Origin: Zoogloea dura
GTDB lineage: Bacteria; Pseudomonadota; Gammaproteobacteria; Burkholderiales; Rhodocyclaceae
Assembly (NCBI RefSeq): GCF_012927165.1
Contig: NZ_JABBGA010000023.1
Span: forward strand, 1-64,000
Reading direction: 5' to 3'
Length of the DNA: 64,000 bases
Under the pieces are notes generated by a model, which was not told the origin of the DNA, did not search any database, and was given only the letters and a program-made list of their open reading frames with translations. The translations under genes and the position numbers were made by a program. Positions within the stretch are counted from its first letter, which is position 1. Every line of letters begins with the position of its first letter. Below are positions 1 to 64,000 of this stretch, piece after piece.

Positions 1-1
1 C

Positions 2-145
2 TTCGGGTGGCTGAAGACAGTGGGCGGAATGAGAAAGACCCGCTTCATCGGAGAAGCCCGAACCCAGATCGCCGCCTACCTGTCGGCGGCGGCGTACAAC
101 CTGCTGCGAATTGCGAAATTGCAGAGCGCGGGGAGTGCGGCATGA
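2..145 (+). pseudogene. 3' end of an IS5-family transposase, cut by the window edge
   Basis: The frame is open from the window start to a TGA at 143-145. It encodes 47 residues containing FGWLKTVGGMRKTR, then QIAAYLSAAAYNLLRIAKL. This is the typical C-terminus of IS5/IS1182-type DDE transposases, where a W-K-T-V-G-G block is followed by a hydrophobic A-Y-N-L-x-R helix. The catalytic residues lie outside the window, so it cannot be said whether the element is intact. No convincing terminal inverted repeat was seen between the stop and the attC-like palindrome downstream. The family call is fairly secure; the subgroup is not. Confidence 0.7.
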
Positions 146-297
146 AGCGGCTCCCGGAATTGGGCGGAAGCCCATTCCCCGGCCCATTCGACGGGCATCA
201 AAACGGGATTGGGAATCCAACTCCGGGAATGAAGTCATGAGAAATCAAATAGCGAGAGGTACGGTTGGCGCGGTTTCTCGGCGTTTTTGCATCGGCC

Positions 298-388
298 TGC
301 TAACAATTCCGTCGAGAGGGACCGCCCGCAAACTGCGTTCGCGGGTTCCCCTCGCGGCCTCGGCGGCCCCTCACGTCAAACGTTGAAC
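298..388 (+). repeat. integron attC-like imperfect palindrome
   Basis: This 91-bp element has the organisation of an integron recombination site. The left end TGCTAAC is followed by AATTCCGTCGAG. The right end has CTCACGTCAAAC then GTTGAAC, which matches the GTTRRRY core. Inside, GAGGGACCGCC (316-326) pairs with GGCGGCCCCTC (362-372) with one mismatch, around a GC-rich loop. The left core deviates from RYYYAAC at its first bases. No integrase is in the window, so it may be an orphan or decayed site. An unrelated palindromic repeat is the alternative. Confidence 0.5.
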
Positions 389-505
389 GACAGCTTTCCT
401 CAACGCTCAACGGCGGCATTGGGTCGATAGCAGCCCCCAATTTCCTGAACCCGATTCCCCTCCACATTCGCCCCCACCAAGCCTCCGACCCGAACGAGCA
501 ACCCC

Positions 506-1636
506 ATGCGTACCAAGCACCTGAGAAAATGGATCACCACCACGGCCATCGCCGCGCTGATGCCGCCTCTCGCCGCCCAGGCGTTCCAGGTGCTGCCACG
601 GATCAGCGACGTCGATCGCAAGCTCAGCAGCCTGGGCAGCCACAGCATTCTGGATGGCATCGGCCAGTGGTTTGTCGGCAACGCGCTCCCGATGATCAAG
701 AACCCGGTGCATGAGGCCATCACCCTCAACGCCCTGGCGTGCAGCGCACCGACAGGCTCCGAGCATGAATGCGTCACGACGGATGCCGTGCGCGAGCATC
801 AGGTGATGCTCTATGGGGTCCGCTGGCCGGATGATCCGCCTTTCGCCCTGAACCGCGCCTCACCGCCCCGTCTCTCCGACTGCGATGTCAGGGTCACGCT
901 GCGTTCGACCGCTCAGCCGAAGTGCTGGCAAGGGCTCTTCGCCGATGCGGCAAAGACCGCGAAGCAAAAGACGGCCAGCAAGCCTTCCGAGCCGGCCTTC
1001 GGCCCCGGCGACTACCTGCTCTACCGATCCCATTTCGGCGATCTGCAGTTCTTTCACGCGATGGCGACCCACGACGGAGAAGCCGCTGCGGATACCGCGC
1101 TGCGCATGAAGATGTGGGCACAGTTCCTGTGGGGGGTGGCCACCCGCAGCATTCCCACAGACCGCTTCATCCGCAAGCTGGAGCCCGCGGAACTCGGGCG
1201 TTACTTCCCCGGCGACATGACCGCCACCAATCTGCTGGCGACCGGCATCGTGGAGGTCCGCAAGGATCTGGACAAGGTCGCCCTCGGCGCCCTGCTGCAC
1301 ATGCTCCAGGACAGCTTCTCCCAAGCCCATGCAGACCGCCTTCCGGAGAGCGGCGCATCGTGCGAGAACATTCCCCGCTTCCCGCAACCAGGCAAGATCA
1401 CTCAGTTCTACAGCTACGCAGGTCAGGTCGGCAAACTGCACGACCACGAGGACACGTTCGACGCCCTGGGCTTGCAGACGCTGCAAGGCAGCCCCAACGT
1501 CGTCGATGCGAGCCGGGCCTTCCTGAGCCTCTGGAAGGAAGGCGCGTCGTGGTCGGAGGCGGAAAAGTATTTCGATTGCGCATTTGCGCTGCAAGACCCG
1601 GAAGCGAAGGCGGGGCCGGGGCCGTTCACCGAGTAG
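506..1636 (+). CDS. secreted protein with phospholipase C/P1-nuclease-like histidine motifs
   Basis: This is a 376-residue protein with a clear N-terminal signal peptide (residues 1-26, ending LAAQA), so it is probably periplasmic or secreted. The mature part is helical and carries spaced histidine motifs: NPVHEAIT near residue 68, RSHFGDLQFFH near 176, LLHMLQDSFSQAH near 268 and LHDHEDTFD near 317. This arrangement resembles the zinc-dependent phospholipase C/S1-P1 nuclease fold, where His and Asp residues on helices bind metal, but no exact family signature was recognised. Upstream is the attC-like site, suggesting an accessory location. No strong ribosome binding site is seen; the start was chosen to include the signal peptide. 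Confidence 0.6.
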   Translation: MRTKHLRKWITTTAIAALMPPLAAQAFQVLPRISDVDRKLSSLGSHSILDGIGQWFVGNALPMIKNPVHEAITLNALACSAPTGSEHECVTTDAVREHQVMLYGVRWPDDPPFALNRASPPRLSDCDVRVTLRSTAQPKCWQGLFADAAKTAKQKTASKPSEPAFGPGDYLLYRSHFGDLQFFHAMATHDGEAAADTALRMKMWAQFLWGVATRSIPTDRFIRKLEPAELGRYFPGDMTATNLLATGIVEVRKDLDKVALGALLHMLQDSFSQAHADRLPESGASCENIPRFPQPGKITQFYSYAGQVGKLHDHEDTFDALGLQTLQGSPNVVDASRAFLSLWKEGASWSEAEKYFDCAFALQDPEAKAGPGPFTE

Positions 1637-1837
1637 CTCCGTGCCCCCGCGCTTCCAGACTTCAGCGCATTCAAATCAACTTTCTAGCTCTGCAAGAAAT
1701 CCACGGGAGCCTCCATCTTTGTCGGATGAATCCTTTGGGCATCTTGTTCGCCGCCAGAATTGATTAATTTTGTGACAACCCCTAATTTTTATTCATAAAG
1801 GATTACTCTATAGGCATACACTTGGCAAGGAGCAGGT

Positions 1838-2461
1838 ATGCCTTATATTTTCTCAAAATATCTAAAAGGAAGTAACAGGAGTCTGCTCCTGCTGGTTCTA
1901 TCCATGTTCTTTTTTTCTGGCTGCGCAGGAATTGCGCGGACAGACTCCGCAGGAAATGAAAAACACCCGGACATGAGATCCGCAAAGCTGGCCTCCAAGC
2001 CCATCGGGCGGATTGAATATGATAGCTTCAGGAGCTTGAAAATAAGTACTGAATCGCCATACCTGGAGAGTGAATCACTGAAGGGACGGTATGAGATCGT
2101 CAGCATTCAGGGCAAGAAAGGGCAGCAATTCTTGATAACGACCACGGGAATCTGTGACTGCCTCGGATTCAGAAAGTGGTCAGTTGTTCCTTTTTCCTAT
2201 TTGCTTGATGGCGATGGAGGTATCGTTCTGGCGGGGAAGTCGACTACTCCAATGGCCCAAACTCTGGCCGGTGCATTTCCAGAAGATGGCGATTATTATC
2301 TGATGATCGTTGCAGACAGCACGAGTGCAGGAAAGAGAATCGGCGTGATCAGTGGAGGCCTGGCTGTTCCTGGGCGGCCTTACGTACCCGATATCATCAC
2401 ATTGCCAATGACCTCCCACCCGACCGGTCTTGTGCAAGTTCATTACCACAAGAGTGAATAA
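1838..2461 (+). CDS. putative lipoprotein of unknown function
   Basis: This is a 207-residue protein with a hydrophobic N-terminus (LLLLVLSMFFFSGC) whose FSGC motif at about residue 29 fits a lipobox, so the mature protein is probably lipidated. The remainder is beta-rich with no recognised domain. Its base composition is much lower in GC than the neighbouring catabolic genes, and the 200 bases upstream are AT-rich, so recent acquisition is likely. A good AAGGAG ribosome binding site precedes the ATG. A possible -35/-10 pair (TTGTGA at 1770, TCATAA at 1793) is weak. Function unknown. Confidence 0.7.
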   Translation: MPYIFSKYLKGSNRSLLLLVLSMFFFSGCAGIARTDSAGNEKHPDMRSAKLASKPIGRIEYDSFRSLKISTESPYLESESLKGRYEIVSIQGKKGQQFLITTTGICDCLGFRKWSVVPFSYLLDGDGGIVLAGKSTTPMAQTLAGAFPEDGDYYLMIVADSTSAGKRIGVISGGLAVPGRPYVPDIITLPMTSHPTGLVQVHYHKSE

Positions 2462-2492
2462 TGCACGGCACCAAAGCACAGCAAAGCCAAGT

Positions 2493-2657
2493 AGGTCGGG
2501 TTAGCGCAGCGTAACCCGACATTACTGTCCAGAATCAACGCGCTATCACCCTCGGTGGTGCTATTGCGAATCTTGTACAGATCGTTGCCGACGTGTTTGA
2601 GCATGAGCGGGGCAGATCATGCGCTGTCGGGTTACGCTCCGCTAACCCGACCTACAC
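2493..2657. repeat. inverted pair of REP-like palindromes
   Basis: Two nearly identical palindromic units face each other. The first (about 2493-2520) reads TAGGTCGGGTTAGCGCAGCG then TAACCCGACA. The second (about 2625-2655) is its reverse complement with one or two changes. Each unit can fold by itself through GTCGGGTTA pairing with TAACCCGAC. Units of this kind (GGTCGGGTTAGCG...) are widespread intergenic repeats in proteobacteria and often occur as inverted pairs. The pair sits between the low-GC lipoprotein gene and the terminator of the DUF1302 gene. Confidence 0.7.
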
Positions 2658-2685
2658 CGGCTCTCCCTTCCCGGCCTCGTCAACG

Positions 2686-2710
2686 CAAAAAACGCCCGGC
2701 AAGCCGGGCG
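2686..2710 (-). terminator. rho-independent terminator of the DUF1329-DUF1302 unit
   Basis: On the minus strand an 8-bp GC stem CGCCCGGC/GCCGGGCG (2693-2700 and 2703-2710, two-base loop) is followed by six U residues. It lies 26 bases past the stop codon of the DUF1302 gene. Confidence 0.85.
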
Positions 2711-2736
2711 CTCCTTATCTCATCAAACCGCTTCGC

Positions 2737-4377
2737 TCAGAACGAATACTTCATCACCAGCGACAGCTGGTCCCGGTCCGTCAGCGGGCGGAATTCCCGC
2801 ATGCTGGCCACTTCCGCGTTGCCGAAATAGCCCATGTAGGTCAGCCCCACCTGGAAGTTGCGCTGGTAGGTGAAGGTGGCGCCGATGCTGGCGCGCATGT
2901 CGCCTTCGCCGCCGACGCCGCCGGTGATGGTGCGGCCCTTGAGCTGGCGGGAGAAGCTGATGGGGACGCTGAGGTCCCAGCCTTCGATGATGCCCGGGTA
3001 GCCCAGGCTGAGGGTGCCGGAGGCGGCGAGGCCGTAGTTGGCGCCGAAGAACAGCTCCTTGCTCTTGGGGAAGACGGTGGCGCTGGCGGCGCCCGGGGCG
3101 TTGATCTCGTCGACGCTGCCGATGGTTACGTAGGCGACTTCGGCGGTGAGGGTGGTCTGGTCGGCCAGGGCGGTGCGTTCGAGGTTCCAGATGGTGTTGA
3201 GGTTGGCCTGGAAGATGTCGCCGCGGGTGGGCGTGGGCAGGTAGCTGCTGGCAGCCTGCGGAGCACGCGGGTTGACCAGGGTCTTCACCAGCACCGGGGC
3301 GCCCTGCTTGTACGACAGTTCGCCGGCGATGGAGGCGGCGCCCACCGAGGTGCTGAAGGTGGCGCCGATCAGCTTGATGTTGTCGAAGTAGCGGACGTTG
3401 TAGGCGCCGCCGCCCAGGGCGCCGGAGCTGGCGCTGAAGGCGTTGATGACGGGCAGCGGGGAGCGGTCGTGGTAATTGAGGTAGTACAGGCCGACTTCGG
3501 TCTCCTCGGTGAGGCGGTAGCGGCTGCCCACGCCCCACTGCGGGGTGTTGCCGGGGTCGATGTCGCGGCCGCGCTGGCCGTAGGAGCACACGGAGCGCCC
3601 GCCGACCGTGCGGTAGGGCTGCAGGCAGGTGCCGCCAGGGCCGGTGGAATCGGCGCTGCTCAGGTAGGAGCCCGGTGCGGGGGCGATGGTGGAGTGGAAG
3701 CCGAACTGCAGGTGGCCGAGCAGAGACCAGCGGGGCGACATCTCGATCTGGGTCGAGACCTGGTCTTCGGGCAGCAGCTGGTCCTTGGTCTCGGTGCCGA
3801 CGATGCCGGTCTTGGTGCCGTCGGCAGGGCCCTGGGCCAGGGAGATGCTGGGGAAGAACAGGCCTTCGCCCCACGATACGACGTGGCGGCCGAGGCGCAC
3901 GTTGGCGCGGCGGCCGTTGCCCAGGTCGTAGGTGTCGAAGACGTAGGCATCCAGCAGGCGGGTGTAGCCGCCATGGAAGCGGCGGGCGTCGCGGGTGAAT
4001 TCATCCACCGCGCCCGGCTTGTTCACCGGCCCGGCGTTGTCGTTGCTCTGGCGATAGACGTCGTCGTAGAAGGTGGAGGCCGACAGCACCAGGCCATTGA
4101 CGCCATTGGTGTAGCTGGTGTCGAGCAGCAGGCTGAGGCGGTTGGCGGTGAGGCTGCCCTTGTCGAAGTTGTTGTTGCCGTCGTTGCCGCCGGAGTAGGC
4201 GGCGATCTTCGGGTCGCGGTTCTCCATGCGGGTGGAGAGGGTGTAGGTGGAATTCACGCGCCAGTCGAGCTTGTAGCCGTTGTCGAACTCGATGGCTTCG
4301 CCGGCAAAGGCCGGCGCGGCAAGACCGGCGCCCAACAGGGCAATGGCCAGCGGGCGCAGCGTGGTGTGCAGTGTCAT
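2737..4377 (-). CDS. DUF1302 family outer-membrane beta-barrel protein
   Basis: This is a 546-residue protein with a signal peptide (about residues 1-25, ending APAFA) and an aromatic C-terminus (MKYSF) typical of outer-membrane barrels. The body has many alternating amphipathic strands and the DUF1302 signatures, including GRHVVSWGEGLFFP near residue 168. DUF1302 proteins are encoded beside DUF1329 partners in steroid, terpene and hydrocarbon degraders, and are thought to move hydrophobic compounds across the outer membrane; the transport role is inference here. The partner gene lies 28 bases upstream in the same unit. A second pair occurs at 55692-58730. Confidence 0.88.
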   Translation of the reverse strand: MTLHTTLRPLAIALLGAGLAAPAFAGEAIEFDNGYKLDWRVNSTYTLSTRMENRDPKIAAYSGGNDGNNNFDKGSLTANRLSLLLDTSYTNGVNGLVLSASTFYDDVYRQSNDNAGPVNKPGAVDEFTRDARRFHGGYTRLLDAYVFDTYDLGNGRRANVRLGRHVVSWGEGLFFPSISLAQGPADGTKTGIVGTETKDQLLPEDQVSTQIEMSPRWSLLGHLQFGFHSTIAPAPGSYLSSADSTGPGGTCLQPYRTVGGRSVCSYGQRGRDIDPGNTPQWGVGSRYRLTEETEVGLYYLNYHDRSPLPVINAFSASSGALGGGAYNVRYFDNIKLIGATFSTSVGAASIAGELSYKQGAPVLVKTLVNPRAPQAASSYLPTPTRGDIFQANLNTIWNLERTALADQTTLTAEVAYVTIGSVDEINAPGAASATVFPKSKELFFGANYGLAASGTLSLGYPGIIEGWDLSVPISFSRQLKGRTITGGVGGEGDMRASIGATFTYQRNFQVGLTYMGYFGNAEVASMREFRPLTDRDQLSLVMKYSF

Positions 4378-4405
4378 TGTGCTTGTCTCCCTGAGCTGAG
4401 CGAGG

Positions 4406-5791
4406 TCAGTTGCCGGCGGAGCGCAGGGCGGCCGGGGTGAATTGGTCTGCGTTCATGTCGCCCTTGTTGAGGACGGGGCCGATGTCCCGCTCCTGGAACA
4501 GGTTGTAGGCCACGTAGCTGCCGGAGTTGAGGTCGTGGTAGAAGCTGGTGCCGGCGTGCCACGCGTTCATGTCGAAGGCGTAGTAGTAATTGATGACGGC
4601 GTGCTGCCAGAGCTGGCCACGGGTGTCGTAGTAGTCGCCGGCGACGGCGTGCCAGGTGTCTTCGTCGATGAACATGACGCGCTTGCCGAAGGGGTGGCGG
4701 TAGCCGTCCTTGAGCTTGCCTTCGAGCACCCACACGCGGCGCAGCTCGTAGCGCTGCAGATCGGGGTTGGGGTGGCCGGGCTTGAGGAGGTCGGGGTACT
4801 TGACGCTCTTGTCATGCACTTTGTAGGCGTTGGCGGGGATGTACATCTCGCGCTTGCCGTGCAGGATCCATTCGTAGCGGTCGGGCGCGCCGTTCATCAG
4901 GCGGTCCTGGTCGATGGTGAGCTTGCCGCCGGAACCGGCCAGCGGGGTGTCGTAGCCGTACTGCGGCAGCTGGCGGACGCGGCGGGTGCCGGGGTCGTAG
5001 TTCCAGGCGAGGCGCTTGCCCTTGGCAAAGTTGACCGGCTCGATGGAGGTTGTCATGGTGCCCTTGTCACGCTCGGGCAGCAGGGTGCCGGTCATGGCGT
5101 AGGCCATGGCGCCTTCCATGGGCTTGCCGAGGTTCTCGGGGGTGGTGACGACGTTCATGTTGCGGTTGAACTGCCGGCCCCAGGTGATGACGCCCTTGGA
5201 GTTGACGTCGGCGATGTCGCGGCCGCGGTTGTCTTCGGTGTAGGCGCGGTAGGGGAAGTTGTGGTTGGCCAGCACTTCCATGGCCTGCTTGGGGATGGGG
5301 AAGGGAATGGCGCCCATCACCCCGGTGAAGCCGAAGCCGTTGTCGATGAGTTCGGCTTCGCGGGCGTTCTTCCTGGCCAGTTCGCAGATCTTGTCGGGGT
5401 AGCGGAATTCGCGGCGGCCCTGGTAGACCGGGATCTTGTACGAATTGGGGAAGCGCGCCAGCAGCGCCTTCTGGCCGTCGCTGAGGCGGTTGGCGTACTG
5501 CGCCACGTTGGCCTGGGTGATGACGAAGAGCGGCTTGTCGGCAGCGTAGGGGTCGACCGGATGCTGGCCGACGTGGGGGGTGTACTTGATGCCGGGCGGC
5601 GTGCCCAGCCACTTGCCGGAGAAGGCCGGAATGCTGCCGTCCTTGTTGGGGCCGGCTTCGGCGCCGACACAGGTCAGCTCCTTGCCGAGCCTGGCGGCTT
5701 CATCCTCGGGCACCTTGGCGCTGACGTTCGCGGCGGCGAGCGACAGGGCGATGGTGGTCAATGCGGGGACCCATGGCTGGGTTTTTTTCAT
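4406..5791 (-). CDS. DUF1329 family periplasmic lipoprotein-carrier-like protein
   Basis: This is a 461-residue exported protein (signal peptide about residues 1-25, ending NVSAK). It has the DUF1329 hallmarks: DEAARLGKELTCVGAE at the mature N-terminus, W-x-G-T-P-P-G-x-K-Y, and the central NYDPGTRRVRQLPQYGYD. The fold is related to LolA/LolB-type hydrophobic carriers, and members are nearly always paired with DUF1302 barrels. It is the first gene of a two-gene unit. A GGAGACACCC ribosome binding site precedes the ATG. The regulon dyad at 5923-5941 lies about 130 nt upstream, tying the pair to the steroid genes. The transported compound is unknown. Confidence 0.88.
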   Translation of the reverse strand: MKKTQPWVPALTTIALSLAAANVSAKVPEDEAARLGKELTCVGAEAGPNKDGSIPAFSGKWLGTPPGIKYTPHVGQHPVDPYAADKPLFVITQANVAQYANRLSDGQKALLARFPNSYKIPVYQGRREFRYPDKICELARKNAREAELIDNGFGFTGVMGAIPFPIPKQAMEVLANHNFPYRAYTEDNRGRDIADVNSKGVITWGRQFNRNMNVVTTPENLGKPMEGAMAYAMTGTLLPERDKGTMTTSIEPVNFAKGKRLAWNYDPGTRRVRQLPQYGYDTPLAGSGGKLTIDQDRLMNGAPDRYEWILHGKREMYIPANAYKVHDKSVKYPDLLKPGHPNPDLQRYELRRVWVLEGKLKDGYRHPFGKRVMFIDEDTWHAVAGDYYDTRGQLWQHAVINYYYAFDMNAWHAGTSFYHDLNSGSYVAYNLFQERDIGPVLNKGDMNADQFTPAALRSAGN

Positions 5792-5922
5792 TTGGGTGTC
5801 TCCTTCCGGGTGCGAATGGCTTCTTGAGCGGAACGGTGGGTGTGCAGATGAAATGCCGCTGGCGGCGGGGTGTGCCCCCTTGTTTCATCTGGAACCATTC
5901 TTCGTGGAAGCGGAAGGCGGAA

Positions 5923-5941
5923 CATCGTCCGAGAGGACTAG
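5923..5941 (-). promoter_or_regulatory. regulon dyad upstream of DUF1329-DUF1302
   Basis: Read on the minus strand the site is CTAGTCCTCTCGGACGATG, a perfect match to the 19-bp consensus inferred from all copies in this window. It lies about 131 nt before the DUF1329 start and 37 nt after the stop of the upstream ligase gene. Confidence 0.75.
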
Positions 5942-5977
5942 CCGCCCCCGTTGCAGGGGCGGCAGAGACTGCGGGCT

Positions 5978-7678
5978 TTAACCGGTGTGCTTCAGATACT
6001 CGCGCTTGAGGTCGGCCTTGAGCAGCTTGCCGGCGGGGTTGCGCGGCAGGGCGTCGTGGCGGATGAAGATGCGGGCCGGCACCTTGTAGCCGGCCAGGTG
6101 GGCGGCCACGTGGGTCTGCAGGTCGGCTTCGGTGAGGCGGCTGCCTTCCCGCAGCACCACGGCGGCGGCCACGGCTTCGCCGGTGCCCTCGTCGGGCATC
6201 GCAAACACCGCGGCCTCGCTCAGGTCAGGGTGCTGCAGCAGGCAGGATTCCACCTCGGCGGCGGCGATCTTCTCGCCCGAGCGGTTGATCACGTCCTTGA
6301 TGCGGTCCACCACGAAGAGCAGCCCTTCGTCGCTCACGTAGCCCACGTCGCCGGTGTGGAACCAGCCGTCGCGCACGGCGCGGGCGGTGGCGTCGGGGTC
6401 GTTCCAGTAGCCCTGCATCAGCGTCACCCCGCGCAGGCAGATCTCGCCCATGCCGCCGGGCGGCGCAGCCCTGCCCCCGGCGTCCACGATGCGCAGGTCC
6501 ACGATCGGCGACACCAGGCCCGAGGCACGGGGCGCGTGGCGGAACACTGCGCCGGAGGCCGCCGCGCCGACGCCATTGCTCTCGGTGAGGCCGAAGCCGA
6601 TGCCGGACATCTCACCCTGCGGGCGCTTGAGCACTTCGTCGATGGCGCGCTGGGGCAGCCCGGCGCCACCAAACCCGAGGCCGCCGAGCTTGCCGGTGAC
6701 CGCCGGGTCGTCGAAGCGGGGTTCGGCGAGCAGTTGCATGACCATGGACGGCGCCCCGTTGAACTGGGTGACCTGCTCCCCGGCGATCAAGTCCAGCGCC
6801 GTGGCCGGGTCCCAGCGGTGGGTGAACACCAGCCGGCGGCCGTTGCGCAGGGCATTCAGCAGCTGGGCGTGCAGGCCGCTCACATGGAACAGCGGCACCG
6901 CGGTGAGGGTGGTGGGCGGCAGGCCGCGGGCCATGATCTTCGCCACCGCCTCCGGCGAGCTCATCGCCGACACGGCGCCGATGAAGTCGATGTTGAACAG
7001 GGCCTGGCACACCGCCCGCTGGGTGGACAGCACGCCCTTGGCGCGGCTGGTGGCGCCGGAGGTGAACAGGATCACCGCGGGGTCATCCGGGCCCACCTCC
7101 ACGCTCGGTAGCGCATCGGCAGGCTGGGCGGCGAAGGTGGCGTAGGCCTGGGCACCCTCGCTGTCACGATCCATGTCGGTGACGATCATCAGCGCATCGG
7201 GCGCGCCTTCGCCGGCAATGCGGGCCTGGCGTTCCGGGTCACAGAACACGACCTTCGCCCCCAGATCGGCCAGCGCCGCGTGCAGTTCCTCGCGCAGGCC
7301 GAAGCTGTTGAGGGGCGCCGGCACGGCTCCGATCAGGGCACTGGCGACAAAGGCCACACCCCACTCGGGGCGGTTGCGCATGGCAATGGCGATGCGCTCG
7401 CCCGGGCGTACGCCAGCAGCGTGCAGGCGGGCCGCCACCGCATCGGCCTCGGCAAAGAAGCGGGTGAAGGTCCAGGTTTCGCCCTGGTACTTGATGTAGG
7501 GCTTGTCCCCATGGCTGCGGGCCGCGGCGAGCAGCGCCGGCAGGGTGGGAAAGGCATTGCGGTAGCGGCGCTCGAGATGCTCGCCCACCGGGCATTCGAT
7601 CACTTCGAAGGGGGCACCGGGGGCGGTGAGCTGCGCCCGGGCCTGGCGGGCCAGGTCCAGGGCTGTGGTATCGGTCAT
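5978..7678 (-). CDS. AMP-forming acyl-CoA ligase, probably for a steroid carboxylate
   Basis: This is a 566-residue adenylate-forming enzyme. Visible motifs are the P-loop ILFTSGATSRAKGV (near residue 198), HTGDVGYVSDEGLLFVVDR in the A8 region, and PAGKLLK near the C-terminus with the catalytic lysine. It should activate a carboxylic acid to its CoA thioester using ATP. Its regulon setting suggests a steroid acid such as a side-chain acid or HIP, but the substrate cannot be read from sequence. The frame stays open far upstream into the next gene; the ATG at 7678 was chosen for its GAGGAGACAAGACC ribosome binding site and fit to family length. It is probably co-transcribed with the MBL-fold gene upstream. 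Confidence 0.85.
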   Translation of the reverse strand: MTDTTALDLARQARAQLTAPGAPFEVIECPVGEHLERRYRNAFPTLPALLAAARSHGDKPYIKYQGETWTFTRFFAEADAVAARLHAAGVRPGERIAIAMRNRPEWGVAFVASALIGAVPAPLNSFGLREELHAALADLGAKVVFCDPERQARIAGEGAPDALMIVTDMDRDSEGAQAYATFAAQPADALPSVEVGPDDPAVILFTSGATSRAKGVLSTQRAVCQALFNIDFIGAVSAMSSPEAVAKIMARGLPPTTLTAVPLFHVSGLHAQLLNALRNGRRLVFTHRWDPATALDLIAGEQVTQFNGAPSMVMQLLAEPRFDDPAVTGKLGGLGFGGAGLPQRAIDEVLKRPQGEMSGIGFGLTESNGVGAAASGAVFRHAPRASGLVSPIVDLRIVDAGGRAAPPGGMGEICLRGVTLMQGYWNDPDATARAVRDGWFHTGDVGYVSDEGLLFVVDRIKDVINRSGEKIAAAEVESCLLQHPDLSEAAVFAMPDEGTGEAVAAAVVLREGSRLTEADLQTHVAAHLAGYKVPARIFIRHDALPRNPAGKLLKADLKREYLKHTG

Positions 7679-7755
7679 GGTCTTGTCTCCTCGTCGGCAG
7701 TGGGCTGCCGCTTGTTTTCTAAGGTGTTGAGTGCGCCGGCGCGACTGTAAGCCCT

Positions 7756-8841
7756 TCAGGCCGCCATGGCGAATCGGTAGACGCCATCCTCGTCGAGGCT
7801 GCGCACGATCTGCCCGGCGTAGCGCAGCCAGGCCAGGTGGGCCAGGCTCTCGCCCACGGCCATCATCTCCTCGGCGGCCTTCAGGCTGCGCGGGAACAGC
7901 ACGCCCATCGCCTCGAAGGCCGACAGGCGGGCGCCGTCGGTCAGCGCCGCCAGCAGCAGGTCGAACTGCTGCTGGTGGTGGGCCTGCAGCTCGGCCACCC
8001 GCGGCCGCAGCCCGCGGAAGACGCGCTCGTGGGACGGCAGCACCAGGGTGTCGGGCGACAGGCGGTCCAGCCGCTCGAGGGACTCCAGCCACAGCTGCAG
8101 CGGGTTGCCCTCCGGCTCCATGCTGGAGACCAGCACGTTCGAGGTGATGCGCGGCAGCAACTGGTCGCCGGCGATGAGGATGGCGTCCTCCGCGCTGTAC
8201 AGGCAGGCGTGCTCGGGCGAATGCCCCTCGCCCACGATGATCCGCCAGCGGCGGCCGCCGATCTCCAGGCAGTCGCCGGCCCGCAGGCGGCGGAAGCTCT
8301 CGGGCTGGGGCGGCATGAAGGGGTCCTTGCGCAGACCGGCCAGCATGCGTGCGATGCGCTCTTCCGGCATGCCGGCGCGCTGGTGGAACAGCACCAGCCC
8401 TTCGGGCGGCGGGTCCGGCAGGCGGTCGCCGAGGGCGCGCATCATGAAGAACTCGCCGTGGGTCATCCACAATGGAATGGCGTAGCGATCGGTAAGCCAG
8501 CGGGCCAGCCCGGCGTGGTCGTAGTGGAAGTGGGTGCACAGCAGGCCCTTGAGCGGCAGGCCTTCCAGCCGGGTGGCCACCACCTGCTCCCACAAGGCCT
8601 TGCAGGCCGGGGTGTGCAGGCCGGTGTCGATAATGATCCAGCCGTCTGCGTCCTTGAGCAGGTAGATGTTGATGTGGTCGAGCTGCATCGGCATGGGCAT
8701 CCGCAGCCACAGGATGCCCGGCGCCACCTCGACCACCGAGGCGTCCGGCGCGGGCGGTTCGAAGGGAAAGATGATGGGATGCGGGGTGGGCTGCACGCCG
8801 GGCGGCGCGGGGGCAAGCGGGTCTGAGACGGTGTCGGCCAT
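7756..8841 (-). CDS. metallo-beta-lactamase-fold hydrolase
   Basis: This is a 361-residue MBL-fold protein with the metal motif THFHYDHAG (H-x-H-x-D-H, near residue 110), a downstream GEGHSPEH, GDQLL and PSHERVF. All dinuclear zinc/iron ligands appear present. The family includes thioesterase- and glyoxalase-II-like hydrolases, so removing CoA or lactone opening on a steroid intermediate is possible but speculative. The ATG at 8841 is preferred over the one 18 bases upstream because only it has a ribosome binding site (AGGAGGGCCC). It reads away from the MFS gene and shares the dyad at 8893-8911 with it. Confidence 0.8.
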   Translation of the reverse strand: MADTVSDPLAPAPPGVQPTPHPIIFPFEPPAPDASVVEVAPGILWLRMPMPMQLDHINIYLLKDADGWIIIDTGLHTPACKALWEQVVATRLEGLPLKGLLCTHFHYDHAGLARWLTDRYAIPLWMTHGEFFMMRALGDRLPDPPPEGLVLFHQRAGMPEERIARMLAGLRKDPFMPPQPESFRRLRAGDCLEIGGRRWRIIVGEGHSPEHACLYSAEDAILIAGDQLLPRITSNVLVSSMEPEGNPLQLWLESLERLDRLSPDTLVLPSHERVFRGLRPRVAELQAHHQQQFDLLLAALTDGARLSAFEAMGVLFPRSLKAAEEMMAVGESLAHLAWLRYAGQIVRSLDEDGVYRFAMAA

Positions 8842-8892
8842 GGGCCCTCCTGGGTTCATGCGCCGAATCTAGGCGCCGGGGCCTCCGCACAA

Positions 8893-8911
8893 AACGTCCA
8901 AAAGGACGATG
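8893..8911 (+). promoter_or_regulatory. regulon dyad between MBL-fold and MFS genes
   Basis: The site is AACGTCCAAAAGGACGATG. The conserved GGACGATG arm faces the MFS gene (57 nt before its ATG). The divergent MBL-fold start is 51 nt away on the other side, so one site could serve both. Confidence 0.65.
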
Positions 8912-8968
8912 CCCCCGTTGCCGGAGATCCACAGTATCCCTAGCCTGTCACCAGCCCGGAGTCACTCC

Positions 8969-10312
8969 ATGAAGCAGGAATCCCTCCCCATCGCCAGCGC
9001 CGTCCCGGTCGTCCCGGTCGTAAACTGGCGGACCCATCTGAGCCTGCTGCTGCTGGCCCTGGTGTATGTGTTCTCGTATATCGACCGCAACGTCATCGCC
9101 ATCCTGATCGAGCCGATCAAGCGGGAGTTCGGCGCCTCCGACACGGCCATGGGCCTGCTCACCGGCCTGGCCTTCGGGGTGCTCTACGCGGTGATGGGCA
9201 TCCCCCTCGGGCGGCTCGCCGACCAGGGCTTCAACCGGCGCAACCTGGTGGCCATGGCCTGCGGCCTGTGGAGCCTGGCCACCATGGCCTGCGGCATGGC
9301 CGGCCAGTTCTGGCAGCTGATGATCGCCCGCATGACGGTGGCCATCGGCGAGGCGGGCGGCATGGCCCCGTCCATGTCGATGGTGTCGGATCTGTACCCC
9401 AAGGAACGCCGCTCGATGGTCATCAGCCTGTTCATGATGGGGCCGCACATCGGCATGATCCTGGCCATGGCCCTCGGCGGCTGGATCGCTCAGCAGCATG
9501 GCTGGCGGGCCACCTTCCTGTTCTTCGGGGTGCCCGGCATCGTGCTCGCCGCCTTGCTCTGGCTGCTGGTCCGGGAGCCGCGCCGCGGTGGCTTCGACAG
9601 CGGGCCGGCGGCCATCGCCAGCCCTGCCCTGCCCCTCTTTGCCCAGCTGCGCGAGCTGCTGCGCATCCGCGCCTTTCTGCTGGTGTGCCTGGCCTGCGGG
9701 CTGGGTGGCATTGCCGGCTACGGCTACGGCATCTGGGGGCCGAGCTTCCTGATGCGCAGCCACACCCTGCCCCTGGCCCAGGCCGGCCTGCTGTTCGGCC
9801 TGGCTAGCGGCCTGGGCGCCGCCGGCGGGGCCATCTTCGGCGGCTGGTACTGCGACCGGCTGACCCGCCGCGACCCACGCTGGCAGATCCGCCTGCCCAT
9901 GCTCGGCGCCATCCTGGGCCTGCCCATGGGCTTCGCCTTCCTGCTGTGGCCGGCCGGCAACTGGCAGCTGGGCAGCCTGGCCATCCCCCACGCCATGATC
10001 TTTGCGGTGGGCTTCGGCTTCTTCAACGCTTGGTGGCCGCCCCTGTGCTACGCCGCCACCAGCCACATGATGGCGCCCAACCAGCGGGCCCTCGGGGCAG
10101 CCCTGCTCAACCTCTTCCTGACCCTCTTCGGCGCCGGCCTGGGTCCGCTCCTCTCCGGCGCGCTGAGCGACCTGTTCGTCGGCCGCTTCGGGCCGGGCAG
10201 CCTGCGCTACGCCCTGCTCCTCACCCTGTGCCTGCTGGGGATCTCCGCGCTGTTGCTGGGCCGCGCCATCCAGGACTACGTGCGGCGCCTCGACGCCCTC
10301 AAGGCCGGCTGA
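8969..10312 (+). CDS. MFS transporter, spinster-like
   Basis: This is a 447-residue inner-membrane protein with about 12 hydrophobic segments. The first membrane helix contains YVFSYIDRNVIAILIEPIK, typical of the spinster-like MFS group that includes steroid and aromatic acid permeases. The A motif appears as GRLADQGFNRR near residue 80. An earlier in-frame ATG at 8909 falls inside the regulatory dyad; the start at 8969 has GGAG seven bases upstream and is preferred. Given the dyad and the adjacent oxygenase gene, uptake of a steroid substrate or export of an intermediate is likely; direction cannot be told. Confidence 0.85.
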   Translation: MKQESLPIASAVPVVPVVNWRTHLSLLLLALVYVFSYIDRNVIAILIEPIKREFGASDTAMGLLTGLAFGVLYAVMGIPLGRLADQGFNRRNLVAMACGLWSLATMACGMAGQFWQLMIARMTVAIGEAGGMAPSMSMVSDLYPKERRSMVISLFMMGPHIGMILAMALGGWIAQQHGWRATFLFFGVPGIVLAALLWLLVREPRRGGFDSGPAAIASPALPLFAQLRELLRIRAFLLVCLACGLGGIAGYGYGIWGPSFLMRSHTLPLAQAGLLFGLASGLGAAGGAIFGGWYCDRLTRRDPRWQIRLPMLGAILGLPMGFAFLLWPAGNWQLGSLAIPHAMIFAVGFGFFNAWWPPLCYAATSHMMAPNQRALGAALLNLFLTLFGAGLGPLLSGALSDLFVGRFGPGSLRYALLLTLCLLGISALLLGRAIQDYVRRLDALKAG

Positions 10313-10317
10313 GCGCC

Positions 10318-10336
10318 CATCGTCCGAACGGGGGAT
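10318..10336. promoter_or_regulatory. imperfect regulon dyad before the Rieske oxygenase gene
   Basis: The left arm CATCGTCC is perfect; the right arm reads GGGGGATG instead of GGACGATG, with GAAC between and possibly one extra base. It lies about 72 nt upstream of the oxygenase ATG. Its better arm points away from that gene, unlike most other copies. Confidence 0.45.
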
Positions 10337-10408
10337 GTCCCGCCCCGGCCGCCTCCCCACAATCGGACGCGCATCCACACCCACACCACATCACGAAAAG
10401 GAGCCTCC

Positions 10409-11518
10409 ATGGCCACCACCAAGGACTATCGACTCGGCGAATTCACCTTCCCCCGCGGCTGGTTCATGATCGCCGACGCAGAAGAGCTGAACACCCACAA
10501 ACCCCTGGCGGTCCGTTTCCTCGGCAAGGACTTTGCCCTCTACAGGGGCCGCGAAAGCGGCAAGGTGGTTCTGCTGGACGCCTACTGCCCGCACATGAAG
10601 ACCCACCTGGCGGCCCCCAACGACACCTCCTACGTGGTGCTGGACGGCGGTGGCAGCAACGTCGAGGGTGACGGCATCCGCTGCCCCTACCACGCCTGGC
10701 GCTTCGGCCCGGACGGCAAGTGCAACGACATCCCCTACCATGAAGGCAGCATCCCGGCCACCGCCAGCGTGAAGTCCTGGCCGGTGGTGGAGAGCCTGGG
10801 CGCCATCTGGCTGTGGCACGACCCGGAAGGTGGCGAACCCGAATGGGATCACCCCAGCCTGCCCCAGTGGGACGACCCGGCCTGGGTGCGCTGGAAGTTC
10901 GACCACCTGGGCATCCTCGAGCAGCACCCCCAGGAAGTCATCGACAACATCTGCGACTACGGCCACCTCAGCCCGATCCACGGCTCCACCGTGGAAAAGT
11001 ACGAGAACGAGTTCAAGGGCCACAACGCCATCCAGCGCCAGTGCGGCCCGCACCGCACCCTGGTGGGCCCGGACGGGGTCAGCCCGATCCTGCACACCAT
11101 CACCATCTATCACGGCCCCGGCGTGCTCATCTCCCACCTCACCGGCCTGTACGACGCGGTGATGATGATCACCCACACCCCGGTCGAAGACGGCTCGGTG
11201 AAGGTCTGGCACGCCCTGCTGGTCAAGTCGCCCGGCGGCAACGACACGGCCACCCTGCCCGATACCATCGCCGCCCGCCAGTTCCAGGAATCCGCCCGCC
11301 TCGCCTTCGCCCAGGACTTCGAGGTGTGGACCAACAAGGGCCCCTGCCTCAACGGCCTCTTCATCCCCAGCGACGGCCCCTTCATGAAGGCCCGCATCTG
11401 GTACAAGCAGTTCTACAACCCGCGCGCCATGAAGCAGGAGTTCCTGGAGCAGTGCGAGGGGTATTACGTGCCGAAGGGCGCGGTGCCTTATACGGACAAG
11501 GAGCCCGTGGCCGCCTGA
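10409..11518 (+). CDS. kshA: KshA-type Rieske oxygenase, 3-ketosteroid 9-alpha-hydroxylase oxygenase subunit
   Basis: This is a 369-residue Rieske non-haem iron oxygenase. Rieske ligands are C60, H62, C92 and H95. The loop between the pairs is about 13 residues longer than in most family members. The mononuclear iron motif N180-x2-D183-x2-H186-x4-H191 is complete. This layout matches proteobacterial KshA, which adds the 9-alpha hydroxyl that triggers B-ring opening of 1,4-diene-3-ketosteroids. A related steroid oxygenase is the alternative. The start has a strong AAAAGGAGCC ribosome binding site. No reductase partner (KshB) is nearby, so electrons must come from a protein encoded elsewhere. 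A terminator follows. Confidence 0.78.
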   Translation: MATTKDYRLGEFTFPRGWFMIADAEELNTHKPLAVRFLGKDFALYRGRESGKVVLLDAYCPHMKTHLAAPNDTSYVVLDGGGSNVEGDGIRCPYHAWRFGPDGKCNDIPYHEGSIPATASVKSWPVVESLGAIWLWHDPEGGEPEWDHPSLPQWDDPAWVRWKFDHLGILEQHPQEVIDNICDYGHLSPIHGSTVEKYENEFKGHNAIQRQCGPHRTLVGPDGVSPILHTITIYHGPGVLISHLTGLYDAVMMITHTPVEDGSVKVWHALLVKSPGGNDTATLPDTIAARQFQESARLAFAQDFEVWTNKGPCLNGLFIPSDGPFMKARIWYKQFYNPRAMKQEFLEQCEGYYVPKGAVPYTDKEPVAA

Positions 11519-11545
11519 GGGATGGCCTGATCCTTGATGCATGAA

Positions 11546-11580
11546 GCAGGAAGCCGCAGGAATGCGGCTTCCTGCGTTTG
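11546..11580 (+). terminator. terminator-like hairpin after kshA
   Basis: A perfect 13-bp stem GCAGGAAGCCGCA/TGCGGCTTCCTGC (11546-11558 and 11563-11575, GGAA loop) is followed by GTTTG. The U-run is short, but position and stem strength fit termination of kshA. Confidence 0.65.
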
Positions 11581-11614
11581 GAGGGTGCTCCTTCTTGCCC
11601 CGCGCGCGCCGGCG

Positions 11615-12457
11615 TCAGTGACGCTCCCGCAAGCGGAATAGTGTGCGGGAGCCGCCCTTCGGCATGCCCTCGTCCATGACGTCGAACAGTTCCGAGCCGA
11701 TGAGCAGCTGCTTGAGACTCTTGAATCCATAGCGCTCAACCAAGTGTGCCAACTCATCGGGATGCTCCTTCGCAGCCACCTGCCCCGCAGTGGACAAATA
11801 CGTCCAGCCATCGGTGCGCTTGTCCCGCCCATGGACCTCGCAGAACAGGCTGATCAGGGGAGACCGTTGCAGCCAGGCCAACTCAAACTGCCGCTCAAAC
11901 TCCGGGCTTGCGACGAGCTCGGCCATGGACTTCCTGCCTTGCTCTATCCGCAGCGAAATCTCCTTCAGATGGTCGAACATCGGCGAGACTTTATCGCGCT
12001 GGACATCCAGGTAGGCCAGCGCGTCATTCAGCGCAGTCTCATCTCCCGGTTTCCAACGAGGCAGGAAGTGATGGACAAGCTCATTGCGTTGCTCGGTCAT
12101 CAGCTTGAGATCCGCCCGCATTCTCTGAACGAACGCATCCTCGACTTCCATCGTGAACTTGAAACGGAAGGCACACTGCGCAGTCTCCGGCACCCCGAAC
12201 TCCGGTATCTCCAACCCCGCTTCCACCAGTACATCACTCAGGTAGTTTCGGACAAGCGTCCCAAGCGTCTGCTGCGCGGGCCTTCCCCCGACAACAGAAG
12301 TCTCGACTAAGGCACTCGCGCCATCAGATCGGACATACGTGCTATTGCTGTTCTCCAAGATGAACTTCAGGAACAGCTCGATCTGCTGAAAAATAACGAG
12401 ATTCCGCCCTACACGGCGCAGGACCTCGTCACTGGTGGGGGTGCGATCGTTGGACAT
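11615..12457 (-). CDS. OST-HTH/LOTUS-domain protein of unknown function
   Basis: This is a 280-residue soluble protein. The last 65 or so residues (DGWTYLSTAGQ ... HPDELAHLVERYGFKSLKQL ... LFRLRE) look like an OST-HTH/LOTUS winged helix, a module linked to RNA binding. The N-terminal 200 residues are helical with a conserved-looking RNELVHHFLPRW segment that recalls HEPN-like or C-terminal domains of defence and abortive-infection proteins; that link is only suggestive. No strong ribosome binding site is seen. It stands alone between the kshA terminator and a region of transposase fragments, so it is probably an accessory gene outside the steroid regulon. Confidence 0.6.
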   Translation of the reverse strand: MSNDRTPTSDEVLRRVGRNLVIFQQIELFLKFILENSNSTYVRSDGASALVETSVVGGRPAQQTLGTLVRNYLSDVLVEAGLEIPEFGVPETAQCAFRFKFTMEVEDAFVQRMRADLKLMTEQRNELVHHFLPRWKPGDETALNDALAYLDVQRDKVSPMFDHLKEISLRIEQGRKSMAELVASPEFERQFELAWLQRSPLISLFCEVHGRDKRTDGWTYLSTAGQVAAKEHPDELAHLVERYGFKSLKQLLIGSELFDVMDEGMPKGGSRTLFRLRERH

Positions 12458-12680
12458 GGAAGATCGTGGGGCTGCAAATGAAAAAAGAAGGCGTAGCTCT
12501 AAGACAATTGGAGAAGTTGGTGTATTGAATGGCGGCTTGTCGGCCGGAACAGTCGTTCATGCTCTGCGCACCGAGCGGCTTCTTTGGGACAGACAACCGC
12601 CGCTCAGTGTAGTACAAGACTGATGGGCAGCTTTCAACGCGAGCGACAGGCTTCACAAAGACGATTAGTGGCGCGACCTG

Positions 12681-12773
12681 CAGAGCTTTGCCTTGGTCGA
12701 GCGTGCTCACCGTATCGGCGACAGGACGAGCATTGAACGCCGCTATTACGTCAGCAGCCTGGCCCTGCGCATG
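12681..12773 (+). pseudogene. remnant of an ISAs1-family transposase
   Basis: Frame +3 from 12681 encodes QSFALVERAHRIGDRTSIER followed by RYYVSSLALR. This matches the region of ISAs1 (H-repeat-associated) transposases around the R-Y-Y-x-S-S-L motif, just before the SHWGIEN box, which is missing. Only about 31 codons survive and no start is present, so it is a fragment. Confidence 0.5.
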
Positions 12774-12802
12774 AACGGGGGGTCACAGTCGTCACCTCCT
12801 AG

Positions 12803-12981
12803 CATCCCACCCGTAAGCATCCAGAGACCCTCGACAAGCACCTTTACCGAAGCCGCAATCTGATCGAACGCTGGTTTTGTCGCGTTAGCCAATCCGGTGT
12901 ATCGCAACCCGCTACAACAAGCTGGCATCGCACTTCGCATCGTTCATCCGCTTATGTGCGGCTGTCATTTTGGGGGCGTGA
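12803..12981 (+). pseudogene. frameshifted C-terminus of an IS5-family (IS427-group) transposase
   Basis: One frame (12803 to about 12895) encodes DKHLYRSRNLIERWFCRV, the helix carrying the catalytic glutamate region of IS427-group transposases. The sequence continues in another frame from 12895 as IATRYNKLASHFASFIRLCA and ends at TGA 12979-12981. The two halves together give the expected ending (ERWF..RV/K..RR-IATRY-KLA..F..F..L..A), so a single frameshift inactivated it. It differs from the transposase end at the window start. Confidence 0.7.
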
Positions 12982-13774
12982 ATATCCACACACCCTAGTG
13001 CTGGAGAGCCCACGCAACGCCCTCGGTCGATGCGTAGTGCAATGCCGCGGTCTGGCTCGTGAAACTGGGCTTGAAGCGCATGATCCGGGTCGTGCTGGAT
13101 GTCCCCCTGCCCGAATGTATCGATACCGATGCCGCAAAGCCGCCGTCGGGGTTGGGTTTTGTCATGGGGGCGACGCGAAAGCGGCCTACTGCAATGTGTG
13201 AGTTGTTGTGCATGTTTCCAATATGTTCTGGGGAAATATCCATCGTTATTGCAATGGATCAAGAGTGGGATTGAAGTGAAGCCTCTTGCGTCAGCGCAAA
13301 AAACCGGCTTTTCCGGGAGGACTTCAGAAGTGCGGCGCGACACCGCTTTCCGTCTGAATACACGACGGGATAAAGGTGAATGCGGTGTGTTCGGATGCGG
13401 CTGCCCGCACGGCAATTTCCTGACAGGCAGGTTCCGCGACCATGGCATGTCTCGATCGCAAGCTTGCCTCACGGCGGAGCTGCTTTGGGGGCTTCTTGAA
13501 GAGGGTCGGGCGTGAAGCAGAAGTACAGGCCGCCTGAGCCCAGCGAAGAAGGCTCCGGCATGGCGGGCTTCAAAGGGCAAAGGCCGTGCAGCAGCGCTCC
13601 GCTCCTGGCGCAAAGCGCATCCGAAGCGGCCATCGCCAGCCGGCCACTGGCTCAGCGGCGGGGGTACGCACTCACGGAGAACCCCAGCGGCCTGTGCCGA
13701 TGTATCGCTCTGCTCATCACCGATGTCCCTGCCCGCAGGAAACGGTCTGAGCCGGTGTGGGCAGAGCCAGGCGC
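12982..13774. other. long intergenic region without a recognisable gene
   Basis: About 790 bases follow the transposase remnant. Several frames are open, but none has a plausible ribosome binding site, composition or recognisable motif on either strand. The region is less GC-rich than its surroundings up to about 13400. It probably holds decayed insertion or mobile DNA. Confidence 0.5.
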
Positions 13775-14032
13775 TTAACGGCGCTTCGGCCGTGCCGCGA
13801 GGGGTGCGCGGCCCTCGATGTGGCGGAAGGTGATTCGACCCTTGCTCAGGTCGTAAGGGGACAGCTCCAGAGAGACCTTGTCGCCGGCCAGAACGCGAAT
13901 ATGATTCTTGCGCATTTTTCCGCCGCTGTAGGCCACAAGCATGTGCCCGTTATCGAGGGTGACGCGAAAGCGCGAATCCGGCAGCACTTCCATCACGACA
14001 CCTTGCATTTCCAGTAGATCTTCTTTGGCCAT
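13775..14032 (-). CDS. infA: translation initiation factor IF-1 paralogue
   Basis: This is an 85-residue S1/OB-fold protein with the IF-1 signatures: [17 protein letters not shown], the central [34 protein letters not shown], and an arginine-rich tail. IF-1 binds the ribosomal A site during initiation. The start at 14032 fits family length and has GGAG eight bases upstream; an ATG six bases earlier is possible. The gene is not in a ribosomal protein operon but close to a cold-shock protein gene, so it is probably a second copy of the kind many betaproteobacteria carry. Confidence 0.9.
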
Positions 14033-14092
14033 GGTCATTTCTCCAGGGGTAAGTTAAGTCAAGCCCTAAAGAAACGGGGCCGGGGGCAATGC

Positions 14093-14455
14093 TCATTCGG
14101 TCGGAGCAAAGCCGTAATAGGATCCGTAGGGGGACGGATCCGGGGCGTAGGCGGCAAGCTTGATGGCGTCCGCCAGGGTGACCTGGTCGGTGAAACCATC
14201 GACGCCACCCGCCTCCTTGAGCCATCGCGCTTCGACTTCACTGTCGCTCAGGCCATGCAGATCAAGGTTCTTGTTCAATCGCTCCGAGCGGTATTCGAAA
14301 GCCGTGTCATGGGCAATGAACAAGGTATGGGGGCATGCGGTGATGCGGGTCTCATCAACCGGGTCCGCACCCATGACCCGCGTACCGCAGAACGGGCAAT
14401 GGACAGGGGTGTAGTAAAACGTTCTCAGCTCGGTTCGCTGAATGCCAGTTGTCAT
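14093..14455 (-). CDS. small zinc-motif protein of unknown function
   Basis: This is a 120-residue soluble protein. Near the N-terminus is HCPFCGTRV, followed by ITACPHTLFIAHD, giving a C-x2-C...C-P-H set that could bind zinc. The rest is polar, with no recognised domain. The start was placed at 14455 because ATGGAG six bases before it makes a good ribosome binding site; an ATG 12 bases upstream has none. It lies between the IF-1 paralogue and the cold-shock gene on the same strand. Function unknown. Confidence 0.6.
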   Translation of the reverse strand: MTTGIQRTELRTFYYTPVHCPFCGTRVMGADPVDETRITACPHTLFIAHDTAFEYRSERLNKNLDLHGLSDSEVEARWLKEAGGVDGFTDQVTLADAIKLAAYAPDPSPYGSYYGFAPTE

Positions 14456-14805
14456 GCTGTGCTCCATATGGATGGAGAGGCGCGCCTTGAGTGCTGCCCG
14501 ATCGCTCGCGCCTTGCCGCTGCTTCCTGCGGATGGCGATGAAGCGCTGAACGAGGCCAGCCTGCCCATGGGCGATGACCGGATGGATGTGCCAGGCACCA
14601 TCAGGCGTCCTCGCAGGGCAAGTGCAATACACGCATCGGAACGGAGCGTCTGAACCTTCGCTCTGCGTCCTGCTCTGGATTGATTGTTTTTTGCCGGGTC
14701 CGCATGGGAATCAGGGCGATTCCATGCCTGTGCCGACCATGATGTCGGCACAAGTACTCGCAGGCCGCCGAGAGGATTCAGCTGCCTTGAATGTCGCCGC
14801 AAGAG
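14456..14805. other. intergenic region with one perfect inverted repeat
   Basis: No gene is recognised here. The only structure is a perfect 9-bp inverted repeat TGTGCCGAC/GTCGGCACA at 14729-14752 (loop CATGAT), 54 bases beyond the cold-shock gene stop. It has no U-run on either strand, so it could be a processing or weak termination signal. Confidence 0.4.
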
Positions 14806-15009
14806 TCAGGCGATCTGGATGTTGCTTGCCTGCTTGCCCTTCGGGCCATTCGTAACGTCGAAATTGACGCGCTGGCCTTCGGTCAGGCTCTTGAAGCCCG
14901 CGGACTGAATCGCGGAAAAGTGGGCGAAGAGATCGTCGCCACCTTCATCGGGGGTAATGAAGCCAAAACCTTTGGAATCGTTAAACCACTTCACAGTACC
15001 TTTTGTCAT
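14806..15009 (-). CDS. CspA-family cold-shock protein
   Basis: This is a 67-residue single cold-shock domain. The RNA-binding motifs [20 protein letters not shown] (RNP1 and RNP2 region) are intact. It acts as an RNA chaperone in the cytoplasm. The start at 15009 (MTKGTVKWF) is the family start and has GGAG nine bases upstream; the open frame further upstream is not coding. It runs in the same direction as the zinc-motif and IF-1 genes, but the gaps are large enough for separate transcription. Confidence 0.95.
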
Positions 15010-15273
15010 ATTTTTAGTCTCCGAAAAATGACGGGGCATGGCCCCAGAATGGAGCGAGATCAAAAGGGCGAAGCAAAAATGGGGGGGTGCCGCCGCAGGA
15101 CTGCGGACGCTAGACCAACAAAATCACAACACGACTAGAAATCGCGAGAATTGGTTATACGTGCTGCCAAGTGATATGGCAAGCGAAATCTCGATTCCGG
15201 CAATCCGGTGCCAATACGCTGAAATCCGGAGGTTCGGCCAGCCCGCCCCATCAGGAACAGGCCTTCTCCGTAC

Positions 15274-16476
15274 TCAGCACACCTCGAACAAGCCCGCCGC
15301 TCCCATCCCCCCACCAATGCACATCGACACCACCACATAGCGCACGCCCCTGCGCCGCCCTTCGAGCAGCGCGTGGCCGACCATGCGGGCGCCGGACATG
15401 CCGAAGGGATGGCCGATGGCGATGGCGCCGCCGTTCACGTTGAGGCGCTCGTTGGGGATGCCCAGGGTGTCGCGGCAGTGGAGGACCTGGCAGGCGAAGG
15501 CTTCGTTGATCTCCCACAGGCCCACGTCGCTCACCGCCAGGCCGAATCGCTCGAGGAGCCTGGGGATGGCGAAGACGGGGCCGATGCCCATTTCGTCGGG
15601 GGCACAGCCGGCCACGCTGATGCCCCGGTAGATGCCCAGCGGGGCGATGCCCCTGCGCTCGGCTTCGTCACGGCTCATCACCAGGGCAGCGGAGGCGCCG
15701 TCGGAGAACTGGGAGGCGTTGCCGGCGGTGATGAACTCGCCCTGGGCGATCCATTTGCCGTCCTTCCACACGGGCTTGAGCTTTTGCAGGTCTTCCAGGG
15801 TGGTGGAGACGCGGTTGCATTCGTCCTTGGTGGCGGTCACGTCTTCGTGGCCGGTCGGGTTGCCTTCCTTGTCGAAGACGAGCTTGCGGGCGGCCAGGGG
15901 CACGATCTCGGCGTCGAACAGGCCGGCGGCCTGGGCGGCGGCGGTGCGTTGCTGGCTCTGCAGGGCATAGGCGTCCTGGGCGTCGCGGCTGATGCCGTAG
16001 CGGCGGGAGACGATCTCGGCGGTCTCCAGCATCGGGATGTAGGCGCTGGGCACCACCTCCTGCACGGCCAGGGACTGGGCCCGGTAGGTGTTCTTGTGCT
16101 TGGTCTGGGTGAGGGACAGGGACTCGACGCCGCCGGCAATCGCGATCTTCATCTCGCCGGCCAGGATGTTCTTGGCGGCGACACCGATGGTCATGAGGCC
16201 GGAGGCGCACATGCGATCCAGGGCCATGCCGGGCACGCTGTCCGGCAGGCCGCCGGTGTAGGCGCACAGGCGGCCGATGTTGTAGGCCTGGGTGCCCTGC
16301 TGCACGGCGGCACCCATGATGACGTCCTCGACGGCGCCCGGCTCGATGCCGGCCCGCTCGACGACGGCGCGCACCACGTGGCCGCCCAGCACGGGGGCCT
16401 CGGTGTCGTTGAAGGAGCCCCGGAAGGACTTGCTCAGCGCGGTGCGCGCGGTGGAGACGATGACGGCTTCGGTCAT
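15274..16476 (-). CDS. thiolase (FadA5-like acetyl-CoA acetyltransferase)
   Basis: This is a 400-residue thiolase II-type enzyme. The nucleophile is C90 in [11 protein letters not shown]; the C-terminal catalytic motifs [17 protein letters not shown] and [10 protein letters not shown] are present. It should cleave a 3-oxoacyl-CoA to release acetyl- or propionyl-CoA. It resembles FadA5, the steroid side-chain thiolase of actinobacteria, more than FadA6, which is encoded separately at 20369-21550; the exact step is uncertain. It is the last gene of the long minus-strand operon, 10 bases after the MaoC gene. The start has only a weak ribosome binding site. Confidence 0.85.
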
Positions 16477-16486
16477 GGCAGTGCTT

Positions 16487-16966
16487 TCAGGAAACCGCCG
16501 GAGCGGTGGAGTGGAAGGTGTAGCGGCTGATCGTGTCGATGACGCAGCCAGGGCGGTCGCCGCCCTCGATCTCGATGCTGACGCGGACGGTGGATTGCAC
16601 CGCCTCGCCCAGCGCCTCGACCTTGAGGATCTCGCCGCGGCCGCGGATGCGGGCGCCGACCTTGACGGGCGCCGGGAAGCGCACCCGGTCGGTGCCCACG
16701 TTGACACCCATCTTCATGTTGTCGATGTGGATCAGCAGGGGCAGGAAGTGATTGACCAGGGACAGGATCAGGTAGCCGTGGGCGATGCAGCCGCCAAAGG
16801 GGCCGTCCTTGGCGCGCGCCGGGTCCACGTGGATCCACTGGTGGTCGCCGGTGGCGTCGGCAAACAGGTTCACCCGCTCCTGGGTGATCTCCAGCCAGTC
16901 GGTGGTCCCCAGGTCGGTGCCGGCGGCGGCCAGGAGCTCGGCCGCGCTGCTGAATACGTGTGCCAT
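16487..16966 (-). CDS. MaoC-like enoyl-CoA hydratase
   Basis: This is a 159-residue hotdog-fold hydratase with the intact motif [20 protein letters not shown] then CIAHGYL, holding the catalytic Asp/His pair near residues 41-46. MaoC hydratases add water to 2-enoyl-CoA. It lies between ipdF and the thiolase gene and could supply the hydration step before IpdF-type oxidation or thiolysis. It has a GGAGGCCCC ribosome binding site and is 10 bases downstream of ipdF. The substrate is inferred from context only. Confidence 0.88.
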
Positions 16967-16976
16967 GGGGCCTCCG

Positions 16977-17762
16977 TCAGGCGTGCTGGGAGCTGACCGA
17001 CAGCACCTCGCCGGCCATGTAGGAGGCGTAGTCGCTGGCCAGGAAGACCATCACATTGGCCACCTCCCACACCTCGGCGGCGCGGCCGAAGGCTTCGCGG
17101 CCGGCCAGCTGGGCCAGCAGCTCCTCGCTGGAGGCTTTCTTGAGAAAGTCGTGCAGCGCGATGGACGGCGACACGGCGTTGATGCGCACCCCGTACTCGG
17201 CGGCCTCCAGCGCGGCGCAGCGGGTCAGGGCCATCACCCCGGCCTTGGCGGCGGCGTAGTGGGCCTGCTCCTTCTGGGCCCGCCAGCCCAGCACGGAGGC
17301 GTTGTTGACGATCGCCCCGCGGCCGCGCGCCTGCATGGCGGGAAGCATGGCGCGGGTCATGCGGAAGGTGCCGGTGAGGGTGATGTCGAGCACCCTGCTC
17401 CACTCCTCGTCGCTCATGTCCACCACGCGCTTCTGGCCCCCCAGGCCGGCGTTGTTGATGAGCACGTCCACACCGCCCAGCCGGGCTTCGGCGGCGGCCA
17501 CCAGGGCCTGCACCTCTTCCTCGACGGTCACGTTGCAGAGCTGGCCATACACCTCGGCGAGGCCGGTTTCTTCCTTGAGCTTGGCGACGGCCTCTTCGAG
17601 GCGGCGCGGGTGGATGTCGGAAATCATCAGGGCGCGGCAGCCTTCTTCGGCGCAGCGCCGGGCGGCCGAGAAGCCGATGCCGGCGCCGGCGGCGGCGGTG
17701 ATCAGCACCGAGCGGCCCTTGAGCAGGCCGTGGCTGGGAACATATTGGGGGTTGAGGCTCAT
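16977..17762 (-). CDS. ipdF: IpdF-type SDR, 5-hydroxy-HIP-CoA dehydrogenase
   Basis: This 261-residue short-chain dehydrogenase closely follows mycobacterial IpdF. Features are the glycine motif ITAAAGAGIG, NNAGLGGQ, NNASVLGWRAQ with catalytic Ser, HYAAAKAGVMALTRC with Tyr and Lys, and the C-terminal SDYASYMAGEVLSVSSQH. IpdF oxidises the 5-hydroxyl of the indane-propionyl-CoA left after A/B-ring removal. The near-identity of several blocks recalled from the actinobacterial protein makes this one of the safest assignments in the window. It has a GGAGACAGATCC ribosome binding site. Confidence 0.9.
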   Translation of the reverse strand: MSLNPQYVPSHGLLKGRSVLITAAAGAGIGFSAARRCAEEGCRALMISDIHPRRLEEAVAKLKEETGLAEVYGQLCNVTVEEEVQALVAAAEARLGGVDVLINNAGLGGQKRVVDMSDEEWSRVLDITLTGTFRMTRAMLPAMQARGRGAIVNNASVLGWRAQKEQAHYAAAKAGVMALTRCAALEAAEYGVRINAVSPSIALHDFLKKASSEELLAQLAGREAFGRAAEVWEVANVMVFLASDYASYMAGEVLSVSSQHA

Positions 17763-17800
17763 GGATCTGTCTCCTGGAGGAATCGTTGTCGTTGTGGGGG

Positions 17801-19345
17801 TCAGGCCGGCCGGCGGTCGCGCCAGGGGGCGGCGGCCTCCAGCTGGGCGGCCAGGGCCAGCAGGCGGGCTTCGCCGCCGAAGGGGCCGGCGAACTGCACG
17901 CCGATGGGCAGGCCGGCGGCGTTCCAGTGCAGGGGCACCGACATGGCCGGGTGGCCGGACATGTTGAAGATGGCGGTGAAGGGCGAGGCCAGCACGGCGG
18001 CCTTCACGAAGCGCTCCCAGGGCTGAGCCAGGGACAGCTCGCCCAGCAGGGGCGGCGGCGCGGCGGTGACCGGGGAGAGGATCAGGTCGTAGCCCTCGAA
18101 GAACTCATCGAGGGTGCGGCTGGCCTGGTCGAACACCGAGCGTGCAGCGAAGACCTGCTCGGCGCTGTAGCCCTTCGCCAGCTGCAGGCTGCGCCAGTTG
18201 AGGGGCTCCAGCTCATCCTCGCGCACCGGGCGGCCGAGGGCCTTCTCGCGGGCCTGCACGGTGGTGAGCATGCCGGTGCCGGTCATCACGCCCATGCCGG
18301 CGAACATCTCCTGGATGGGCAGGCGCGGCGCGGCGGGCTCAACGTGGTGGCCCAGGCGGGCGCACAGGGCGGCGGCCTTGCGCACGGCTTCGAGGCAGTC
18401 GGCGTGCACGCCCATGCCGAAGGGGTTGCCCTCCATCAGGGCGATGCGCAGCCCACCAGGCGCCTTACCCCTTGGCGCCTTGCGGATGGCGGCGAGCAGA
18501 TCATGGGTCGGCGGCAGCACCCGGGAGCCGGGCTCCGGGCCCTGGCTGAGCTGCAGCAGCAGGGCCGAATCGCGCACGCTGCGGCTGATCACGTTGTGCA
18601 CCGACAAGCCCATCCAGCCCTCCAGCGCCCTGGGGCCCATTGGCACCAGGCCGCGGCTCGGCTTGAGGCCGAAGACGCCGCAGTGGCTGGCCGGGATGCG
18701 GATCGAGCCGCCCCCGTCGCTGGCGTGGGCCACCGGCACGATGCCCGCCGCCACGGCCGCTGCCGAGCCGCCCGACGACCCACCGGTGCTGTGCGCCGGG
18801 TTCCAGGGATTGCGGGTGGCGCCGAACAGGCGGGATTCGGTGGTGCCGGTCTGGCCGAACTCCGGCGAGGTGAACTTGGCGAAGATGTTGAGGCCGGCGG
18901 CCTGGTAGCGCTGTACCAGGGTGGAGTCATGGTCGGCCACGGCGTCGCGGAAGAACACGCTGCCGTGGGTGGTCACCGTGCCCTTGAGGGACAGGTGCAG
19001 ATCCTTCAGGCCGAAGGGCACACCGGCCAGCGGGGGCCGGGCCAGGCGCTCCGCCCTGCCGGCGCGGGATAGGGCCTGGGCGCGTTCGCGGGCCATTTCA
19101 TAATGGCGGACGGCCACCGCATTGAGCGGCGCACTGGCCTCGGCGCGGGCGATGGCCGATTCCAGCAGCTCGGCCGGGGTGAGCTGGCCATCGCGGATCA
19201 GGCGCGCCAGGTCGGTGGCATCCCGCTCCTCGTAGGGGGTCGCCGACCTGGCGGTGGCGGCCTGGGGCGCGGCTGCCGCCAGCCCCAGGGCTGCGGCGCC
19301 TTGCAGGAAGCCGCGCCGACCCGTGTCCACGTGTCCTTCGTCCAT
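17801..19345 (-). CDS. Tat-exported amidase-signature enzyme
   Basis: This is a 514-residue amidase. The N-terminus has a twin-arginine signal (RRGFLQGAAALGLAAAA), so it should be exported folded to the periplasm. The amidase signature is complete: the lysine in GVPFGLKDL, the cis-Ser in STGGSSGGSAAA, and the nucleophilic Ser in SDGGGSIRIPAS. In a steroid operon an exported amidase could release glycine or taurine from conjugated bile salts, which is inference; other amides are possible. Its start lies two bases after the stop of the preceding SDR, so the two are translationally close. Confidence 0.87.
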   Translation of the reverse strand: MDEGHVDTGRRGFLQGAAALGLAAAAPQAATARSATPYEERDATDLARLIRDGQLTPAELLESAIARAEASAPLNAVAVRHYEMARERAQALSRAGRAERLARPPLAGVPFGLKDLHLSLKGTVTTHGSVFFRDAVADHDSTLVQRYQAAGLNIFAKFTSPEFGQTGTTESRLFGATRNPWNPAHSTGGSSGGSAAAVAAGIVPVAHASDGGGSIRIPASHCGVFGLKPSRGLVPMGPRALEGWMGLSVHNVISRSVRDSALLLQLSQGPEPGSRVLPPTHDLLAAIRKAPRGKAPGGLRIALMEGNPFGMGVHADCLEAVRKAAALCARLGHHVEPAAPRLPIQEMFAGMGVMTGTGMLTTVQAREKALGRPVREDELEPLNWRSLQLAKGYSAEQVFAARSVFDQASRTLDEFFEGYDLILSPVTAAPPPLLGELSLAQPWERFVKAAVLASPFTAIFNMSGHPAMSVPLHWNAAGLPIGVQFAGPFGGEARLLALAAQLEAAAPWRDRRPA

Positions 19346-19347
19346 GC

Positions 19348-20223
19348 TCAGGTCCCCCAGACTTTCTGCGCCGGCACCGCCTGGGCCAGCAGGGTGGCCA
19401 CCACATCCTCCACCTCGGCCACGCTGAGGCGCGCGCCCTTGTCCTTCTGGGGGCCGGTACGCCAGCCGTCGCATACAGAGATGCGCCCGCCCTGGCTCTC
19501 GAAGACCTGGCCGGTGACGTGGGCGGAGCGGCTGCTGCCCAGCCACACCACCAGGGGCGCCACGTTGTCGGCGGCCCAGGCATCGAAGCCGGATTCGGGG
19601 GCCTTCACCACATCGGGCATGGCGCTCTCGGTCATGGAGGTGCGGGCGGCGGGGGCCAGGGCGTTGGCGGTGACGCCGTAACGGGCCAGCTCGGCGGCCT
19701 GCACCAGGGTCAGCGCGGCGATGCCGCCCTTGGCCGCGGCGTAGTTGGACTGCCCCACCGAGCCCTGCAGGCCGGCACCGGAGCTGGTGTTGATGATGCG
19801 CGCGTCCACCCTGTTGCCGGCCTTGGCCTGGTCACGCCAGCGCTTGCCCAGGATATTGGCGAGGCAGAAGTGGCCCTTGAGGTGCACCCGCATCACTTCG
19901 TCCCAGTCCTCCTCGGACAGGCTGATGAACATGCGGTCGCGCAGGATGCCGGCGTTGTTCACCACCACATGCACTTCGCCGAAGGCCGCCACGGCGGCAT
20001 CGACGATGCGCTGGGCACTGTCGCTGCGGGTGATGTCATCACTGTTGGCGATCGCCTGGCCGCCGGTGGCGGCAATCTCGGCCACCACCGCCTCGGCGGC
20101 GGCCTGGCGGATGTCGTTCACCACCACCTTGGCACCCTCGGCGGCGAAGGCCAGCGCATACGCCCGCCCCAGCCCGCCGCCGGCGCCGCTAATGATGACG
20201 CTACGTCCTTCACAAATACCCAT
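19348..20223 (-). CDS. SDR, 3-hydroxyacyl-CoA dehydrogenase type (17-beta-HSD4-like)
   Basis: This is a 291-residue short-chain dehydrogenase. It has ISGAGGGLGRAYALAFAAEGAKVVVND at the N-terminus, characteristic of the HSD4/ChsB1 group that oxidises 3-hydroxyacyl-CoA of sterol side chains or fatty acids. The catalytic Ser and YAAAK are at INTSSGAG and NYAAAKGG. About 30 extra C-terminal residues (SVAEVEDVVATLL) also occur in HSD4-type proteins. The start at 20223 has GGAGACTGAGA upstream; earlier in-frame codons lie inside the palindromic repeat and are not real starts. The gene follows the repeat that separates it from fadA6. Confidence 0.83.
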   Translation of the reverse strand: MGICEGRSVIISGAGGGLGRAYALAFAAEGAKVVVNDIRQAAAEAVVAEIAATGGQAIANSDDITRSDSAQRIVDAAVAAFGEVHVVVNNAGILRDRMFISLSEEDWDEVMRVHLKGHFCLANILGKRWRDQAKAGNRVDARIINTSSGAGLQGSVGQSNYAAAKGGIAALTLVQAAELARYGVTANALAPAARTSMTESAMPDVVKAPESGFDAWAADNVAPLVVWLGSSRSAHVTGQVFESQGGRISVCDGWRTGPQKDKGARLSVAEVEDVVATLLAQAVPAQKVWGT

Positions 20224-20253
20224 TCTCAGTCTCCAATTCAATTCTGGTCGAGG

Positions 20254-20368
20254 TGGTGCAGGCGGCGTAGCGAGCGGCCCGAGGTCGCGAGGAGAAGCGC
20301 AGCCGTACATGAGTACGGCGAGCATCGCAGTCGCGAGATCGGGCCGCGCAGTAGCCGCATGCGGCGCC
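20254..20368. repeat. large imperfect palindromic repeat inside the operon
   Basis: Almost the whole gap between fadA6 and the next SDR gene is one imperfect hairpin about 110 bases long. The outer arms are GCGGCCCGAGGTCGCGA and TCGCGAGATCGGGCCGCGC. The inner arms end in GCCGTAC-ATGA-GTACGGC. It may be an intergenic mobile repeat (MITE- or BIME-like) or an attenuator/processing structure. No second copy was seen in this window. Confidence 0.7.
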
Positions 20369-21550
20369 TCAAAGTCTCTCGATGATTGTCACGTTAGCCT
20401 GCCCGCCGCCCTCGCACATGGTCTGCAGGCCGAAGCGGCCGCCCGTGCGCTCGAGCTCGTGGAGCAGGCTGGTCATCAGGCGCGCACCGGTGGCGCCCAG
20501 GGGGTGGCCGAGGGCGATGGCGCCGCCATTCGGGTTGGTGCGGGCCGGGTCGTAGCCGGTCTCCTTGAGCCAGGCCATGACCACCGAGGCGAAGGCCTCG
20601 TTGATCTCCACGCTGTCGATGTCCGACAGGCTCATGCCGGCCTTTTTCAGGGCCGCCCGGGTGGCCGGGATGGGTGCGGTGAGGTGCCAGATCGGGTCGT
20701 CACCGAGCACGCTGAGGTGGTGGATGCGCGCCCGCGGAGTCAGCCCGTAGCGCTTCAGCGCAGCCTCCGACACCACCAGCAGGGCGGCCGAGGCGTCGCA
20801 GGTCTGGCTCGACACGGCGGCGGTGATGGACGGGTAGTCGGCGCCCACCGGCTCCAGGGCGGCCATCTTGTCGAGGGTGGTGGCGCGGGGCGTCTCGTCC
20901 CGCTCGACGCCTTCGAGCGGCACGATCTCCCGGGCAAAGTGACCGGCCTCGATGGCGGCCAGGGCACGGCGGTGGCTCTCCAGGGCGAAGGCCTCCATGT
21001 CGGCACGGCGGATGCCCCAATGGTCGGCGATGCGCTGGGCGGCGTAGAACTGGTTGACCGGCTGGTCGCCGAAGCGCGCCCGCCAGCCCTTGCTGCCCGA
21101 GAAGGGGTCGGGGAAGCCCAGGGGCTGGCCGGCCAGCATGGCCGAGGAGATGGGGATCTGCGTCATGGTCTGCACGCCGCCCACCGCCACCACGTGCTGG
21201 GTGCCGCTCATCACCGCCTGGGCGGCAAAGTGCAGGGCCTGCTGGCTCGACCCGCACTGGCGGTCCACGGTGGTGCCGGGCACGTTGAGCGGCAGGCCGG
21301 CGGCAAGCCAGGCGGTGCGGGCGATGTCGCCGGCCTGGGAGCCGATGGTGTCCACGCAGCCGAAGATCACGTCGTCGTAGTCTTCGGCGGGGATGGCGTT
21401 GCGCTCCACCAGGGCCTTGAGCACATGGGCGCCCAGGTCGATGGCATGGACGTGGGACAGGCCGCCCTTGCGCCGGCCGGTGGGGCTGCGCAGGGCGTCG
21501 ACGATATAGGCTTGGTTCGTGGAGGCCTGGTTGGTGGGGGCTTTGATCAT
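20369..21550 (-). CDS. fadA6: FadA6 thiolase of steroid C/D-ring degradation
   Basis: This is a 393-residue thiolase. The nucleophile is C99 in TTVDRQCGSSQQ; NGGAIALGHPLGATGARL and the C-terminal MCEGGGQANVTIIERL complete the active site. The last motif and PISSAMLAG are nearly identical to mycobacterial FadA6, which performs the final thiolysis after C-ring opening. It starts with an ATGA overlap on the stop of the upstream acyl-CoA dehydrogenase gene, so they are translationally coupled. The palindromic repeat follows directly after its stop. Confidence 0.92.
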   Translation of the reverse strand: MIKAPTNQASTNQAYIVDALRSPTGRRKGGLSHVHAIDLGAHVLKALVERNAIPAEDYDDVIFGCVDTIGSQAGDIARTAWLAAGLPLNVPGTTVDRQCGSSQQALHFAAQAVMSGTQHVVAVGGVQTMTQIPISSAMLAGQPLGFPDPFSGSKGWRARFGDQPVNQFYAAQRIADHWGIRRADMEAFALESHRRALAAIEAGHFAREIVPLEGVERDETPRATTLDKMAALEPVGADYPSITAAVSSQTCDASAALLVVSEAALKRYGLTPRARIHHLSVLGDDPIWHLTAPIPATRAALKKAGMSLSDIDSVEINEAFASVVMAWLKETGYDPARTNPNGGAIALGHPLGATGARLMTSLLHELERTGGRFGLQTMCEGGGQANVTIIERL

Positions 21551-22611
21551 GCTTGCACCTCGAAAGTGTGGCCGGGGCCGATGGCGGCGCCGTCGGCGAG
21601 GATGGACTCGGCCACCCGTGACTTGTGGAAACCGCGGTCGCCCCAGGACGCATCGAGGGCCCAGGTCCGCTTCATGAACATCTGCAGATCCACCTCCCAG
21701 GTGTAGCCCATGGCCCCATGCACCTGGATGCCGTGGCGGGCCGCCAGCCAGGCGGCTTCGCCGCACACCAGCTTGGCGTGGGAAGCATGCACCGGCGCGT
21801 CGGCCCCGCCATGAGCCAGGGCGTGGGCGGCCCGGTAGAGCACCGGCTTGGCGAACTCGATGCGGGTGGCCACGTCGGCCAGGTGGTGTTTGACCGCCTG
21901 GAAGCTGCCGATGGGCTTGCCGAACTGCTTGCGCTGGGCGGCGTAGTCCACCGCCAGGTCCAGCATGCGCTGGGCCAGGCCGAGGAGCTGGCCGGCCACC
22001 GACAGGGTGCCGCGGTCCAGGGCTTCGGCCCACAGGCGACGCCCGGCCTCGCCGGCCGCGATGCGGGTGGCCGAGCTGGGCTCCCAGGCCAGGCTGGCCA
22101 GGCGGCGCGACAGGTCGATGCTGGGGTTGGGCGTCACGTCCACCAGGGCGCGCGGCACCAGGTGCACCTCGTCGCCATGGGGCAGCAGCAGCAGGTCGGC
22201 GGTGGCGGCGTCGGCCACCAGGGGGTTGACCGGATGGCCGATGGCGATGCGCACGTTGCCGGCGGCGATGCGGCCGAGGACTTCCTCGCGCCCGGCACTG
22301 CCGGCGGGCAGCGCGGCAAGCAGGCCCGCGGACACATAGGCGGTGTCGGCCAGGGAGTCGGGGATGGCGTAGTAGCCCAGTTCCTGGGTCATCAGTGACC
22401 AGGCCACGTCGTCCATGCCGAGGCCACCGCAGTCCTCCGGCACCGACAGGGCGGTGAGGCCCTGCTCGGCCAGCTTGCCGCGCAGTTCGGGGGAGCGGCC
22501 GGGGTCGGTCTCCCAGATCTCCCGCAGCATCTCGGGAGCGGCTTCGGTCATCAGGAAGCGGCTCATCGCCTCCCGGAAGGTGAGCTGGTCGTCGTTGAAG
22601 GTGAAGTCCAT
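21547..22611 (-). CDS. acyl-CoA dehydrogenase, probable partner subunit
   Basis: This is a 354-residue acyl-CoA dehydrogenase-fold protein. The C-terminal half has RKQFGKPIGSFQAVKHHLAD and HGIQVHGAMGYTWEVDLQMF. The middle domain is divergent. Steroid acyl-CoA dehydrogenases often form alpha2beta2 heterotetramers in which one subunit is shorter and lacks some catalytic residues. This gene follows a full-length FadE30-like gene by eight bases and overlaps fadA6 by four, so it may be such a partner (compare IpdE2/FadE33). Which subunit it pairs with cannot be decided from sequence. Confidence 0.82.
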   Translation of the reverse strand: MDFTFNDDQLTFREAMSRFLMTEAAPEMLREIWETDPGRSPELRGKLAEQGLTALSVPEDCGGLGMDDVAWSLMTQELGYYAIPDSLADTAYVSAGLLAALPAGSAGREEVLGRIAAGNVRIAIGHPVNPLVADAATADLLLLPHGDEVHLVPRALVDVTPNPSIDLSRRLASLAWEPSSATRIAAGEAGRRLWAEALDRGTLSVAGQLLGLAQRMLDLAVDYAAQRKQFGKPIGSFQAVKHHLADVATRIEFAKPVLYRAAHALAHGGADAPVHASHAKLVCGEAAWLAARHGIQVHGAMGYTWEVDLQMFMKRTWALDASWGDRGFHKSRVAESILADGAAIGPGHTFEVQA

Positions 22612-22619
22612 GGCCGGCC

Positions 22620-23795
22620 TCAGGATTTGGGCAAGCCGAGCATCCGCTCGGCGATGATGTTGCGCTGGATCTCGTTGGTGCCGGCGTAGATCGGCCCGGC
22701 CTGGGCGAACAGGAAGCCATCCAGCCAGCCCGCGGCGTCCGTCCCGGCGTCCGGGGCCTCGGCCAGCAGCTCGCCGCGGGCGCCGAGGATGCGCATCGCG
22801 GTTTCGTGCATCTTCAGGTCCAGCTCGGACCACACGATCTTGTTGGTGCTGGCCTCGGCGCCGATCTTCGCGCCCTTGGCCAGCCTCCCCACCGTGTGAT
22901 AGGCGGACAAGGCATAGGCCTCGGCGCCCATCCAGGCTTCGCAGACAGCGTCGCGGATCGACGGATCCCGGTCGGCGCTGTCCCGGTTGGCCTGGTACAG
23001 GGCCACCAGCTTGCGGGCAGTGGCCTGGAAGCGGGCCGGCGAGCGCAGCAGCAGGCCGCGCTCGAAGCCGGCGGTGGCCATCGCCACGTGCCAGCCCTGC
23101 CCTTCCTCGCCGATGCGGTTGTCCACCGGCACCTTGACATCGTCGAAGAAGATCTCGGCGAAGGCCTGCTTGCCGTTGAGGGCGATGATCGGGCGGATGG
23201 TCACGCCCGGCGCATCGAGGGGCGCCAGCAGGTAGGACAGGCCATGGTGGCGGCTGGAGCCGGCCTCGCTGCGGAACAGGCCGAACACCCAGTCAGCGAA
23301 AATGGCCCGGGTGGACCAGGTCTTCTGGCCGTTCAGGATGTAGTGGCTGCCGTCCCCGGACAGGGTCGCCTTGCTGGTGATGGCGGCCATGTCGGAGCCG
23401 GCATTGGGTTCGGACCAGCCCTGCGCCCACATGTCGTCGCTGGCCGCCATGCGCGGCAGGAAGCGCTGCTTCTGGGCCTCGCTGCCGAACTCCATGAGGG
23501 TCGGGCCGAGCAGCAGCTGGCCGTTCTGGTTGACCCGCATCGGGGCCCCGGCGGCGTAGTACTCCTCCTCGAAGATCAGCCATTCGATCAGGTCGCAGCC
23601 GCGCCCGCCCAGATGCTCCGGCCACATCACCATGGACAGGCGGCTTTCAAAGAGGCGGCGCTCCCATTCCCGGTGCTGCTCGAAGCCCTCGCGGGTGTCG
23701 TAGCTGGCCAGCGGCGCCTTGGGCACATTGCGCGCCAGCCAGCTCCGCAGCTCGGCGCGGAAGGCCTTCTGCTTGGGGGTGTAGGCAAGATCCAT
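22620..23795 (-). CDS. fadE30: FadE30-like acyl-CoA dehydrogenase
   Basis: This is a 391-residue flavin acyl-CoA dehydrogenase. It has the FAD/substrate motifs WAQGWSEPNAGSDMA and LNGQKTWST, the block ERGLLLRSPARFQATARKLV, and the end PIYAGTNEIQRNIIAERMLG. The last is typical of FadE30, which dehydrogenates the HIP-CoA indane propionyl chain. The N-terminal YDTREGFEQHREWE also matches that group. It sits between echA20 and a second dehydrogenase gene. A catalytic base was not assigned. Confidence 0.87.
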   Translation of the reverse strand: MDLAYTPKQKAFRAELRSWLARNVPKAPLASYDTREGFEQHREWERRLFESRLSMVMWPEHLGGRGCDLIEWLIFEEEYYAAGAPMRVNQNGQLLLGPTLMEFGSEAQKQRFLPRMAASDDMWAQGWSEPNAGSDMAAITSKATLSGDGSHYILNGQKTWSTRAIFADWVFGLFRSEAGSSRHHGLSYLLAPLDAPGVTIRPIIALNGKQAFAEIFFDDVKVPVDNRIGEEGQGWHVAMATAGFERGLLLRSPARFQATARKLVALYQANRDSADRDPSIRDAVCEAWMGAEAYALSAYHTVGRLAKGAKIGAEASTNKIVWSELDLKMHETAMRILGARGELLAEAPDAGTDAAGWLDGFLFAQAGPIYAGTNEIQRNIIAERMLGLPKS

Positions 23796-23804
23796 GGCTG
23801 CGCC

Positions 23805-24557
23805 TCAGAAGGTGGCGTCGCGCTTCTCGACGAAGGCGCGGCGGGTTTCGGCGGAATCCGGGCTGGTGTAGGCCTGCAGGGTGAAGCCCTGCTCCCAGCG
23901 GTACTTGTCTTCCAGGTTGCCGTCCTCGATGCCGTTGAGGGCCTCCTTGGCGATGCGGATCATGGCCGGGCTCTTGGCGGCGATCTTGCGGGCGATCTCC
24001 AGCGCGGCATCGCGCAGTCCGGCGCGGGGCACCACCCGCTCGATGAAGCCGTAGCGCTCGGCCTCGCGGGCGCCGATCTTGTCGCCGGTGAAGAACAGGT
24101 AGCGCACCTTCTGCACCGGAAACAGACGCTGCAGGTGGGCACCGCCGCCCATCGCGCCGCGGTCGACTTCGGGCAGGGCGAAGGTGGCGCAGTCGGAGGC
24201 CACCACGATGTCGGCCGCCCCGGTGATGCCGATCCCGCCGCCCAGCACAAAGCCATGCACGGCCACGATGACCGGCACGGGGCTGCGGTGCACTGCCTTG
24301 AAGGTGGCGTAGTTGCCGCCATTCACGGCCACGATGCGCTCCGGGTGGGCGTCCAGCTCCTTGATGTCCACACCGGCGCAGAAGCCCCGCCCTTCGGCGC
24401 GGATGACGATGACGCGGACTTCCGGGTTGGCGCCCAGGGCGTCGAGGTGGCCGGCCAGGGCGAACCACTCCACGCTGTCGAGGGCGTTGACCGGCGGTTT
24501 GTCGATGACGAGCTCGGCGATGCCGGCGTCGATGGAAATACGGAAGGCCTGCGTCAC
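23805..24557 (-). CDS. echA20: EchA20, steroid D-ring hydrolase of the crotonase family
   Basis: This is a 250-residue crotonase. In actinobacteria EchA20 hydrolyses the D ring of the HIEC-CoA intermediate. Matching blocks are PPVNALDSVEWF, RAEGRGFCAGVDIKEL, GFVLGGGIGITGAADIVVASD, FALPEVDRGAMGGGAH and KEALNGIEDGN. The start is a GTG at 24557 with GGAG eight bases upstream, and overlaps the ipdC stop as GTGA, indicating translational coupling. No ATG exists in a suitable position. Length agrees with the actinobacterial enzyme. Confidence 0.88.
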   Translation of the reverse strand: MTQAFRISIDAGIAELVIDKPPVNALDSVEWFALAGHLDALGANPEVRVIVIRAEGRGFCAGVDIKELDAHPERIVAVNGGNYATFKAVHRSPVPVIVAVHGFVLGGGIGITGAADIVVASDCATFALPEVDRGAMGGGAHLQRLFPVQKVRYLFFTGDKIGAREAERYGFIERVVPRAGLRDAALEIARKIAAKSPAMIRIAKEALNGIEDGNLEDKYRWEQGFTLQAYTSPDSAETRRAFVEKRDATF

Positions 24558-25702
24558 GTTGCGGTCTCCAGGGAGGATGGGGTTTGTCGGGGGGTGCTGT
24601 CGCGATCTGTGTCGCTGCCGCTGTCCAGGCGCCCGTACAGGGCGGCCAGGCAGGCCTCGGCCTCGGTGGCGATCTCCTCGACCACCTGCCGGGCACTCTT
24701 CAGCTCGCCGATGGCCGCGGCCACCTGGCCGCTGGGCAGGATGCCCTCGTCGGGGACGCCCTCGACCATCGAGCGCTGCAGCAGCACCGGCTGGTTGGCG
24801 GACATCACCGTCTGGGACACGGCACCCGCATCCTCGCGGATGGCCCGGCGCAGCACATCGACCATATGGCCTAGGCTCATGCCGGTCTGCTGCTTCCACT
24901 GCCATGCGCTCTTCAGGGCGATGCGCAGGCGGCCGAGCGGGCTGGCGGCCTCCAGGCGGCGGATGAAGGGGTTGTCGATCATGCGGTGGCGCATGCCGTC
25001 CACCGCCAGGGTCACGCGGATCTGCTGCGGGTCGTCCACCTTCAGGTAGCGGGCCAGGGTGGCCGGCGGGGTGGGCGAATCGGTGCTCATCATGAAGCGG
25101 GTGCCCATGGCAATGCCGGCCGCGCCGGCCGCCAGCGCGCCGGCCAGGCCGCGCCCTGTGGAATAGCCGCCGGCGGCAATCACCGGCACCTTCACCGCGT
25201 CGAGCACCTGGGGCAGCAGGATGCTGGAAGGCACGCCGCCGGTGTGGCCGCCCCCCTCCCCCCCCTGGATGGTGATCATGTCGGCGCCCAGCTCGACAGC
25301 CTTCAGCGCGTGCTTGACCGCCCCCACGGTGGGGATGCACAGCACGCCGGCTGCCTTGAAGCGGGCGATGGTCTGCTTGTCCGGCCCGCGGCCGTAGCTG
25401 ACGGCCTTGAGGCGGTACTGGATGGCCAGGTCCACACACTGGGCGGCGTTGTCCTGGAACATGTGGAAGTTGAGGCCGAAGTTGCTGCCGCCGGTGGCGG
25501 CGATCACCTTCCTGATCTCCGCCTCCAGCTGGTCGGCGGCGATGGTGGCGCCGGCCAGGAAGCCGAAACCGCCGGCCCGGGTGGTGGCGATCACCAGCCC
25601 GGCGTCGGCCACCCAGCCCATCGCCGTCTGCACGATGGGGTAGCGGCAGCCGAGCCTCTCGGTCGCAGCGGTACGCAGCAGGGGACTCATGTCCGTGCTC
25701 AT
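24554..25702 (-). CDS. ipdC: IpdC-type flavin-dependent oxidoreductase
   Basis: This is a 382-residue FMN-binding TIM barrel of the 2-nitropropane dioxygenase/enoyl reductase family. It has YPIVQTAMGWVADAGLV at the N-terminus, the phosphate motif ITIQGGEGGGHTGG and GGYSTGRGLAGALAAGAAGI. In steroid degraders this member of the family is IpdC, which reduces or isomerises the C-ring enone before IpdAB acts. The C-terminal 25 residues are polar and look disordered. The start at 25702 has AAAGGACGAAGC and overlaps the upstream hydratase stop. Confidence 0.85.
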   Translation of the reverse strand: MSTDMSPLLRTAATERLGCRYPIVQTAMGWVADAGLVIATTRAGGFGFLAGATIAADQLEAEIRKVIAATGGSNFGLNFHMFQDNAAQCVDLAIQYRLKAVSYGRGPDKQTIARFKAAGVLCIPTVGAVKHALKAVELGADMITIQGGEGGGHTGGVPSSILLPQVLDAVKVPVIAAGGYSTGRGLAGALAAGAAGIAMGTRFMMSTDSPTPPATLARYLKVDDPQQIRVTLAVDGMRHRMIDNPFIRRLEAASPLGRLRIALKSAWQWKQQTGMSLGHMVDVLRRAIREDAGAVSQTVMSANQPVLLQRSMVEGVPDEGILPSGQVAAAIGELKSARQVVEEIATEAEACLAALYGRLDSGSDTDRDSTPRQTPSSLETAT

Positions 25703-26616
25703 GCTTCGTCCTTTTCTGCCGCACGCTTGTTGGCGGCGGCCATGGCCTTGCCGTCGAAGCCGCCGAGGCGGTCGCCGGAGATCAGCTCGTTGTGGGTATG
25801 GGCGAAGTGGTGCCAGGCGAAGGTGGCGTCCATGGCGCTGCGCTTGCCCTGCAGGTCTTCCACGTGGTTGATGGCCTGCTTGGTGAGGGCCAGGCCCATG
25901 CGCGGCTGGCTGGCGATGCGGGCGGCCAGGGCGTAGGTGGCCTCCTCCAGGCCGGCCCGCGGCACGACCCGGTTCACCATGCCCATCTGGTAAGCCCGTT
26001 CCGCGCCCATGCGCTCGCCGGTCATCAGGAACTCCTTGGCGATGCGGGGATTCAGCTCATAGGGGTGGGCGAAGTACTCCACCCCCGGGATGCCCATGCG
26101 CACCACCGGATCCTGGAAGAAGGCGTCGTCACTCGCAACGATCAGGTCGCACACCCAGGCCAGCATCAGCCCGCCGGCCACGCAGGCGCCCTGCACCATG
26201 GCGATGGTGGGTTTGGGCAGCTCCCGCCAGCGCCGACACATGTTGAGGTAGACCTCTTGCTCACGGGCGTAGAGGTATTCGCCGCCGGGCTTGTTGGTGT
26301 GGTCCCACCATAGGTGCACCCGCTCGAAGGGCTTGTTGATGTCGCGGCCCGGGGTGCCGATGTCGTGCCCGGCGGAGAAGTGCCGGCCCTCCCCGCGCAG
26401 CACGATGACCTTCACCGCGTCATCGTCCACCGCCCGGCGGAAGGCGGCGTCCAGGGCGTAGGTCATCTGGGAGTTCTGGGCGTTGTTGAAGTCCGGCCGG
26501 CTCATGGTGAGGCTGGCGATGCCGTCGGCGACGGCGTACTTCACCGGTTCGCCGGTCTCGTAGTGGGCCGTGTCCTGGCGGGACACGAAGCCTTCGGCGC
26601 TGCTGGGGGCGTTCAT
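25699..26616 (-). CDS. enoyl-CoA hydratase/crotonase-family protein
   Basis: This is a 305-residue crotonase with the oxyanion motifs GRHFSAGHDIGTP and GACVAGGLMLAWVCDLIVASD. A long insertion after the first motif (GRDINKPFERVHLWWDHTNK...) sets it apart from typical hydratases. In place of the catalytic glutamates of classic hydratases it has DPVVRMGIPG, so the reaction may be isomerisation, hydrolysis or another crotonase chemistry. It is encoded between ipdB and ipdC and should act in C/D-ring breakdown. A good AGGAGACATCC ribosome binding site supports the start. Confidence 0.83.
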   Translation of the reverse strand: MNAPSSAEGFVSRQDTAHYETGEPVKYAVADGIASLTMSRPDFNNAQNSQMTYALDAAFRRAVDDDAVKVIVLRGEGRHFSAGHDIGTPGRDINKPFERVHLWWDHTNKPGGEYLYAREQEVYLNMCRRWRELPKPTIAMVQGACVAGGLMLAWVCDLIVASDDAFFQDPVVRMGIPGVEYFAHPYELNPRIAKEFLMTGERMGAERAYQMGMVNRVVPRAGLEEATYALAARIASQPRMGLALTKQAINHVEDLQGKRSAMDATFAWHHFAHTHNELISGDRLGGFDGKAMAAANKRAAEKDEA

Positions 26617-26640
26617 GGATGTCTCCTGGTCGCGCCGGCC

Positions 26641-27441
26641 TCAGGCGGCCGGGCGGATGCCCGGCGGGTTGCCCTTGAGCTGGGCGGCACGCAGGTCGTG
26701 GGGGTCGAGGCGGCGGATGATCTCCAACTGGGCAGCGCCGGGATGCGGCGTCTCGCCCAGGCCCTCAGCCTTGAGCAGCGGGAAGCCGGTCTTCTCCTGC
26801 ACCTCCTCGAAGCTCACCCCGGGGTGCAGGCTGCGCACCCGGGCGCTGTTGCCGGGGCCTTGCCAGTCCATCACGCACAGGTCGGTGACGGCGACGCGGA
26901 TGTCCATCAGGTCGCGGCGCACGCCGTCGTCCCAGCGCTCGGGCTTGAAGCCGACGCCGGACACCATGTCCACCTCGCCGGCCACGAAGACGCGCGGGCT
27001 GTGGTTGGGCACGAAGAAGGAGTTGATGTGGTTGATGCTGTTGCCGGGCAGGCCGCGCACCCCCAGCATGGCCGCCTTGGGCTGGCGGTAGTCGCCCACG
27101 CAGGACAGGTTGGTCTGGGCCCAGCGGTCGATCTGGGTGGGGCCGACCATGGCGTGGCGGCGGCCGCCCCACACGCACTCGAAGACCCGCTCGAAGGACA
27201 TGTAGCCGCTGTACTTCGGCACGTAGTCACCGCGGGGGCCGACGGGGATGGGATCTTCGACCAGGAAGGCCTCGCTGTCGGTCATCAGCAGCTCGGGGCT
27301 GTGGGTCAACTTGGCCAGGCCGGCGCCCAGGCGGGGAATGATGCCGAGGCCGGAGGCCAGCACCTCGCCGTTGTCGCGCCAGGCTTCCGAGGCGGCGACG
27401 ATCATCAGCTCGGCCAGGGTGAAGGGCGTGTTTTCGTTCAT
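26641..27441 (-). CDS. ipdB: IpdB, beta subunit of the C-ring-opening CoA transferase-like hydrolase
   Basis: This is a 266-residue class I CoA-transferase beta-type fold. It has LIVAASEAWRDNGEVLASGLG at the N-terminus region, then MSFERVFECVWGGRRHAMVG and LHPGVSFEEVQEKTGF. IpdA and IpdB form a heterotetramer that hydrolytically opens the last steroid ring (COCHEA-CoA). It is encoded just after ipdA with an AGGAGACCAGAC ribosome binding site. The pairing with ipdA, length and neighbours make the assignment strong. Confidence 0.9.
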   Translation of the reverse strand: MNENTPFTLAELMIVAASEAWRDNGEVLASGLGIIPRLGAGLAKLTHSPELLMTDSEAFLVEDPIPVGPRGDYVPKYSGYMSFERVFECVWGGRRHAMVGPTQIDRWAQTNLSCVGDYRQPKAAMLGVRGLPGNSINHINSFFVPNHSPRVFVAGEVDMVSGVGFKPERWDDGVRRDLMDIRVAVTDLCVMDWQGPGNSARVRSLHPGVSFEEVQEKTGFPLLKAEGLGETPHPGAAQLEIIRRLDPHDLRAAQLKGNPPGIRPAA

Positions 27442-27452
27442 GTCTGGTCTCC

Positions 27453-28328
27453 TCAGAACACCGGCAGGGGCAGCCCGGCCATGCGTTCGATACCGCCGTT
27501 GCGGTCCTGGTAGGCGGCTTCGCCGGGCTGCACGAATTCCTCCATGTAGGCCTGCCAGCCGCCGGGTTCGGTGGCGCTGGCCACGTAGCGCTTGAAGTGG
27601 CTCATGTCCCAGCCGTAGTCGGAGGGACAGGAGGTGGGGTGAGCGCCGCAGGGGGCCTCCACCACGCCGCTCACCAGGTAACGCTCGAAGGTGTTGAAGC
27701 GGGCCTGGGCGGCGTCCAGCTGCAGGCGCTCCTCCACCCGCTCCGCGGACACGTAGCAGGCCTCGGCGGCGCGGGCGAAGAGGTGGTCGAAATAGGGATC
27801 GGGGCCAGTCACCAGGGTGTTGCCGAGGCGGTCGGCCACGTTGACGTGGAGGATCGCCGCATCCAGCTTGAGGGCCGGCATGGCGAGCAGGGTCTCGCCA
27901 TCTTCATAGGGAGACCGGATGGTCCGGATCTCCGGGTTGAGGCGGGTCACGTCGGTGGCCAGGCCGCAGCGGGTGGGCAGGAAGGGCAGGCGCATGCCAG
28001 CGGCGCGCAGGCCCCACTGGAACATGCCCTCGTCCAGCTCCATCAGCTCCAGGCTGCCGCTCTCGCGGATCTTGCGATACCAGGGTTCGAGGGGGATCGC
28101 GTCGAGGGTGGCGAAGCCGAAGACCAGCTTCTTCACCTTGCCGGCGGCGCACAGCATGCCGACCTCGGGGCCACCGTAGGCCACCACGGTGAGGTCCTTG
28201 AGGCTGGAGCGCAGGATCTCGCGGACGATGGCCATCGGCTTGCGACGGGGGCCCCAGCCCCCGAAGCCGACGGTCATGCCGTCGCGCAGGCGGGCGACGG
28301 CATCCGCCGCCGTCATCTGTTTGTTCAT
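27453..28328 (-). CDS. ipdA: IpdA, alpha subunit of the C-ring-opening CoA transferase-like hydrolase
   Basis: This is a 291-residue class I CoA-transferase alpha-type protein. It begins MTAADAVARLRDGMTVGFGGWGPRRKPMA, the CoA-binding glycine motif of IpdA and related glutaconate CoA-transferases. It includes VVAYGGPEVGMLCAAGKVKK and LRLPF-type segments. With IpdB it opens the C ring in the cytoplasm. It is second in the operon, after the meta-cleavage dioxygenase gene, and 11 bases before ipdB. Confidence 0.9.
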   Translation of the reverse strand: MNKQMTAADAVARLRDGMTVGFGGWGPRRKPMAIVREILRSSLKDLTVVAYGGPEVGMLCAAGKVKKLVFGFATLDAIPLEPWYRKIRESGSLELMELDEGMFQWGLRAAGMRLPFLPTRCGLATDVTRLNPEIRTIRSPYEDGETLLAMPALKLDAAILHVNVADRLGNTLVTGPDPYFDHLFARAAEACYVSAERVEERLQLDAAQARFNTFERYLVSGVVEAPCGAHPTSCPSDYGWDMSHFKRYVASATEPGGWQAYMEEFVQPGEAAYQDRNGGIERMAGLPLPVF

Positions 28329-28359
28329 GTCGGGTCCTTGCTTGGGTGGGGAGGCCGGG

Positions 28360-29259
28360 TCAGGCCTGTTGCCGCTGGCCGGCGCTGAAGTCGTGGCCCC
28401 AGATGCTGACGCGGGTGAATTCGAAGGGGCTGTGCCCGGCCCAATCCACCTGCAGGCCGCCGCAGCCGAACTCCAGGTCGAAGCCGGACGGGGTCTTCAT
28501 GTAGAAGGAGGTCATGCGGTCGTTGAGGTGCTGGCCGAGGGTTGCCGAGATGGGCACCTGGCGGGCCGTCATGCGGTCGTGGGCGCGGCCCACCTCGGTC
28601 ATCGAATCCACCTCCACCATCACATGCACGCAGCCGCTGGGCACCGGGTACTCGGCGATCGCCAGGCTGTGGTGGCGGGCGTTGTTGCAGTGGAGGAAGT
28701 GGATGCGGATCGCCGGGCCGTCCGGGTCCGGGCGGAAATTGAAGATGTCGGAAAGGCCGAAACCGAGCACATCCCGGAAGAAGGCCGCCGAGGCGTCGAA
28801 GTTGGGGGACGGCAGTACCGTGTGGCCCATGCCCATCCCGCCGGTGAGGAAACGCGGCACGCCCTGGGGCGAGACGAAGGGCTGGCAGTCGGAAAGATGC
28901 CCCCAGCCCAGCTCGTGGCGGTTGCCCGAGGGGTCGGTGAGCAGGGCAATGGCCTGCATGCCACGCTGGCGGCACAGCTCGGGGGCGGCCAGCTCATAGC
29001 CGACGCCCGCGTTGCCGAGCGCGACCAGGGCGTCCTTGAAGGCGGCCTCGCCGGCCACCTCCCAGCCGGATGCGACGTAGCGGCGCTGGGCGCCCTCCAC
29101 CACCAGGATGCGGAAGGGGCGCTCGTCCATCTTGACGTAGAGCCCGCCCCCCGGCGCCGGCGCGGTCATCATGCCCAGCACGTCTTCGGCATAGCGCCGC
29201 CATTCGTCCAGCTGGTCGATCTCGGTCACGAAATAGGCCAGGCCGCGGATATCGATCAT
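28360..29259 (-). CDS. tesB: TesB/HsaC extradiol dioxygenase, A-ring meta cleavage
   Basis: This is a 299-residue two-domain type I extradiol dioxygenase. Iron ligands are H146 (GMGHTVL), H212 (CVHVMVEV) and E263 (GFDLEFG). The second-sphere histidine lies in NARHHSLA. It should cleave 3,4-DHSA, the catechol formed from ring A after B-ring opening. It is the first gene of the long operon. The dyad at 29322-29340 lies 62 nt upstream, and a GGGGAGCAGAC ribosome binding site precedes the ATG. TesB (Comamonas) and HsaC (actinobacteria) are equivalent names. Confidence 0.92.
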   Translation of the reverse strand: MIDIRGLAYFVTEIDQLDEWRRYAEDVLGMMTAPAPGGGLYVKMDERPFRILVVEGAQRRYVASGWEVAGEAAFKDALVALGNAGVGYELAAPELCRQRGMQAIALLTDPSGNRHELGWGHLSDCQPFVSPQGVPRFLTGGMGMGHTVLPSPNFDASAAFFRDVLGFGLSDIFNFRPDPDGPAIRIHFLHCNNARHHSLAIAEYPVPSGCVHVMVEVDSMTEVGRAHDRMTARQVPISATLGQHLNDRMTSFYMKTPSGFDLEFGCGGLQVDWAGHSPFEFTRVSIWGHDFSAGQRQQA

Positions 29260-29321
29260 GTCTGCTCCCCTAGGGTTCTCGGATGTGTGGAGAGCATTGT
29301 GCGAACTGGGCGCGCAGGCCT

Positions 29322-29340
29322 CATCGTCCGTTGAGACTAG
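29322..29340 (-). promoter_or_regulatory. regulon dyad upstream of the tesB-ipd operon
   Basis: Read on the minus strand the site is CTAGTCTCAACGGACGATG, one mismatch in the first arm. It lies 62 nt before tesB and is the only obvious control site for the roughly 14-kb operon downstream. Confidence 0.75.
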
Positions 29341-29519
29341 CGGCGCCAGGCCACGGCCCGGCGGGCCGGGATCAGGGATCAGGGATCAAGGCGTGGGGCT
29401 GCGTCGTGCCGGCATCGCAGCGCAGGAAACGTGAGGACAGCCTGGTGCGTGGCGACAACCGTCTTGACGCGCAACGCGCGGACAAAGGAATATCGCGCTT
29501 CCAAACGCGGCACCAGAAC

Positions 29520-30008
29520 ATGACTGTGAATATCCGCGAATTTGCTCCTGCCGATGCCTTGAGCGTCAATGCCCTGGCCGTGAAGGCATTCGAGCAATTC
29601 CAGAACGCCTACGACGATTGGCCAGCTTTCAAAACAAGAATTGCCGGGATGTCATCCCTGGCTGGCGCTGGGGAATTGCTTGTTGCCGAAATCGACAGAC
29701 AGATCGTTGGCGCGGTGGTGTACATCGGGCCAGGCATGCCCAAGGCCGACTTTTTCCAAGCCGAATGGCCAATCATGAGAATGCTGGTCGTGTCACCGGA
29801 TTTTCGTGGCCTGGGCATTGGACGGGCACTGACCGAGAAGTGTCTGCAGCGCGCCAGGCGCGACAAGGCACAGGTTTTTGCCTTGCACTCCAGCGAAATC
29901 ATGCAGGTGGCCTTGCCCATGTATTTACGTATGGGTTTTCAAATAATGTCGCAAGCACCTTCTATCCATGGAGTGGAATACGGTGTCTATCTCAAGAAGA
30001 TCGATTGA
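29520..30008 (+). CDS. GNAT-family N-acetyltransferase
   Basis: This is a 162-residue GNAT protein. The acetyl-CoA binding motif A is MLVVSPDFRGLGIGRALTEK (near residues 87-106). The N-terminal REFAPADALSVNAL and the C-terminal YLRMGFQ are typical. It should transfer an acetyl group from acetyl-CoA to an unknown small molecule or protein. The start at 29520 matches the family N-terminus, but no good ribosome binding site is seen. It lies downstream of, and diverges from, the tesB operon promoter. No regulon dyad faces it closely, so it is probably a bystander. Confidence 0.82.
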   Translation: MTVNIREFAPADALSVNALAVKAFEQFQNAYDDWPAFKTRIAGMSSLAGAGELLVAEIDRQIVGAVVYIGPGMPKADFFQAEWPIMRMLVVSPDFRGLGIGRALTEKCLQRARRDKAQVFALHSSEIMQVALPMYLRMGFQIMSQAPSIHGVEYGVYLKKID

Positions 30009-30023
30009 CGGCCCGGGTCCCTG

Positions 30024-30515
30024 ATGCGTGATTCAACACAGGAAGAGCAGCTCGAAACACTGCGGAGCATGGGCAGATCCTGGGTGGGCCTGGCTGCACA
30101 GGGCATGTTCGTCGTGCCCGCCCTGATCGTCTTCTACAAGGCATTCACCCTGCGTGAGTACGGCTTGATCCCCATCGGCGCGGGACTCCTGCTGTTTGCA
30201 GCGGTCGTTTTTCAGGGCATGCCTCACATTCGACGGGCCATCCAGGGCATCGATAGCGATGATCGATGTGAGGGCACAGCCCAGATCTCGATCGAGGAGT
30301 CTTCGGAAACGACCTATTACAAGGCCATCGTCACGACACCCCTGCGTGGCCGGTGGGTATTCCACTTCCAGCCGCAGGGCTGGACGCCGGAAGAGGTCGT
30401 ACTCCCGGTCGAATGTCGCTTCATTGACGGCGTCGAGTGGCCCGTTCTAGTGGTGGCCGAACCGGGGCTGATTTCTCCGCGCGAAGTCCCCAAGGCCCTG
30501 ATGCGGGAGACCTGA
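30024..30515 (+). CDS. small two-helix membrane protein of unknown function
   Basis: This is a 163-residue protein with two hydrophobic segments (about residues 20-38 and 47-66) and a soluble C-terminal beta-rich domain of about 95 residues. No family was recognised. It begins 16 bases after the GNAT gene and may be co-transcribed with it, although its ribosome binding site is weak. Function unknown. Confidence 0.6.
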   Translation: MRDSTQEEQLETLRSMGRSWVGLAAQGMFVVPALIVFYKAFTLREYGLIPIGAGLLLFAAVVFQGMPHIRRAIQGIDSDDRCEGTAQISIEESSETTYYKAIVTTPLRGRWVFHFQPQGWTPEEVVLPVECRFIDGVEWPVLVVAEPGLISPREVPKALMRET

Positions 30516-30622
30516 CAGTGCCCCGCACAGGCCCCGACGCCTGGATACCAGTACGCATGCAGCGCTTGCCGGCGCAAGGAGCTCAAGCCAGCTGCAGCGG
30601 GATCCCGGGCCGGTTTGCGATG

Positions 30623-30651
30623 AAAAAAACGCCAGCCTCAAGAGGCTGGCG
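30623..30651 (-). terminator. rho-independent terminator of the DUF35-MaoC/aldolase unit
   Basis: On the minus strand a 10-bp stem CGCCAGCCTC/GAGGCTGGCG (30630-30639 and 30642-30651) is followed by seven U residues. It lies 56 bases past the stop of the DUF35-MaoC gene. Confidence 0.88.
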
Positions 30652-30706
30652 CAAAGTTGGAGGACAACGGAACAACAACGGGGGAAACGAAGGAGGCGGC
30701 CGGGCC

Positions 30707-31648
30707 TTACATGTAGAGGATCACCAGATCATTGATCACGCTGGGCCGCTCGGCGCCGACCACGTGGGTATGCACCTCCAGGGTGAGCTGGGTGCCGCTC
30801 TTCAGCCGCTCCACCCGCTTGACCCGGGCGCGGGCCTGGATGCGGGCGCCGGCGGGGACGGGGGATGGGAAGCGCAGGCGGTCGGAGCCGTAGTTGACCA
30901 TGTTGGTGAAGCCGGTGATCTCGAAGCCGAGCGGGATCTTCATGCGTGACTGCAGCACCTGCACCAGCGCACCGTGGGCGATGGTGCCGCCAAAGGGGCC
31001 TTGCTTGCGGGCCTTGTCCGGGTCGGTGTGGATCCAGTAGTCGTCGCCGGAGAGGCGGGCGAATTCGTCGATCAGGGCCTGGTCCACCACCACCTCGTTG
31101 CTCCACGGGGTGAAGCTGTCGCTGACCAGGGCCTGCAGGGCGGCCTCGTCGCTGAGCGGCACCTTGACCACGGTGACGGCGGGCGCCGGGGAGGCCGGCT
31201 GCTCGGTGGCGGGCGCCTGGCCCCTGGGCGTGATGGTCTTGTCGGTACCCGTGAAGCGCAGCAGCGTGCTGCCGTCGTCACGCACCCGGTCGAACACGGG
31301 CTTGAGGCGCATGCCGACGCGGATTTCATCCTCGGCCAGGCCGACCAGGGTGGTGTTGATGCGCACCCCTTCGTCCAGTTCCACCACGGCCAGCGCCTGA
31401 GGCATCTCGTCGGCAAAGTCCGGCAGGGTGGGAATGCGGGTCAGGGTGTAGGTGTACAGGCTGCCGGCACCGCTCACCTCATGCCAGGCGACATCGTGGG
31501 ACCAGCACTTGTCGCAGTGCCGGCGCGGGTAGAAGATCCAGTGGCCGCAGCTGTTGCAGCGGGGAATGGTGAGGCTGCCGCGCTTGAGGCCGTCCCAGAA
31601 GGGGGCCGAGATGTCGGTCGGTGCGGGCATGGGTTTGTTGGTGGACAT
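30707..31648 (-). CDS. DUF35-MaoC fusion hydratase (ChsH2-like with swapped domain order)
   Basis: This is a 313-residue two-domain protein. The N-terminal half is a DUF35 zinc-ribbon/OB fold with ligands C31, C34, C45 and C48. After a Pro/Ala-rich linker at about 145-165 comes a MaoC hotdog domain with GDDYWIHTDPDKARKQGPFGG and TIAHG. ChsH2 of the cholesterol side-chain pathway has the same two domains in the opposite order and binds the aldolase Ltp2 through its DUF35 part. Here the adjacent gene, four bases upstream, encodes an Ltp2-like protein, so a hydratase-aldolase complex is likely. Substrate unknown. Confidence 0.83.
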   Translation of the reverse strand: MSTNKPMPAPTDISAPFWDGLKRGSLTIPRCNSCGHWIFYPRRHCDKCWSHDVAWHEVSGAGSLYTYTLTRIPTLPDFADEMPQALAVVELDEGVRINTTLVGLAEDEIRVGMRLKPVFDRVRDDGSTLLRFTGTDKTITPRGQAPATEQPASPAPAVTVVKVPLSDEAALQALVSDSFTPWSNEVVVDQALIDEFARLSGDDYWIHTDPDKARKQGPFGGTIAHGALVQVLQSRMKIPLGFEITGFTNMVNYGSDRLRFPSPVPAGARIQARARVKRVERLKSGTQLTLEVHTHVVGAERPSVINDLVILYM

Positions 31649-31651
31649 GCT

Positions 31652-32863
31652 TCAAGCTCCCTGGAGAATCAGTGCGCCCTGCTCGCTCATCACGCCGCCG
31701 GTGCCGGATACGAACACCGTGTCGCAGCGCTTGAGCTGGCGCTCGCCGGCGCGGCCGGAGATCTGGGTGAAGGCCTCGATGACCTGGGACATGCCGCCCG
31801 CGCTGCCGGCCTGGCCGAAGCTCAGCTGGCCGCCGTGGGTGTTCATGGGGAAGTCGCCCCGCCAGGTCAGGTCGTGCTCGCGCACCCAGCGCATGCCTTC
31901 GCCCTTGGGCGCAAAGCCGGCATCCTCGAGGGTCAGCAGCACGGTGATGGTGTAGCAGTCGTAGATCTGCGCGGCATCCACGTCGGCGGGCTTGATTCCG
32001 GCCATCGCGAAGGCGCGGGCGGCGGCGGGGCCGATGGGGGTGCGGGTCATGTCGGCGGCGTAGGTGGGCGACTTGAAGCTCAGGTGCTCGCCGAAGCCCT
32101 TGATCACCGCGCCGCGGTGGCTGGCCTTGGCGGCCAGCTCCTTCGAGGCGACGATCACCGCCGCACCGCCGGCCACCGGCATGACGATCTCGAGCACGCG
32201 CAGCGGGTCGGCCACCATCTTGCTGGCCAGCACCTCCTCGGCGCTGAGGGGCTTGCCGAAGAACATGGCGTCCGGGTTGGCCAGGGCGTTGCTGCGCTGG
32301 TCCACCGCGATCTTGGCCATGGCCAGCGGGTCGTAGCCGTACTGGGCGGCGTAGCGCTGGGCGATCATGGCGTAGCCGGTGTTCTGGCCCATGTGGCCGT
32401 AGGGCAGGTCGAACTCCGCCTCTGGCGCACCGAAGGCGGTGCTGTGGCCGCCATAGCGCATGGCCCGGGCCATCCAGGCCGGGTCCTCGTCGGGCCCCAG
32501 CGGCGCCATGCGGGCCGGCAGCACGCACAGGACGGCCTGGCACAGGCCCATCTCGATGGCCATCGCGGCACGCCACACCATCGCCACGGAGGTGCAGCCG
32601 CCCAGGTCCACCACCTCGGCGAAATTCAGGTTGAGTCCCAGGTATTCAGCCGCCATCGCCGGCACGAAGACCGAGGCTTCGTGGAACTGCGGGCCGTTGA
32701 TGACCAACCCGTCGATGTCATCCGCCTTCAGGCCGGCATCGGCCAGGGCCCGCGAAGCCAGGTCGGCGACCTGCTCCAGGTGGAACATGCGCGGTGCGGT
32801 CTGATACTTCTCCGGCCTGTACTGTGCCGCACCGACGATTGCAGCGTTTCCCTTGAGTGCCAT
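31652..32863 (-). CDS. Ltp2-like thiolase-fold aldolase (paralogue)
   Basis: This is a 403-residue protein of the SCP2-thiolase-like superfamily. It has AAIVGAAQYRPEK at the N-terminus, VDLGGCTSVAMVWRAAMAIE, YDCYTITVLLTLEDAGF and NTHGGQLSFGQAGSAGG. It lacks the classic thiolase GHP and CxG motifs, as expected for retro-aldol enzymes that act with DUF35 partners. The YIHG motif present in the Ltp2 at 45213 is replaced by SFGQAG, so substrate or chemistry may differ. The start at 32863 has GAGG about ten bases upstream. It is first gene of a two-gene unit with the dyad at 32939. Confidence 0.8.
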   Translation of the reverse strand: MALKGNAAIVGAAQYRPEKYQTAPRMFHLEQVADLASRALADAGLKADDIDGLVINGPQFHEASVFVPAMAAEYLGLNLNFAEVVDLGGCTSVAMVWRAAMAIEMGLCQAVLCVLPARMAPLGPDEDPAWMARAMRYGGHSTAFGAPEAEFDLPYGHMGQNTGYAMIAQRYAAQYGYDPLAMAKIAVDQRSNALANPDAMFFGKPLSAEEVLASKMVADPLRVLEIVMPVAGGAAVIVASKELAAKASHRGAVIKGFGEHLSFKSPTYAADMTRTPIGPAAARAFAMAGIKPADVDAAQIYDCYTITVLLTLEDAGFAPKGEGMRWVREHDLTWRGDFPMNTHGGQLSFGQAGSAGGMSQVIEAFTQISGRAGERQLKRCDTVFVSGTGGVMSEQGALILQGA

Positions 32864-32938
32864 GTGTGCATCACCTCTGTTGTTCAGCCGGCAGCGGCCG
32901 GTCCATGGCTGCACGATGCCACAGGGCGATGCGGGGGA

Positions 32939-32957
32939 AATCGTTCAAATCGACTAG
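32939..32957 (-). promoter_or_regulatory. degenerate regulon dyad upstream of the second aldolase unit
   Basis: Read on the minus strand the site is CTAGTCGATTTGAACGATT, matching both arms with three deviations. It lies 75 nt before the Ltp2-like gene. Confidence 0.55.
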
Positions 32958-33005
32958 GCCGGCTGCGGCATGCCCTGCCGCGCACCGGCCCGGCCGTGAA
33001 CGCAC

Positions 33006-33040
33006 GAACTCCCTCGTGCCCCAGAGGCAGGAGGGAGTCC
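33006..33040 (-). terminator. possible terminator hairpin after the small peptide gene
   Basis: A 10-bp inverted repeat GGACTCCCTC/GAGGGAGTTC with one G-U pair (33006-33015 and 33031-33040) lies just beyond the stop of the 57-residue gene on the minus strand. No U-run follows, so termination is only possible. Confidence 0.35.
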
Positions 33041-33060
33041 ACGGGACAAGGAAGGCGGTG

Positions 33061-33234
33061 CTAGCGGGCCATAAGCGCCGCATACATGTGGTGGGTGCCG
33101 GAAGCGACGGCCTGGACGGGGGGGCACTGGGAGTCGGCCCCCTTGCAGCCATTCGCGGCGTCGGACTTCCTGTCGAAGGCGCTGATCCCCAGGCAGCTCA
33201 GGGCAACGCTGATGGCGCAGGCTTTGATGAACAT
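33061..33234 (-). CDS. very small exported cysteine-containing peptide, unknown function
   Basis: This is a 57-residue product with a positively charged start and hydrophobic segment (MFIKACAISVALSCLGISAF) fitting a signal peptide. The remaining part, about 35 residues, contains two cysteines (GCKGADSQC). The start has an excellent GGAGGAG ribosome binding site eight bases upstream. A perfect copy of the regulon dyad lies about 100 nt before it, oriented toward the gene. It therefore looks like a real steroid-controlled gene, although no homologue was recognised. A lipoprotein interpretation (ALSC) is possible but the lipobox is weak. Confidence 0.6.
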   Translation of the reverse strand: MFIKACAISVALSCLGISAFDRKSDAANGCKGADSQCPPVQAVASGTHHMYAALMAR

Positions 33235-33335
33235 GATGTGATCTCCTCCGGCCCCTTGAGGGCACTTTAGTGTTTTGGCGCTGGTTTTGCGCTGGGTTTG
33301 TGTTCTGGCAGATTGCGGCGGGGCGCCGGGCCCGG

Positions 33336-33354
33336 CATCGTCCAAACGGACTAG
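33336..33354 (-). promoter_or_regulatory. perfect regulon dyad upstream of the small peptide gene
   Basis: Read on the minus strand the site is CTAGTCCGTTTGGACGATG, identical to the consensus in both arms. It lies between the end of the ligase gene (33371) and the 57-codon gene (start 33234). Confidence 0.75.
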
Positions 33355-33370
33355 GCGGCCGACCCCGACC

Positions 33371-35233
33371 TCACCCCTCCGGCTGCGCCCGGAACGGGGC
33401 GTAGCCCACCCGGGCAAGCACGTCCTCGGACCAGGGGACGTAGCCGCCCTGCGCCTCGTCGCGCACATACAGCGGGTCGTCGAAGGCGGTCGGGTCGTAG
33501 CCCTGGCGTTGCAGGTCCACCTTGCGCAGCTTGAAGGAGGCCGTCATGTCGGCCTCGCGCGAGACGCGCACGAACTGGGGCGCCGCGTAGCGTGGCAGGC
33601 GGGCCTCGGTGAGGGCGTAGAAGGCCGCCGGGTCGAAGGTCCGGCCCGGCTGCATGACGATGGCGGCCATGCCGGCGCGGCCTTCGTGGGCCGGCACCTG
33701 CACGCCGTAGATGTTGATGAGCTCGACCCCCGGGCAGTCGGACAGGGCGTCGGCCACCTCCTGGGTGGACACGTTCTCGCTCTTCCAGCGGAAGGTGTCG
33801 CCGATGCGGTCGACGAAGTAGAAGTAGCCGTCCTCGTCGTAGCGCAGCAGGTCGCCGGAGCTCCAGAAGGCGTCGCCTCGCTGGAAGACGTTGCGCAGGA
33901 TCTTCTTCTCGGTGGCCTCGGCGGAGGTATAGCCCTCGAAGCGGCCGCCGCCGATCTGCGGGTGATTGACGATGTAGCCCAGCCCCTCCCCCACCTCGCC
34001 AGGCTTGCACAGCAGGTAGAAGCCGCGGTCGTCGCGCGGGTGGGTGTCGCTCTCGATGTCGTAGCGCACCAAGCGGAAGTTGGTCTTCTCCCAGTAGGGC
34101 ACCCGACCGCAGGAGCCGATGCGGTTGTCCACGTTGATCAGGGCGGTGTTGGCCTCGGTGGAGCCCCAGCCTTCGAAGATCTGCACGCTGCCGAAGCGCT
34201 CGATCCAGCGCTGCCAGATCTCCGGTGTCAGCCCGGCGCCCATCATGCAGCGCAGGCCGTGCCGGCGGTCGTCGGGGCTGGCCGGCTGGTTCATCAGGTA
34301 GCGGCAGATCTCGCCGATGTACTGGCACACGGTGATGCCCTGGTCGCGCACATCCTTCCAGAACTCCCGGGTGCTGAACTTGCGCCGCAGGGCGATGGCC
34401 GCGCCGGCGCGCAGCGCGGTGGAGGTGACGGAGGTGGCGGCGGCGCCGTGGTAGAGCGGCAGGCAGCAATAGAACACGTCGTCCTGGGTGGCCCCGATGG
34501 TCACCTCCATCACGTCGCCGGAGCTGAGCCAGCGCATGTGGCTGTAGCGGGCCGCCTTGGGCAGGCCGGTGGTGCCGGAAGTGAAGATCAGCAGGGTCGG
34601 GGTCTCGGCGGTGATGGCGGCACGGTGGCTGCGCGGGAAGGCGCTGCGCGGGGCGGCCGCCACATCGGCGTCAAAGGTCTTGTCGGCGATGCCGCTGCCG
34701 TGGCCCAGGTATGGCTTCTCGACATCGGCCAGGCACCACAGGTAGAGCTCGGGCAGGCCTTCGGTGGCAACGAAGTTGGCCAGGCACTCCTCACCGACCA
34801 CGGCGGCCCGGGCGCGGGTGGTCTCCAGCGCATGGACCAGCGGGCGGCCGCTGACCTGGGTGTTGATGAAGGCCACCACCACCCCCAGCTTGACCAGCCC
34901 GAACCAGGTGAAGAAGAACGCCGGCCGGTTCTCCATGGCCAGGGCGCACACATCCCCCGGGCGCAGGCCACGGGCGAAGGCGGCGTGGGCCACCTGGTTG
35001 GCACGGGCATCCAGCTCGGCGTAGCTGAAGCGCTGCCCGCCATGCAGCAGGAAGGGGCGCCCGCCCTGGCGAGCGGCCATCTCCTCGACCCGGTCGGCCA
35101 GGGTGTACAGGTCGCCCGGCTTGATCAGGGCGCTGGCGGCGGCGCGGCGGTCCAGGCGCGCCTGGGTGACTTCCCGGGGCACGCAGCCCTGGTTCGGATC
35201 GGTCAAATTCGGTGGTGCATCATTTGCGCTCAT
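33371..35233 (-). CDS. FATP/FadD6-type acyl-CoA ligase, probably steroid acid activating
   Basis: This is a 620-residue adenylate-forming enzyme of the very-long-chain/FATP type. It has LLIFTSGTTGLPKAARYSH (P-loop), FEGWGSTEAN, DRIGDTFRWKSENVSTQEVAD and the C-terminal FKLRKVDLQ. Relatives activate bile acids and long-chain fatty acids, so a steroid carboxylate with its side chain is a good candidate substrate. The ATG at 35233 was chosen because GGGGAG lies eight bases upstream; the ATG six bases earlier is too close, and one further upstream falls inside the regulon dyad. It reads divergently from tesD. Confidence 0.86.
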   Translation of the reverse strand: MSANDAPPNLTDPNQGCVPREVTQARLDRRAAASALIKPGDLYTLADRVEEMAARQGGRPFLLHGGQRFSYAELDARANQVAHAAFARGLRPGDVCALAMENRPAFFFTWFGLVKLGVVVAFINTQVSGRPLVHALETTRARAAVVGEECLANFVATEGLPELYLWCLADVEKPYLGHGSGIADKTFDADVAAAPRSAFPRSHRAAITAETPTLLIFTSGTTGLPKAARYSHMRWLSSGDVMEVTIGATQDDVFYCCLPLYHGAAATSVTSTALRAGAAIALRRKFSTREFWKDVRDQGITVCQYIGEICRYLMNQPASPDDRRHGLRCMMGAGLTPEIWQRWIERFGSVQIFEGWGSTEANTALINVDNRIGSCGRVPYWEKTNFRLVRYDIESDTHPRDDRGFYLLCKPGEVGEGLGYIVNHPQIGGGRFEGYTSAEATEKKILRNVFQRGDAFWSSGDLLRYDEDGYFYFVDRIGDTFRWKSENVSTQEVADALSDCPGVELINIYGVQVPAHEGRAGMAAIVMQPGRTFDPAAFYALTEARLPRYAAPQFVRVSREADMTASFKLRKVDLQRQGYDPTAFDDPLYVRDEAQGGYVPWSEDVLARVGYAPFRAQPEG

Positions 35234-35335
35234 GCACATGTCTCCCCGGTCTGTGGTGCAGGTTGCGGTGGGCGGGGCTGTGGGCGCCCCTTTCAGGTTC
35301 TCGCTGCCCATCATTCGCCTGCCCGCGCCGCGCAA

Positions 35336-35354
35336 CATCGTCCGGAAAGACTAA
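35336..35354 (-). promoter_or_regulatory. regulon dyad upstream of the FATP-type ligase gene
   Basis: Read on the minus strand the site is TTAGTCTTTCCGGACGATG, with a perfect second arm, about 102 nt before the ligase start. Confidence 0.7.
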
Positions 35355-35384
35355 GTTCGACGGGATTGCCGGCAGCGCCCCCGG

Positions 35385-35403
35385 CTGGTCTGAACGGACG
35401 ATG
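35385..35403 (+). promoter_or_regulatory. regulon dyad upstream of tesD
   Basis: The site is CTGGTCTGAACGGACGATG, 77 nt before tesD. Together with the site at 35336-35354 it gives each divergent promoter its own correctly oriented copy, 30 bp apart. Confidence 0.72.
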
Positions 35404-35480
35404 CCGCGGCCCGCAGGTCCGGAGGAGCATCGCTACCGGAGCCCGTCCCTCGGGCGATTGACTACCAGGAGACATGAGCG

Positions 35481-36311
35481 ATGACCCTGCAGGACCTTCC
35501 CCTCCCCCTCGACCGCTACGCCGAACTGCCGAACGGCATGCGCCTGCACTACCTGGACTCGGGCCAGGGGCCGGTGGTGGTATGGCTGCATGGCAGCGGG
35601 CCGGGGGCCAGCGGCCACAGCAACTTCAAGGGCAACTACCCGGCCTTTGCCGCTGCGGGCTTTCGCAACATCGTGCTGGACCTGCCCGGCTTCGGCCGCT
35701 CCGACAAGCCGGCCGACGCCCAGTACAACCTGGACTTCTTCGTGTCCCGGCTGTCGGCCTTCCTGGAGGTGATCGGAGTGAAGCGTTGCACCCTGCTGGG
35801 CAACTCCCTGGGCGGCGCGATCGCCCTGGGCCAGGCGCTGGCCCGGCCGGATCTGGTCGAAGGCCTGATCCTGATGGCCCCGGGGGGTGTGGAGGCGCGG
35901 GAAACCTACTTCCGGATGGAGGGCATCAAGCGCATGGTGGAAACCTATGCCGCCGGCCCCATGGGGGTGGCGCAGATGCGCCACGTGATGGCGCTCCAGC
36001 TCTACGATGCGTCCCTGCTCGACGACGCCCTGCTGGCCGAGCGCGCGGCGGTGGCGGCTACCCAGCCGGCCAACCTTTTCTCGACGATGATGGTGCCCGA
36101 CATGACGGAACGCCTCCACGAGCTGAAGTGCCCGATCCTCGGCTTCTGGGGCACCAACGACAATTTCAACCCGGCCAGCGGCGCCATGAAGATCCTTGAC
36201 CACGCCCCCCAGGCCCGTTTCATCATGATCAACCGCTGCGGCCACTGGGTGCAGGTGGAGCACACCGACCTGTTCAACCGCAGCTGCATCGACTTCCTGA
36301 AGCGGGGCTGA
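35481..36311 (+). CDS. tesD: TesD/HsaD alpha/beta hydrolase, meta-cleavage product hydrolase
   Basis: This is a 276-residue alpha/beta hydrolase of the MhpC/BphD group. The catalytic triad is S109 (GNSLGG), D227 (WGTNDNF) and H255 (CGHWVQ). The oxyanion region HGSGPGASGHSNF is also typical. It hydrolyses 4,9-DSHA, the A-ring meta-cleavage product made by TesB, giving 2-hydroxyhexa-2,4-dienoate and the C/D-ring propionate (DOHNAA/HIP). It heads a two-gene plus-strand unit, five bases before the next gene. A CAGGAGACATGAGCG region provides the ribosome binding site. Confidence 0.9.
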   Translation: MTLQDLPLPLDRYAELPNGMRLHYLDSGQGPVVVWLHGSGPGASGHSNFKGNYPAFAAAGFRNIVLDLPGFGRSDKPADAQYNLDFFVSRLSAFLEVIGVKRCTLLGNSLGGAIALGQALARPDLVEGLILMAPGGVEARETYFRMEGIKRMVETYAAGPMGVAQMRHVMALQLYDASLLDDALLAERAAVAATQPANLFSTMMVPDMTERLHELKCPILGFWGTNDNFNPASGAMKILDHAPQARFIMINRCGHWVQVEHTDLFNRSCIDFLKRG

Positions 36312-36316
36312 CCAGC

Positions 36317-38449
36317 ATGGGCACTTTCGACAATCTGCTGCGCCCTGGCCACATCGGCCGCATGGAACTGCGCAACCGCATCGTGATGGCCCCGATGGGC
36401 TCCAACTTTGCCGAGGCCGACGGGACCTGCGGGGAGCGCATCCAGGCCTATTACGAGGCCCGTGCCGCCGGTGGCGCCGGGCTGCTGATCATGGGCGTGT
36501 GCGCCATCGCCTATCCGGCCGGCACCGCCGAGCCTTTCCAGGTGGGGGTCTCCGAGGAGCGCTTCGTCCCCGGCCTGGCGGCCCTGGCCGAGCGGGTGCA
36601 TCGCCACGGCGCCAAGCTGGCCATGCAGCTGCAGCACGCCGGCAAGACGGCCGTGCGCGACATGGCCGAGGGGCGCGAGCTGTGGGTGCCATCGATGCCA
36701 CCGCCGCTCAAGACCGACATGATGCAGGCCCTGACCCGCGAAGAACTGGGCGCCTTCATCAGCTCCAGCAAGCGCCGCGAGAGCGGCGGCGTGGCCATCC
36801 GGGTGATGGACAAGGCCGACATCGCGCAGATGGCCGAGTGGTTCGCCGCTGCCGCCGAGCGGGCCCGCCGGGCCGGCTTCGACGGGGTGGAGCTCCACGC
36901 CGCCCACAGCTACATCATCGCCGGCTTCCTGTCCCCCTATTACAACAAGCGCGACGACGAGTACGGCGGCTCCCTGGAAAACCGGGCGCGCATGCTGCTG
37001 GAAGTGATCGCCGCCGTGCGCGCGCGGGTGGGCGCCGACTTTCCGGTGTGGCTGCGCCTGGATGCGGAGGAGATCCGCACCCCCGGCGGCATCACCCTGG
37101 ACGACGCCAAGGCCGTGGCGCGGATGGCCGAGGCGGCCGGCGTGGACGCGGTGAGCGTGTCGGCCTACGCCAACACCAGCACCGGGGTGGCCTTCACCGA
37201 GGCGCCCCTGGTCCAGCAGAAGGCGGGCTTCCTGCCCTGGGCAGCCGAGATCAAGGCCGGGCTGCAGATCCCGGTGATCGCCGTCGGGCGCCTGGAGCCG
37301 GAGGTGGCCGATACCGCCATCGGTGCCGGCCAGTGCGACTTCGTGGCCATGGCGCGCAAACTGCTGGCCGACCCGGAGCTGCCCCGCAAGCTCGTCGAGA
37401 ACCGCCCGGAGGACATCCGCCCCTGCATCTACTGCTACGCCTGCGTCAGCCAGATCTTCATCAACCAGCGGGTCAAGTGCGCGGTGAATCCCCTCACCGG
37501 CCATGAGTTCGAGACCCGCCTGAACCCCGTGGCCACGCCTGCCCACATCGTGGTGGTGGGCGGTGGCCCGGCCGGCCTGGAGGCGGCCCGGGTCGCTGCG
37601 CTGCGCGGCCACCGGGTGACCCTGGTCGAGCGCAGCGGACGGCTCGGCGGCACCCTCTTCTTCGCCGGCCTGGCCTATGCCGAGAACGGCGCCCTGCTCG
37701 ACCACCTGGTGCGCCAGGTGAAGAAGCTGCCGATCCAGCTGATGCTGGGCACCGCCGCCACCCCTGCCCTGCTCCGCGAGCTCAAGGCCGATGCGGTGAT
37801 CGTCGCCACCGGCGCCGAACGCAGCGCCCCGGCCATCCCCGGCGCAGAGCAGGACCACGTGTGGTCCGGCGACGAACTGCGCCGCCTGATGACCGACGAC
37901 CGGGCCGAGGAGATCGCCAAGCGCAAGCTGTCCTTCGGTCAGCGCGCGCTGATGAAGGCCGGCAGCCTGGCCGGCGTCACCGACAGCAGCGACGCCATCC
38001 AGAACCTGTCGCGCCTGTGGATGCCCCTGGGCAAGCGCGTCGCCATCATCGGCGGCGGGCTGGTCGGCCTCGAGCTGGCGGAGTTCCTGGTGGAGCGCGG
38101 CCGCCAGGTGAGCGTGCTGGAAGAAGGCCCCAGCCTCGGCCGGGAGCTGTCGATCGTGCGGCGCTGGCGGGTGCTGGACAGCCTGCGCCAGCACAAGGCC
38201 GAGCTGCTGACCCAGGCCACGGTGACCGACATCGGCAGCAAGGCGGTGAGCTACACCACCCAGGACGGCGAAACCCGCAGCCTGCCCGCCGATTCCGTGG
38301 TGCTGGCCATCGGCGCCCGCCCGGACGACCGGCTGGCCAAGGAGCTGGAAAGCGTCAGGGTGCCGGTGATCACCGCCGGCGACGGCGCCGCCATCGGCTA
38401 CATCGAAGGCGCCCTGGCCTCCGGCTTCGCGGCGGGCAACCGGGTGTGA
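36317..38449 (+). CDS. FadH/BaiCD-like NADH:flavin oxidoreductase with iron-sulfur and FAD domains
   Basis: This is a 710-residue multidomain reductase. The N-terminal 380 residues form an old-yellow-enzyme barrel (LRNRIVMAPMGSNFA; the LHAAHSYIIAGFLSPYYNKR block). C-P-C-I-Y-C-Y-A-C and VKCAVNP hold the 4Fe-4S cysteines. The C-terminal half has two nucleotide-binding motifs, VVVGGGPAGLEAARVAAL and VAIIGGGLVGLELAEF. This is the architecture of 2,4-dienoyl-CoA reductase and of bile-acid BaiCD/BaiH reductases. Here it may reduce a double bond of a steroid or of the dienoate released by TesD. It is co-transcribed with tesD. Confidence 0.86.
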   Translation: MGTFDNLLRPGHIGRMELRNRIVMAPMGSNFAEADGTCGERIQAYYEARAAGGAGLLIMGVCAIAYPAGTAEPFQVGVSEERFVPGLAALAERVHRHGAKLAMQLQHAGKTAVRDMAEGRELWVPSMPPPLKTDMMQALTREELGAFISSSKRRESGGVAIRVMDKADIAQMAEWFAAAAERARRAGFDGVELHAAHSYIIAGFLSPYYNKRDDEYGGSLENRARMLLEVIAAVRARVGADFPVWLRLDAEEIRTPGGITLDDAKAVARMAEAAGVDAVSVSAYANTSTGVAFTEAPLVQQKAGFLPWAAEIKAGLQIPVIAVGRLEPEVADTAIGAGQCDFVAMARKLLADPELPRKLVENRPEDIRPCIYCYACVSQIFINQRVKCAVNPLTGHEFETRLNPVATPAHIVVVGGGPAGLEAARVAALRGHRVTLVERSGRLGGTLFFAGLAYAENGALLDHLVRQVKKLPIQLMLGTAATPALLRELKADAVIVATGAERSAPAIPGAEQDHVWSGDELRRLMTDDRAEEIAKRKLSFGQRALMKAGSLAGVTDSSDAIQNLSRLWMPLGKRVAIIGGGLVGLELAEFLVERGRQVSVLEEGPSLGRELSIVRRWRVLDSLRQHKAELLTQATVTDIGSKAVSYTTQDGETRSLPADSVVLAIGARPDDRLAKELESVRVPVITAGDGAAIGYIEGALASGFAAGNRV

Positions 38450-38569
38450 GGGCCAGGCCCGGGCAGGGCATGTAATGTGTCAGATGACGGGTCGGGCGGA
38501 TCCTGGTTCGGGATGCCGCCGGGCCCACCCTACCCTTCATCCCGTCGTCGTCTGGATCGGGAAGACCGG

Positions 38570-38588
38570 CTTGCCAATTTTTGGCAGG
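38570..38588. promoter_or_regulatory. inverted repeat before parD, possible autoregulatory operator
   Basis: The inverted repeat CTTGCCAA-TTT-TTGGCAGG begins 36 bases before the parD ATG. ParD-type antitoxins repress their own promoters through such palindromes. Assignment is by position only. Confidence 0.45.
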
Positions 38589-38605
38589 CCCTCTAGCCTG
38601 CAGGC

Positions 38606-38848
38606 ATGAGCACGATGAACATTTCCTTTCCCGACGCCCTGAAGTCTTTTGTCGACGAACAGGTCAGCCAGCGCGGCTATGGCACGAGCAGCGAGTACGT
38701 ACGCGAGTTGATCCGCAAGGACCAGGATCGGGTGCATCTGCGCGGCCTGCTCCTGGCAGGTGCCTCTTCCGCCCCCACAGCGCCGGCCGACGGCGCCTAC
38801 TTCGAAGACCTGCGGGACCGCGTGCGCAAGGCTGGCCCCAAAGGGTGA
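38606..38848 (+). CDS. parD: ParD-family antitoxin
   Basis: This is an 80-residue protein with an N-terminal ribbon-helix-helix (MNISFPDALKSFVDEQVSQR) and YGTSSEYVRELIRKDQD, the signature of ParD/CC2985 antitoxins. It should bind DNA as a dimer and neutralise a ParE toxin through its C-terminus. The downstream parE reading frame is broken, so it is now probably an orphan. It lies after the tesD unit, outside the steroid regulon. Confidence 0.85.
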   Translation: MSTMNISFPDALKSFVDEQVSQRGYGTSSEYVRELIRKDQDRVHLRGLLLAGASSAPTAPADGAYFEDLRDRVRKAGPKG

Positions 38849-39032
38849 AGGCCAAGCCGGTCATCCCGCGGGATCAGGCCAACCCGACGTTGATGCAGCC
38901 ATTGCCTTCTATCTGAATGAAGGTGGGACGCGAGCCGCCCCAGGCTTCATCGATCACAACAGATCATCCATTCACAGCACCTCAATGCCCGGCACTTCCC
39001 GGTACAGGAAAATCGAGGCCGACAGCGCCTGA
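38845..39032 (+). pseudogene. parE: frameshifted and decayed parE toxin gene
   Basis: A GTG overlapping the parD stop begins VKAKPVIPRDQA in one frame. The ParE sequence then continues in another frame as DVDAAIAFYLNEGGTRAAPGFID, the typical N-terminal helices of the ParE/RelE fold, and loses similarity after that (SRY...). At least one frameshift and probably more remove the C-terminal catalytic or gyrase-binding region, so a working toxin is unlikely. Confidence 0.7.
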
Positions 39033-39079
39033 GTTTACGTCTCCGTACTTCTTAGTCACAAACCACTGGCCTGCTCCGC

Positions 39080-39433
39080 ATGATGAAGACCTCAATCGCA
39101 CTCATAGTTGTCGCCACAACAGTATCCGCTTGCGGAGGCCTCGAAACGAAGGCTATGCACATCAACCTAGGCGATGCCAAGGAAAAGGTTGTTTCGCTAA
39201 TGGGTCCTCCTGATGATCGTCAAGTGAAGGATACGAACGAAGCTTGGCAGTACTGCCAAACTGGTGCTGGCTTCGGATGGCACGACTATCGGATCATTTG
39301 GTTCAGAAACGGAAAGGTCACCGGACTCAACTCGTACAAGAGCACTCGTCCGGGTTCTTCCTGCATGGCAGACATCAAACAAGTGCGCTGGGAGGATGCC
39401 CCGGATACAGTGGTTGAGATTCGGAAACGATAG
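39080..39433 (+). CDS. small lipoprotein, SmpA/BamE-like
   Basis: This is a 117-residue protein with a lipoprotein signal (lipobox VSAC, cysteine at residue 18). The segment NLGDAKEKVVSLMGPPDDRQ recalls the SmpA/OmlA (BamE-like) domain, where a helix-G-x-P-D turn is conserved. It probably sits in the membrane facing the periplasm. The base composition is lower in GC than the neighbours. No clear ribosome binding site is seen. The role is unknown. Confidence 0.65.
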   Translation: MMKTSIALIVVATTVSACGGLETKAMHINLGDAKEKVVSLMGPPDDRQVKDTNEAWQYCQTGAGFGWHDYRIIWFRNGKVTGLNSYKSTRPGSSCMADIKQVRWEDAPDTVVEIRKR

Positions 39434-39589
39434 ACGATCCCGCCTGCAGAATGCGGTCTCCTCCTTCCCAAGCCAAGCACCCGTCTGTTGAGTCCGGCTT
39501 AGCGAGCGTTAGAGACCAAGCAGGCTACGGTTTTTAGGGCCCCACAGACGCTAGGCGCCGGTTACCCCCCAACGCCATACCCCGTCACC

Positions 39590-40108
39590 ATGCCCGCACG
39601 AATCCTCTCCATTGAAGCCGATATCACCACGCTGGCGGTAGATGCCATCGTCAATGCCGCCAACTCGTCCCTGCTCGGGGGCGGTGGCGTGGACGGCGCC
39701 ATTCATCGTGCCGCCGGCCCCGAACTGGTTCATGAATGCCGGCGACTGGGTGGCTGCAGGACGGGCGATGCCAGGATCACCGGGGGCTATCGCCTGCCTG
39801 CCCGTTTCGTCATCCACACGGTGGGGCCCGTCTGGCGCGGCGGCGAGAACGGAGAGCCGGCACTCCTCGCAGCGTGCTACCGACGTTCGATCGAAGTCGC
39901 CGCCGCCGAGGGGCTGGCGACGATCGCCTTTCCCAGCATCAGCACGGGCGTTTATGGCTACCCGATCGAACTGGCCGCCCCTGTCGCGGTGGCCAGCGTG
40001 CGGGCGGCGGCCTCCGCCTTCCCCGGGATCCGGGAGATCACCTTCGCGTGTTTTTCGGCCGCAGACCTGGCGGTCTACGAATCGGTCCTGGGCCGGCCCG
40101 CGCCCTAA
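39590..40108 (+). CDS. macrodomain protein, O-acetyl-ADP-ribose deacetylase type
   Basis: This is a 172-residue single macrodomain. It has [30 protein letters not shown], containing the ADP-ribose-binding Asn and glycine loop, and [15 protein letters not shown]. This matches YmdB-type enzymes that remove acetyl or ADP-ribose groups from O-acetyl-ADP-ribose or proteins. It is a stand-alone gene that converges with the MFS exporter gene. No regulon dyad precedes it. Confidence 0.92.
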
Positions 40109-40137
40109 CCGTCCGGCCATCCCGCCTACCGGCGGCC

Positions 40138-41559
40138 TCACTCCCGTGGTTTCATCCGCAGCGCCGCTACCGTGGCGAGCAGGAAGGTCGCGGTGAGGAG
40201 CAGGAAGGCTTCCGAGTAAGCGGCGTCGATACCGCGAGGGGTCACGCCATACACAGTGATCCGCCATTCCACGAAGACCGCCACGATGGCGATGCCCAGC
40301 ACGCCGCCAAGCTGGCGGACGTAGTTGTTGACCATCGAGGCCTCGCCCATCAGGCGGGGCTGGAGGTGGCGCAGGGTGGCGAGGGTCAGGGCCGGGATGA
40401 TCAGGCCCAGGCCGACGCGCCCGATCATCGTGTCCCACAGGATCTCGGCATAGCTCACCGCGCTGCCGCGCAGGCCGAAGTAGAGGAAGGACAGGCCGAA
40501 GACCAGCAGCCCGGCCACCGTGATCCAGCGCGGCGAGTGCCGATCGGCCACCACGCCGGCCAGCGGGATGGTGGCGGCCAGCACGAAGCCGGAGGGCATC
40601 AGGGCCAGGCCGGCGGGGGTGGCGCCGAAGCCCAGGGCGTTCTGCAGGAAGACCGGGATCAGGTAGCTCGAGGCATACACCCCGACCCCGTAAGCGAAGG
40701 ACACCAGGATGCCCATCGCGAAGGCGCGCTCGCGGAACAGCTCCAGGGAGAAGATCGGCGCCACCGCCCGCCCGGCGTGGCGGACGAAGAGGCCGGCCGA
40801 CAGCAGCGCGATGCCCGATTGCACCAGGCTCCAGGTGGCCAGCGGGCCGGCCTCGCGCAGGCTGGCCACCCACTCGATCAGCACCAGGGTCATGACGCTC
40901 AGCAGGATCACCCCGTACCAGTCGAAGGGACGCCGCTGGAGGTCGTCCGCCCGGGGCAGCAGGTGGGCCGCCAGCAGGCCGGCGAGCAGGCAGAAGGGCA
41001 CACTGAGCAGGAAGATCGACTGCCAGCCGAAGTGCTCCAGCAGCACGCCGGCCAGGGTCGGCGCCACCGCCGGAGCCAGCACGATGCCGAAGCTGAGCAG
41101 CCCGGTCGCCCTGCCCTGCCGGCCAGGTGGAAAGAGGCGCATCACCACCACCATCGACAGGGGTTGCTGCACGCCGGCGGCGGCCCCCTGCAGCAGGCGG
41201 ATCGCCACGGTCCCGGCAAAATCGCTGACCAGGGCACCGGCCAGGCTGGTCAGCCCGAGGAACAGCACCGTCCCCAGGAAGACCCGCCGGAAGCCGTAGC
41301 GCTCAAGCAGCCAGGGGGTGGGCAGCATGGCCACGGTCATCGCCGCCATGTAGCCGGTGATGACCCACTGGACCCGGTCCTGCCCCATGCCCCAGTAGGC
41401 GCCCATCGCCGGCACCGCCACGCTGAAGCTGGTGGTGGCGAGCACCGCGGCGATCACCCCGATGGCCACGGTGAGCAGGGCCAGCCAGCGGTAGCGCTCG
41501 CCGTGGCGGGCGAACAGCTCGTCGCGGCTGGGGGCGACGGGCAGGAGGAGGCTCAGCAT
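40138..41559 (-). CDS. DHA2-type MFS exporter (EmrB/QacA family)
   Basis: This is a 473-residue inner-membrane protein with about 14 hydrophobic segments. It contains VQWVITGYMAAMTVAMLPTPWLLERYGFRR (motif A/D1 region) and VAPTLAGVLLEHFGWQSIFLL (motif C). It is a drug:H+ antiporter-2 type carrier. It is the last gene on the minus strand after the side-chain operon, 58 bases beyond an acyl-CoA dehydrogenase gene, so it might export steroid intermediates. No strong ribosome binding site is seen. Confidence 0.83.
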   Translation of the reverse strand: MLSLLLPVAPSRDELFARHGERYRWLALLTVAIGVIAAVLATTSFSVAVPAMGAYWGMGQDRVQWVITGYMAAMTVAMLPTPWLLERYGFRRVFLGTVLFLGLTSLAGALVSDFAGTVAIRLLQGAAAGVQQPLSMVVVMRLFPPGRQGRATGLLSFGIVLAPAVAPTLAGVLLEHFGWQSIFLLSVPFCLLAGLLAAHLLPRADDLQRRPFDWYGVILLSVMTLVLIEWVASLREAGPLATWSLVQSGIALLSAGLFVRHAGRAVAPIFSLELFRERAFAMGILVSFAYGVGVYASSYLIPVFLQNALGFGATPAGLALMPSGFVLAATIPLAGVVADRHSPRWITVAGLLVFGLSFLYFGLRGSAVSYAEILWDTMIGRVGLGLIIPALTLATLRHLQPRLMGEASMVNNYVRQLGGVLGIAIVAVFVEWRITVYGVTPRGIDAAYSEAFLLLTATFLLATVAALRMKPRE

Positions 41560-41616
41560 GGCCGCATCCGGCGGGGGCCGGCGTGGAGCGGCGGGTGACC
41601 GACGACCCGCGCCATC

Positions 41617-42768
41617 TCAGCCCTCCCGGCCGGCGTCGGCGTAGCGCTGGCAATGGAAATCCCCATCGCCGAGGCAGGCCTGGGCCACCCGGATGCGCTT
41701 CAGGAACAGACCCACGTCCAGCTCGTCGGTGACGCCCATGCCGCCATGCATCTGCACCGCCTCGCGGCTGACCAGGTGGGCGACCTGGCCGGCCTTCCAT
41801 TTGGCCAGGCTGACCAGGCGGGCGCGGCCGGCTGCGTCGAGGGAGGCGTCGTCGAGGGCGGCGAGCCCGGCCATGACCGTGCTGCGTGCCAGCTGCAGGT
41901 GGGTGTAGCACCAGGCGGCCCGGTGCTGCAGGGCCTGGAAGGAGCCGATCGGCACGTCGAACTGGACCCGCGTCTTCAGATACTCGACGGTGGTGTCAAA
42001 CAGGGCCTGGGACGCACCCAGCAGCTCGGCGGCCAGGCACACCCGACCCCGGTCGAGGGCCGCGTCCAGGCCGGCCCAGGCTTGCCCCTCGGCCCCCAGC
42101 AGGCTGGCGGCCTCCACCTGTACCGCGTCCAGGCGCAGCCGGGCGTGATTTCGGGAATCCACCAGTTTCATCGGCGAGACCCGCAGACCGGCCGCATCGG
42201 CGGGAACCAGGAAGAGGCTCAGCCCGGCGATGTCACCTGGCTGCCCGGCGGTACGGGCGAGCACCACGAAGGCGTCGGCGCCGATGCCGTCCACCACGAA
42301 GACCTTGTCACCCGTCAGCACCCAGCCCTGCCCTTCACGGCAGGCCGCCAGGGCGGTGTTGGCCGGGGCGTGGCGGGGCTGTTCGTCCACCGCCAGGGCG
42401 ATGCGCCGGTCGCCGGCGATCAGGGCCGGCAGCCATTCGGCCTGCTGCGCGGGCGAACCGGCCAGCTCCACAGCAGAGCCGCCCAGCACGATGCTGGAGA
42501 GCAGCGGTGCAGCACTGAGCTTGCCGCCAATCTGCTCGAAGACAGCGCCCAGGCCCTTGCAGCCGAAGTCCAGGCCGCCGAGGGACTCGGGAAAGGGGAT
42601 GGCGCTCCACCCCAGGTTCACCATCTCCCGCCACAGGGCCGGGTCGAAGCCTTGGGCCGCCCCCTCGTCACGCAAGCGACGCTGGGCGCTGACCGGGCTC
42701 CTGGCGGCCAGGAACTCGCTGGCGGTGTCGGCCAGCAGGCGCTGCTCTTCGGAATAAACCAGACTCAT
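41617..42768 (-). CDS. acyl-CoA dehydrogenase, probable small/partner subunit
   Basis: This is a 383-residue acyl-CoA dehydrogenase-fold protein with a divergent middle domain. The C-terminal half has TRVQFDVPIGSFQALQHRAAW and QMHGGMGVTDELDVGLFLKR. Its companion upstream (42782-44011) is a full-length dehydrogenase, so the two may form a heterotetramer as in ChsE and other steroid enzymes. A GTG at 42774 is too close to the AGGAGG ribosome binding site; the ATG at 42768 is eight bases from it and was chosen. Confidence 0.83.
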   Translation of the reverse strand: MSLVYSEEQRLLADTASEFLAARSPVSAQRRLRDEGAAQGFDPALWREMVNLGWSAIPFPESLGGLDFGCKGLGAVFEQIGGKLSAAPLLSSIVLGGSAVELAGSPAQQAEWLPALIAGDRRIALAVDEQPRHAPANTALAACREGQGWVLTGDKVFVVDGIGADAFVVLARTAGQPGDIAGLSLFLVPADAAGLRVSPMKLVDSRNHARLRLDAVQVEAASLLGAEGQAWAGLDAALDRGRVCLAAELLGASQALFDTTVEYLKTRVQFDVPIGSFQALQHRAAWCYTHLQLARSTVMAGLAALDDASLDAAGRARLVSLAKWKAGQVAHLVSREAVQMHGGMGVTDELDVGLFLKRIRVAQACLGDGDFHCQRYADAGREG

Positions 42769-42781
42769 GCTCACCGCCTCC

Positions 42782-44011
42782 TTACTTGCTCTGTTTGCCT
42801 TCGGGCAGCTCGAGCACCCGCTTGGCGATGACGTTCAGCTGCACCTCGGACGAACCGCCGGCGATGGTCTGGGCAAAGCTGCCCAGCCAGGCCTTGCTCA
42901 GGGCCAACTCCTGTTCGGTGAATTCATCCCCCTCCCAGCCCAGGGCGCGATGACCCATCAGGTCGAGGAGGATCTCGAACTTGTCCTTCTCCTGCTCGGA
43001 GTGCACCAGCTTCATGATGGACATCAGCCCGGACACGTTCTGGCGGGCGCGCATCTCCTCGCCCATGCGCTGCACGGTGAGGGTGTAGCTGTGCTCCTCC
43101 ATCGACATCGCCACGGCGCGGGCGCGCAGGGCGATGTCGGCCGGCGCGGCGGCTGATGTGGCAGCTGAGGTGGCAGCCCCAACCGGCGGCAGGTAGCGCT
43201 CCGCCAGGCTCATCAGGTCGAAGTGGGTCGGCAGGCTGAACTCGCCGAACTTGGACATGGCCCGCCGCTCGTGCTGGAGCAGGGCCTTGGCCAGGGTCCA
43301 GCCGCCGTGGAGGGGGCCGATCAGCTGGCCCTTGGGCACGTTCACGTTGTCGAAGAAGACCTGGCAGAAGGACGACTTGCCGCTGATCAGGTCGATGGGC
43401 GTGACGGTGATGCCGGGCGACTGCATGTCCAGCACGATCAGGCTGATGCCCTGGTGCTTGGGCGCCGCCGGATCGGTGCGCACCAGGGCGTACATCCAGT
43501 CGGACTTGTCGCCGTAGGAGGTCCAGATCTTGGTGCCGTTCACCAGGAAGTGGTCGCCCTGGTCCACCGCCGAGGTCTTCAGGCTGGCCAGGTCGGAGCC
43601 CGCGTTGGGCTCCGAGAAGCCCTGGCACCAGCGGATCTCGCCGCGGGTCATGGGCTTGAGCAGGGCCTGCTTCTGTTCTTCCGTGCCGAACTCCAGGATC
43701 ACCGGGCCGAGCATCCAGATGCCCAGGTTGATCTGCGCCGGGCGGCAGTGGAGGCGGCGCATCTCGGCCTCCAGCACCGCGGTCTGCTCGGCGCTCAGGC
43801 CACCACCGCCGTACTCGGCCGGCCAGTCGGGGGCGAACCAGCCCTTGTCGCGCATGCGCTCGAACCACAGACGCTGGTCATCGGACTGGAAGCTGAGCTT
43901 CCGGCCGCCGAAGATCAGCGCCCCGTCCGGCGTCGGGGTGCGCATGGCCGGCGGGCAGTTGGCCTCCAGCCAGGCGCGGACTTCCTTGCGGAACTCGTCA
44001 ATCGTGCTCAT
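42782..44011 (-). CDS. acyl-CoA dehydrogenase, full-length
   Basis: This is a 409-residue acyl-CoA dehydrogenase. It has WCQGFSEPNAGSDLASL, VNGTKIWTSYGDKSDW and the C-terminal AGGSSEVQLNVIAKRVL. A 12-residue Ala/Ser/Thr-rich insertion (about residues 275-290) is unusual. It belongs to the side-chain operon between chsE2 and a second dehydrogenase gene. Its place suggests action on a side chain of different length from that handled by ChsE1-ChsE2, which is inference. AAGGATGAAGCG serves as ribosome binding site. Confidence 0.85.
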   Translation of the reverse strand: MSTIDEFRKEVRAWLEANCPPAMRTPTPDGALIFGGRKLSFQSDDQRLWFERMRDKGWFAPDWPAEYGGGGLSAEQTAVLEAEMRRLHCRPAQINLGIWMLGPVILEFGTEEQKQALLKPMTRGEIRWCQGFSEPNAGSDLASLKTSAVDQGDHFLVNGTKIWTSYGDKSDWMYALVRTDPAAPKHQGISLIVLDMQSPGITVTPIDLISGKSSFCQVFFDNVNVPKGQLIGPLHGGWTLAKALLQHERRAMSKFGEFSLPTHFDLMSLAERYLPPVGAATSAATSAAAPADIALRARAVAMSMEEHSYTLTVQRMGEEMRARQNVSGLMSIMKLVHSEQEKDKFEILLDLMGHRALGWEGDEFTEQELALSKAWLGSFAQTIAGGSSEVQLNVIAKRVLELPEGKQSK

Positions 44012-44035
44012 CGCTTCATCCTTGTGTGCCCGGGC

Positions 44036-45202
44036 CTACATGGCCCGGGGCATGCCCAGACCGAACTGGGCGATCAGTCCGCGCTGGATCTCGTTGGTGC
44101 CGCCGCCGAAGGTGAGGGTCACCGAGGCGCGCAGTTCGTATTCCAGCTCACCCAGCAGCACGGCTGCCGCCGAGCCGGCGCGCACCAGGCCAGCAGCACC
44201 GACGATCTCCGACAGCTTGCGCAGGATCTCGATGGCCGACTCGGAACCATACACCTTGGTGCTGGAGGCCAGCGCCACGTCCATCTGGCCCCGTTCAAGA
44301 TCCGCCGCAATACGGAAGTTGATCAGCCGCATGGCCTCCAGCCGGGCGTAGCACTCGGCCAGCAGGCTGCGCACCCAGGGTGCGTCGGTGGCGCGCCGGC
44401 CGCTCTCGTCCCTGGCCTTGGCCCACAACAGGACGCGGCGGTACAGGCCCACCACCTTGTCGGACCAGGCGCCCAGGCCGAGGCGCTCATGGTTGAGCTG
44501 GGAGGTGACCAGTTGCCAACCTCCGTTGAGCCTGCCCACCAGCATGTCGGCGGGGACGCGCACGTTATCGTAATAGGTGGCGGCCGTCGGGTTGCTGCAG
44601 GTGGGGATCACCGTGTGGGAGAAACCGGCTTCCTGCGTATCCAGGATCAGGATCGAGATGCCCTTGTGGCGCGGCAGCGCCGGGTCGGTGCGGGCCGCCA
44701 GCCAGATGTAGTCGGCGGCCTCGGCACCGGAGGTCCACAGCTTGTTGCCATTGACCAGGAAGTGGTCGCCTTCCAGCCGGGCGGTGGTCTTGAGGGCCGC
44801 CAGGTCGGAGCCGGCGCCCGGCTCGGAATAGCCGATGGAGAACAGGATCTCGCCAGCGGCGATGCCCTGCAGGAACTGCGCCTTCTGCTTGTCGGTGCCG
44901 AACTCCATGAGGGCCGGGCCGACGGTGCTGATGGTCACGAAGGGCAGCGGCGCTCCGGCGATGTTGGCTTCCTCGAAGAAGATCAGCTGCTCGGTGGCGG
45001 TGTAGCCCTGGCCGCCGTGCGCCTTCGGCCAGCCGAGGGCCAGCCAGCCGTCGCGGCCCATCCGGCGGATGGTGTCGCGGTACAGCGTGCCGCCCTCGAC
45101 ACCGCGCAGGGCGGCACGAAGTTCGGGCGTCATCAGGTTCTGGAAGTAGTCCCGCACCTTGAGGCGCAGGGCGTGCTGTTCGGGGGTCAGATCGACGAAC
45201 AT
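44036..45202 (-). CDS. chsE2: ChsE2 (FadE29)-like acyl-CoA dehydrogenase
   Basis: This is a 388-residue acyl-CoA dehydrogenase. It starts MFVDLTPEQHALRLKVRDYF like mycobacterial FadE29. It has RRMGRDGWLALGWPKAHGG, SIGYSEPGAGSDLAALKTTA and the ending TFGGGTNEIQRGLIA. ChsE1-ChsE2 is an alpha2beta2 enzyme that dehydrogenates the three-carbon side chain of 3-oxo-pregnene carboxyl-CoA. A ChsE1-like partner is encoded at 46799-47932. It follows ltp2 by ten bases, with a GAGGAGGATGCC ribosome binding site. Confidence 0.87.
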   Translation of the reverse strand: MFVDLTPEQHALRLKVRDYFQNLMTPELRAALRGVEGGTLYRDTIRRMGRDGWLALGWPKAHGGQGYTATEQLIFFEEANIAGAPLPFVTISTVGPALMEFGTDKQKAQFLQGIAAGEILFSIGYSEPGAGSDLAALKTTARLEGDHFLVNGNKLWTSGAEAADYIWLAARTDPALPRHKGISILILDTQEAGFSHTVIPTCSNPTAATYYDNVRVPADMLVGRLNGGWQLVTSQLNHERLGLGAWSDKVVGLYRRVLLWAKARDESGRRATDAPWVRSLLAECYARLEAMRLINFRIAADLERGQMDVALASSTKVYGSESAIEILRKLSEIVGAAGLVRAGSAAAVLLGELEYELRASVTLTFGGGTNEIQRGLIAQFGLGMPRAM

Positions 45203-45212
45203 GGCATCCTCC

Positions 45213-46391
45213 TCAGGCGCAACCCAGGATCAGGCCGCTGGTGGGCACGCCGGTACCGGCGGTGACCAGCACGTTCTCCACGCCGGCCACCTGGTTGGCC
45301 GCCGTGCCGCGCACCTGGCGCACCGCCTCGGCAACACCGTTCATGCCGTGGATGTAGGCCTCGCCGAGCTGGCCGCCGTGGGTGTTGATGGGCAGTGTGC
45401 CGCCCCGCGCATGGTGGCCGGCGCGCACGAAATCCTTGGCCTCGCCGCGCTTGCAGAAACCGAACTCCTCCAGCTGGGGCAGCACGAAGGGGCTGAAGTG
45501 GTCGTAGATCACCGCGGTCTGGAAGGCGTCGGGGCCGAGGCCGGACTGGGCATAGAGCGCCTTCGCCACCACGCCCATCTCCGGCAGGCCGGTGATGTCG
45601 TCGCGGTAGTAGGAGGTCATGCTCTGCTGGCCCTCGGTGATGCCCTGGGAGCCCGCCTTGATGACAACCGGCCTCTGCTTCAGGTCGCGGGCCCGTTCGA
45701 CGGAGGTGATGACCATCGCCACAGCGCCGTCGGACTCCTGGCAGCAGTCAAGCAGGCGCAGAGGTTCGGCGATCCACTTGGACGCCTGGTGCTCCTCCAG
45801 GGTGATGGGCTTGCCGTAGAAGAAGGCCGCCGGGTTGGTGGCGGCGAAGTCGCGCACGGCCACCGAGACGCGGCCGAAATCCTCGGTGGTGGCGCCGTAG
45901 CTGTGCATGTAGCGCTGGGCGAACATGCCCACCCAGGCCGCCGGGGTGTGGAAGCCGTAGGGCATGTACCAGCCGTAGTTCACGTTCTCGAAGATCGGCG
46001 TGGCGCCAAAACCGTAGTCGCCGGTCCCGAAGCGGTACCAGGAGCGCTCGTTCATGGCCCGGAAGACCACCACCGTCTTGGCCAGGCCGGTGGCCACCGC
46101 CATGGCGGCATGCACCAGCGGCGCGCAGGCGGCGCCGCCCCCGTGGGGGATCTGGGAGAAGAACTTGACGTTCTTGCAGCCCAGCAGGCGGGCGATCTCG
46201 TACTCCGGCACCTTGTCCATGGTGTAGGAGCTGAAGCCCTCCACCTCGGCGGGGTCGATGCCCGCGTCAGCCAGGGCGGCCAGTACGGCCTCCATGGCCA
46301 GGCGCAGTTCGGTCCGGCCGGAGTTCTTGGAGAATTCGGTGGCGCCCAGGCCGGCAATGGCGGCGCGACCGGCGATGTTCATGTCGTTCAT
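45213..46391 (-). CDS. ltp2: Ltp2 retro-aldolase of steroid side-chain degradation
   Basis: This is a 392-residue SCP2-thiolase-like protein almost block-for-block like mycobacterial Ltp2: FSKNSGRTELRLAMEAVL, GGGAACAPLVHAAMAVATG, AFFYGKPITLEEHQASKWI, INTHGGQLGEAYIHGMNG and TAGTGVPTSGLIL. The tyrosines in IYDHF and AYIHG, linked to aldolase chemistry, are present. It cleaves the hydrated side chain to leave a 17-ketosteroid and propionyl-CoA, working in complex with the DUF35 part of ChsH2. The ATG at 46391 has GGAG nine bases upstream; one at 46397 is only three bases from it. Confidence 0.92.
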   Translation of the reverse strand: MNDMNIAGRAAIAGLGATEFSKNSGRTELRLAMEAVLAALADAGIDPAEVEGFSSYTMDKVPEYEIARLLGCKNVKFFSQIPHGGGAACAPLVHAAMAVATGLAKTVVVFRAMNERSWYRFGTGDYGFGATPIFENVNYGWYMPYGFHTPAAWVGMFAQRYMHSYGATTEDFGRVSVAVRDFAATNPAAFFYGKPITLEEHQASKWIAEPLRLLDCCQESDGAVAMVITSVERARDLKQRPVVIKAGSQGITEGQQSMTSYYRDDITGLPEMGVVAKALYAQSGLGPDAFQTAVIYDHFSPFVLPQLEEFGFCKRGEAKDFVRAGHHARGGTLPINTHGGQLGEAYIHGMNGVAEAVRQVRGTAANQVAGVENVLVTAGTGVPTSGLILGCA

Positions 46392-46407
46392 CTGCATCTG
46401 CTCCCGC

Positions 46408-46827
46408 TCAGGGCAGCACCAGCGTGGCCGTGCCGGTCACGTGGTTGCCCATGGAATTCCTGCCCTTGAGGCTCACCACCACCGTGCGGCTGGCCGCATC
46501 GGTGTGGGTCACCTCGCCCGTGAAGCTCATCGTGTCACCCGGGTAGTTGGGCGCGCCGAGCTTGATCTTCAGGTCCTTGAAGACGGCGGCGGGGCCGGCC
46601 CACTCTTCGACATAGCGCTGGGCCAGGCCGCTGGTGGTGAGGATGTTCATGAAGACGTGGGGCGAACCCAGGGCCAGTGCGGCGTCCTTGTCGTGGTGGC
46701 CGGGGAAGTAGTCTCGGGTGGCGATGGCACCGCTGGCGATGAGGGCCACGGTGATGGGGATCGGAAGCGCCGGCAGGGTCTCGCCGGGGCGCACTGTGTC
46801 AAAGCGACGGGTGTTCTGCGAGGTCAT
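46408..46827 (-). CDS. chsH1: ChsH1, MaoC-like hydratase subunit
   Basis: This is a 139-residue single hotdog domain. It has the blocks ATRDYFPGHHDKDAALALGS, FMNILTTSGLAQRYVEEWAG and GRNSMGNHVTGTATL, which match mycobacterial ChsH1. ChsH1 and ChsH2 form the hydratase acting on the side-chain enoyl-CoA made by ChsE. The start at 46827 lies within the end of the chsE1 gene (29-base overlap), and the stop is followed closely by ltp2, so the four genes are tightly coupled. Confidence 0.9.
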   Translation of the reverse strand: MTSQNTRRFDTVRPGETLPALPIPITVALIASGAIATRDYFPGHHDKDAALALGSPHVFMNILTTSGLAQRYVEEWAGPAAVFKDLKIKLGAPNYPGDTMSFTGEVTHTDAASRTVVVSLKGRNSMGNHVTGTATLVLP

Positions 46828-47932
46828 ATTTCCATCCCAGCGTATCGTTGTTGGCGAGCCAGTCGCCCAGGCGTTCCAGGGTGGCGGCACTGCCGCCGAG
46901 GGCCAGGCCGAGGGCCCGGCTCCAGTAGAGGTAGCGGTGGATCGGGTAGGTGAGATCGACGCCGATGCCTCCATGCACGTGCTGGGCACGGTGGCCTACC
47001 AGGTGGCCCGTCTCGCAGGCCAGGTAGCGGGTGGCCAGCGCCTCGGGGCCCGCCGGCAGGCCGGCGTCGAGCCGATACACCAGCTGCCACAACGCGGAGC
47101 GCAGGGCCTCGATGGCCATGTGGGCGTCGGCGAGGCTCATCTGCACGGCCTGGAAGCTGCCGATCGGGCGCTCGAACTGGACCCGCTCAGCCACATAGGC
47201 CACGGTGCGGCGCAGCTGTTCGGCGCTGACCCCGAGCTGCAGGGCCGCCAGGGCGGCGATGGCCCGCGGTTCCAGCCAGGCCAGGGCGGCCTCCGGCAGC
47301 AGGTCGGCGCGGCTCAGCAGGACGCCGTGGCACTGGAGTCCGGCCACGCCTTCACCGTGGGTCAGCACGCCGGCGACCCTGTCGACACCCGGCGCGTCCA
47401 GCCGCAACAGCGCCAGGCGCAGGCCCTCCGGGGTGCGGGCAGGCAGCAGCACCGCCGCCGACTCCATGCCCAGGGGCACGGCCGCCACCTGGCCGTGGAG
47501 GGCGAAGCCGTCGCCTTCGGCACGCGCCTCCAGGCTTACGCCGGAGGCACTGGCCAGGCCGTCCAGCGCCACACTCAGCAGGCACTCGCCGGCCACCGCC
47601 TGGCCGATCAGGGCCTGGTGGGACGGACCGCCGAAGCGGGCCAGGGCTGCGGTGGCGATCTGGTGCCGCCACAGGGGTACCAGGCCCAGGCTGCGTCCCT
47701 GGGCCTCGAGCACCAGCATCAGCTCGGTCATCCCCAGGCCGCTGCCGCCGGCCTCCTCGGGGATGGCCAGGGCGTGCAGGCCGGTCTCGACACACTGGGC
47801 CCACAGGTCGGCCATCCAGGTCTCGCCGGAGCTGGTGAAGGCGCGCAGGCGGTCGTCGCTGCACAGGTCGCCGAACAGGCTGCCCGCCATGTCGGCAATG
47901 GCGCGCTGGTCATCGCTCAGTTGGAAATCCAT
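46799..47932 (-). CDS. chsE1: ChsE1 (FadE28)-like acyl-CoA dehydrogenase subunit
   Basis: This is a 377-residue dehydrogenase-fold protein, divergent in the middle. The C-terminal part FERPIGSFQAVQMSLADAHM, HVHGGIGVDLTYPIHRYLYW matches ChsE1, in which the H-G-G-x-G-x-D-x-T-Y-P-x-H-R block is typical. It should be the partner of ChsE2 (44036-45202). It lies 10 bases downstream of chsH2. As in other steroid heterotetramers, this subunit may lack the catalytic base; I did not assign one. Confidence 0.83.
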   Translation of the reverse strand: MDFQLSDDQRAIADMAGSLFGDLCSDDRLRAFTSSGETWMADLWAQCVETGLHALAIPEEAGGSGLGMTELMLVLEAQGRSLGLVPLWRHQIATAALARFGGPSHQALIGQAVAGECLLSVALDGLASASGVSLEARAEGDGFALHGQVAAVPLGMESAAVLLPARTPEGLRLALLRLDAPGVDRVAGVLTHGEGVAGLQCHGVLLSRADLLPEAALAWLEPRAIAALAALQLGVSAEQLRRTVAYVAERVQFERPIGSFQAVQMSLADAHMAIEALRSALWQLVYRLDAGLPAGPEALATRYLACETGHLVGHRAQHVHGGIGVDLTYPIHRYLYWSRALGLALGGSAATLERLGDWLANNDTLGWKYDLAEHPSL

Positions 47933-47942
47933 GGCTGTCTCC

Positions 47943-48929
47943 TCAAGGCTCGAGCGGCCGGAACATGGGGAGGGTCAGCCCGTCGTCGAAGGTCTGGAAC
48001 TCCACCTTGACGCGCTGGCCGATGCGGATCTCGTCCCGCTTGACCCCCACCAACCCGGCGATCAGGCGCACGCCTTCGTCCAGCTCGATCAGGCCTACCG
48101 GGTTGGGGTAGTCGAAGGGCGGGACCTCGGGGTAGTGCATCACCACGAAGGAGTAGAGCTGACCGGTACCGGCGGCCTCCACGTAGTCCCACTCGAAGGA
48201 ATGACAGCTGGAACACACCGGCCCCGGCGGATGGCGCAGGCTGCCGCAGCCCTTGCAGCGCTGGATGCGCAGCTGGCCGGCGTCGACGCCTTCCCAGAAG
48301 AAGCGGGTGTCGTCGCTGATGCCGGGCCGGGGGCGCTTGTACTTGGGCAGGGCAGCGGCCGCGTTGCCCTCCTCCACTGGTTTGACCGGGTTGGCCAGGT
48401 TAGCCGGGCGGAACTTGAAGACGCGGAACAGCAAGGAGCCGACCTTCTCGTCGCCCATCGGCTTCTCGGAGAAGAAGCTCATCACCAGGGTCACGAAGAA
48501 GCCGGTGCCCAGGGCGGTGGTCTTCTGCTCGCCCACCGCGTCCAGGCGGGTGGTGTAGTAGAGGCGCTCGCCCGGCTTCACGTAGCGCTCGAAGCTCAGG
48601 TCGGAGTTGACCGCCACCACCGAGGCGTAGCCCTGGCCTTCCATCAGCTTGAGGACCTCGTAGGGGTTCTCGGTGGTGGAGCCCGGCGGGTAGTTGTTCA
48701 TGTGCAGGCCCTCCAGGCACCAGGCCTGGAGCATGGCCGGCGGCGCCACGATGCCACCGTGTTCGGTGGTGGCCGCGTAGGCCGCATCGGTGTAGAGGGG
48801 GTTGCTCACCCCCATGACCTCGCACCACTGGCGGATCATGGGTTCATTCACCTGGTCCCAGGCGTAGACCCGGCCGTATTCGCGGCCGACCATTCCACGC
48901 ACCTCGGACATCCAATCCTGTTCAGCCAA
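47943..48929 (-). CDS. chsH2: ChsH2, MaoC-DUF35 hydratase subunit
   Basis: This is a 328-residue protein with two domains. Residues 1-175 or so form a divergent MaoC hotdog domain (YAWDQVNEPMIRQWCEVMG, GGIVAPPAMLQAWCLEGLH). The C-terminal part, from about 210, is DUF35 with CKGCGSLRHPPGPVCSSC as zinc ribbon. This domain order is that of actinobacterial ChsH2, whose DUF35 domain docks to Ltp2. With ChsH1 and Ltp2 encoded in the same operon, the complete hydratase-aldolase complex is present. It is second in the operon after an SDR gene. Confidence 0.9.
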   Translation of the reverse strand: MAEQDWMSEVRGMVGREYGRVYAWDQVNEPMIRQWCEVMGVSNPLYTDAAYAATTEHGGIVAPPAMLQAWCLEGLHMNNYPPGSTTENPYEVLKLMEGQGYASVVAVNSDLSFERYVKPGERLYYTTRLDAVGEQKTTALGTGFFVTLVMSFFSEKPMGDEKVGSLLFRVFKFRPANLANPVKPVEEGNAAAALPKYKRPRPGISDDTRFFWEGVDAGQLRIQRCKGCGSLRHPPGPVCSSCHSFEWDYVEAAGTGQLYSFVVMHYPEVPPFDYPNPVGLIELDEGVRLIAGLVGVKRDEIRIGQRVKVEFQTFDDGLTLPMFRPLEP

Positions 48930-49005
48930 GTTATGTCTCCTGCACGTTAAGGGTTGCCGGAAACGTGGCGCCCGGACGGGGCCCCCGTTTCCTGTTGTCG
49001 ATGCT

Positions 49006-49797
49006 TCAGTCGGTGTTGCTGGCCGCCAGAAAGGCCGGACGCTCGCCGCCCCCGTTCATCAGCAGGTTGGCGCCCGCCGCGTAGCCGGCCAGCGGCGAGG
49101 CGAGAAACAGGCAGGCGTTGCCGATGTCTTCCGGAGTGGCCAGACGGCCGGCGGGAATCGTCGATGCGACGGCGGCGATGCCGGCCTCGTCGCCAAAATG
49201 GAGGTGGGACTGCTCGGTGCGGACCAGACCGGGGCTCACCGTGAGCACCCGCACCTTCGGCGCCCACTCCACCGCCAGCGAGGTGGCCAGGGACACCACC
49301 CCGGCCTTGGCCGCCCCGTAGGCCGCGGTACCCGGCGAGGGGCGCAGGGCGCTGATGCTGCCGATGAAGAGGATCGTGCCGCCCTCCTCCTGGCCCTGCA
49401 TGAGGGCGTTGGCCTGCTGGGCCACGTGGAGGGGAGCGATCAGGTTGAGGCGGATGATGCCCTCGTGAAAACGCGGCGACGCCGTGTCGGCCAGCGCGTG
49501 GGGCGCCCCGCCGGCGTTGTTCACCACCACGTCGAGGCGGCCGTGGCGCGCCCGGATCTCCCCGAACAGGGCCTGCAGGGATTCCACCTCGCGCACGTCG
49601 GCGGCGATGAACTCGGCTTCGGCCGCGCCCACCGTGGGCAGGCTGTCCGGGGTCTTGCGTCCGCACACCACCACCCGCGCACCCGCCGCCAGGAAACAGC
49701 GGGCGATGCCCGCGCCGATGCCCTTGGTGCCCCCGGTGACCAGGACCACCTTGCCGGTGTAATCGAGGACGGGTGCCCCGACTCGCTCGTCTGCCAT
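49006..49797 (-). CDS. SDR heading the side-chain operon
   Basis: This is a 263-residue classical SDR with VLVTGGTKGIGAGIA, NNAGGAPH, the Ser in IGSISALR and YGAAKAG. It should oxidise or reduce a hydroxyl or ketone, probably on the steroid nucleus or side chain. SDR genes also accompany the actinobacterial chs operon. It is first gene of the unit, with a GGAGCACAGAC ribosome binding site and a regulon dyad 55 nt upstream. The substrate is unknown. Confidence 0.85.
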   Translation of the reverse strand: MADERVGAPVLDYTGKVVLVTGGTKGIGAGIARCFLAAGARVVVCGRKTPDSLPTVGAAEAEFIAADVREVESLQALFGEIRARHGRLDVVVNNAGGAPHALADTASPRFHEGIIRLNLIAPLHVAQQANALMQGQEEGGTILFIGSISALRPSPGTAAYGAAKAGVVSLATSLAVEWAPKVRVLTVSPGLVRTEQSHLHFGDEAGIAAVASTIPAGRLATPEDIGNACLFLASPLAGYAAGANLLMNGGGERPAFLAASNTD

Positions 49798-49852
49798 GTC
49801 TGTGCTCCTTCCTTGTATGGATTGGAGTCTAGGGACAGGCCGGCAGGGCCTC

Positions 49853-49871
49853 GTCGTCTGAACGGACGATG
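49853..49871. promoter_or_regulatory. regulon dyad serving the side-chain operon
   Basis: The plus-strand site is GTCGTCTGAACGGACGATG. It lies 55 nt before the minus-strand SDR-chs operon. The better arm faces the plus strand, but the site is nearly symmetrical (GTCGTC/GACGAT), so it could work either way. Confidence 0.65.
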
Positions 49872-49905
49872 GATGATCGGCCCGGCGCCGACAGTCAACC
49901 GGCGG

Positions 49906-49924
49906 CTGGTCCGAATTGACGATG
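49906..49924 (+). promoter_or_regulatory. regulon dyad upstream of the plus-strand SDR gene
   Basis: The site is CTGGTCCGAATTGACGATG, 58 nt before the ATG at 49983. With the site at 49853 it gives the divergent pair two copies 34 bp apart. Confidence 0.65.
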
Positions 49925-49982
49925 CCCGCCAGCACCACCGCCCTACACTCGACGCTCCCAGGAAACAGGCAGGAGAGACGAC

Positions 49983-50819
49983 ATGAACAAGGTGGCATTC
50001 ATCACCGGCGCCAGCCGGGGTATCGGCAAGGCCACGGCGCTGGCCTTCGCCCGGGCCGGTTACGACCTGGTCATCAGCGCCCGTACGCTGGATGACGGCG
50101 AGCGGCACAGCCATGCCCTGCGCCTGTCCGACGGCAGCGCCCTGCCCGGCAGCCTGGCGGCCACCGCCGCCGGGATCCGCGCGCTGGGCCGGCGGGTGCG
50201 CGAGATCCGCCTCGACCTGCTGGACGACACCTCGGTGCTGTCCGCCGCCGAGGTGGCCCTGCGCGCCTTCGGCCGGGTCGACGTGCTGGTGAACAATGCG
50301 ATCTACCAGGGCAGCGACCTCAACCTGCCCTTCCTCGAACTGGAGCCGGCCACCCTCAAGCGGGTCTTCCAGGGCTATGTGATGGCGCCCTTCCTGCTCA
50401 CCCGGGCGATCGTCGCCGGCATGCTGGAGAACGGCGGCGGCACCGTCATCAACGTGACCTCCGGCGCAGGCGAGAACGACCCGCCGGTGCCCGCCGCCAA
50501 CGGTGGCTGGGGCTATGCCTACGGCGCCGGCAAGGCCGCCGTGTCGCGCCTGTCAGGGGTGCTGGTCACCGAACTCGGCGCGCGCGGCATCCGCGCCTTC
50601 ACGTTGAACCCGGGCGTTGTGGACACGGAGGCCCTGCAGGCCACCATCGGCGCGAAGGGCGTGCAGGCCCTCGGCGGCCGGGTCGCCCCGCCCCAGGTCC
50701 CCGCCGATGTGATGGTGTGGCTGGCCGGTTCGCCAGACGCCGATGCCCTGCAGAAACGCACCCTCAACGCCCAGAGCCTGGCCCGGGAGCGTGGGTTGTG
50801 GGTACGCGAGGAGGCGTAG
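49983..50819 (+). CDS. SDR family oxidoreductase
   Basis: This is a 278-residue SDR. It has VAFITGASRGIGKATALAFA, NNAIYQG, NVTSGAGENDPP with the catalytic Ser and YAYGAGKAAVSRLSG with Tyr/Lys. A 25-residue insertion (about residues 38-62, HSHALRLSDGSALPGSL) follows the first beta-alpha-beta unit, which is unusual for the family. It is a single gene with its own regulon dyad and an AGGAGAGACGAC ribosome binding site, so it should act on a steroid hydroxyl or ketone. The substrate is unknown. Confidence 0.85.
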   Translation: MNKVAFITGASRGIGKATALAFARAGYDLVISARTLDDGERHSHALRLSDGSALPGSLAATAAGIRALGRRVREIRLDLLDDTSVLSAAEVALRAFGRVDVLVNNAIYQGSDLNLPFLELEPATLKRVFQGYVMAPFLLTRAIVAGMLENGGGTVINVTSGAGENDPPVPAANGGWGYAYGAGKAAVSRLSGVLVTELGARGIRAFTLNPGVVDTEALQATIGAKGVQALGGRVAPPQVPADVMVWLAGSPDADALQKRTLNAQSLARERGLWVREEA

Positions 50820-51026
50820 CCAGAACGGGTACGTTTGCTGCTAAGGGACGGAGACCTGCCTGCGGCAGCGGCCAGCCCGTCCTTCCGTGTGCGGAAAAGC
50901 GGTGCAATCCCCGCCGTCGTCTCCGGCAATCCATGCCGGGGCGGCAGAAAATGCCAGACGGGCACCCCCTCCACTCAGACCGTACGATGGATGCATCGCG
51001 CGGTCATCCGACACAGGAGCGCACAG

Positions 51027-51530
51027 ATGAGCATCAGCAGCTTGAGCAGCACCGCCCTCGATGCATTGTCCTGGCTGAACGCGCAGGGCCGGCGCCCGGG
51101 CCTGCCGCAGGGCACGGAACCAGGGCGCGCGGCCGCCCCGGAGACGACGGCCACCCTCTCCCCCGAAGCCGTGGCGGCGAGCCGGAACACGGCACGCTCC
51201 GCAGGCCTGCAGAAAGTTATGGATGAAGTCCGGGCCGACCCTGCGTTCGGCCGGCAGTACCTCGGCCAGCTAGCCGGCGTCACCACCGACGGCCCGCTGC
51301 TGGACATCTCCCATCCGCCCGACATCCGGCTCTCGTCCACCGGCGAGCTGTGGACGGACGAGAAGCAGGCCCAGTACTCGGCGCTCAGCACCCATGTGAT
51401 GCAGCAGCGGCGGGACATCATCAATGCCGGCCTGGCGGACGGCTCGGCGCCGGATGCGGTGCTGCAGCGCGTCTATGACTTCAACGACGCGCTGCCCCAG
51501 TGGTACAAGGACGGCATGAACTGGGCCTAG
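51027..51530 (+). CDS. hypothetical protein
   Basis: This is a 167-residue soluble protein with no recognised domain or signal peptide. The N-terminus is Ser-rich (MSISSLSSTALDALSWL), followed by a low-complexity Pro/Ala/Thr stretch to about residue 50, then a mainly helical part ending in DFNDALPQWYKDGMNWA. The start has CAGGAGCGCACAG upstream; an earlier in-frame start has none. It converges with the OYE gene and has no regulon dyad. Function unknown. Confidence 0.65.
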   Translation: MSISSLSSTALDALSWLNAQGRRPGLPQGTEPGRAAAPETTATLSPEAVAASRNTARSAGLQKVMDEVRADPAFGRQYLGQLAGVTTDGPLLDISHPPDIRLSSTGELWTDEKQAQYSALSTHVMQQRRDIINAGLADGSAPDAVLQRVYDFNDALPQWYKDGMNWA

Positions 51531-51546
51531 GCCCGGTCGGTCCGGC

Positions 51547-52608
51547 TCAGGCCGCTTCCGGATAGTCGGTGTAGCCCGCCGCGCCGGCGGTGTACAGGCT
51601 GCGCCGGTCGAAGCCGGCCAGGGGCAGGCCCTCCCGCAGGCGGCGCACCAGGTCCGGGTTGGCGATGAAGTGGCGGGCGAAGGACACCGCGTCGCCCTGC
51701 CCGGCCTGGATGGCCGCCTCGGCGCCGGGGCCGTCGAAACCGTCATTGAGGATCAGGCGGCCGGCAAAGTGCTCGCGCCCCAGGCTGAAGGCGTCGATCC
51801 CGGCCACCGGGGCGCGCATCACGTGCAGATAGGCCAGGCCCAGGCCGGCGGCCTGGCGGGCCAGTTCCAGATGGGTCTCCGCCGGCTTGTCGTCCGTGAT
51901 GTCGTTGTAGCTGTTGCCGGGGTTCATGCGCAGGCCGACCCGGCCCGGCCCGATGGCATCGGCCATGGCCGCCAGGCACTCCAGCGGAAAGCGCACCCGC
52001 CCGGCCAGACTGCCACCGTACTCATCGCTGCGCCGGTTGCTGCCGGAGGCCATGAACTGCATGGGCAGGTAGCCGCTGGTGCAGTGCAGCTCCACCCCGT
52101 CGAAGCCCGCCGCCATGGCATTGCGGGCGGCCTGGGCGAATTCCTCCACCACGCCGCGCACCTCCTGGGTGCCCAGTGCGCGGGGCATGTCGCAAGCCTG
52201 CATGCCGGCACTGTCGGTGAAGATGTCCACCCGGGCCTGGATGGCCGACGGTGCGACGGTCTCGACGCCCTCGGGCTTGACGTGACGGCTGCCGATGCGA
52301 CCGGCGTGCATCAGCTGCAGCACGATGCGCCCGCCACGGGCATGTACGGCCTCGGTCACCCTGCGCCAGCCGGCGATGTGGGCCGGGGTGACGATGCCGG
52401 GCTGGCGGCAGTAGGCCTGGCCGGCGGCGCTGGGCCAGGCGCCCTCGGCGACGATCAGGCCGGCCGACGCGCGGGCGGCGTAATGCTCGGCCATCAGGGG
52501 GCCGGGCGTACCGTCGGGCTCCGCCCGGTTGCGGGTCATCGGGGCCATCACGATGCGGTTGGCGAGGGCGATGTCCCCCAGCTGGAGGGGATCGAAAAGA
52601 CGGGCCAT
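51547..52608 (-). CDS. old-yellow-enzyme family NADH:flavin oxidoreductase
   Basis: This is a 353-residue single-domain OYE with FMN-binding and catalytic motifs: LANRIVMAPMTRNRA, VLQLMHAGRIGSR and FDGVELHCTSGYLPMQFMASGSNRRSDEYGG. In the last, the usual H-x-x-N pair appears as H-C-T-S. Members reduce activated C=C bonds, including steroid enones. It is last in the SDR-SnoaL-EthD-SDR operon, 13 bases after the SDR. The start at 52608 fits GGGAGG about six bases upstream. Confidence 0.86.
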   Translation of the reverse strand: MARLFDPLQLGDIALANRIVMAPMTRNRAEPDGTPGPLMAEHYAARASAGLIVAEGAWPSAAGQAYCRQPGIVTPAHIAGWRRVTEAVHARGGRIVLQLMHAGRIGSRHVKPEGVETVAPSAIQARVDIFTDSAGMQACDMPRALGTQEVRGVVEEFAQAARNAMAAGFDGVELHCTSGYLPMQFMASGSNRRSDEYGGSLAGRVRFPLECLAAMADAIGPGRVGLRMNPGNSYNDITDDKPAETHLELARQAAGLGLAYLHVMRAPVAGIDAFSLGREHFAGRLILNDGFDGPGAEAAIQAGQGDAVSFARHFIANPDLVRRLREGLPLAGFDRRSLYTAGAAGYTDYPEAA

Positions 52609-52621
52609 GGGCATCCTCCCC

Positions 52622-53389
52622 TTACAGGGCGGTGACCAGCACGGCGGCACGCCCACCGTCCACCGGCAGGGTGGCGCCGGTGATGTAGGAAGCCTCGTCG
52701 CTGGCCAGGAAGAGGATGGCGTTGGCCAGCTCCCGCGGCTTGCCGACGCGCCCCATGGGGATGAGCTTCTCGGTGCTGGCCTTCGAGGCCGGGTCGGCCA
52801 GCATGCCGGCAGTGGCCGGGGTCTCGACGACGGCGGGGATCACCACGTTCACCCTGATGCCCTGGGCCGCGCCTTCCGCCGCCGCCGCGCGGGAGAAGTT
52901 GATCACCGCCGCCTTTGCCGCCGAGTAGCCGGCCATCCAGGGGGTGCCGAGGGTGCCGCAGATCGACGACAGGTTGATGATGGAACCGCCGTGGGTCTTC
53001 ATCAGCTGCATGGCGCTGCGGGTGCCCCAGAAGGTGCCGTCCACGGAGGTGCCGAAGTTGGCCTGCCAGTCGGCGCTGCTCATGGCCTCGATGGGCCCCC
53101 AGGTGTAGGCCATGGCGTTGTTCACCAGGATGTCGAGGCGGCCGTGGCGGCGGGCGCAGTCTGCCAGCGCGGCGGTGAAGGCGGCTTCATCGCTCACATC
53201 GGCGACCACCGCTTCGGCCTGGCCGCCGGCGGCGCGGATCCGGCCGACCACCTCGTCGAGGGGCGCCTGGCGGCGGCCGCAGATCACCACCCGGGCGCCC
53301 TCCTCGGCAAAGCGTTCGGCGGTGGCGGCGCCGATGCCGGAGCCTCCACCGGTGATGAAGGCGATCTTGTCTTGCAGGCGTGCAGTCAT
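52622..53389 (-). CDS. SDR, hydroxysteroid-dehydrogenase-like
   Basis: This is a 255-residue classical SDR with IAFITGGGSGIGAATAERFAEEG, NNAMAYTWG, INLSSICGTLG and YSAAKAAVINFSRA. The C-terminal ITGATLPVDGG is typical. In this operon a hydroxysteroid dehydrogenase is likely (3-, 7- or 12-position), but specificity cannot be read from sequence. NNAM instead of the common NNAG is a small peculiarity. Confidence 0.85.
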   Translation of the reverse strand: MTARLQDKIAFITGGGSGIGAATAERFAEEGARVVICGRRQAPLDEVVGRIRAAGGQAEAVVADVSDEAAFTAALADCARRHGRLDILVNNAMAYTWGPIEAMSSADWQANFGTSVDGTFWGTRSAMQLMKTHGGSIINLSSICGTLGTPWMAGYSAAKAAVINFSRAAAAEGAAQGIRVNVVIPAVVETPATAGMLADPASKASTEKLIPMGRVGKPRELANAILFLASDEASYITGATLPVDGGRAAVLVTAL

Positions 53390-53436
53390 GGCGTGTGTCC
53401 CTTGGGAAATGTGTCGGATGAGGGGTGTCGCGGCGT

Positions 53437-54132
53437 TCAGGGGCGACGATGGGTGACCCGGGTGAGCAGGGTCACCGAGCGGGCGGGGTCGATGCAGGCG
53501 GCCACCACCCGGGGCAGGCGCGCAGGCAGCTCGACCCCGTCGATGGCACGTATCGCGGTGTCGGGGTCGGGGAACCAGGCTTCGAGGATCAGCGCGTAGT
53601 CGTAGCCCGGCGGCGGCGTGCCATCCACCCGGTTGATGACGAGCCGGCGGGTGGCGCCGAGGGCCGGGTCGGCCAGCCAGCGCTCGGGGCCCGCAGCGGC
53701 CAGGGCGCGGTCCAGGTCGGCCTGGTTGAGCCCCGGGGCAAGGCCCAGGAAGGCGGTCACCACGCAGTCGGTGGGCTCGCCATCGCGCAGCACGCTGGCC
53801 TCGGCGATCAGGGTGAAGTCGCGGACCCAGGTCGAAAAAACCCGGGGCTCGTCGGGCCGCATGATGCGCAGGGTCTCCTCGTCGTTCCAGATGTCGTCGG
53901 CGGCCTGGCGGTCGCGCAGCTCCAGCAGGTTCACCCCGTCGTAGCCCGCGGAGGCGCCGGCCAGCCGTGCACTGTTGTCGAGGTCGCGGGCGCACTGGCG
54001 CACGCTCCGGATCTTGTCGCGGACATTGCTGCACCCTGCCCCCAGGGCCGAGTGCTCGCGCCAGGCCTGGGGAAACTCCTCGGGCCTCAGGGCCGGGTTG
54101 CGCCGGGCCAGGTAGATCATCTTCCAGCCCAT
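53437..54132 (-). CDS. EthD-domain dimeric alpha/beta-barrel protein
   Basis: This is a 231-residue protein. The N-terminal MIYLARRNPALRPEEFPQAW and HSALGAG segment is typical of EthD domains, with a second related half (residues 120-225, with LGLAPGLNQADLDRALA). EthD proteins are small ferredoxin-fold barrels found with diverse catabolic enzymes; their chemistry is mostly unknown. It overlaps the SnoaL-like gene stop by one base (TGATG), indicating coupling, and precedes an SDR gene. Confidence 0.75.
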   Translation of the reverse strand: MGWKMIYLARRNPALRPEEFPQAWREHSALGAGCSNVRDKIRSVRQCARDLDNSARLAGASAGYDGVNLLELRDRQAADDIWNDEETLRIMRPDEPRVFSTWVRDFTLIAEASVLRDGEPTDCVVTAFLGLAPGLNQADLDRALAAAGPERWLADPALGATRRLVINRVDGTPPPGYDYALILEAWFPDPDTAIRAIDGVELPARLPRVVAACIDPARSVTLLTRVTHRRP

Positions 54133-54761
54133 CAGCGCACCCGGATCTTCGGGTCTGGCGCCCCCTGGCGGAGGGTGGCCAGGAAGGCCTCCGCGGGGGC
54201 CGGTGGAGCCACCTCCGGCAGCGCGTCCTTGTCCGGGCGCTGGGCCCAGAAGGCCTGCCAGGACGGGAACAGCTCATGGAAGGTGCCGGCATAGGGCTCA
54301 CGGCCCGGCCAGCGCATCTTGCGCTCGCCGATGGGCGGCTTGTTCAGGTCGGTGGCGTACCAGTAGCACGGCAGGCGGCGGCGGAAATACCACTGGCCGT
54401 CGATGCGCGCGTAGTCGTCCCAGTAGAGCATCTGCATGATCACCCACTCGGGGCCGGTCTCATGCTCGTTCTTGGAGTAGACGACGCCCACCGCTTGGTC
54501 GGGGTCGACGAACTCGATGATGTGCTGGCCCACATGGTGGGAGGTGCCGGTGAACTGCTCCCGCAGGGTCTCGTCCACCCAGGCCTTGAGGGCCGCCCGC
54601 CCGGTGCCCCGGCGGCCGACCCGGATATCGGGGGCGAAGAGGTTCACGTGGGCGTCCAGGTCGCGCATGTCGAGGGACAGGGAATACTTGCCCGCCAGCT
54701 GGCGGATCGCCTCGATGGACTCCAGGCGGTCCAGTCGGGCGGCGAGGCTTGCGTCGCTCAT
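54132..54761 (-). CDS. SnoaL-like (NTF2-fold) protein, candidate steroid dehydratase or isomerase
   Basis: This is a 209-residue SnoaL_4-type protein. The segment IEAIRQLAGKYSLSLDMRDLD carries Y26 and D31, at the same spacing as the catalytic Tyr and Asp in the bile-acid 7-alpha-dehydratase BaiE; H75, H76 and H80 (SHHVGQH) lie where BaiE has its histidine. The protein is longer than BaiE by about 40 residues at the C-terminus (KMRWPGREPYAG...). Other SnoaL proteins are isomerases or cyclases, so dehydratase activity is inference, supported by flanking SDR and flavin reductase genes. Confidence 0.75.
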   Translation of the reverse strand: MSDASLAARLDRLESIEAIRQLAGKYSLSLDMRDLDAHVNLFAPDIRVGRRGTGRAALKAWVDETLREQFTGTSHHVGQHIIEFVDPDQAVGVVYSKNEHETGPEWVIMQMLYWDDYARIDGQWYFRRRLPCYWYATDLNKPPIGERKMRWPGREPYAGTFHELFPSWQAFWAQRPDKDALPEVAPPAPAEAFLATLRQGAPDPKIRVR

Positions 54762-54772
54762 GGCCGGGCTGC

Positions 54773-55507
54773 TCACAGGAAGCTCATGCCGCCATTCACG
54801 GCCAGGTTCTGGCCGGTGATGAAGCCGGCCTCCTCGCTGGCCAGAAACACCGCCGCCGCCGCGATCTCCTCCGGCTCGCCCATCCGGCCCAGGGGGATGG
54901 CGCGGATCATGGCCTGGGTCCATTCGTCCGGGATGCCGGCCATCATCGGGGTGTTGGTGGGGCCGGGCACGATGGTGTTGACGCGGATCCCGGTGGGCGC
55001 CAGCTCCCGCGCGGCGCTGCGGGTGAGGCCCATCACGGCGGCCTTGGATGCACAGTAGTGGGCCGGCCCCTCGCCGGAGAAGGCGGCGGTGCTGGAGACA
55101 TTGACGATGGCCCCGCGGGCGCCGCACTTCTGCATCAGCCGCGCGCCTTCACGGCAGCACAGGAAGGTGCCGGTCAGATTGACGCCGATGACCCGCGCCC
55201 AGGCCTCGTCCGGGGTGTCCACGAAGGCATCCATCGAGCCGATGCCGGCGCTGTTGATCACCACGTCCACCCGCCCGAAGCGGGCCTCGACGGACTGGAA
55301 GGCTTCGACCACCGAGGCGCTGTCGGCCACGTTGCAGCTCAGCGCCAGGCCGCGCGGGCCCAGCCCGGCCACCGCCTGGGCGGCCGCCTCGCCGTTGATG
55401 TCGGCCGCCACCACGCTGGCCCCCTCGGCGGCGAAGCGCCGCACCATGGCCAGCCCCATGCCCTGGGCTGCGCCCGTAACGAATACCACCTTGTCGGAAA
55501 ACTTCAT
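54773..55507 (-). CDS. SDR, hydroxysteroid-dehydrogenase-like, first gene of its operon
   Basis: This is a 244-residue SDR with VVFVTGAAQGMGLAMVRRFAAEG, INSAGIGSM, NVSSTAAF and YCASKAAVMGLTRSA. The end ITGQNLAVNGG is typical. It starts the operon, with ATGGAGGCCGGC giving the ribosome binding site for the ATG at 55507 (one 12 bases earlier lacks it). The dyad at 55596-55614 lies about 88 nt upstream. It probably oxidises a nuclear hydroxyl of a steroid. Specificity unknown. Confidence 0.85.
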   Translation of the reverse strand: MKFSDKVVFVTGAAQGMGLAMVRRFAAEGASVVAADINGEAAAQAVAGLGPRGLALSCNVADSASVVEAFQSVEARFGRVDVVINSAGIGSMDAFVDTPDEAWARVIGVNLTGTFLCCREGARLMQKCGARGAIVNVSSTAAFSGEGPAHYCASKAAVMGLTRSAARELAPTGIRVNTIVPGPTNTPMMAGIPDEWTQAMIRAIPLGRMGEPEEIAAAAVFLASEEAGFITGQNLAVNGGMSFL

Positions 55508-55595
55508 GCCGGCCTCCATGATCGTGTTGAGAGATTGCGACGGGGACAGCAGGCCCCCGGTGTGTGCCCATGATTGAGCCTGGACAGCTTCGCGG

Positions 55596-55614
55596 CATCG
55601 TCCAGGCTGACTAG
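55596..55614 (-). promoter_or_regulatory. regulon dyad upstream of the SDR-SnoaL operon
   Basis: Read on the minus strand the site is CTAGTCAGCCTGGACGATG, with one mismatch in the first arm, about 88 nt before the first start codon. Confidence 0.72.
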
Positions 55615-55635
55615 ATGAGCGGGGTGCTGATCAGG

Positions 55636-55667
55636 AAAAAGGGCGGCCCGCCCGGAGGCGGCCGCCC
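55636..55667 (-). terminator. rho-independent terminator of the second DUF1302-DUF1329 unit
   Basis: On the minus strand the stem GGGCGGCC/GGCCGCCC (55641-55648 and 55660-55667) is followed by five U residues. It lies 24 bases beyond the DUF1329 stop. Confidence 0.75.
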
Positions 55668-55691
55668 TCTGAAGGGATTGCCGGGAACGGG

Positions 55692-57059
55692 TCAGAGACC
55701 CATGCGGCGCGCGGCCTCGGGGCCGAAATCCCGTTCGGTGAACTTGCCCTGGTTGAGCTTGTAGGCACCGGGCTGCTCGTTGATCAGGTTGAAGGCGAGA
55801 TAGGTGCCGGCATTGAGGTCGTGGTAGAGGCCCACCCCCGCCTGCCAGGTGTTCATCTCGTAGGCGTAGAAGTAGTTGACCACCGAAGTGCGCCACAGCT
55901 CGCCGCGGCTGTCGTAGTTGTCGGCCATCAGCATGAACCAGCTGTCCTCGTCGATGTAGAGGGTGCGCTTGCTGTAGAGGTGGCGATAGCCTTCCTTCAG
56001 GGTGGCTTCCACCACCCACACCCGGTGCAGTTCATAGCGCATGGCATCCGGGTTGATATGGCCCGGGCGGATCAGGTCGGCGTACTTGAGCTTGTCGGAG
56101 TGCACCCGGTAGGCGTTGTAGGGCACGTAGAGCTCCTTCTTGCCGACGATCTTCCAGTTGAAGCGCTCCGGCGAACCGTTGAAGAGGCGCACCTCGTCCA
56201 CCGCGATGGAGCCGCCGGTCCCCGGGAAGGGCATGTCGAAGCCGTAGCCGGGCGACTGCCGCACCCGCCGGGTGCCCGGGTCGTAGCGCCAGCTCTGGCG
56301 GGGCTCCTTGGCAAAGTTCCAGAACTCGGTGCCGGTGTTCACCTCGCCCTTGTCCCGTTCGGGCAACAGGGTTTCGTTGAGGTAGAACGAGGAGTTGCCC
56401 GTCGTGCGGCCCTTGCGCCCGGGCTCGACACCCGGCGCCAGATTGCGGGAGCGCACCCGGCCCCAGTTGATCTTGCCATCGGCGAGCACGTAGGCATTGT
56501 CGGACACCAGCTCCTCGGTCCACGCCCGGTAGGGCATGGTGGCGTTCCACAGCAGCTCCAGGCCCGACTTGGGGATGGGGAACAAGGTGCCGCCGCTTGC
56601 CCCCATCACCCCTTCTCCGTTGTCCACCAGCTCGGCGCTGGAAGCGTTTTCCAGGGTGGTCTTGCAGACGGCATCCGGCAAGCGGAAATCCCGGTGGCTG
56701 GGATAAACCGGGATCCTGTAGGTACCGGGGTAGCGCTTGAACATGGCCTTCTGCCCCGCCGACAGGCGCTGCGCGTACTGGGCCATGTTGGCGGCGGTGA
56801 TGACGTAGAGGGGCTTGTCGGCGGGATAGGGATCGACCGGGTGAAAGCCCGTGCCCTTGAAGTCCACGCCGGGCGGTACGCCCAGCCATTTGCCGCTCCA
56901 GGGCGGAATGCTGCCGTCGGCGTTGCCGGCCTTTTCGGCGCCGACACAGGTAAGGTCCTTGCCCAGGCGGGCAATTTCTTCAGGGGTGGCCTTGGCCTGG
57001 ACGCCCTGGGCCGCCAGCAGCGCGGCACCCAGGATCAGTGCGGAGATCGGATTGTTCAT
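55692..57059 (-). CDS. DUF1329 family protein, second copy
   Basis: This is a 455-residue exported protein (signal peptide about residues 1-22, ending GVQA). The DUF1329 blocks TPEEIARLGKDLTCVGAE, GKWLGVPPGVDF and YDPGTRRVRQSPGYGFD are present. It is clearly paralogous to the protein at 4406-5791. It may shuttle a hydrophobic ligand or lipid between membranes with the DUF1302 barrel encoded 24 bases upstream. Here the DUF1302 gene comes first, the reverse of the other pair. Confidence 0.87.
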   Translation of the reverse strand: MNNPISALILGAALLAAQGVQAKATPEEIARLGKDLTCVGAEKAGNADGSIPPWSGKWLGVPPGVDFKGTGFHPVDPYPADKPLYVITAANMAQYAQRLSAGQKAMFKRYPGTYRIPVYPSHRDFRLPDAVCKTTLENASSAELVDNGEGVMGASGGTLFPIPKSGLELLWNATMPYRAWTEELVSDNAYVLADGKINWGRVRSRNLAPGVEPGRKGRTTGNSSFYLNETLLPERDKGEVNTGTEFWNFAKEPRQSWRYDPGTRRVRQSPGYGFDMPFPGTGGSIAVDEVRLFNGSPERFNWKIVGKKELYVPYNAYRVHSDKLKYADLIRPGHINPDAMRYELHRVWVVEATLKEGYRHLYSKRTLYIDEDSWFMLMADNYDSRGELWRTSVVNYFYAYEMNTWQAGVGLYHDLNAGTYLAFNLINEQPGAYKLNQGKFTERDFGPEAARRMGL

Positions 57060-57083
57060 AGGGGTTCCATGCTTCCCTGCGGG

Positions 57084-58730
57084 TCAGAAGGTGTATTTGG
57101 CGTTGAGGGACAGGTAGTCCCGGTCGGCCAGACTGCGGCCGTCGGCGATGCTGGCCGAGCCGATGTAGGTAACGTAGGTGAGGCCCACCTGGAAGTTGCC
57201 GAGGTACTTGAAGTCGGCCCCCAGGGTCAGGCGGCGCTCGTCGCGCCCCATCCCGGAGAAGCTGCTGCCCGCCACGTTCTGGGTCCACACGGCGCGGGTG
57301 CTCAAGTCCCAGCCGCTGAACACGGATGGGTAGTCGAGGATCACCCCGGCACCGGCCAGAGTGGAGCCGCGGGTCTGGCCGTCATACACATAGCGGGAGA
57401 AGCTGCCGTTCTGGCCCGGCATGGCACCGCTCACGGTGAGGGTGTCCACGCCGGTGATGCGCTGGTGGACCACCTCACCCATCAGGGTCGTCTGGTGGGC
57501 CAGGGCGCTCGGGCCGAGGATGTAGACGAAGTTGCCATTGCCCTGGAGATAGCTGCCCCGGGTGGGGGAGCCGTTGTCCAGGTACACCGGGGCGCCGTCC
57601 CGGTAGCTGAGGTCGCCGCCCACCTGAACCGCGTCGCCGAACTTGGTGCTGAGGCTGAGGCCGGTGAGCTTGATATCCTCGAAATAGGCCAGCTTGAAAT
57701 AGGGTGCGCTGCCGGGCGAAGCCATCGCGCCGAAACGGGGCAGCGACGAGTAGCGGGTGGTGCCGGTGAAGTCGTAGAGCATGGCCCCCACCCGATCGTG
57801 ATAGCGGTAGTGGAAGAGCCCCAGTTCGGTGTTGTCGCTGAGCTGGTAACGGGCCCCCAGCCCCCACTGGCCGGAATTGCGGGCCGTGATTTCTCCGGCG
57901 TAGTTGGCCACGGTGAAGCCGCGGTCTGGCAGGCTGGAGATCGGCCCGCCCGCCAGCCGGTAGAACTGGGCGCCCGGGCCAAAGTAGTCGCTGCCGAAGT
58001 AATCACCCACCGGGTTGAGGCGGGATTTCTCCCACTTGTACTGGTAGTAGCCGGTCACCGTGAGGCTGTCGGTCAGCCCCAGGCTGCCGGAGATCTGGCC
58101 CACCGGCAGGTAACTCTCCTTGGCCTCGGTGCCGGGCACGTTGAACTTGGTGGCATCCACCGGCACCTGGCCCTGGCTGATGTTGGGCCAGAACAGGCTT
58201 TCCCCCCACACCACCGCGTGGCGCCCCAGCTTGACGTTGAGGGGCATGCTGCCGACCAGCCAGTTGCCATACACAAAGGCCTCCAGCAGGCGGGTGTTCT
58301 GCCCGCTCAGGCGCCGGGTCTCATCCACGAACTCGTTGGCCGGACCGGTCTTGTTGACGGTCCCCGCGGAATCGTTGCCGTTGGCGCCCTGGTAGACCGT
58401 GTCATGGAAGGCGCTGCCGCGCAGCAGGCCCCCCAGGTTGTCGTGCTTGAACTTGACCTCGCCGAGCACGTTGAGGCGGTTGTTGATCAGGCTGTGGCGC
58501 TTGAAGTTGCGGGTGCCGTCATCGTTGTTGAGGTCGGCCAGATAGGTGGCCGACGCATTGTCCAGACGCATCGAACTGGTGTAGCCGACGGTCAGGGACG
58601 TGTCGACCGAGGTGCAGTCCCCCCACTGGAAGCTGGGGCCGGCCAAGGCTGGCAGGCCGATGCCGGCCAGGGCCAGCGCGACCAAGTGGCGTGTTCTCGA
58701 TGGTGTGAAGCGGTGCTGATGGAGCATCAA
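57084..58730 (-). CDS. DUF1302 family outer-membrane protein, second copy
   Basis: This is a 548-residue protein with a signal peptide (ending LPALA, about residue 30) and a C-terminal aromatic residue (NAKYTF), as expected for an outer-membrane beta barrel. The DUF1302 block LGRHAVVWGESLFWP is close to that of the copy at 2737-4377. It is encoded 154 bases downstream of the LuxR regulator gene on the same strand. No regulon dyad was found directly before it, so it may be read from the regulator promoter or from another signal. Confidence 0.87.
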   Translation of the reverse strand: MMLHQHRFTPSRTRHLVALALAGIGLPALAGPSFQWGDCTSVDTSLTVGYTSSMRLDNASATYLADLNNDDGTRNFKRHSLINNRLNVLGEVKFKHDNLGGLLRGSAFHDTVYQGANGNDSAGTVNKTGPANEFVDETRRLSGQNTRLLEAFVYGNWLVGSMPLNVKLGRHAVVWGESLFWPNISQGQVPVDATKFNVPGTEAKESYLPVGQISGSLGLTDSLTVTGYYQYKWEKSRLNPVGDYFGSDYFGPGAQFYRLAGGPISSLPDRGFTVANYAGEITARNSGQWGLGARYQLSDNTELGLFHYRYHDRVGAMLYDFTGTTRYSSLPRFGAMASPGSAPYFKLAYFEDIKLTGLSLSTKFGDAVQVGGDLSYRDGAPVYLDNGSPTRGSYLQGNGNFVYILGPSALAHQTTLMGEVVHQRITGVDTLTVSGAMPGQNGSFSRYVYDGQTRGSTLAGAGVILDYPSVFSGWDLSTRAVWTQNVAGSSFSGMGRDERRLTLGADFKYLGNFQVGLTYVTYIGSASIADGRSLADRDYLSLNAKYTF

Positions 58731-58883
58731 TCCCTCCCTGCGTGCTGCTGTTCATGGGCCGGAAAGCAAGGACAGCCGGGCTTTCCGGGCCGTTCGAGGT
58801 GACGGCGGGAGGATGCTGCCGATGGTGCACTGCGAGCCGCATCCCTCATTCGAGTGAAATGCGGCACCTGCCCTGCAGATGGC

Positions 58884-60065
58884 TCAGCCCAGGGGCACCA
58901 CGCTGCGCAACACCAGGCGCAGCAGCTCGGTCTGGCGGGTGACGCCGGTCTTGGCAAAGATGCTGCGCAACTGGCTGCGGGCCGTGTGGTGGCTGACCCC
59001 CTGGCGGACCGCGGCCTCGTCCAGGGTCATGCCCTCGACCAGCAGCAGGGCCAGTCCGCTTTCGGCCGAGGTCAGGCCGAACAGGCTGCGCAGCAGGGCC
59101 GGCGATGCACCGACCGAGCGCTCCACGTCGCTGATGTGCAGGACCGCCTCGGGGCAGGGACCATACTCCGCGATGCCCGCAGGTGGCACCGGCCGGATCA
59201 GCACGCCCAGGCGGGTGCGTCCTGACGGGCGGGTCAGGGTCATGCCCTCCACCAGCCCCGGCCCTTTGCCGCGCTCAGCGCCGACCCGGGCGATCATCTC
59301 GTGCAGCAGCACCTTCTCGGCATGCAGGCTGGGACGCAAGGTCCGGCCCACCAGGCGCAGGCCGTCGTCCGCCGCCAGGATCTCGTCCGCGACGCGGTTA
59401 CTGTTCAACACCTTGCCGCGGCGATCCACCCACAGGGTTGCCACCTCCAGGCGCTCCAGGGCGCCCGCGTACAGGCGGCGCTCCCGGTCCGAGCCATCCA
59501 GCACGGCGCGGGCCCGCAATGCGCGCTTGAGATGGGGCAGGAGCAAGGCACACAGCGCCCGCTCCGCCTCGCCGAATGGCCCGGCATCCGCACTGCGGCA
59601 GACCCGGAAGCGGCACACCGCCTCACTCCCCACGTCCAGGTCGGCCCCCGCCAGGTAACGGATTCCCAGCGGTGCCATGCAGCTCCGGTACACCACGCTG
59701 TCCAGCCACTCAGCCTCGGAGATCAGCTCGTCCACCGCCAACATGCGGTTACGCGGCAGGTTGACGAAGGGGTCCAGGCCATGGAGCACGTCGGCATAGG
59801 CAGTCAGCAGGTCCTGCCGGGCCGGGCCGGCGAAAAGGATGGGCAGCCCCGGGCCGGACAGATCGGGCAGCAGCACCAGGGAGACATAATTGGCCCTCAG
59901 CTGCCCCTGAAGCAGATGCAACAGGGCATCCCAGGCCTGCAGGTCGAAGGCGCCGTCGTGGACCAGCCCGACCATCTGCTCGTAGGTCTGGAAACCCACC
60001 CCGGCCCGCGCAAACAGGGCCTGGGTGTCCATCGGGCCGGACTCAGGCGCACGAGGCATCATCAT
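58884..60065 (-). CDS. LuxR-type transcription regulator, candidate regulator of the steroid genes
   Basis: This is a 393-residue regulator. The last 65 residues (FGLTSAESGLALLLVEGMT then VSHHTARSQLRSIFAKTGV) form a LuxR helix-turn-helix. The N-terminal 320 residues contain a PAS/GAF-like sensor region and no receiver aspartate. Size and layout are like TeiR, the testosterone-inducible regulator of Comamonas. Placement among steroid genes, with a dyad 51 nt upstream of its own start, makes it the best candidate to bind the dyads. The start is uncertain: ATG at 60065 or 60032; neither has a strong ribosome binding site. Confidence 0.82.
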   Translation of the reverse strand: MMMPRAPESGPMDTQALFARAGVGFQTYEQMVGLVHDGAFDLQAWDALLHLLQGQLRANYVSLVLLPDLSGPGLPILFAGPARQDLLTAYADVLHGLDPFVNLPRNRMLAVDELISEAEWLDSVVYRSCMAPLGIRYLAGADLDVGSEAVCRFRVCRSADAGPFGEAERALCALLLPHLKRALRARAVLDGSDRERRLYAGALERLEVATLWVDRRGKVLNSNRVADEILAADDGLRLVGRTLRPSLHAEKVLLHEMIARVGAERGKGPGLVEGMTLTRPSGRTRLGVLIRPVPPAGIAEYGPCPEAVLHISDVERSVGASPALLRSLFGLTSAESGLALLLVEGMTLDEAAVRQGVSHHTARSQLRSIFAKTGVTRQTELLRLVLRSVVPLG

Positions 60066-60116
60066 CGGATCGGACGAGAAGAAGGTGGCAGCTTGGCATG
60101 CCCCCTCCCCGCCCTC

Positions 60117-60135
60117 GTCGTCCGGACGGACGATG
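60117..60135. promoter_or_regulatory. near-perfect palindromic regulon dyad between LuxR and YjjJ-like genes
   Basis: The site is GTCGTCCGGACGGACGATG, with a fully symmetrical centre. It lies 51 nt before the regulator gene and 94 nt before the plus-strand gene at 60230, so it could mediate autoregulation. Confidence 0.7.
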
Positions 60136-60229
60136 AGCCCGTCTCCACGCCCCCCCCCGGGCCGCGCAAAACATCTACACTATCTATTCACTTATCCATT
60201 CAAAAACCCATTCAAACTCAAGCCCACAC

Positions 60230-61573
60230 ATGCCCCGACACGCAGATCCGATCCGGCTTCACCTTGCACGAGGCCCTCTTGGTGCGCGCCAACTCGTTGA
60301 AGCATTGGGCATCAGTCAGCCAACGCTGTCCCGTGCGATGCTTGAGCTGGGAGACGAGGTGGTCCGTATCGGCGCGGCGCGATCCATTCAGTACGCGCTG
60401 CGTGATGACGTCCGGGGGCTGGCAGAAATGGAGATCTACCGGGTGGATCCGGAGGCCAGGGTCCATCACCTCGGCACCCTCATCCCGGTCCGGCCGGACG
60501 GCTTCGTCATGCGCGAAGCCGGCGGGGCCACCCTGTACAGCCCCGGCCTGCCCTGGTGGCTGCTCGACATGCGCCCCCAGGGCTACCTCGGTCGGGCCTA
60601 CGCGGCCCGGCACGGGCGGGACCTGGGCCTTCCCGAACGCCTCACCGAGTGGTCGGACACGCATGCGCTGAAGGCCCTGCTCGCGCATGGTCACGATGTG
60701 GTCGGCAATCTGCTGCTGGGTGACCGGGCACGCGCCCATTTCCTGCGCATGGACGCCGCGCCGCTGCCGATCGGCATCGAACAGAAGACCGGGATCTACG
60801 CCCGGCTGGCGCAGGAGGCCGCCAGCGGTGAGACGCCGGGGTCGTCGGCAGGGGGCGAGCAACCCAAGTTCGCCGCCTGGGCCATGACCTCTTCGGGGCC
60901 CCGGCATGTGCTCGTCAAGTTCAGCGAGCCGCTGGCGGGCCCGGTCAGCGAGCGCTGGAGAGACCTGCTCCTGGCCGAACATCTCGCCCTGGAAACCCTT
61001 GCACAGGCCGGCATTGCCGCCGCCCGCAGCGAACTGCTCAGCCTCGAAGGGCAGACCTTCCTCGAGCTGGAGCGCTTTGATCGCGTCGGCGGGCTGGGCC
61101 GCCGGGGGCTGATGTCACTGGCCGCCCTGGACGCGGAATTCGTCGGGCTCGGCGGCCCGTGGCCGGAGATCGCGACCGCCCTTGCCGCTGCCGGACACAT
61201 CCCCCGCGAGGCGGCAGGCCGGGCCCATCTGCTGTGGGCCTTCGGCCACCTCATCGGCAACACCGACATGCACGGCGGCAACCTGTCCTTCATTCCCGAC
61301 CCGGGGCGCCCCTACGCCATCGCCCCCGCCTACGACATGACGCCGATGGCTTTCGCGCCCAGGAGCGGCGGCGGACTGCCCGACACCATCCCGGCGCCGA
61401 ACATCCGGGCAGGCATCGCCCCTGATATCTGGCGCTCCGCGCTGGCCCTGGCCCGCAGCTTCCTGGCCCGCGTCATGGAAGCCCCCGGCTTCAGCCCGCG
61501 CTTCGCGCCATGCAGGCTGGCCCTGGCGCAGCACCTGGAGGACGCGGGGGCGCAGATTGCCAGGCTGGCATAG
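60230..61573 (+). CDS. YjjJ-type HipA-like kinase with N-terminal HTH
   Basis: This is a 447-residue protein. The first 60 residues form a winged-helix-like DNA-binding domain (LVEALGISQPTLSRAMLEL). The C-terminal part is a HipA-like kinase with GGEQPKFAAW (phosphate loop), HLIGNTDMHGGNLSF (catalytic Asp) and APAYDMTPMAF (metal Asp). This layout is that of YjjJ, a HipA relative that joins toxin and DNA-binding parts and has been proposed to lack a separate antitoxin. No antitoxin gene is adjacent. It stands divergent from the LuxR gene, next to a regulon dyad. No clear ribosome binding site is seen. Confidence 0.85.
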   Translation: MPRHADPIRLHLARGPLGARQLVEALGISQPTLSRAMLELGDEVVRIGAARSIQYALRDDVRGLAEMEIYRVDPEARVHHLGTLIPVRPDGFVMREAGGATLYSPGLPWWLLDMRPQGYLGRAYAARHGRDLGLPERLTEWSDTHALKALLAHGHDVVGNLLLGDRARAHFLRMDAAPLPIGIEQKTGIYARLAQEAASGETPGSSAGGEQPKFAAWAMTSSGPRHVLVKFSEPLAGPVSERWRDLLLAEHLALETLAQAGIAAARSELLSLEGQTFLELERFDRVGGLGRRGLMSLAALDAEFVGLGGPWPEIATALAAAGHIPREAAGRAHLLWAFGHLIGNTDMHGGNLSFIPDPGRPYAIAPAYDMTPMAFAPRSGGGLPDTIPAPNIRAGIAPDIWRSALALARSFLARVMEAPGFSPRFAPCRLALAQHLEDAGAQIARLA

Positions 61574-61633
61574 CGCGGAATCGATTCCAGGCAGCCCCCT
61601 GCCCGGCTGACGATCGGCAAATCCGCATTTCTC

Positions 61634-61652
61634 CTCGTCCGGACGGACGATG
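61634..61652 (+). promoter_or_regulatory. regulon dyad upstream of the crotonase-SDR unit
   Basis: The site is CTCGTCCGGACGGACGATG, 73 nt before the crotonase start. The second arm is perfect and the centre is identical to the site at 60117. Confidence 0.75.
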
Positions 61653-61725
61653 AGCCCGCCCCGCACGGCCCGAATAATCCTTTCCAGCCTGCCCGAATTC
61701 CGGGCGTCCGTTGCGAGGAATGCCG

Positions 61726-62541
61726 ATGTCTGCCGCCGCCCCCTTCCCTTCCCCCGAGCATGCGGATGCCGCGCCGCCGGCCCTGCTGGAACGCCCGGAA
61801 GACGGCGTTGCCGTGGTCCGCCTGCATCGCCCGGAGGCCACCAATGCCCTGAGCCTGGAACTGCAGGCCCTGCTGTCGCGGATGTTCGCCGAGCTCGGTG
61901 CCGACCCGACGGTGCGCTGCATCGTGCTGACCGGCGGCGACACGGTGTTTGCGGCCGGTGGCGACATCCGCAGCATGGCCGGCGTCGGGCCCATCGAGAT
62001 CCACCAGCGCCACACCGAGCGGGTGTGGGCGCCGATCCAGCACTGCCCCAAGCCGGTGATCGCGGCGATCTGCGGCTATGCCTACGGCGGCGGCTGCGAG
62101 CTGGCGATGCTGGCCGACATCCTGATCGCCGGCGAGGGTGCGCGCTTCTGCCAGCCGGAGATCCGCATCGGCATCATGCCCGGCATCGGCGGCACGCAGC
62201 GCCTGGTGCGCGCGGTGGGCAAGGCCAAGGCCATGCGCATGGCTCTCACCGGGCGGCCGATCACGGCGCAGGAGGCCTGGGTCGCCGGGCTGGTCAGCGA
62301 GGTGGTGCCCGACGGCGAGGTGCTGGCCACCGCCCTGGACATGGCGCGGACCATCGCGGCCATGCCGGCGCTGGCCGCCGAGCAGATCAAGGAGGTGATC
62401 CTGGCGGGCATGGACGCGCCACTGGAGGCCGCCCTGGCCCTCGAACGCAAGGCCAACGCCCTGCTCTTCGCGTCCCGCGACCAGAAGGAGGGCATGCAGG
62501 CCTTCATCGACAAGCGCCCCCCTGTTTTCGAGGGGCGCTGA
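61726..62541 (+). CDS. enoyl-CoA hydratase/isomerase
   Basis: This is a 271-residue crotonase. It has the oxyanion motifs FAAGGDIRSMAG and GYAYGGGCELAMLADI, and the downstream EIRIGIMPGIGGTQRL. Both glutamates used by classic hydratases (in GCELAM and PEIRIG) are present, so ordinary enoyl-CoA hydration is likely. Starts at 61720 and 61726 are possible; 61726 leaves AGGA six bases upstream. It has a regulon dyad and is followed by an SDR gene, a hydratase-dehydrogenase pair for beta-oxidation of a steroid side chain or ring fragment. Confidence 0.87.
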   Translation: MSAAAPFPSPEHADAAPPALLERPEDGVAVVRLHRPEATNALSLELQALLSRMFAELGADPTVRCIVLTGGDTVFAAGGDIRSMAGVGPIEIHQRHTERVWAPIQHCPKPVIAAICGYAYGGGCELAMLADILIAGEGARFCQPEIRIGIMPGIGGTQRLVRAVGKAKAMRMALTGRPITAQEAWVAGLVSEVVPDGEVLATALDMARTIAAMPALAAEQIKEVILAGMDAPLEAALALERKANALLFASRDQKEGMQAFIDKRPPVFEGR

Positions 62542-62579
62542 TTCCGGCGCCCTCCTTTCAACCCAGCAAGGAAAAAACA

Positions 62580-63335
62580 ATGTCCCAACCCCTCTTCAGG
62601 CTGGACGGCTGTGTGGCCCTGGTCACCGGAGCCGGCCGCGGCATGGGCCGTGGCGTGGCCGAGACCCTGGCCCGCCAGGGCGCCACCGTGGCGGTCAATG
62701 ACTTCTACCCGGAGCGCGCCGAAGCGGCCGCCGCCGAGATCCGCGCCCTGGGCCTGCAGGCCCTCGCCGCACCGGCCGACGTGACCGACTACGCCGCAGT
62801 GCAGGCCATGGTGGCCGGCGTGAAGGATGCCGCCGGCAGCATCGACATCTACGTCTCCAACGCCGGCGTGCCCACCTCGGGCATGGGCTATGCGCGCTTC
62901 CTGGAGTCCCGCCCGGAAGATTGGGAGCGCTTCGTGAAACTCAACCTGTACGGCCTGATGAACGGCTGCCATGCGGTGCTCCCGGGCATGCTGGACAAGG
63001 GCTGGGGCCGCATCGTGGCGATCACTTCCGAGTCCTGGCGGGCCGGCGTGCCGATGGGCATCGCCGCCTATGCCGCCTCCAAGGCCGGGGTGGTGGGCTT
63101 CGTGCGCCAGCTGGCCGCCGAGACCGGCCGCAAGGGCATCACGGTGAATGCCCTGTCACTCGGCACCATGAACAACTGGGAGGGCTCGGACGCCGTGGCC
63201 TGCAAGAGCGCCTTCGTGCCCCGCGCCGGCTCGCCGGCCGACGTGGGGGCCGGGGTGGCCTACCTGGCTTCCCGCGAGGCGGAATGGGTCACCGGCCAGG
63301 TCCATCCGCTGAATGGCGGGGCGCTCACCGCCTGA
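62580..63335 (+). CDS. SDR, probable 3-hydroxyacyl-CoA or hydroxysteroid dehydrogenase
   Basis: This is a 251-residue SDR with VALVTGAGRGMGRGVAETLA, SNAGVPTSG, AITSESWRAG and YAASKAGVVGFVRQLA. SNAG replaces the usual NNAG. It begins 38 bases after the crotonase gene, with AAGGA upstream of the ATG. Its partner suggests oxidation of the hydroxyl made by hydration; a nuclear hydroxysteroid role is the alternative. It converges with the cytochrome gene. Confidence 0.86.
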   Translation: MSQPLFRLDGCVALVTGAGRGMGRGVAETLARQGATVAVNDFYPERAEAAAAEIRALGLQALAAPADVTDYAAVQAMVAGVKDAAGSIDIYVSNAGVPTSGMGYARFLESRPEDWERFVKLNLYGLMNGCHAVLPGMLDKGWGRIVAITSESWRAGVPMGIAAYAASKAGVVGFVRQLAAETGRKGITVNALSLGTMNNWEGSDAVACKSAFVPRAGSPADVGAGVAYLASREAEWVTGQVHPLNGGALTA

Positions 63336-63381
63336 AGCCCCCCAAGGAGCACAAGCGGGCGGGCCGCCGCCCCGCGGCAGG

Positions 63382-64000
63382 TCACTTCACGCCCTGCCCC
63401 AGCTTCCGGCCATCCACCACCACGCCGTAGAGGTTCACCCCATCGTCGGCGTGGTAGCGCTTGCGGGTCTCGTCGATGTCGCCATTGACCAGGCGGGGGT
63501 CCTGGGGGCGCTCGTGGGCATTGATGTAGGCGGCCACGTCCCAGGCTTCCTGATCGCTCAGGGTCTCGCCGCGGCCCAGGGGCATGTTGTGCTGGATGAA
63601 GCCGGCCGCGGTGTTGATCCGGTGCATGCCCGCCCCCCAGTTGTAGGAATCCTTGCCCCACAGGGGCGGGAACACAGAGGTGGCGCCCACCTTCCTGCCC
63701 GCGCCGTCATCCCCGTGGCACAGGGCGCACTGCTTCTCGTACACCCGCTGGCCGCGGGCGATGTCATAACCGCCCCTGGGCGGGGGCGGCTCGTCGAAGC
63801 CCCGGCCCGGCTGGACCTTGCCGATCGGCACGCCGGCAGACATCCAGTAGGCATAGGCCGTGAGGGCCGCCAGGACCTCGCTGTCCGCGGCAGGCGCCTT
63901 GCCGTTCATGCTGAACTGGAAGCAGCCCTGCATGCGCTCGACAAAGGTGTTCACCTTGTTGTTCTTCTTGCGGTAGGCCGGATACATGGTATAGGCCGCC
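63382..64000 (-). CDS. C-terminal part of a dihaem c-type cytochrome, TsdA-like, cut by the window edge
   Basis: The frame is open to the window end, so the start lies outside. The visible 206 or so residues contain FPAYR-type TMYPAYRKKNNKVNTFVERM then QGCFQFSMNGK, typical of the first domain of thiosulfate-dehydrogenase-like (TsdA) cytochromes. A second haem site CALCHG follows, and NMPLGRGETLSDQEAWDVAAYI provides the axial methionine region. It should be a periplasmic electron carrier or oxidoreductase. Whether it belongs to the steroid unit is unclear, since its promoter is not in the window. Confidence 0.8.
   Translation of the reverse strand, partial: AAYTMYPAYRKKNNKVNTFVERMQGCFQFSMNGKAPAADSEVLAALTAYAYWMSAGVPIGKVQPGRGFDEPPPPRGGYDIARGQRVYEKQCALCHGDDGAGRKVGATSVFPPLWGKDSYNWGAGMHRINTAAGFIQHNMPLGRGETLSDQEAWDVAAYINAHERPQDPRLVNGDIDETRKRYHADDGVNLYGVVVDGRKLGQGVK

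Follow-up and report, generated by a model that had tools for sequence, protein, structure and literature searches.

What does a compact five-gene operon contribute to Zoogloea dura, and which of its genes already have a role elsewhere? The operon lies in a 64,000-nucleotide stretch of contig NZ_JABBGA010000023.1, hereafter the window. A sequence-only reading had described it as an SDR-SnoaL-EthD-SDR-OYE operon, resembling a bile-acid dehydroxylation set, in a steroid degrader with KshA.

An intact operon in a steroid degradation cluster

All five genes are intact and lie on the minus strand in the order described, and each product has Pfam support. The features concerned are as follows.

55596..55614, plus strand: regulon dyad CATCGTCC-N5-GACTAG, a perfect match on the upstream side of the operon
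54773..55519, minus strand: SDR1, probable SteA ortholog (12alpha-hydroxysteroid dehydrogenase); adh_short_C2; 65% identical to an SDR of Vibrio alfacsensis pVa1
54132..54761, minus strand: SnoaL/NTF2 protein, probable SteC/Hsh1 ortholog (12beta-hydroxysteroid dehydratase); SnoaL_4
53437..54132, minus strand: EthD-domain protein (Pfam EthD) with two predicted ferredoxin-like repeats; KshA-linked steroid gene without an assigned role
52622..53389, minus strand: SDR2, probable SteB ortholog (12-keto to 12beta-hydroxy reductase); adh_short_C2
51547..52608, minus strand: single-domain OYE, probable SteD/Sor1 ortholog (ene reductase); Oxidored_FMN
10409..11518, plus strand: KshA, 3-ketosteroid 9alpha-hydroxylase oxygenase (KshA_C, 5e-58), often a neighbour of EthD elsewhere

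The two SDRs matched adh_short_C2 at 1.7e-70 and 9.8e-64, the SnoaL protein SnoaL_4 at 2e-20 and the OYE Oxidored_FMN at 1.6e-67. The EthD protein matched PF07110 at 3.5e-10 (41.3 bits, above the curated cut-off of 22). The genes had also been described as coupled by overlaps, which was true of one junction in four: SnoaL and EthD share 1 nt (TGATG), as they do at six other Zoogloea-like loci, and the remaining gaps calculated from the gene coordinates are 11, 47 and 13 nt. The Zoogloea-like comparison covers these six loci and the window.

The steroid setting proposed earlier is borne out by the KshA match and by several genes that fall below their curated NCBIfam cut-offs. HsaC-like and HsaD-like genes lie in the window, placing the operon within a 9,10-seco steroid degradation cluster, and HsaA-like and KstD-like genes are found elsewhere in the genome. 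A close relative of TesB is present in five of the six Zoogloea genomes carrying the SnoaL gene.

The regulon dyad assigned to the operon was likewise found, its perfect copy preceding the SDR1 start by 76 nt; a copy free of mismatches stands ahead of the operon at all six of the other Zoogloea-like loci. The dyad CATCGTCCNNNNNGACTAR has seven matches with at most one mismatch in the window (five are perfect) where 0.02 would be expected, a figure that is no independent test since the pattern was derived from the same sites. Genome-wide the pattern occurs 16 times, with 7 perfect copies; a reversed-pattern control gave 3 matches. SDR, OYE and EthD are generic families, and the operon could in principle serve non-steroid catabolism of a terpenoid or aromatic compound and lie in a steroid cluster by chance. 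The dyad it has in common with other operons of the cluster, the related cassettes in the known bile-salt degrader Azoarcus Aa7 and the TesB relatives all argue against this, and we regard it as highly improbable.

Four genes probably correspond to a known 12-hydroxyl cassette

Judged by orthology, four of the five genes are a set already known to act on the C12 hydroxyl of bile acids. Very probably the operon represents, in Zoogloea, the proteobacterial 12-hydroxyl cassette SteA/SteC(Hsh1)/SteB/SteD(Sor1); this assessment covers the cassette and does not extend to any reaction of the EthD protein. Orthology to the proteins of Comamonas testosteroni TA441 and Pseudomonas stutzeri Chol1 was traced via relatives and published synteny. 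In PMC8399759, SteA, SteB, Hsh1 and Sor1 homologs are placed in similarly syntenic sub-clusters of C. testosteroni, Sphingobium Chol11 and Azoarcus Aa7.

Relatives of all four proteins occur together in Vibrio pVa1 (64–75% identity), Novosphingobium aromaticivorans pNL2 (45–67%) and Cupriavidus necator pBB1 (49–69%). The SnoaL protein is 78–98% identical to its counterparts at the 80 loci kept. SDR2 shares 70% identity with a Vibrio SDR, 50% with one of N. aromaticivorans, 76% with that of Azoarcus Aa7 and 78% with that of Comamonas sp. NoAH 6; the corresponding values for the OYE are 64, 53.5, 60 and 66%. Against this, SDR1 is just 44–51% identical to the SDR in the SteA position of several genera.

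Gene order was counted with the restriction that one gene fragment could not serve as both SDRs. The order A-B-C-D was found at 44 of the 80 named loci, including those of Comamonas sp. NoAH 6 and Azoarcus Aa7, and B-D-A-C at one. The set is not constant: 13 loci have only SteA-SteC (A-C) and another 13 only SteA-SteB-SteC (A-B-C) nearby, a small number of these being truncated where a contig ends. Because the order varies among these loci, A-B-C-D was not treated as exclusive. The order A-C-EthD-B-D was seen solely in Zoogloea-like genomes. Two genomes also weigh against the assignment. G012 carries SnoaL and EthD genes, yet has no KshA match at 1e-100 and a TesB match of only 34%; since it is rated 100% complete, assembly gaps may not fully explain the missing genes. 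In G004, KshA is present but SnoaL gave no match.

The Zoogloea operon has the same four enzyme types as steABCD of C. testosteroni TA441, hsh1/sor1 of P. stutzeri Chol1, Nov2c12-16 of Sphingobium Chol11 and the Azoarcus Aa7 cluster, and identities in related genomes are at the ortholog level. A steroid neighbourhood and the expected chemistry of a SnoaL dehydratase followed by an ene reductase are likewise common to them. The Zoogloea operon differs in its order, its additional EthD gene and the Zoogloea dyad.

Orthology, gene order, the dyad, co-occurrence and fold class are read from the data; each reaction we infer for the Zoogloea proteins from activities published for orthologs. SDR1 (SteA) would act on a steroid derived from bile acids, oxidizing its 12alpha-hydroxyl to the 12-ketone, which SDR2 (SteB) would reduce to the 12beta-hydroxyl, thereby permitting KshA to act. 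After cleavage of the A-ring, the SnoaL protein (SteC/Hsh1) would eliminate the 12beta-hydroxyl as water using a BaiE-type Tyr/Asp/His site, and the OYE (SteD/Sor1) would reduce the newly formed double bond. This scheme follows two published accounts. In PMC8399759, SteA and SteB invert the 12-hydroxyl before ring opening, and Hsh1 and Sor1 remove it once the A-ring is gone; in PMC13101464, SteC is a SnoaL/NTF2 dehydratase for the 12beta-hydroxyl of 9,17-DOHNA derivatives and SteD an alkene reductase. The earlier proposal that a 7- or 12-hydroxyl is removed before ring cleavage is supported by orthology as to position 12; position 7 is not the best reading, and the published Hsh1/Sor1 step follows loss of the A-ring. 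This accounts for most of the finding as a Zoogloea occurrence of the 12-hydroxyl cassette already known from bile-acid degraders.

Resemblance to the bai operon is an analogy

The spacing of Tyr26 and Asp31 in the SnoaL protein had been likened to that of BaiE. Indeed, both residues line up with the Tyr and Asp in the BaiE segment KYFRCLD, His76 lines up with a BaiE His, and all three are invariant in 26 SnoaL sequences (that of the window plus those of 25 loci among the 80). The match to BaiE is a remote profile match (E 6.5e-6), but the close relatives are SteC-type. The predicted SnoaL structure was of poor quality (pLDDT 54.7, pTM 0.45) and was excluded from interpretation.

The likeness to the bai operon of Clostridium scindens (BaiE, BaiCD, BaiH) holds for the general chemistry, oxidation, dehydration and reduction of a hydroxysteroid, here in a steroid degrader, and for the register of the Tyr/Asp/His residues. 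It does not extend to the genes themselves. The Zoogloea operon has no close identity to BaiE, belongs to a degradation cluster and would, by orthology, target the 12- and not the 7-hydroxyl. Its OYE, a single-domain protein of 353 residues, reaches 122 bits where the BaiCD cut-off is 825, and is distinct from the long Fe-S flavoenzymes BaiCD and BaiH. Identity with the bai operon is rejected in view of orthology and OYE length, and because the orthologs are the Ste set the resemblance is an analogy.

The same data bear on bai-like 7-dehydroxylation, in which the SnoaL protein would serve, ahead of ring cleavage, as a 7alpha-dehydratase of the BaiE/Hsh2 type, with the OYE reducing the dienone. 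The remote BaiE similarity with its aligned Tyr/Asp/His triad is consistent with this, as is Hsh2-dependent dehydration in Sphingobium Chol11 and Azoarcus Aa7, described in PMC8399759. However, that source lists Hsh2 (Nov2c400) separately from the Hsh1 homolog (Nov2c12). Moreover, the loci to which the SnoaL protein is so closely related mostly have ste-type neighbours, and the OYE is far from BaiCD. We therefore judge 7-dehydroxylation by this operon to be improbable. A separate 7-dehydratase elsewhere in the genome is conceivable, there being seven SnoaL_4 matches in total, five over the cut-off. In Azoarcus Aa7, a second SnoaL-like gene, possibly Hsh2, has a start that by eye resembles a signal peptide.

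In one related family the EthD gene tracks kshA

The fifth gene is the new point of the analysis. One related family, presumably the Burkholderiaceae of the order Burkholderiales, was sampled in depth (399 genomes): EthD was present in 13, KshA in 13 and both in 11, so that in this family the distribution of EthD tracks that of kshA. Outside Zoogloea, 25 EthD loci were read (13 from the family sample and 12 from SteC-bearing genomes, an Aromatoleum toluolicum fragment being left out); in 17 of them EthD and kshA are convergent and 84–826 nt apart. The family is mainly betaproteobacterial and, outside Zoogloea, mostly adjoins kshA or follows an SDR-MaoC-thiolase set. It lies within the ste operon only in Zoogloea-like genomes. 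Of 40 SteC-bearing genomes drawn from those behind the 80 loci, 13 have EthD and 27 lack it. EthD looks like a lineage-limited enzyme of steroid ring degradation to which no role has been assigned.

In an alignment of 30 sequences (the weakest hits, L174, L175 and L019, left out), 40 of 231 positions are invariant, among them the polar residues R11, H27, D65, D84, E95, R97, N167, E184 and R230; the second half is less conserved. The model (pLDDT 69.5, pTM 0.72) consists of two beta-alpha-beta-beta-alpha-beta ferredoxin-like repeats. The anthrone oxidase-like protein 5f9p and the monooxygenase PenE (9kdp) share this double ferredoxin-like barrel over 192–198 residues (Z 13.8–14.4), at an identity of merely 13–17%. 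The fold does not reveal function because sulfur oxygenase reductases reach almost the same score.

Possible roles of EthD

EthD had been said to have no role in any such pathway. This stands for the EthD family of the window, for which no function was found in the open-licence literature searched. It does not stand for EthD-domain proteins at large, since Hsh3 of Sphingobium Chol11, the sole EthD-domain steroid dehydratase found there, is a 7beta-hydroxysteroid dehydratase whose deletion leads to accumulation of a 7beta-hydroxy HIP compound. Among the best-ranked open-licence papers on EthD and steroids, PMC12175502 alone was relevant, PMC12542641 looking unconnected, and absence from these matches is weak evidence.

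Hsh3 shares with the Zoogloea protein the EthD annotation and the steroid context, and its published description as a near-symmetrical barrel resembles the two repeats predicted for the Zoogloea protein. Both are near KshA-like genes, on the Hsh3 side through its homolog in N. aromaticivorans pNL2 (WP_011906908.1), one of those named in the Hsh3 paper, which has one such gene about 3 kb away (49% identical to KshA of the window) and a second (52%) at about 12.5 kb. The two proteins come from different taxa and show no ortholog-level relation: blastp with the homolog gave only an alignment of 17 residues at E 3.4, and hhalign probabilities were 0.9–8% for whole proteins and 40% at best for half proteins. 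These comparisons rule out EthD as an Hsh3 ortholog; a more remote kinship is conceivable.

Most likely EthD is an enzyme that uses acid-base chemistry in the degradation of the steroid nucleus. Its substrate would be an intermediate, hydroxylated or with an opened ring, that arises after the KshA step and before the HIP stage. By analogy with Hsh3, water loss would be the single likeliest reaction. If EthD is an enzyme, bacterial steroid breakdown either includes a step that has so far been missed or has an enzyme for a step supposed to need none.

A specific form of this, that EthD is a second, Hsh3-like hydroxysteroid dehydratase for the 7beta or another position, the operon thereby removing hydroxyls in two stereochemical configurations, is possible but doubtful. 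The Hsh3 precedent and the modelled repeats speak for it, and we gave it more weight because the N. aromaticivorans homolog too is near KshA-like genes; the lack of a meaningful blastp match and the low hhalign values count against it. Somewhat less likely still is that EthD has no catalytic role and instead binds or stabilizes KshA or the SnoaL enzyme. Its absence from 27 of the 40 SteC-bearing genomes indicates that the pathway runs without it, and its second half is less well conserved, but the invariant positions, some of them polar, and the fact that 11 of the 13 genomes with EthD in the sampled family also have KshA favour an enzyme. Perhaps the gene was captured by the 12-hydroxyl operon in Zoogloea since 12-oxygenated substrates fragment poorly unaided, a reading that, taken whole, we consider unlikely. 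Replacement of the HsaA hydroxylase by EthD was also considered and is rejected in view of the HsaA-like gene, which lies on contig 11 (366 bits, cut-off 450) and is preceded by a one-mismatch dyad.

Surroundings of the operon

Two further regions of the window carry labels of our own judgement: 58884–60065, presumed to be LuxR-like, gave no match in a Pfam search, and 26641–28328, presumed to be CoA-transferase/IpdAB, no NCBIfam match at 1e-30. Two features lie upstream of the operon.

55640..55668, strand not assigned: inverted repeat with 9-nt arms, just past the DUF1329 stop codon
55692..58730, minus strand: DUF1329 and DUF1302 pair

The inverted repeat is probably the terminator of the DUF1329 unit. 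Azoarcus Aa7 has a homologous DUF1329/DUF1302 pair (75 and 67% identity) at a distance of a few kb from its ste cassette.

A known cassette in a new gene order

Five intact genes run along the minus strand from 55519 down to 51547 in the order SDR1, SnoaL, EthD, SDR2 and OYE, as the sequence-only reading had claimed. Its description of them as coupled by overlaps applies at one junction. Spacings in operon order are +11, -1, +47 and +13 nt, so SnoaL/EthD is the sole overlap. Two elements precede the operon:

55596-55614, dyad CATCGTCC-N5-GACTAG, 76 nt 5' of the first start codon of the operon
55640-55668, inverted repeat directly beyond the DUF1329 stop, probably ending the preceding (DUF1329) unit

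The closest relatives of the SnoaL protein in a collection scan come from Zoogloea MAGs (98% and 96% identity). Six of 23 Zoogloea genomes carry the gene (our own and 5 of the 22 others); across all 60 genomes searched the total is likewise 6. More distant matches are a plasmid-encoded protein of Vibrio alfacsensis (75% identity) and one from Novosphingobium aromaticivorans pNL2 (67%), and both loci also hold counterparts of the two SDRs and the OYE. We read 80 named loci, which are the best of 491 relatives and hence provide no census; 13 were limited by a contig end. Forty-four have the order SDR1-SDR2-SnoaL-OYE; SDR1-SDR2-SnoaL and SDR1-SnoaL occur 13 times each, and the remaining 10 have other or partial orders, six of these being the Zoogloea-like loci with EthD.

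These genes have published counterparts. A review of bile-acid degradation (PMC8399759) lists SteA, SteB, the dehydratase Hsh1 (ORF7 of C. testosteroni) and the oxidoreductase Sor1 (ORF6), gives their Sphingobium Chol11 homologs as Nov2c15, 16, 12 and 13, and notes that C. testosteroni, Chol11 and Azoarcus Aa7 hold the genes in sub-clusters with similar synteny. A 2026 paper (PMC13101464) describes SteC as a SnoaL/NTF2 protein of BaiE-like structure that takes the 12β-hydroxyl off 9,17-DOHNA derivatives, and assigns double-bond reduction to SteD. Because of the relatives' loci and the published SteA, SteB, SteC (Hsh1) and SteD (Sor1) assignments, the window set is, with high confidence from sequence comparison, Zoogloea's copy of the known cassette, with its genes in a new order. 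Whereas Comamonas sp. NoAH 6 and Azoarcus sp. Aa7 carry the complete order SteA-SteB-SteC-SteD, the window has SDR1-SnoaL-EthD-SDR2-OYE, with EthD inserted.

The locus of one Zoogloea-like MAG (L044) reads SteA-SteC-EthD with neither SteB nor SteD downstream, though the contig continues. Plasmid pVa1 of the fish-associated V. alfacsensis carries a Rieske oxygenase, an FAD-dependent oxidoreductase and a FadD3-family ligase besides the four ste-type genes, so this steroid gene set can be plasmid-borne.

Resemblance to the bai operon

The operon had been likened to the bile-acid dehydroxylation (bai) set. Profile matches of the SnoaL protein are a scytalone-dehydratase-like protein (3ef8, E 6e-9), BaiE (6.5e-6) and LinA-type proteins (2e-5). 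Tyr26 and Asp31 align with BaiE as proposed, as does His76, in register with residues that we take to be catalytic in BaiE. The likeness in sequence is thus real but remote, while relatives and synteny identify the set as the ste 12-hydroxyl cassette. The genome has seven SnoaL_4 matches, five above the cut-off (matches also occur in 2 of 14 control genomes), so another of its SnoaL proteins could carry out 7-dehydration. A 710-residue OYE with a nucleotide-binding half (36317-38449) reaches 455 bits with the BaiCD model, whose cut-off is 825, and resembles BaiCD better than the operon OYE does.

EthD often accompanies steroid genes

Among 60 relatives, EthD occurs in exactly the six genomes with the SnoaL gene, directly after it each time, and diverges faster (62-96% identity versus 87-98%). 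A phylum-wide profile search of 398 genomes matched only our own genome and G141, of the same order, where EthD adjoins kshA, the 3-ketosteroid 9α-hydroxylase gene (10409-11518 in the window), with no ste cassette within the stretch read. A sample of 399 genomes from the related family of G141 contained 13 with EthD and 13 with KshA (at E 1e-100 or better); 11 had both (Fisher p 7e-18, kinship ignored). The two EthD-only genomes hold the two weakest EthD matches; the two KshA-only assemblies comprise 850 and 620 contigs, one of the two being 76% and the other 99% complete. Of 40 named SteC-bearing genomes, 13 carry EthD (one a fragment with a stop codon), among them Thauera, Aromatoleum, Polaromonas, Simplicispira, Comamonas and a Rhodanobacter MAG; it was absent from all Pseudomonas, Marinobacterium, Crenobacter and Steroidobacteraceae genomes and from Azoarcus Aa7 in this set.

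Outside Zoogloea, kshA converges on EthD at 84-826 nt in 17 of 25 loci read (the widest gap, in L195, holds two small ORFs), lies 7.3 kb away in one, and was not found within the stretch read in seven. Several cases count against a strict link. Of the 23 Zoogloea genomes, KshA was found in five, EthD in six and both in four; G004 carries KshA but lacks EthD, and no KshA match was found in EthD-bearing G008 and G012. All three are many-contig assemblies, but G012 is 100% and G004 98% complete, so missing contigs may not account for every mismatch. In G462 the two genes lie about 0.5 Mb apart.

In all five Thauera and Aromatoleum loci EthD lies downstream of an SDR-MaoC-thiolase set on the same strand. 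The distance to the thiolase is 24-3,426 nt, and in four of the loci this interval holds acyl-CoA-dehydrogenase-like genes. The EthD tree, read for topology only, places Zoogloea beside these genera, which suggests that EthD probably relocated inside steroid clusters rather than coming from afar.

An MBL-fold protein (7756-8859) and an MFS transporter (8909-10312) lie near kshA in the window. Homologs of the MBL protein turn up repeatedly in steroid-type clusters, in the G141 family, in Thauera and on the Vibrio plasmid; homologs of the transporter do so near kshA in the G141 family. The window cluster also holds two DUF1302/DUF1329-type pairs, one at 55692-58730 (by Pfam) and one at 2737-5791 (by blastp relation to the first); in Azoarcus Aa7, homologs of the former (75%, 67%) lie within a few kb of the ste cassette.

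Fold and possible role of EthD

The EthD model (pLDDT 69.5, pTM 0.72; poor at residues 10-34 and 91-106) is built of two β-α-β-β-α-β repeats. Its top structural match is an anthrone oxidase-like protein (Z 14.4, 3.3 Å, 198 residues), followed by a marine metagenome protein (Z 14.1) and the monooxygenase PenE (Z 13.8); sulfur oxygenase reductases reach Z 13 and chalcone isomerase Z 11. The predicted fold class is common and points to no function. Forty residues are invariant across 30 orthologs.

The EthD protein had been described as having no assigned role in any such pathway. An EthD-domain steroid enzyme is in print, the 7β-hydroxysteroid dehydratase Hsh3 of Sphingobium Chol11 (PMC12175502), the one example that our literature searches found. 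For the family of the window protein the earlier statement holds within those searches. Sequence and profile comparison found no ortholog-level link between the window protein and Hsh3, though one half reaches 40% profile probability. Against easy separation of the two, the N. aromaticivorans Hsh3 homolog lies ~3 kb from one KshA-like gene (49%) and ~12.5 kb from another (52%). Two lineages may therefore share the pairing of an EthD-domain protein with a nearby kshA homolog, which would favour a dehydratase role. On pNL2 (L018, 30010-34928) the nearer KshA-like gene is of Rieske type and the farther adjoins a TesB-like gene.

By the scheme published for orthologs, SteA and SteB would turn the 12α-hydroxyl to 12β before ring opening, KshA, HsaA, TesB/HsaC and HsaD would open rings A and B, and SteC and SteD would remove the 12β-hydroxyl at the HIP stage. 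This order differs from the proposal that 7- or 12-hydroxyls are removed before ring cleavage: the inversion would precede ring opening, and removal would come later. From its gene neighbourhood, EthD would act somewhere from KshA to the HIP stage. Our confidence is high for the cassette assignment and low for any specific EthD reaction.

The operon dyad and its other copies

The regulon dyad expected ahead of the operon is present at 55596-55614, and stands there without mismatch in all six other Zoogloea-like loci. The CATCGTCCNNNNNGACTAR pattern, derived from the same sites on which it was then counted, occurs in the window at 7 sites with at most one mismatch (5 perfect) versus 0.02 expected, and in the whole genome at 16 such sites versus 3 for a reversed-pattern control. 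A HipA_C-domain gene (60230-61573), odd for a steroid regulon, has a perfect TCGTCC-N4-GGACGATG dyad upstream at 60118-60135. On contig 11 of the same genome (L124; 6605-8917 and 10731-12848), a one-mismatch dyad precedes an HsaA-like gene and a reductase, and a second dyad, without mismatch, separates an SDR from a homolog (38%) of the ORF at 58884 in the window; these genes are possible distant members of the window's regulon.
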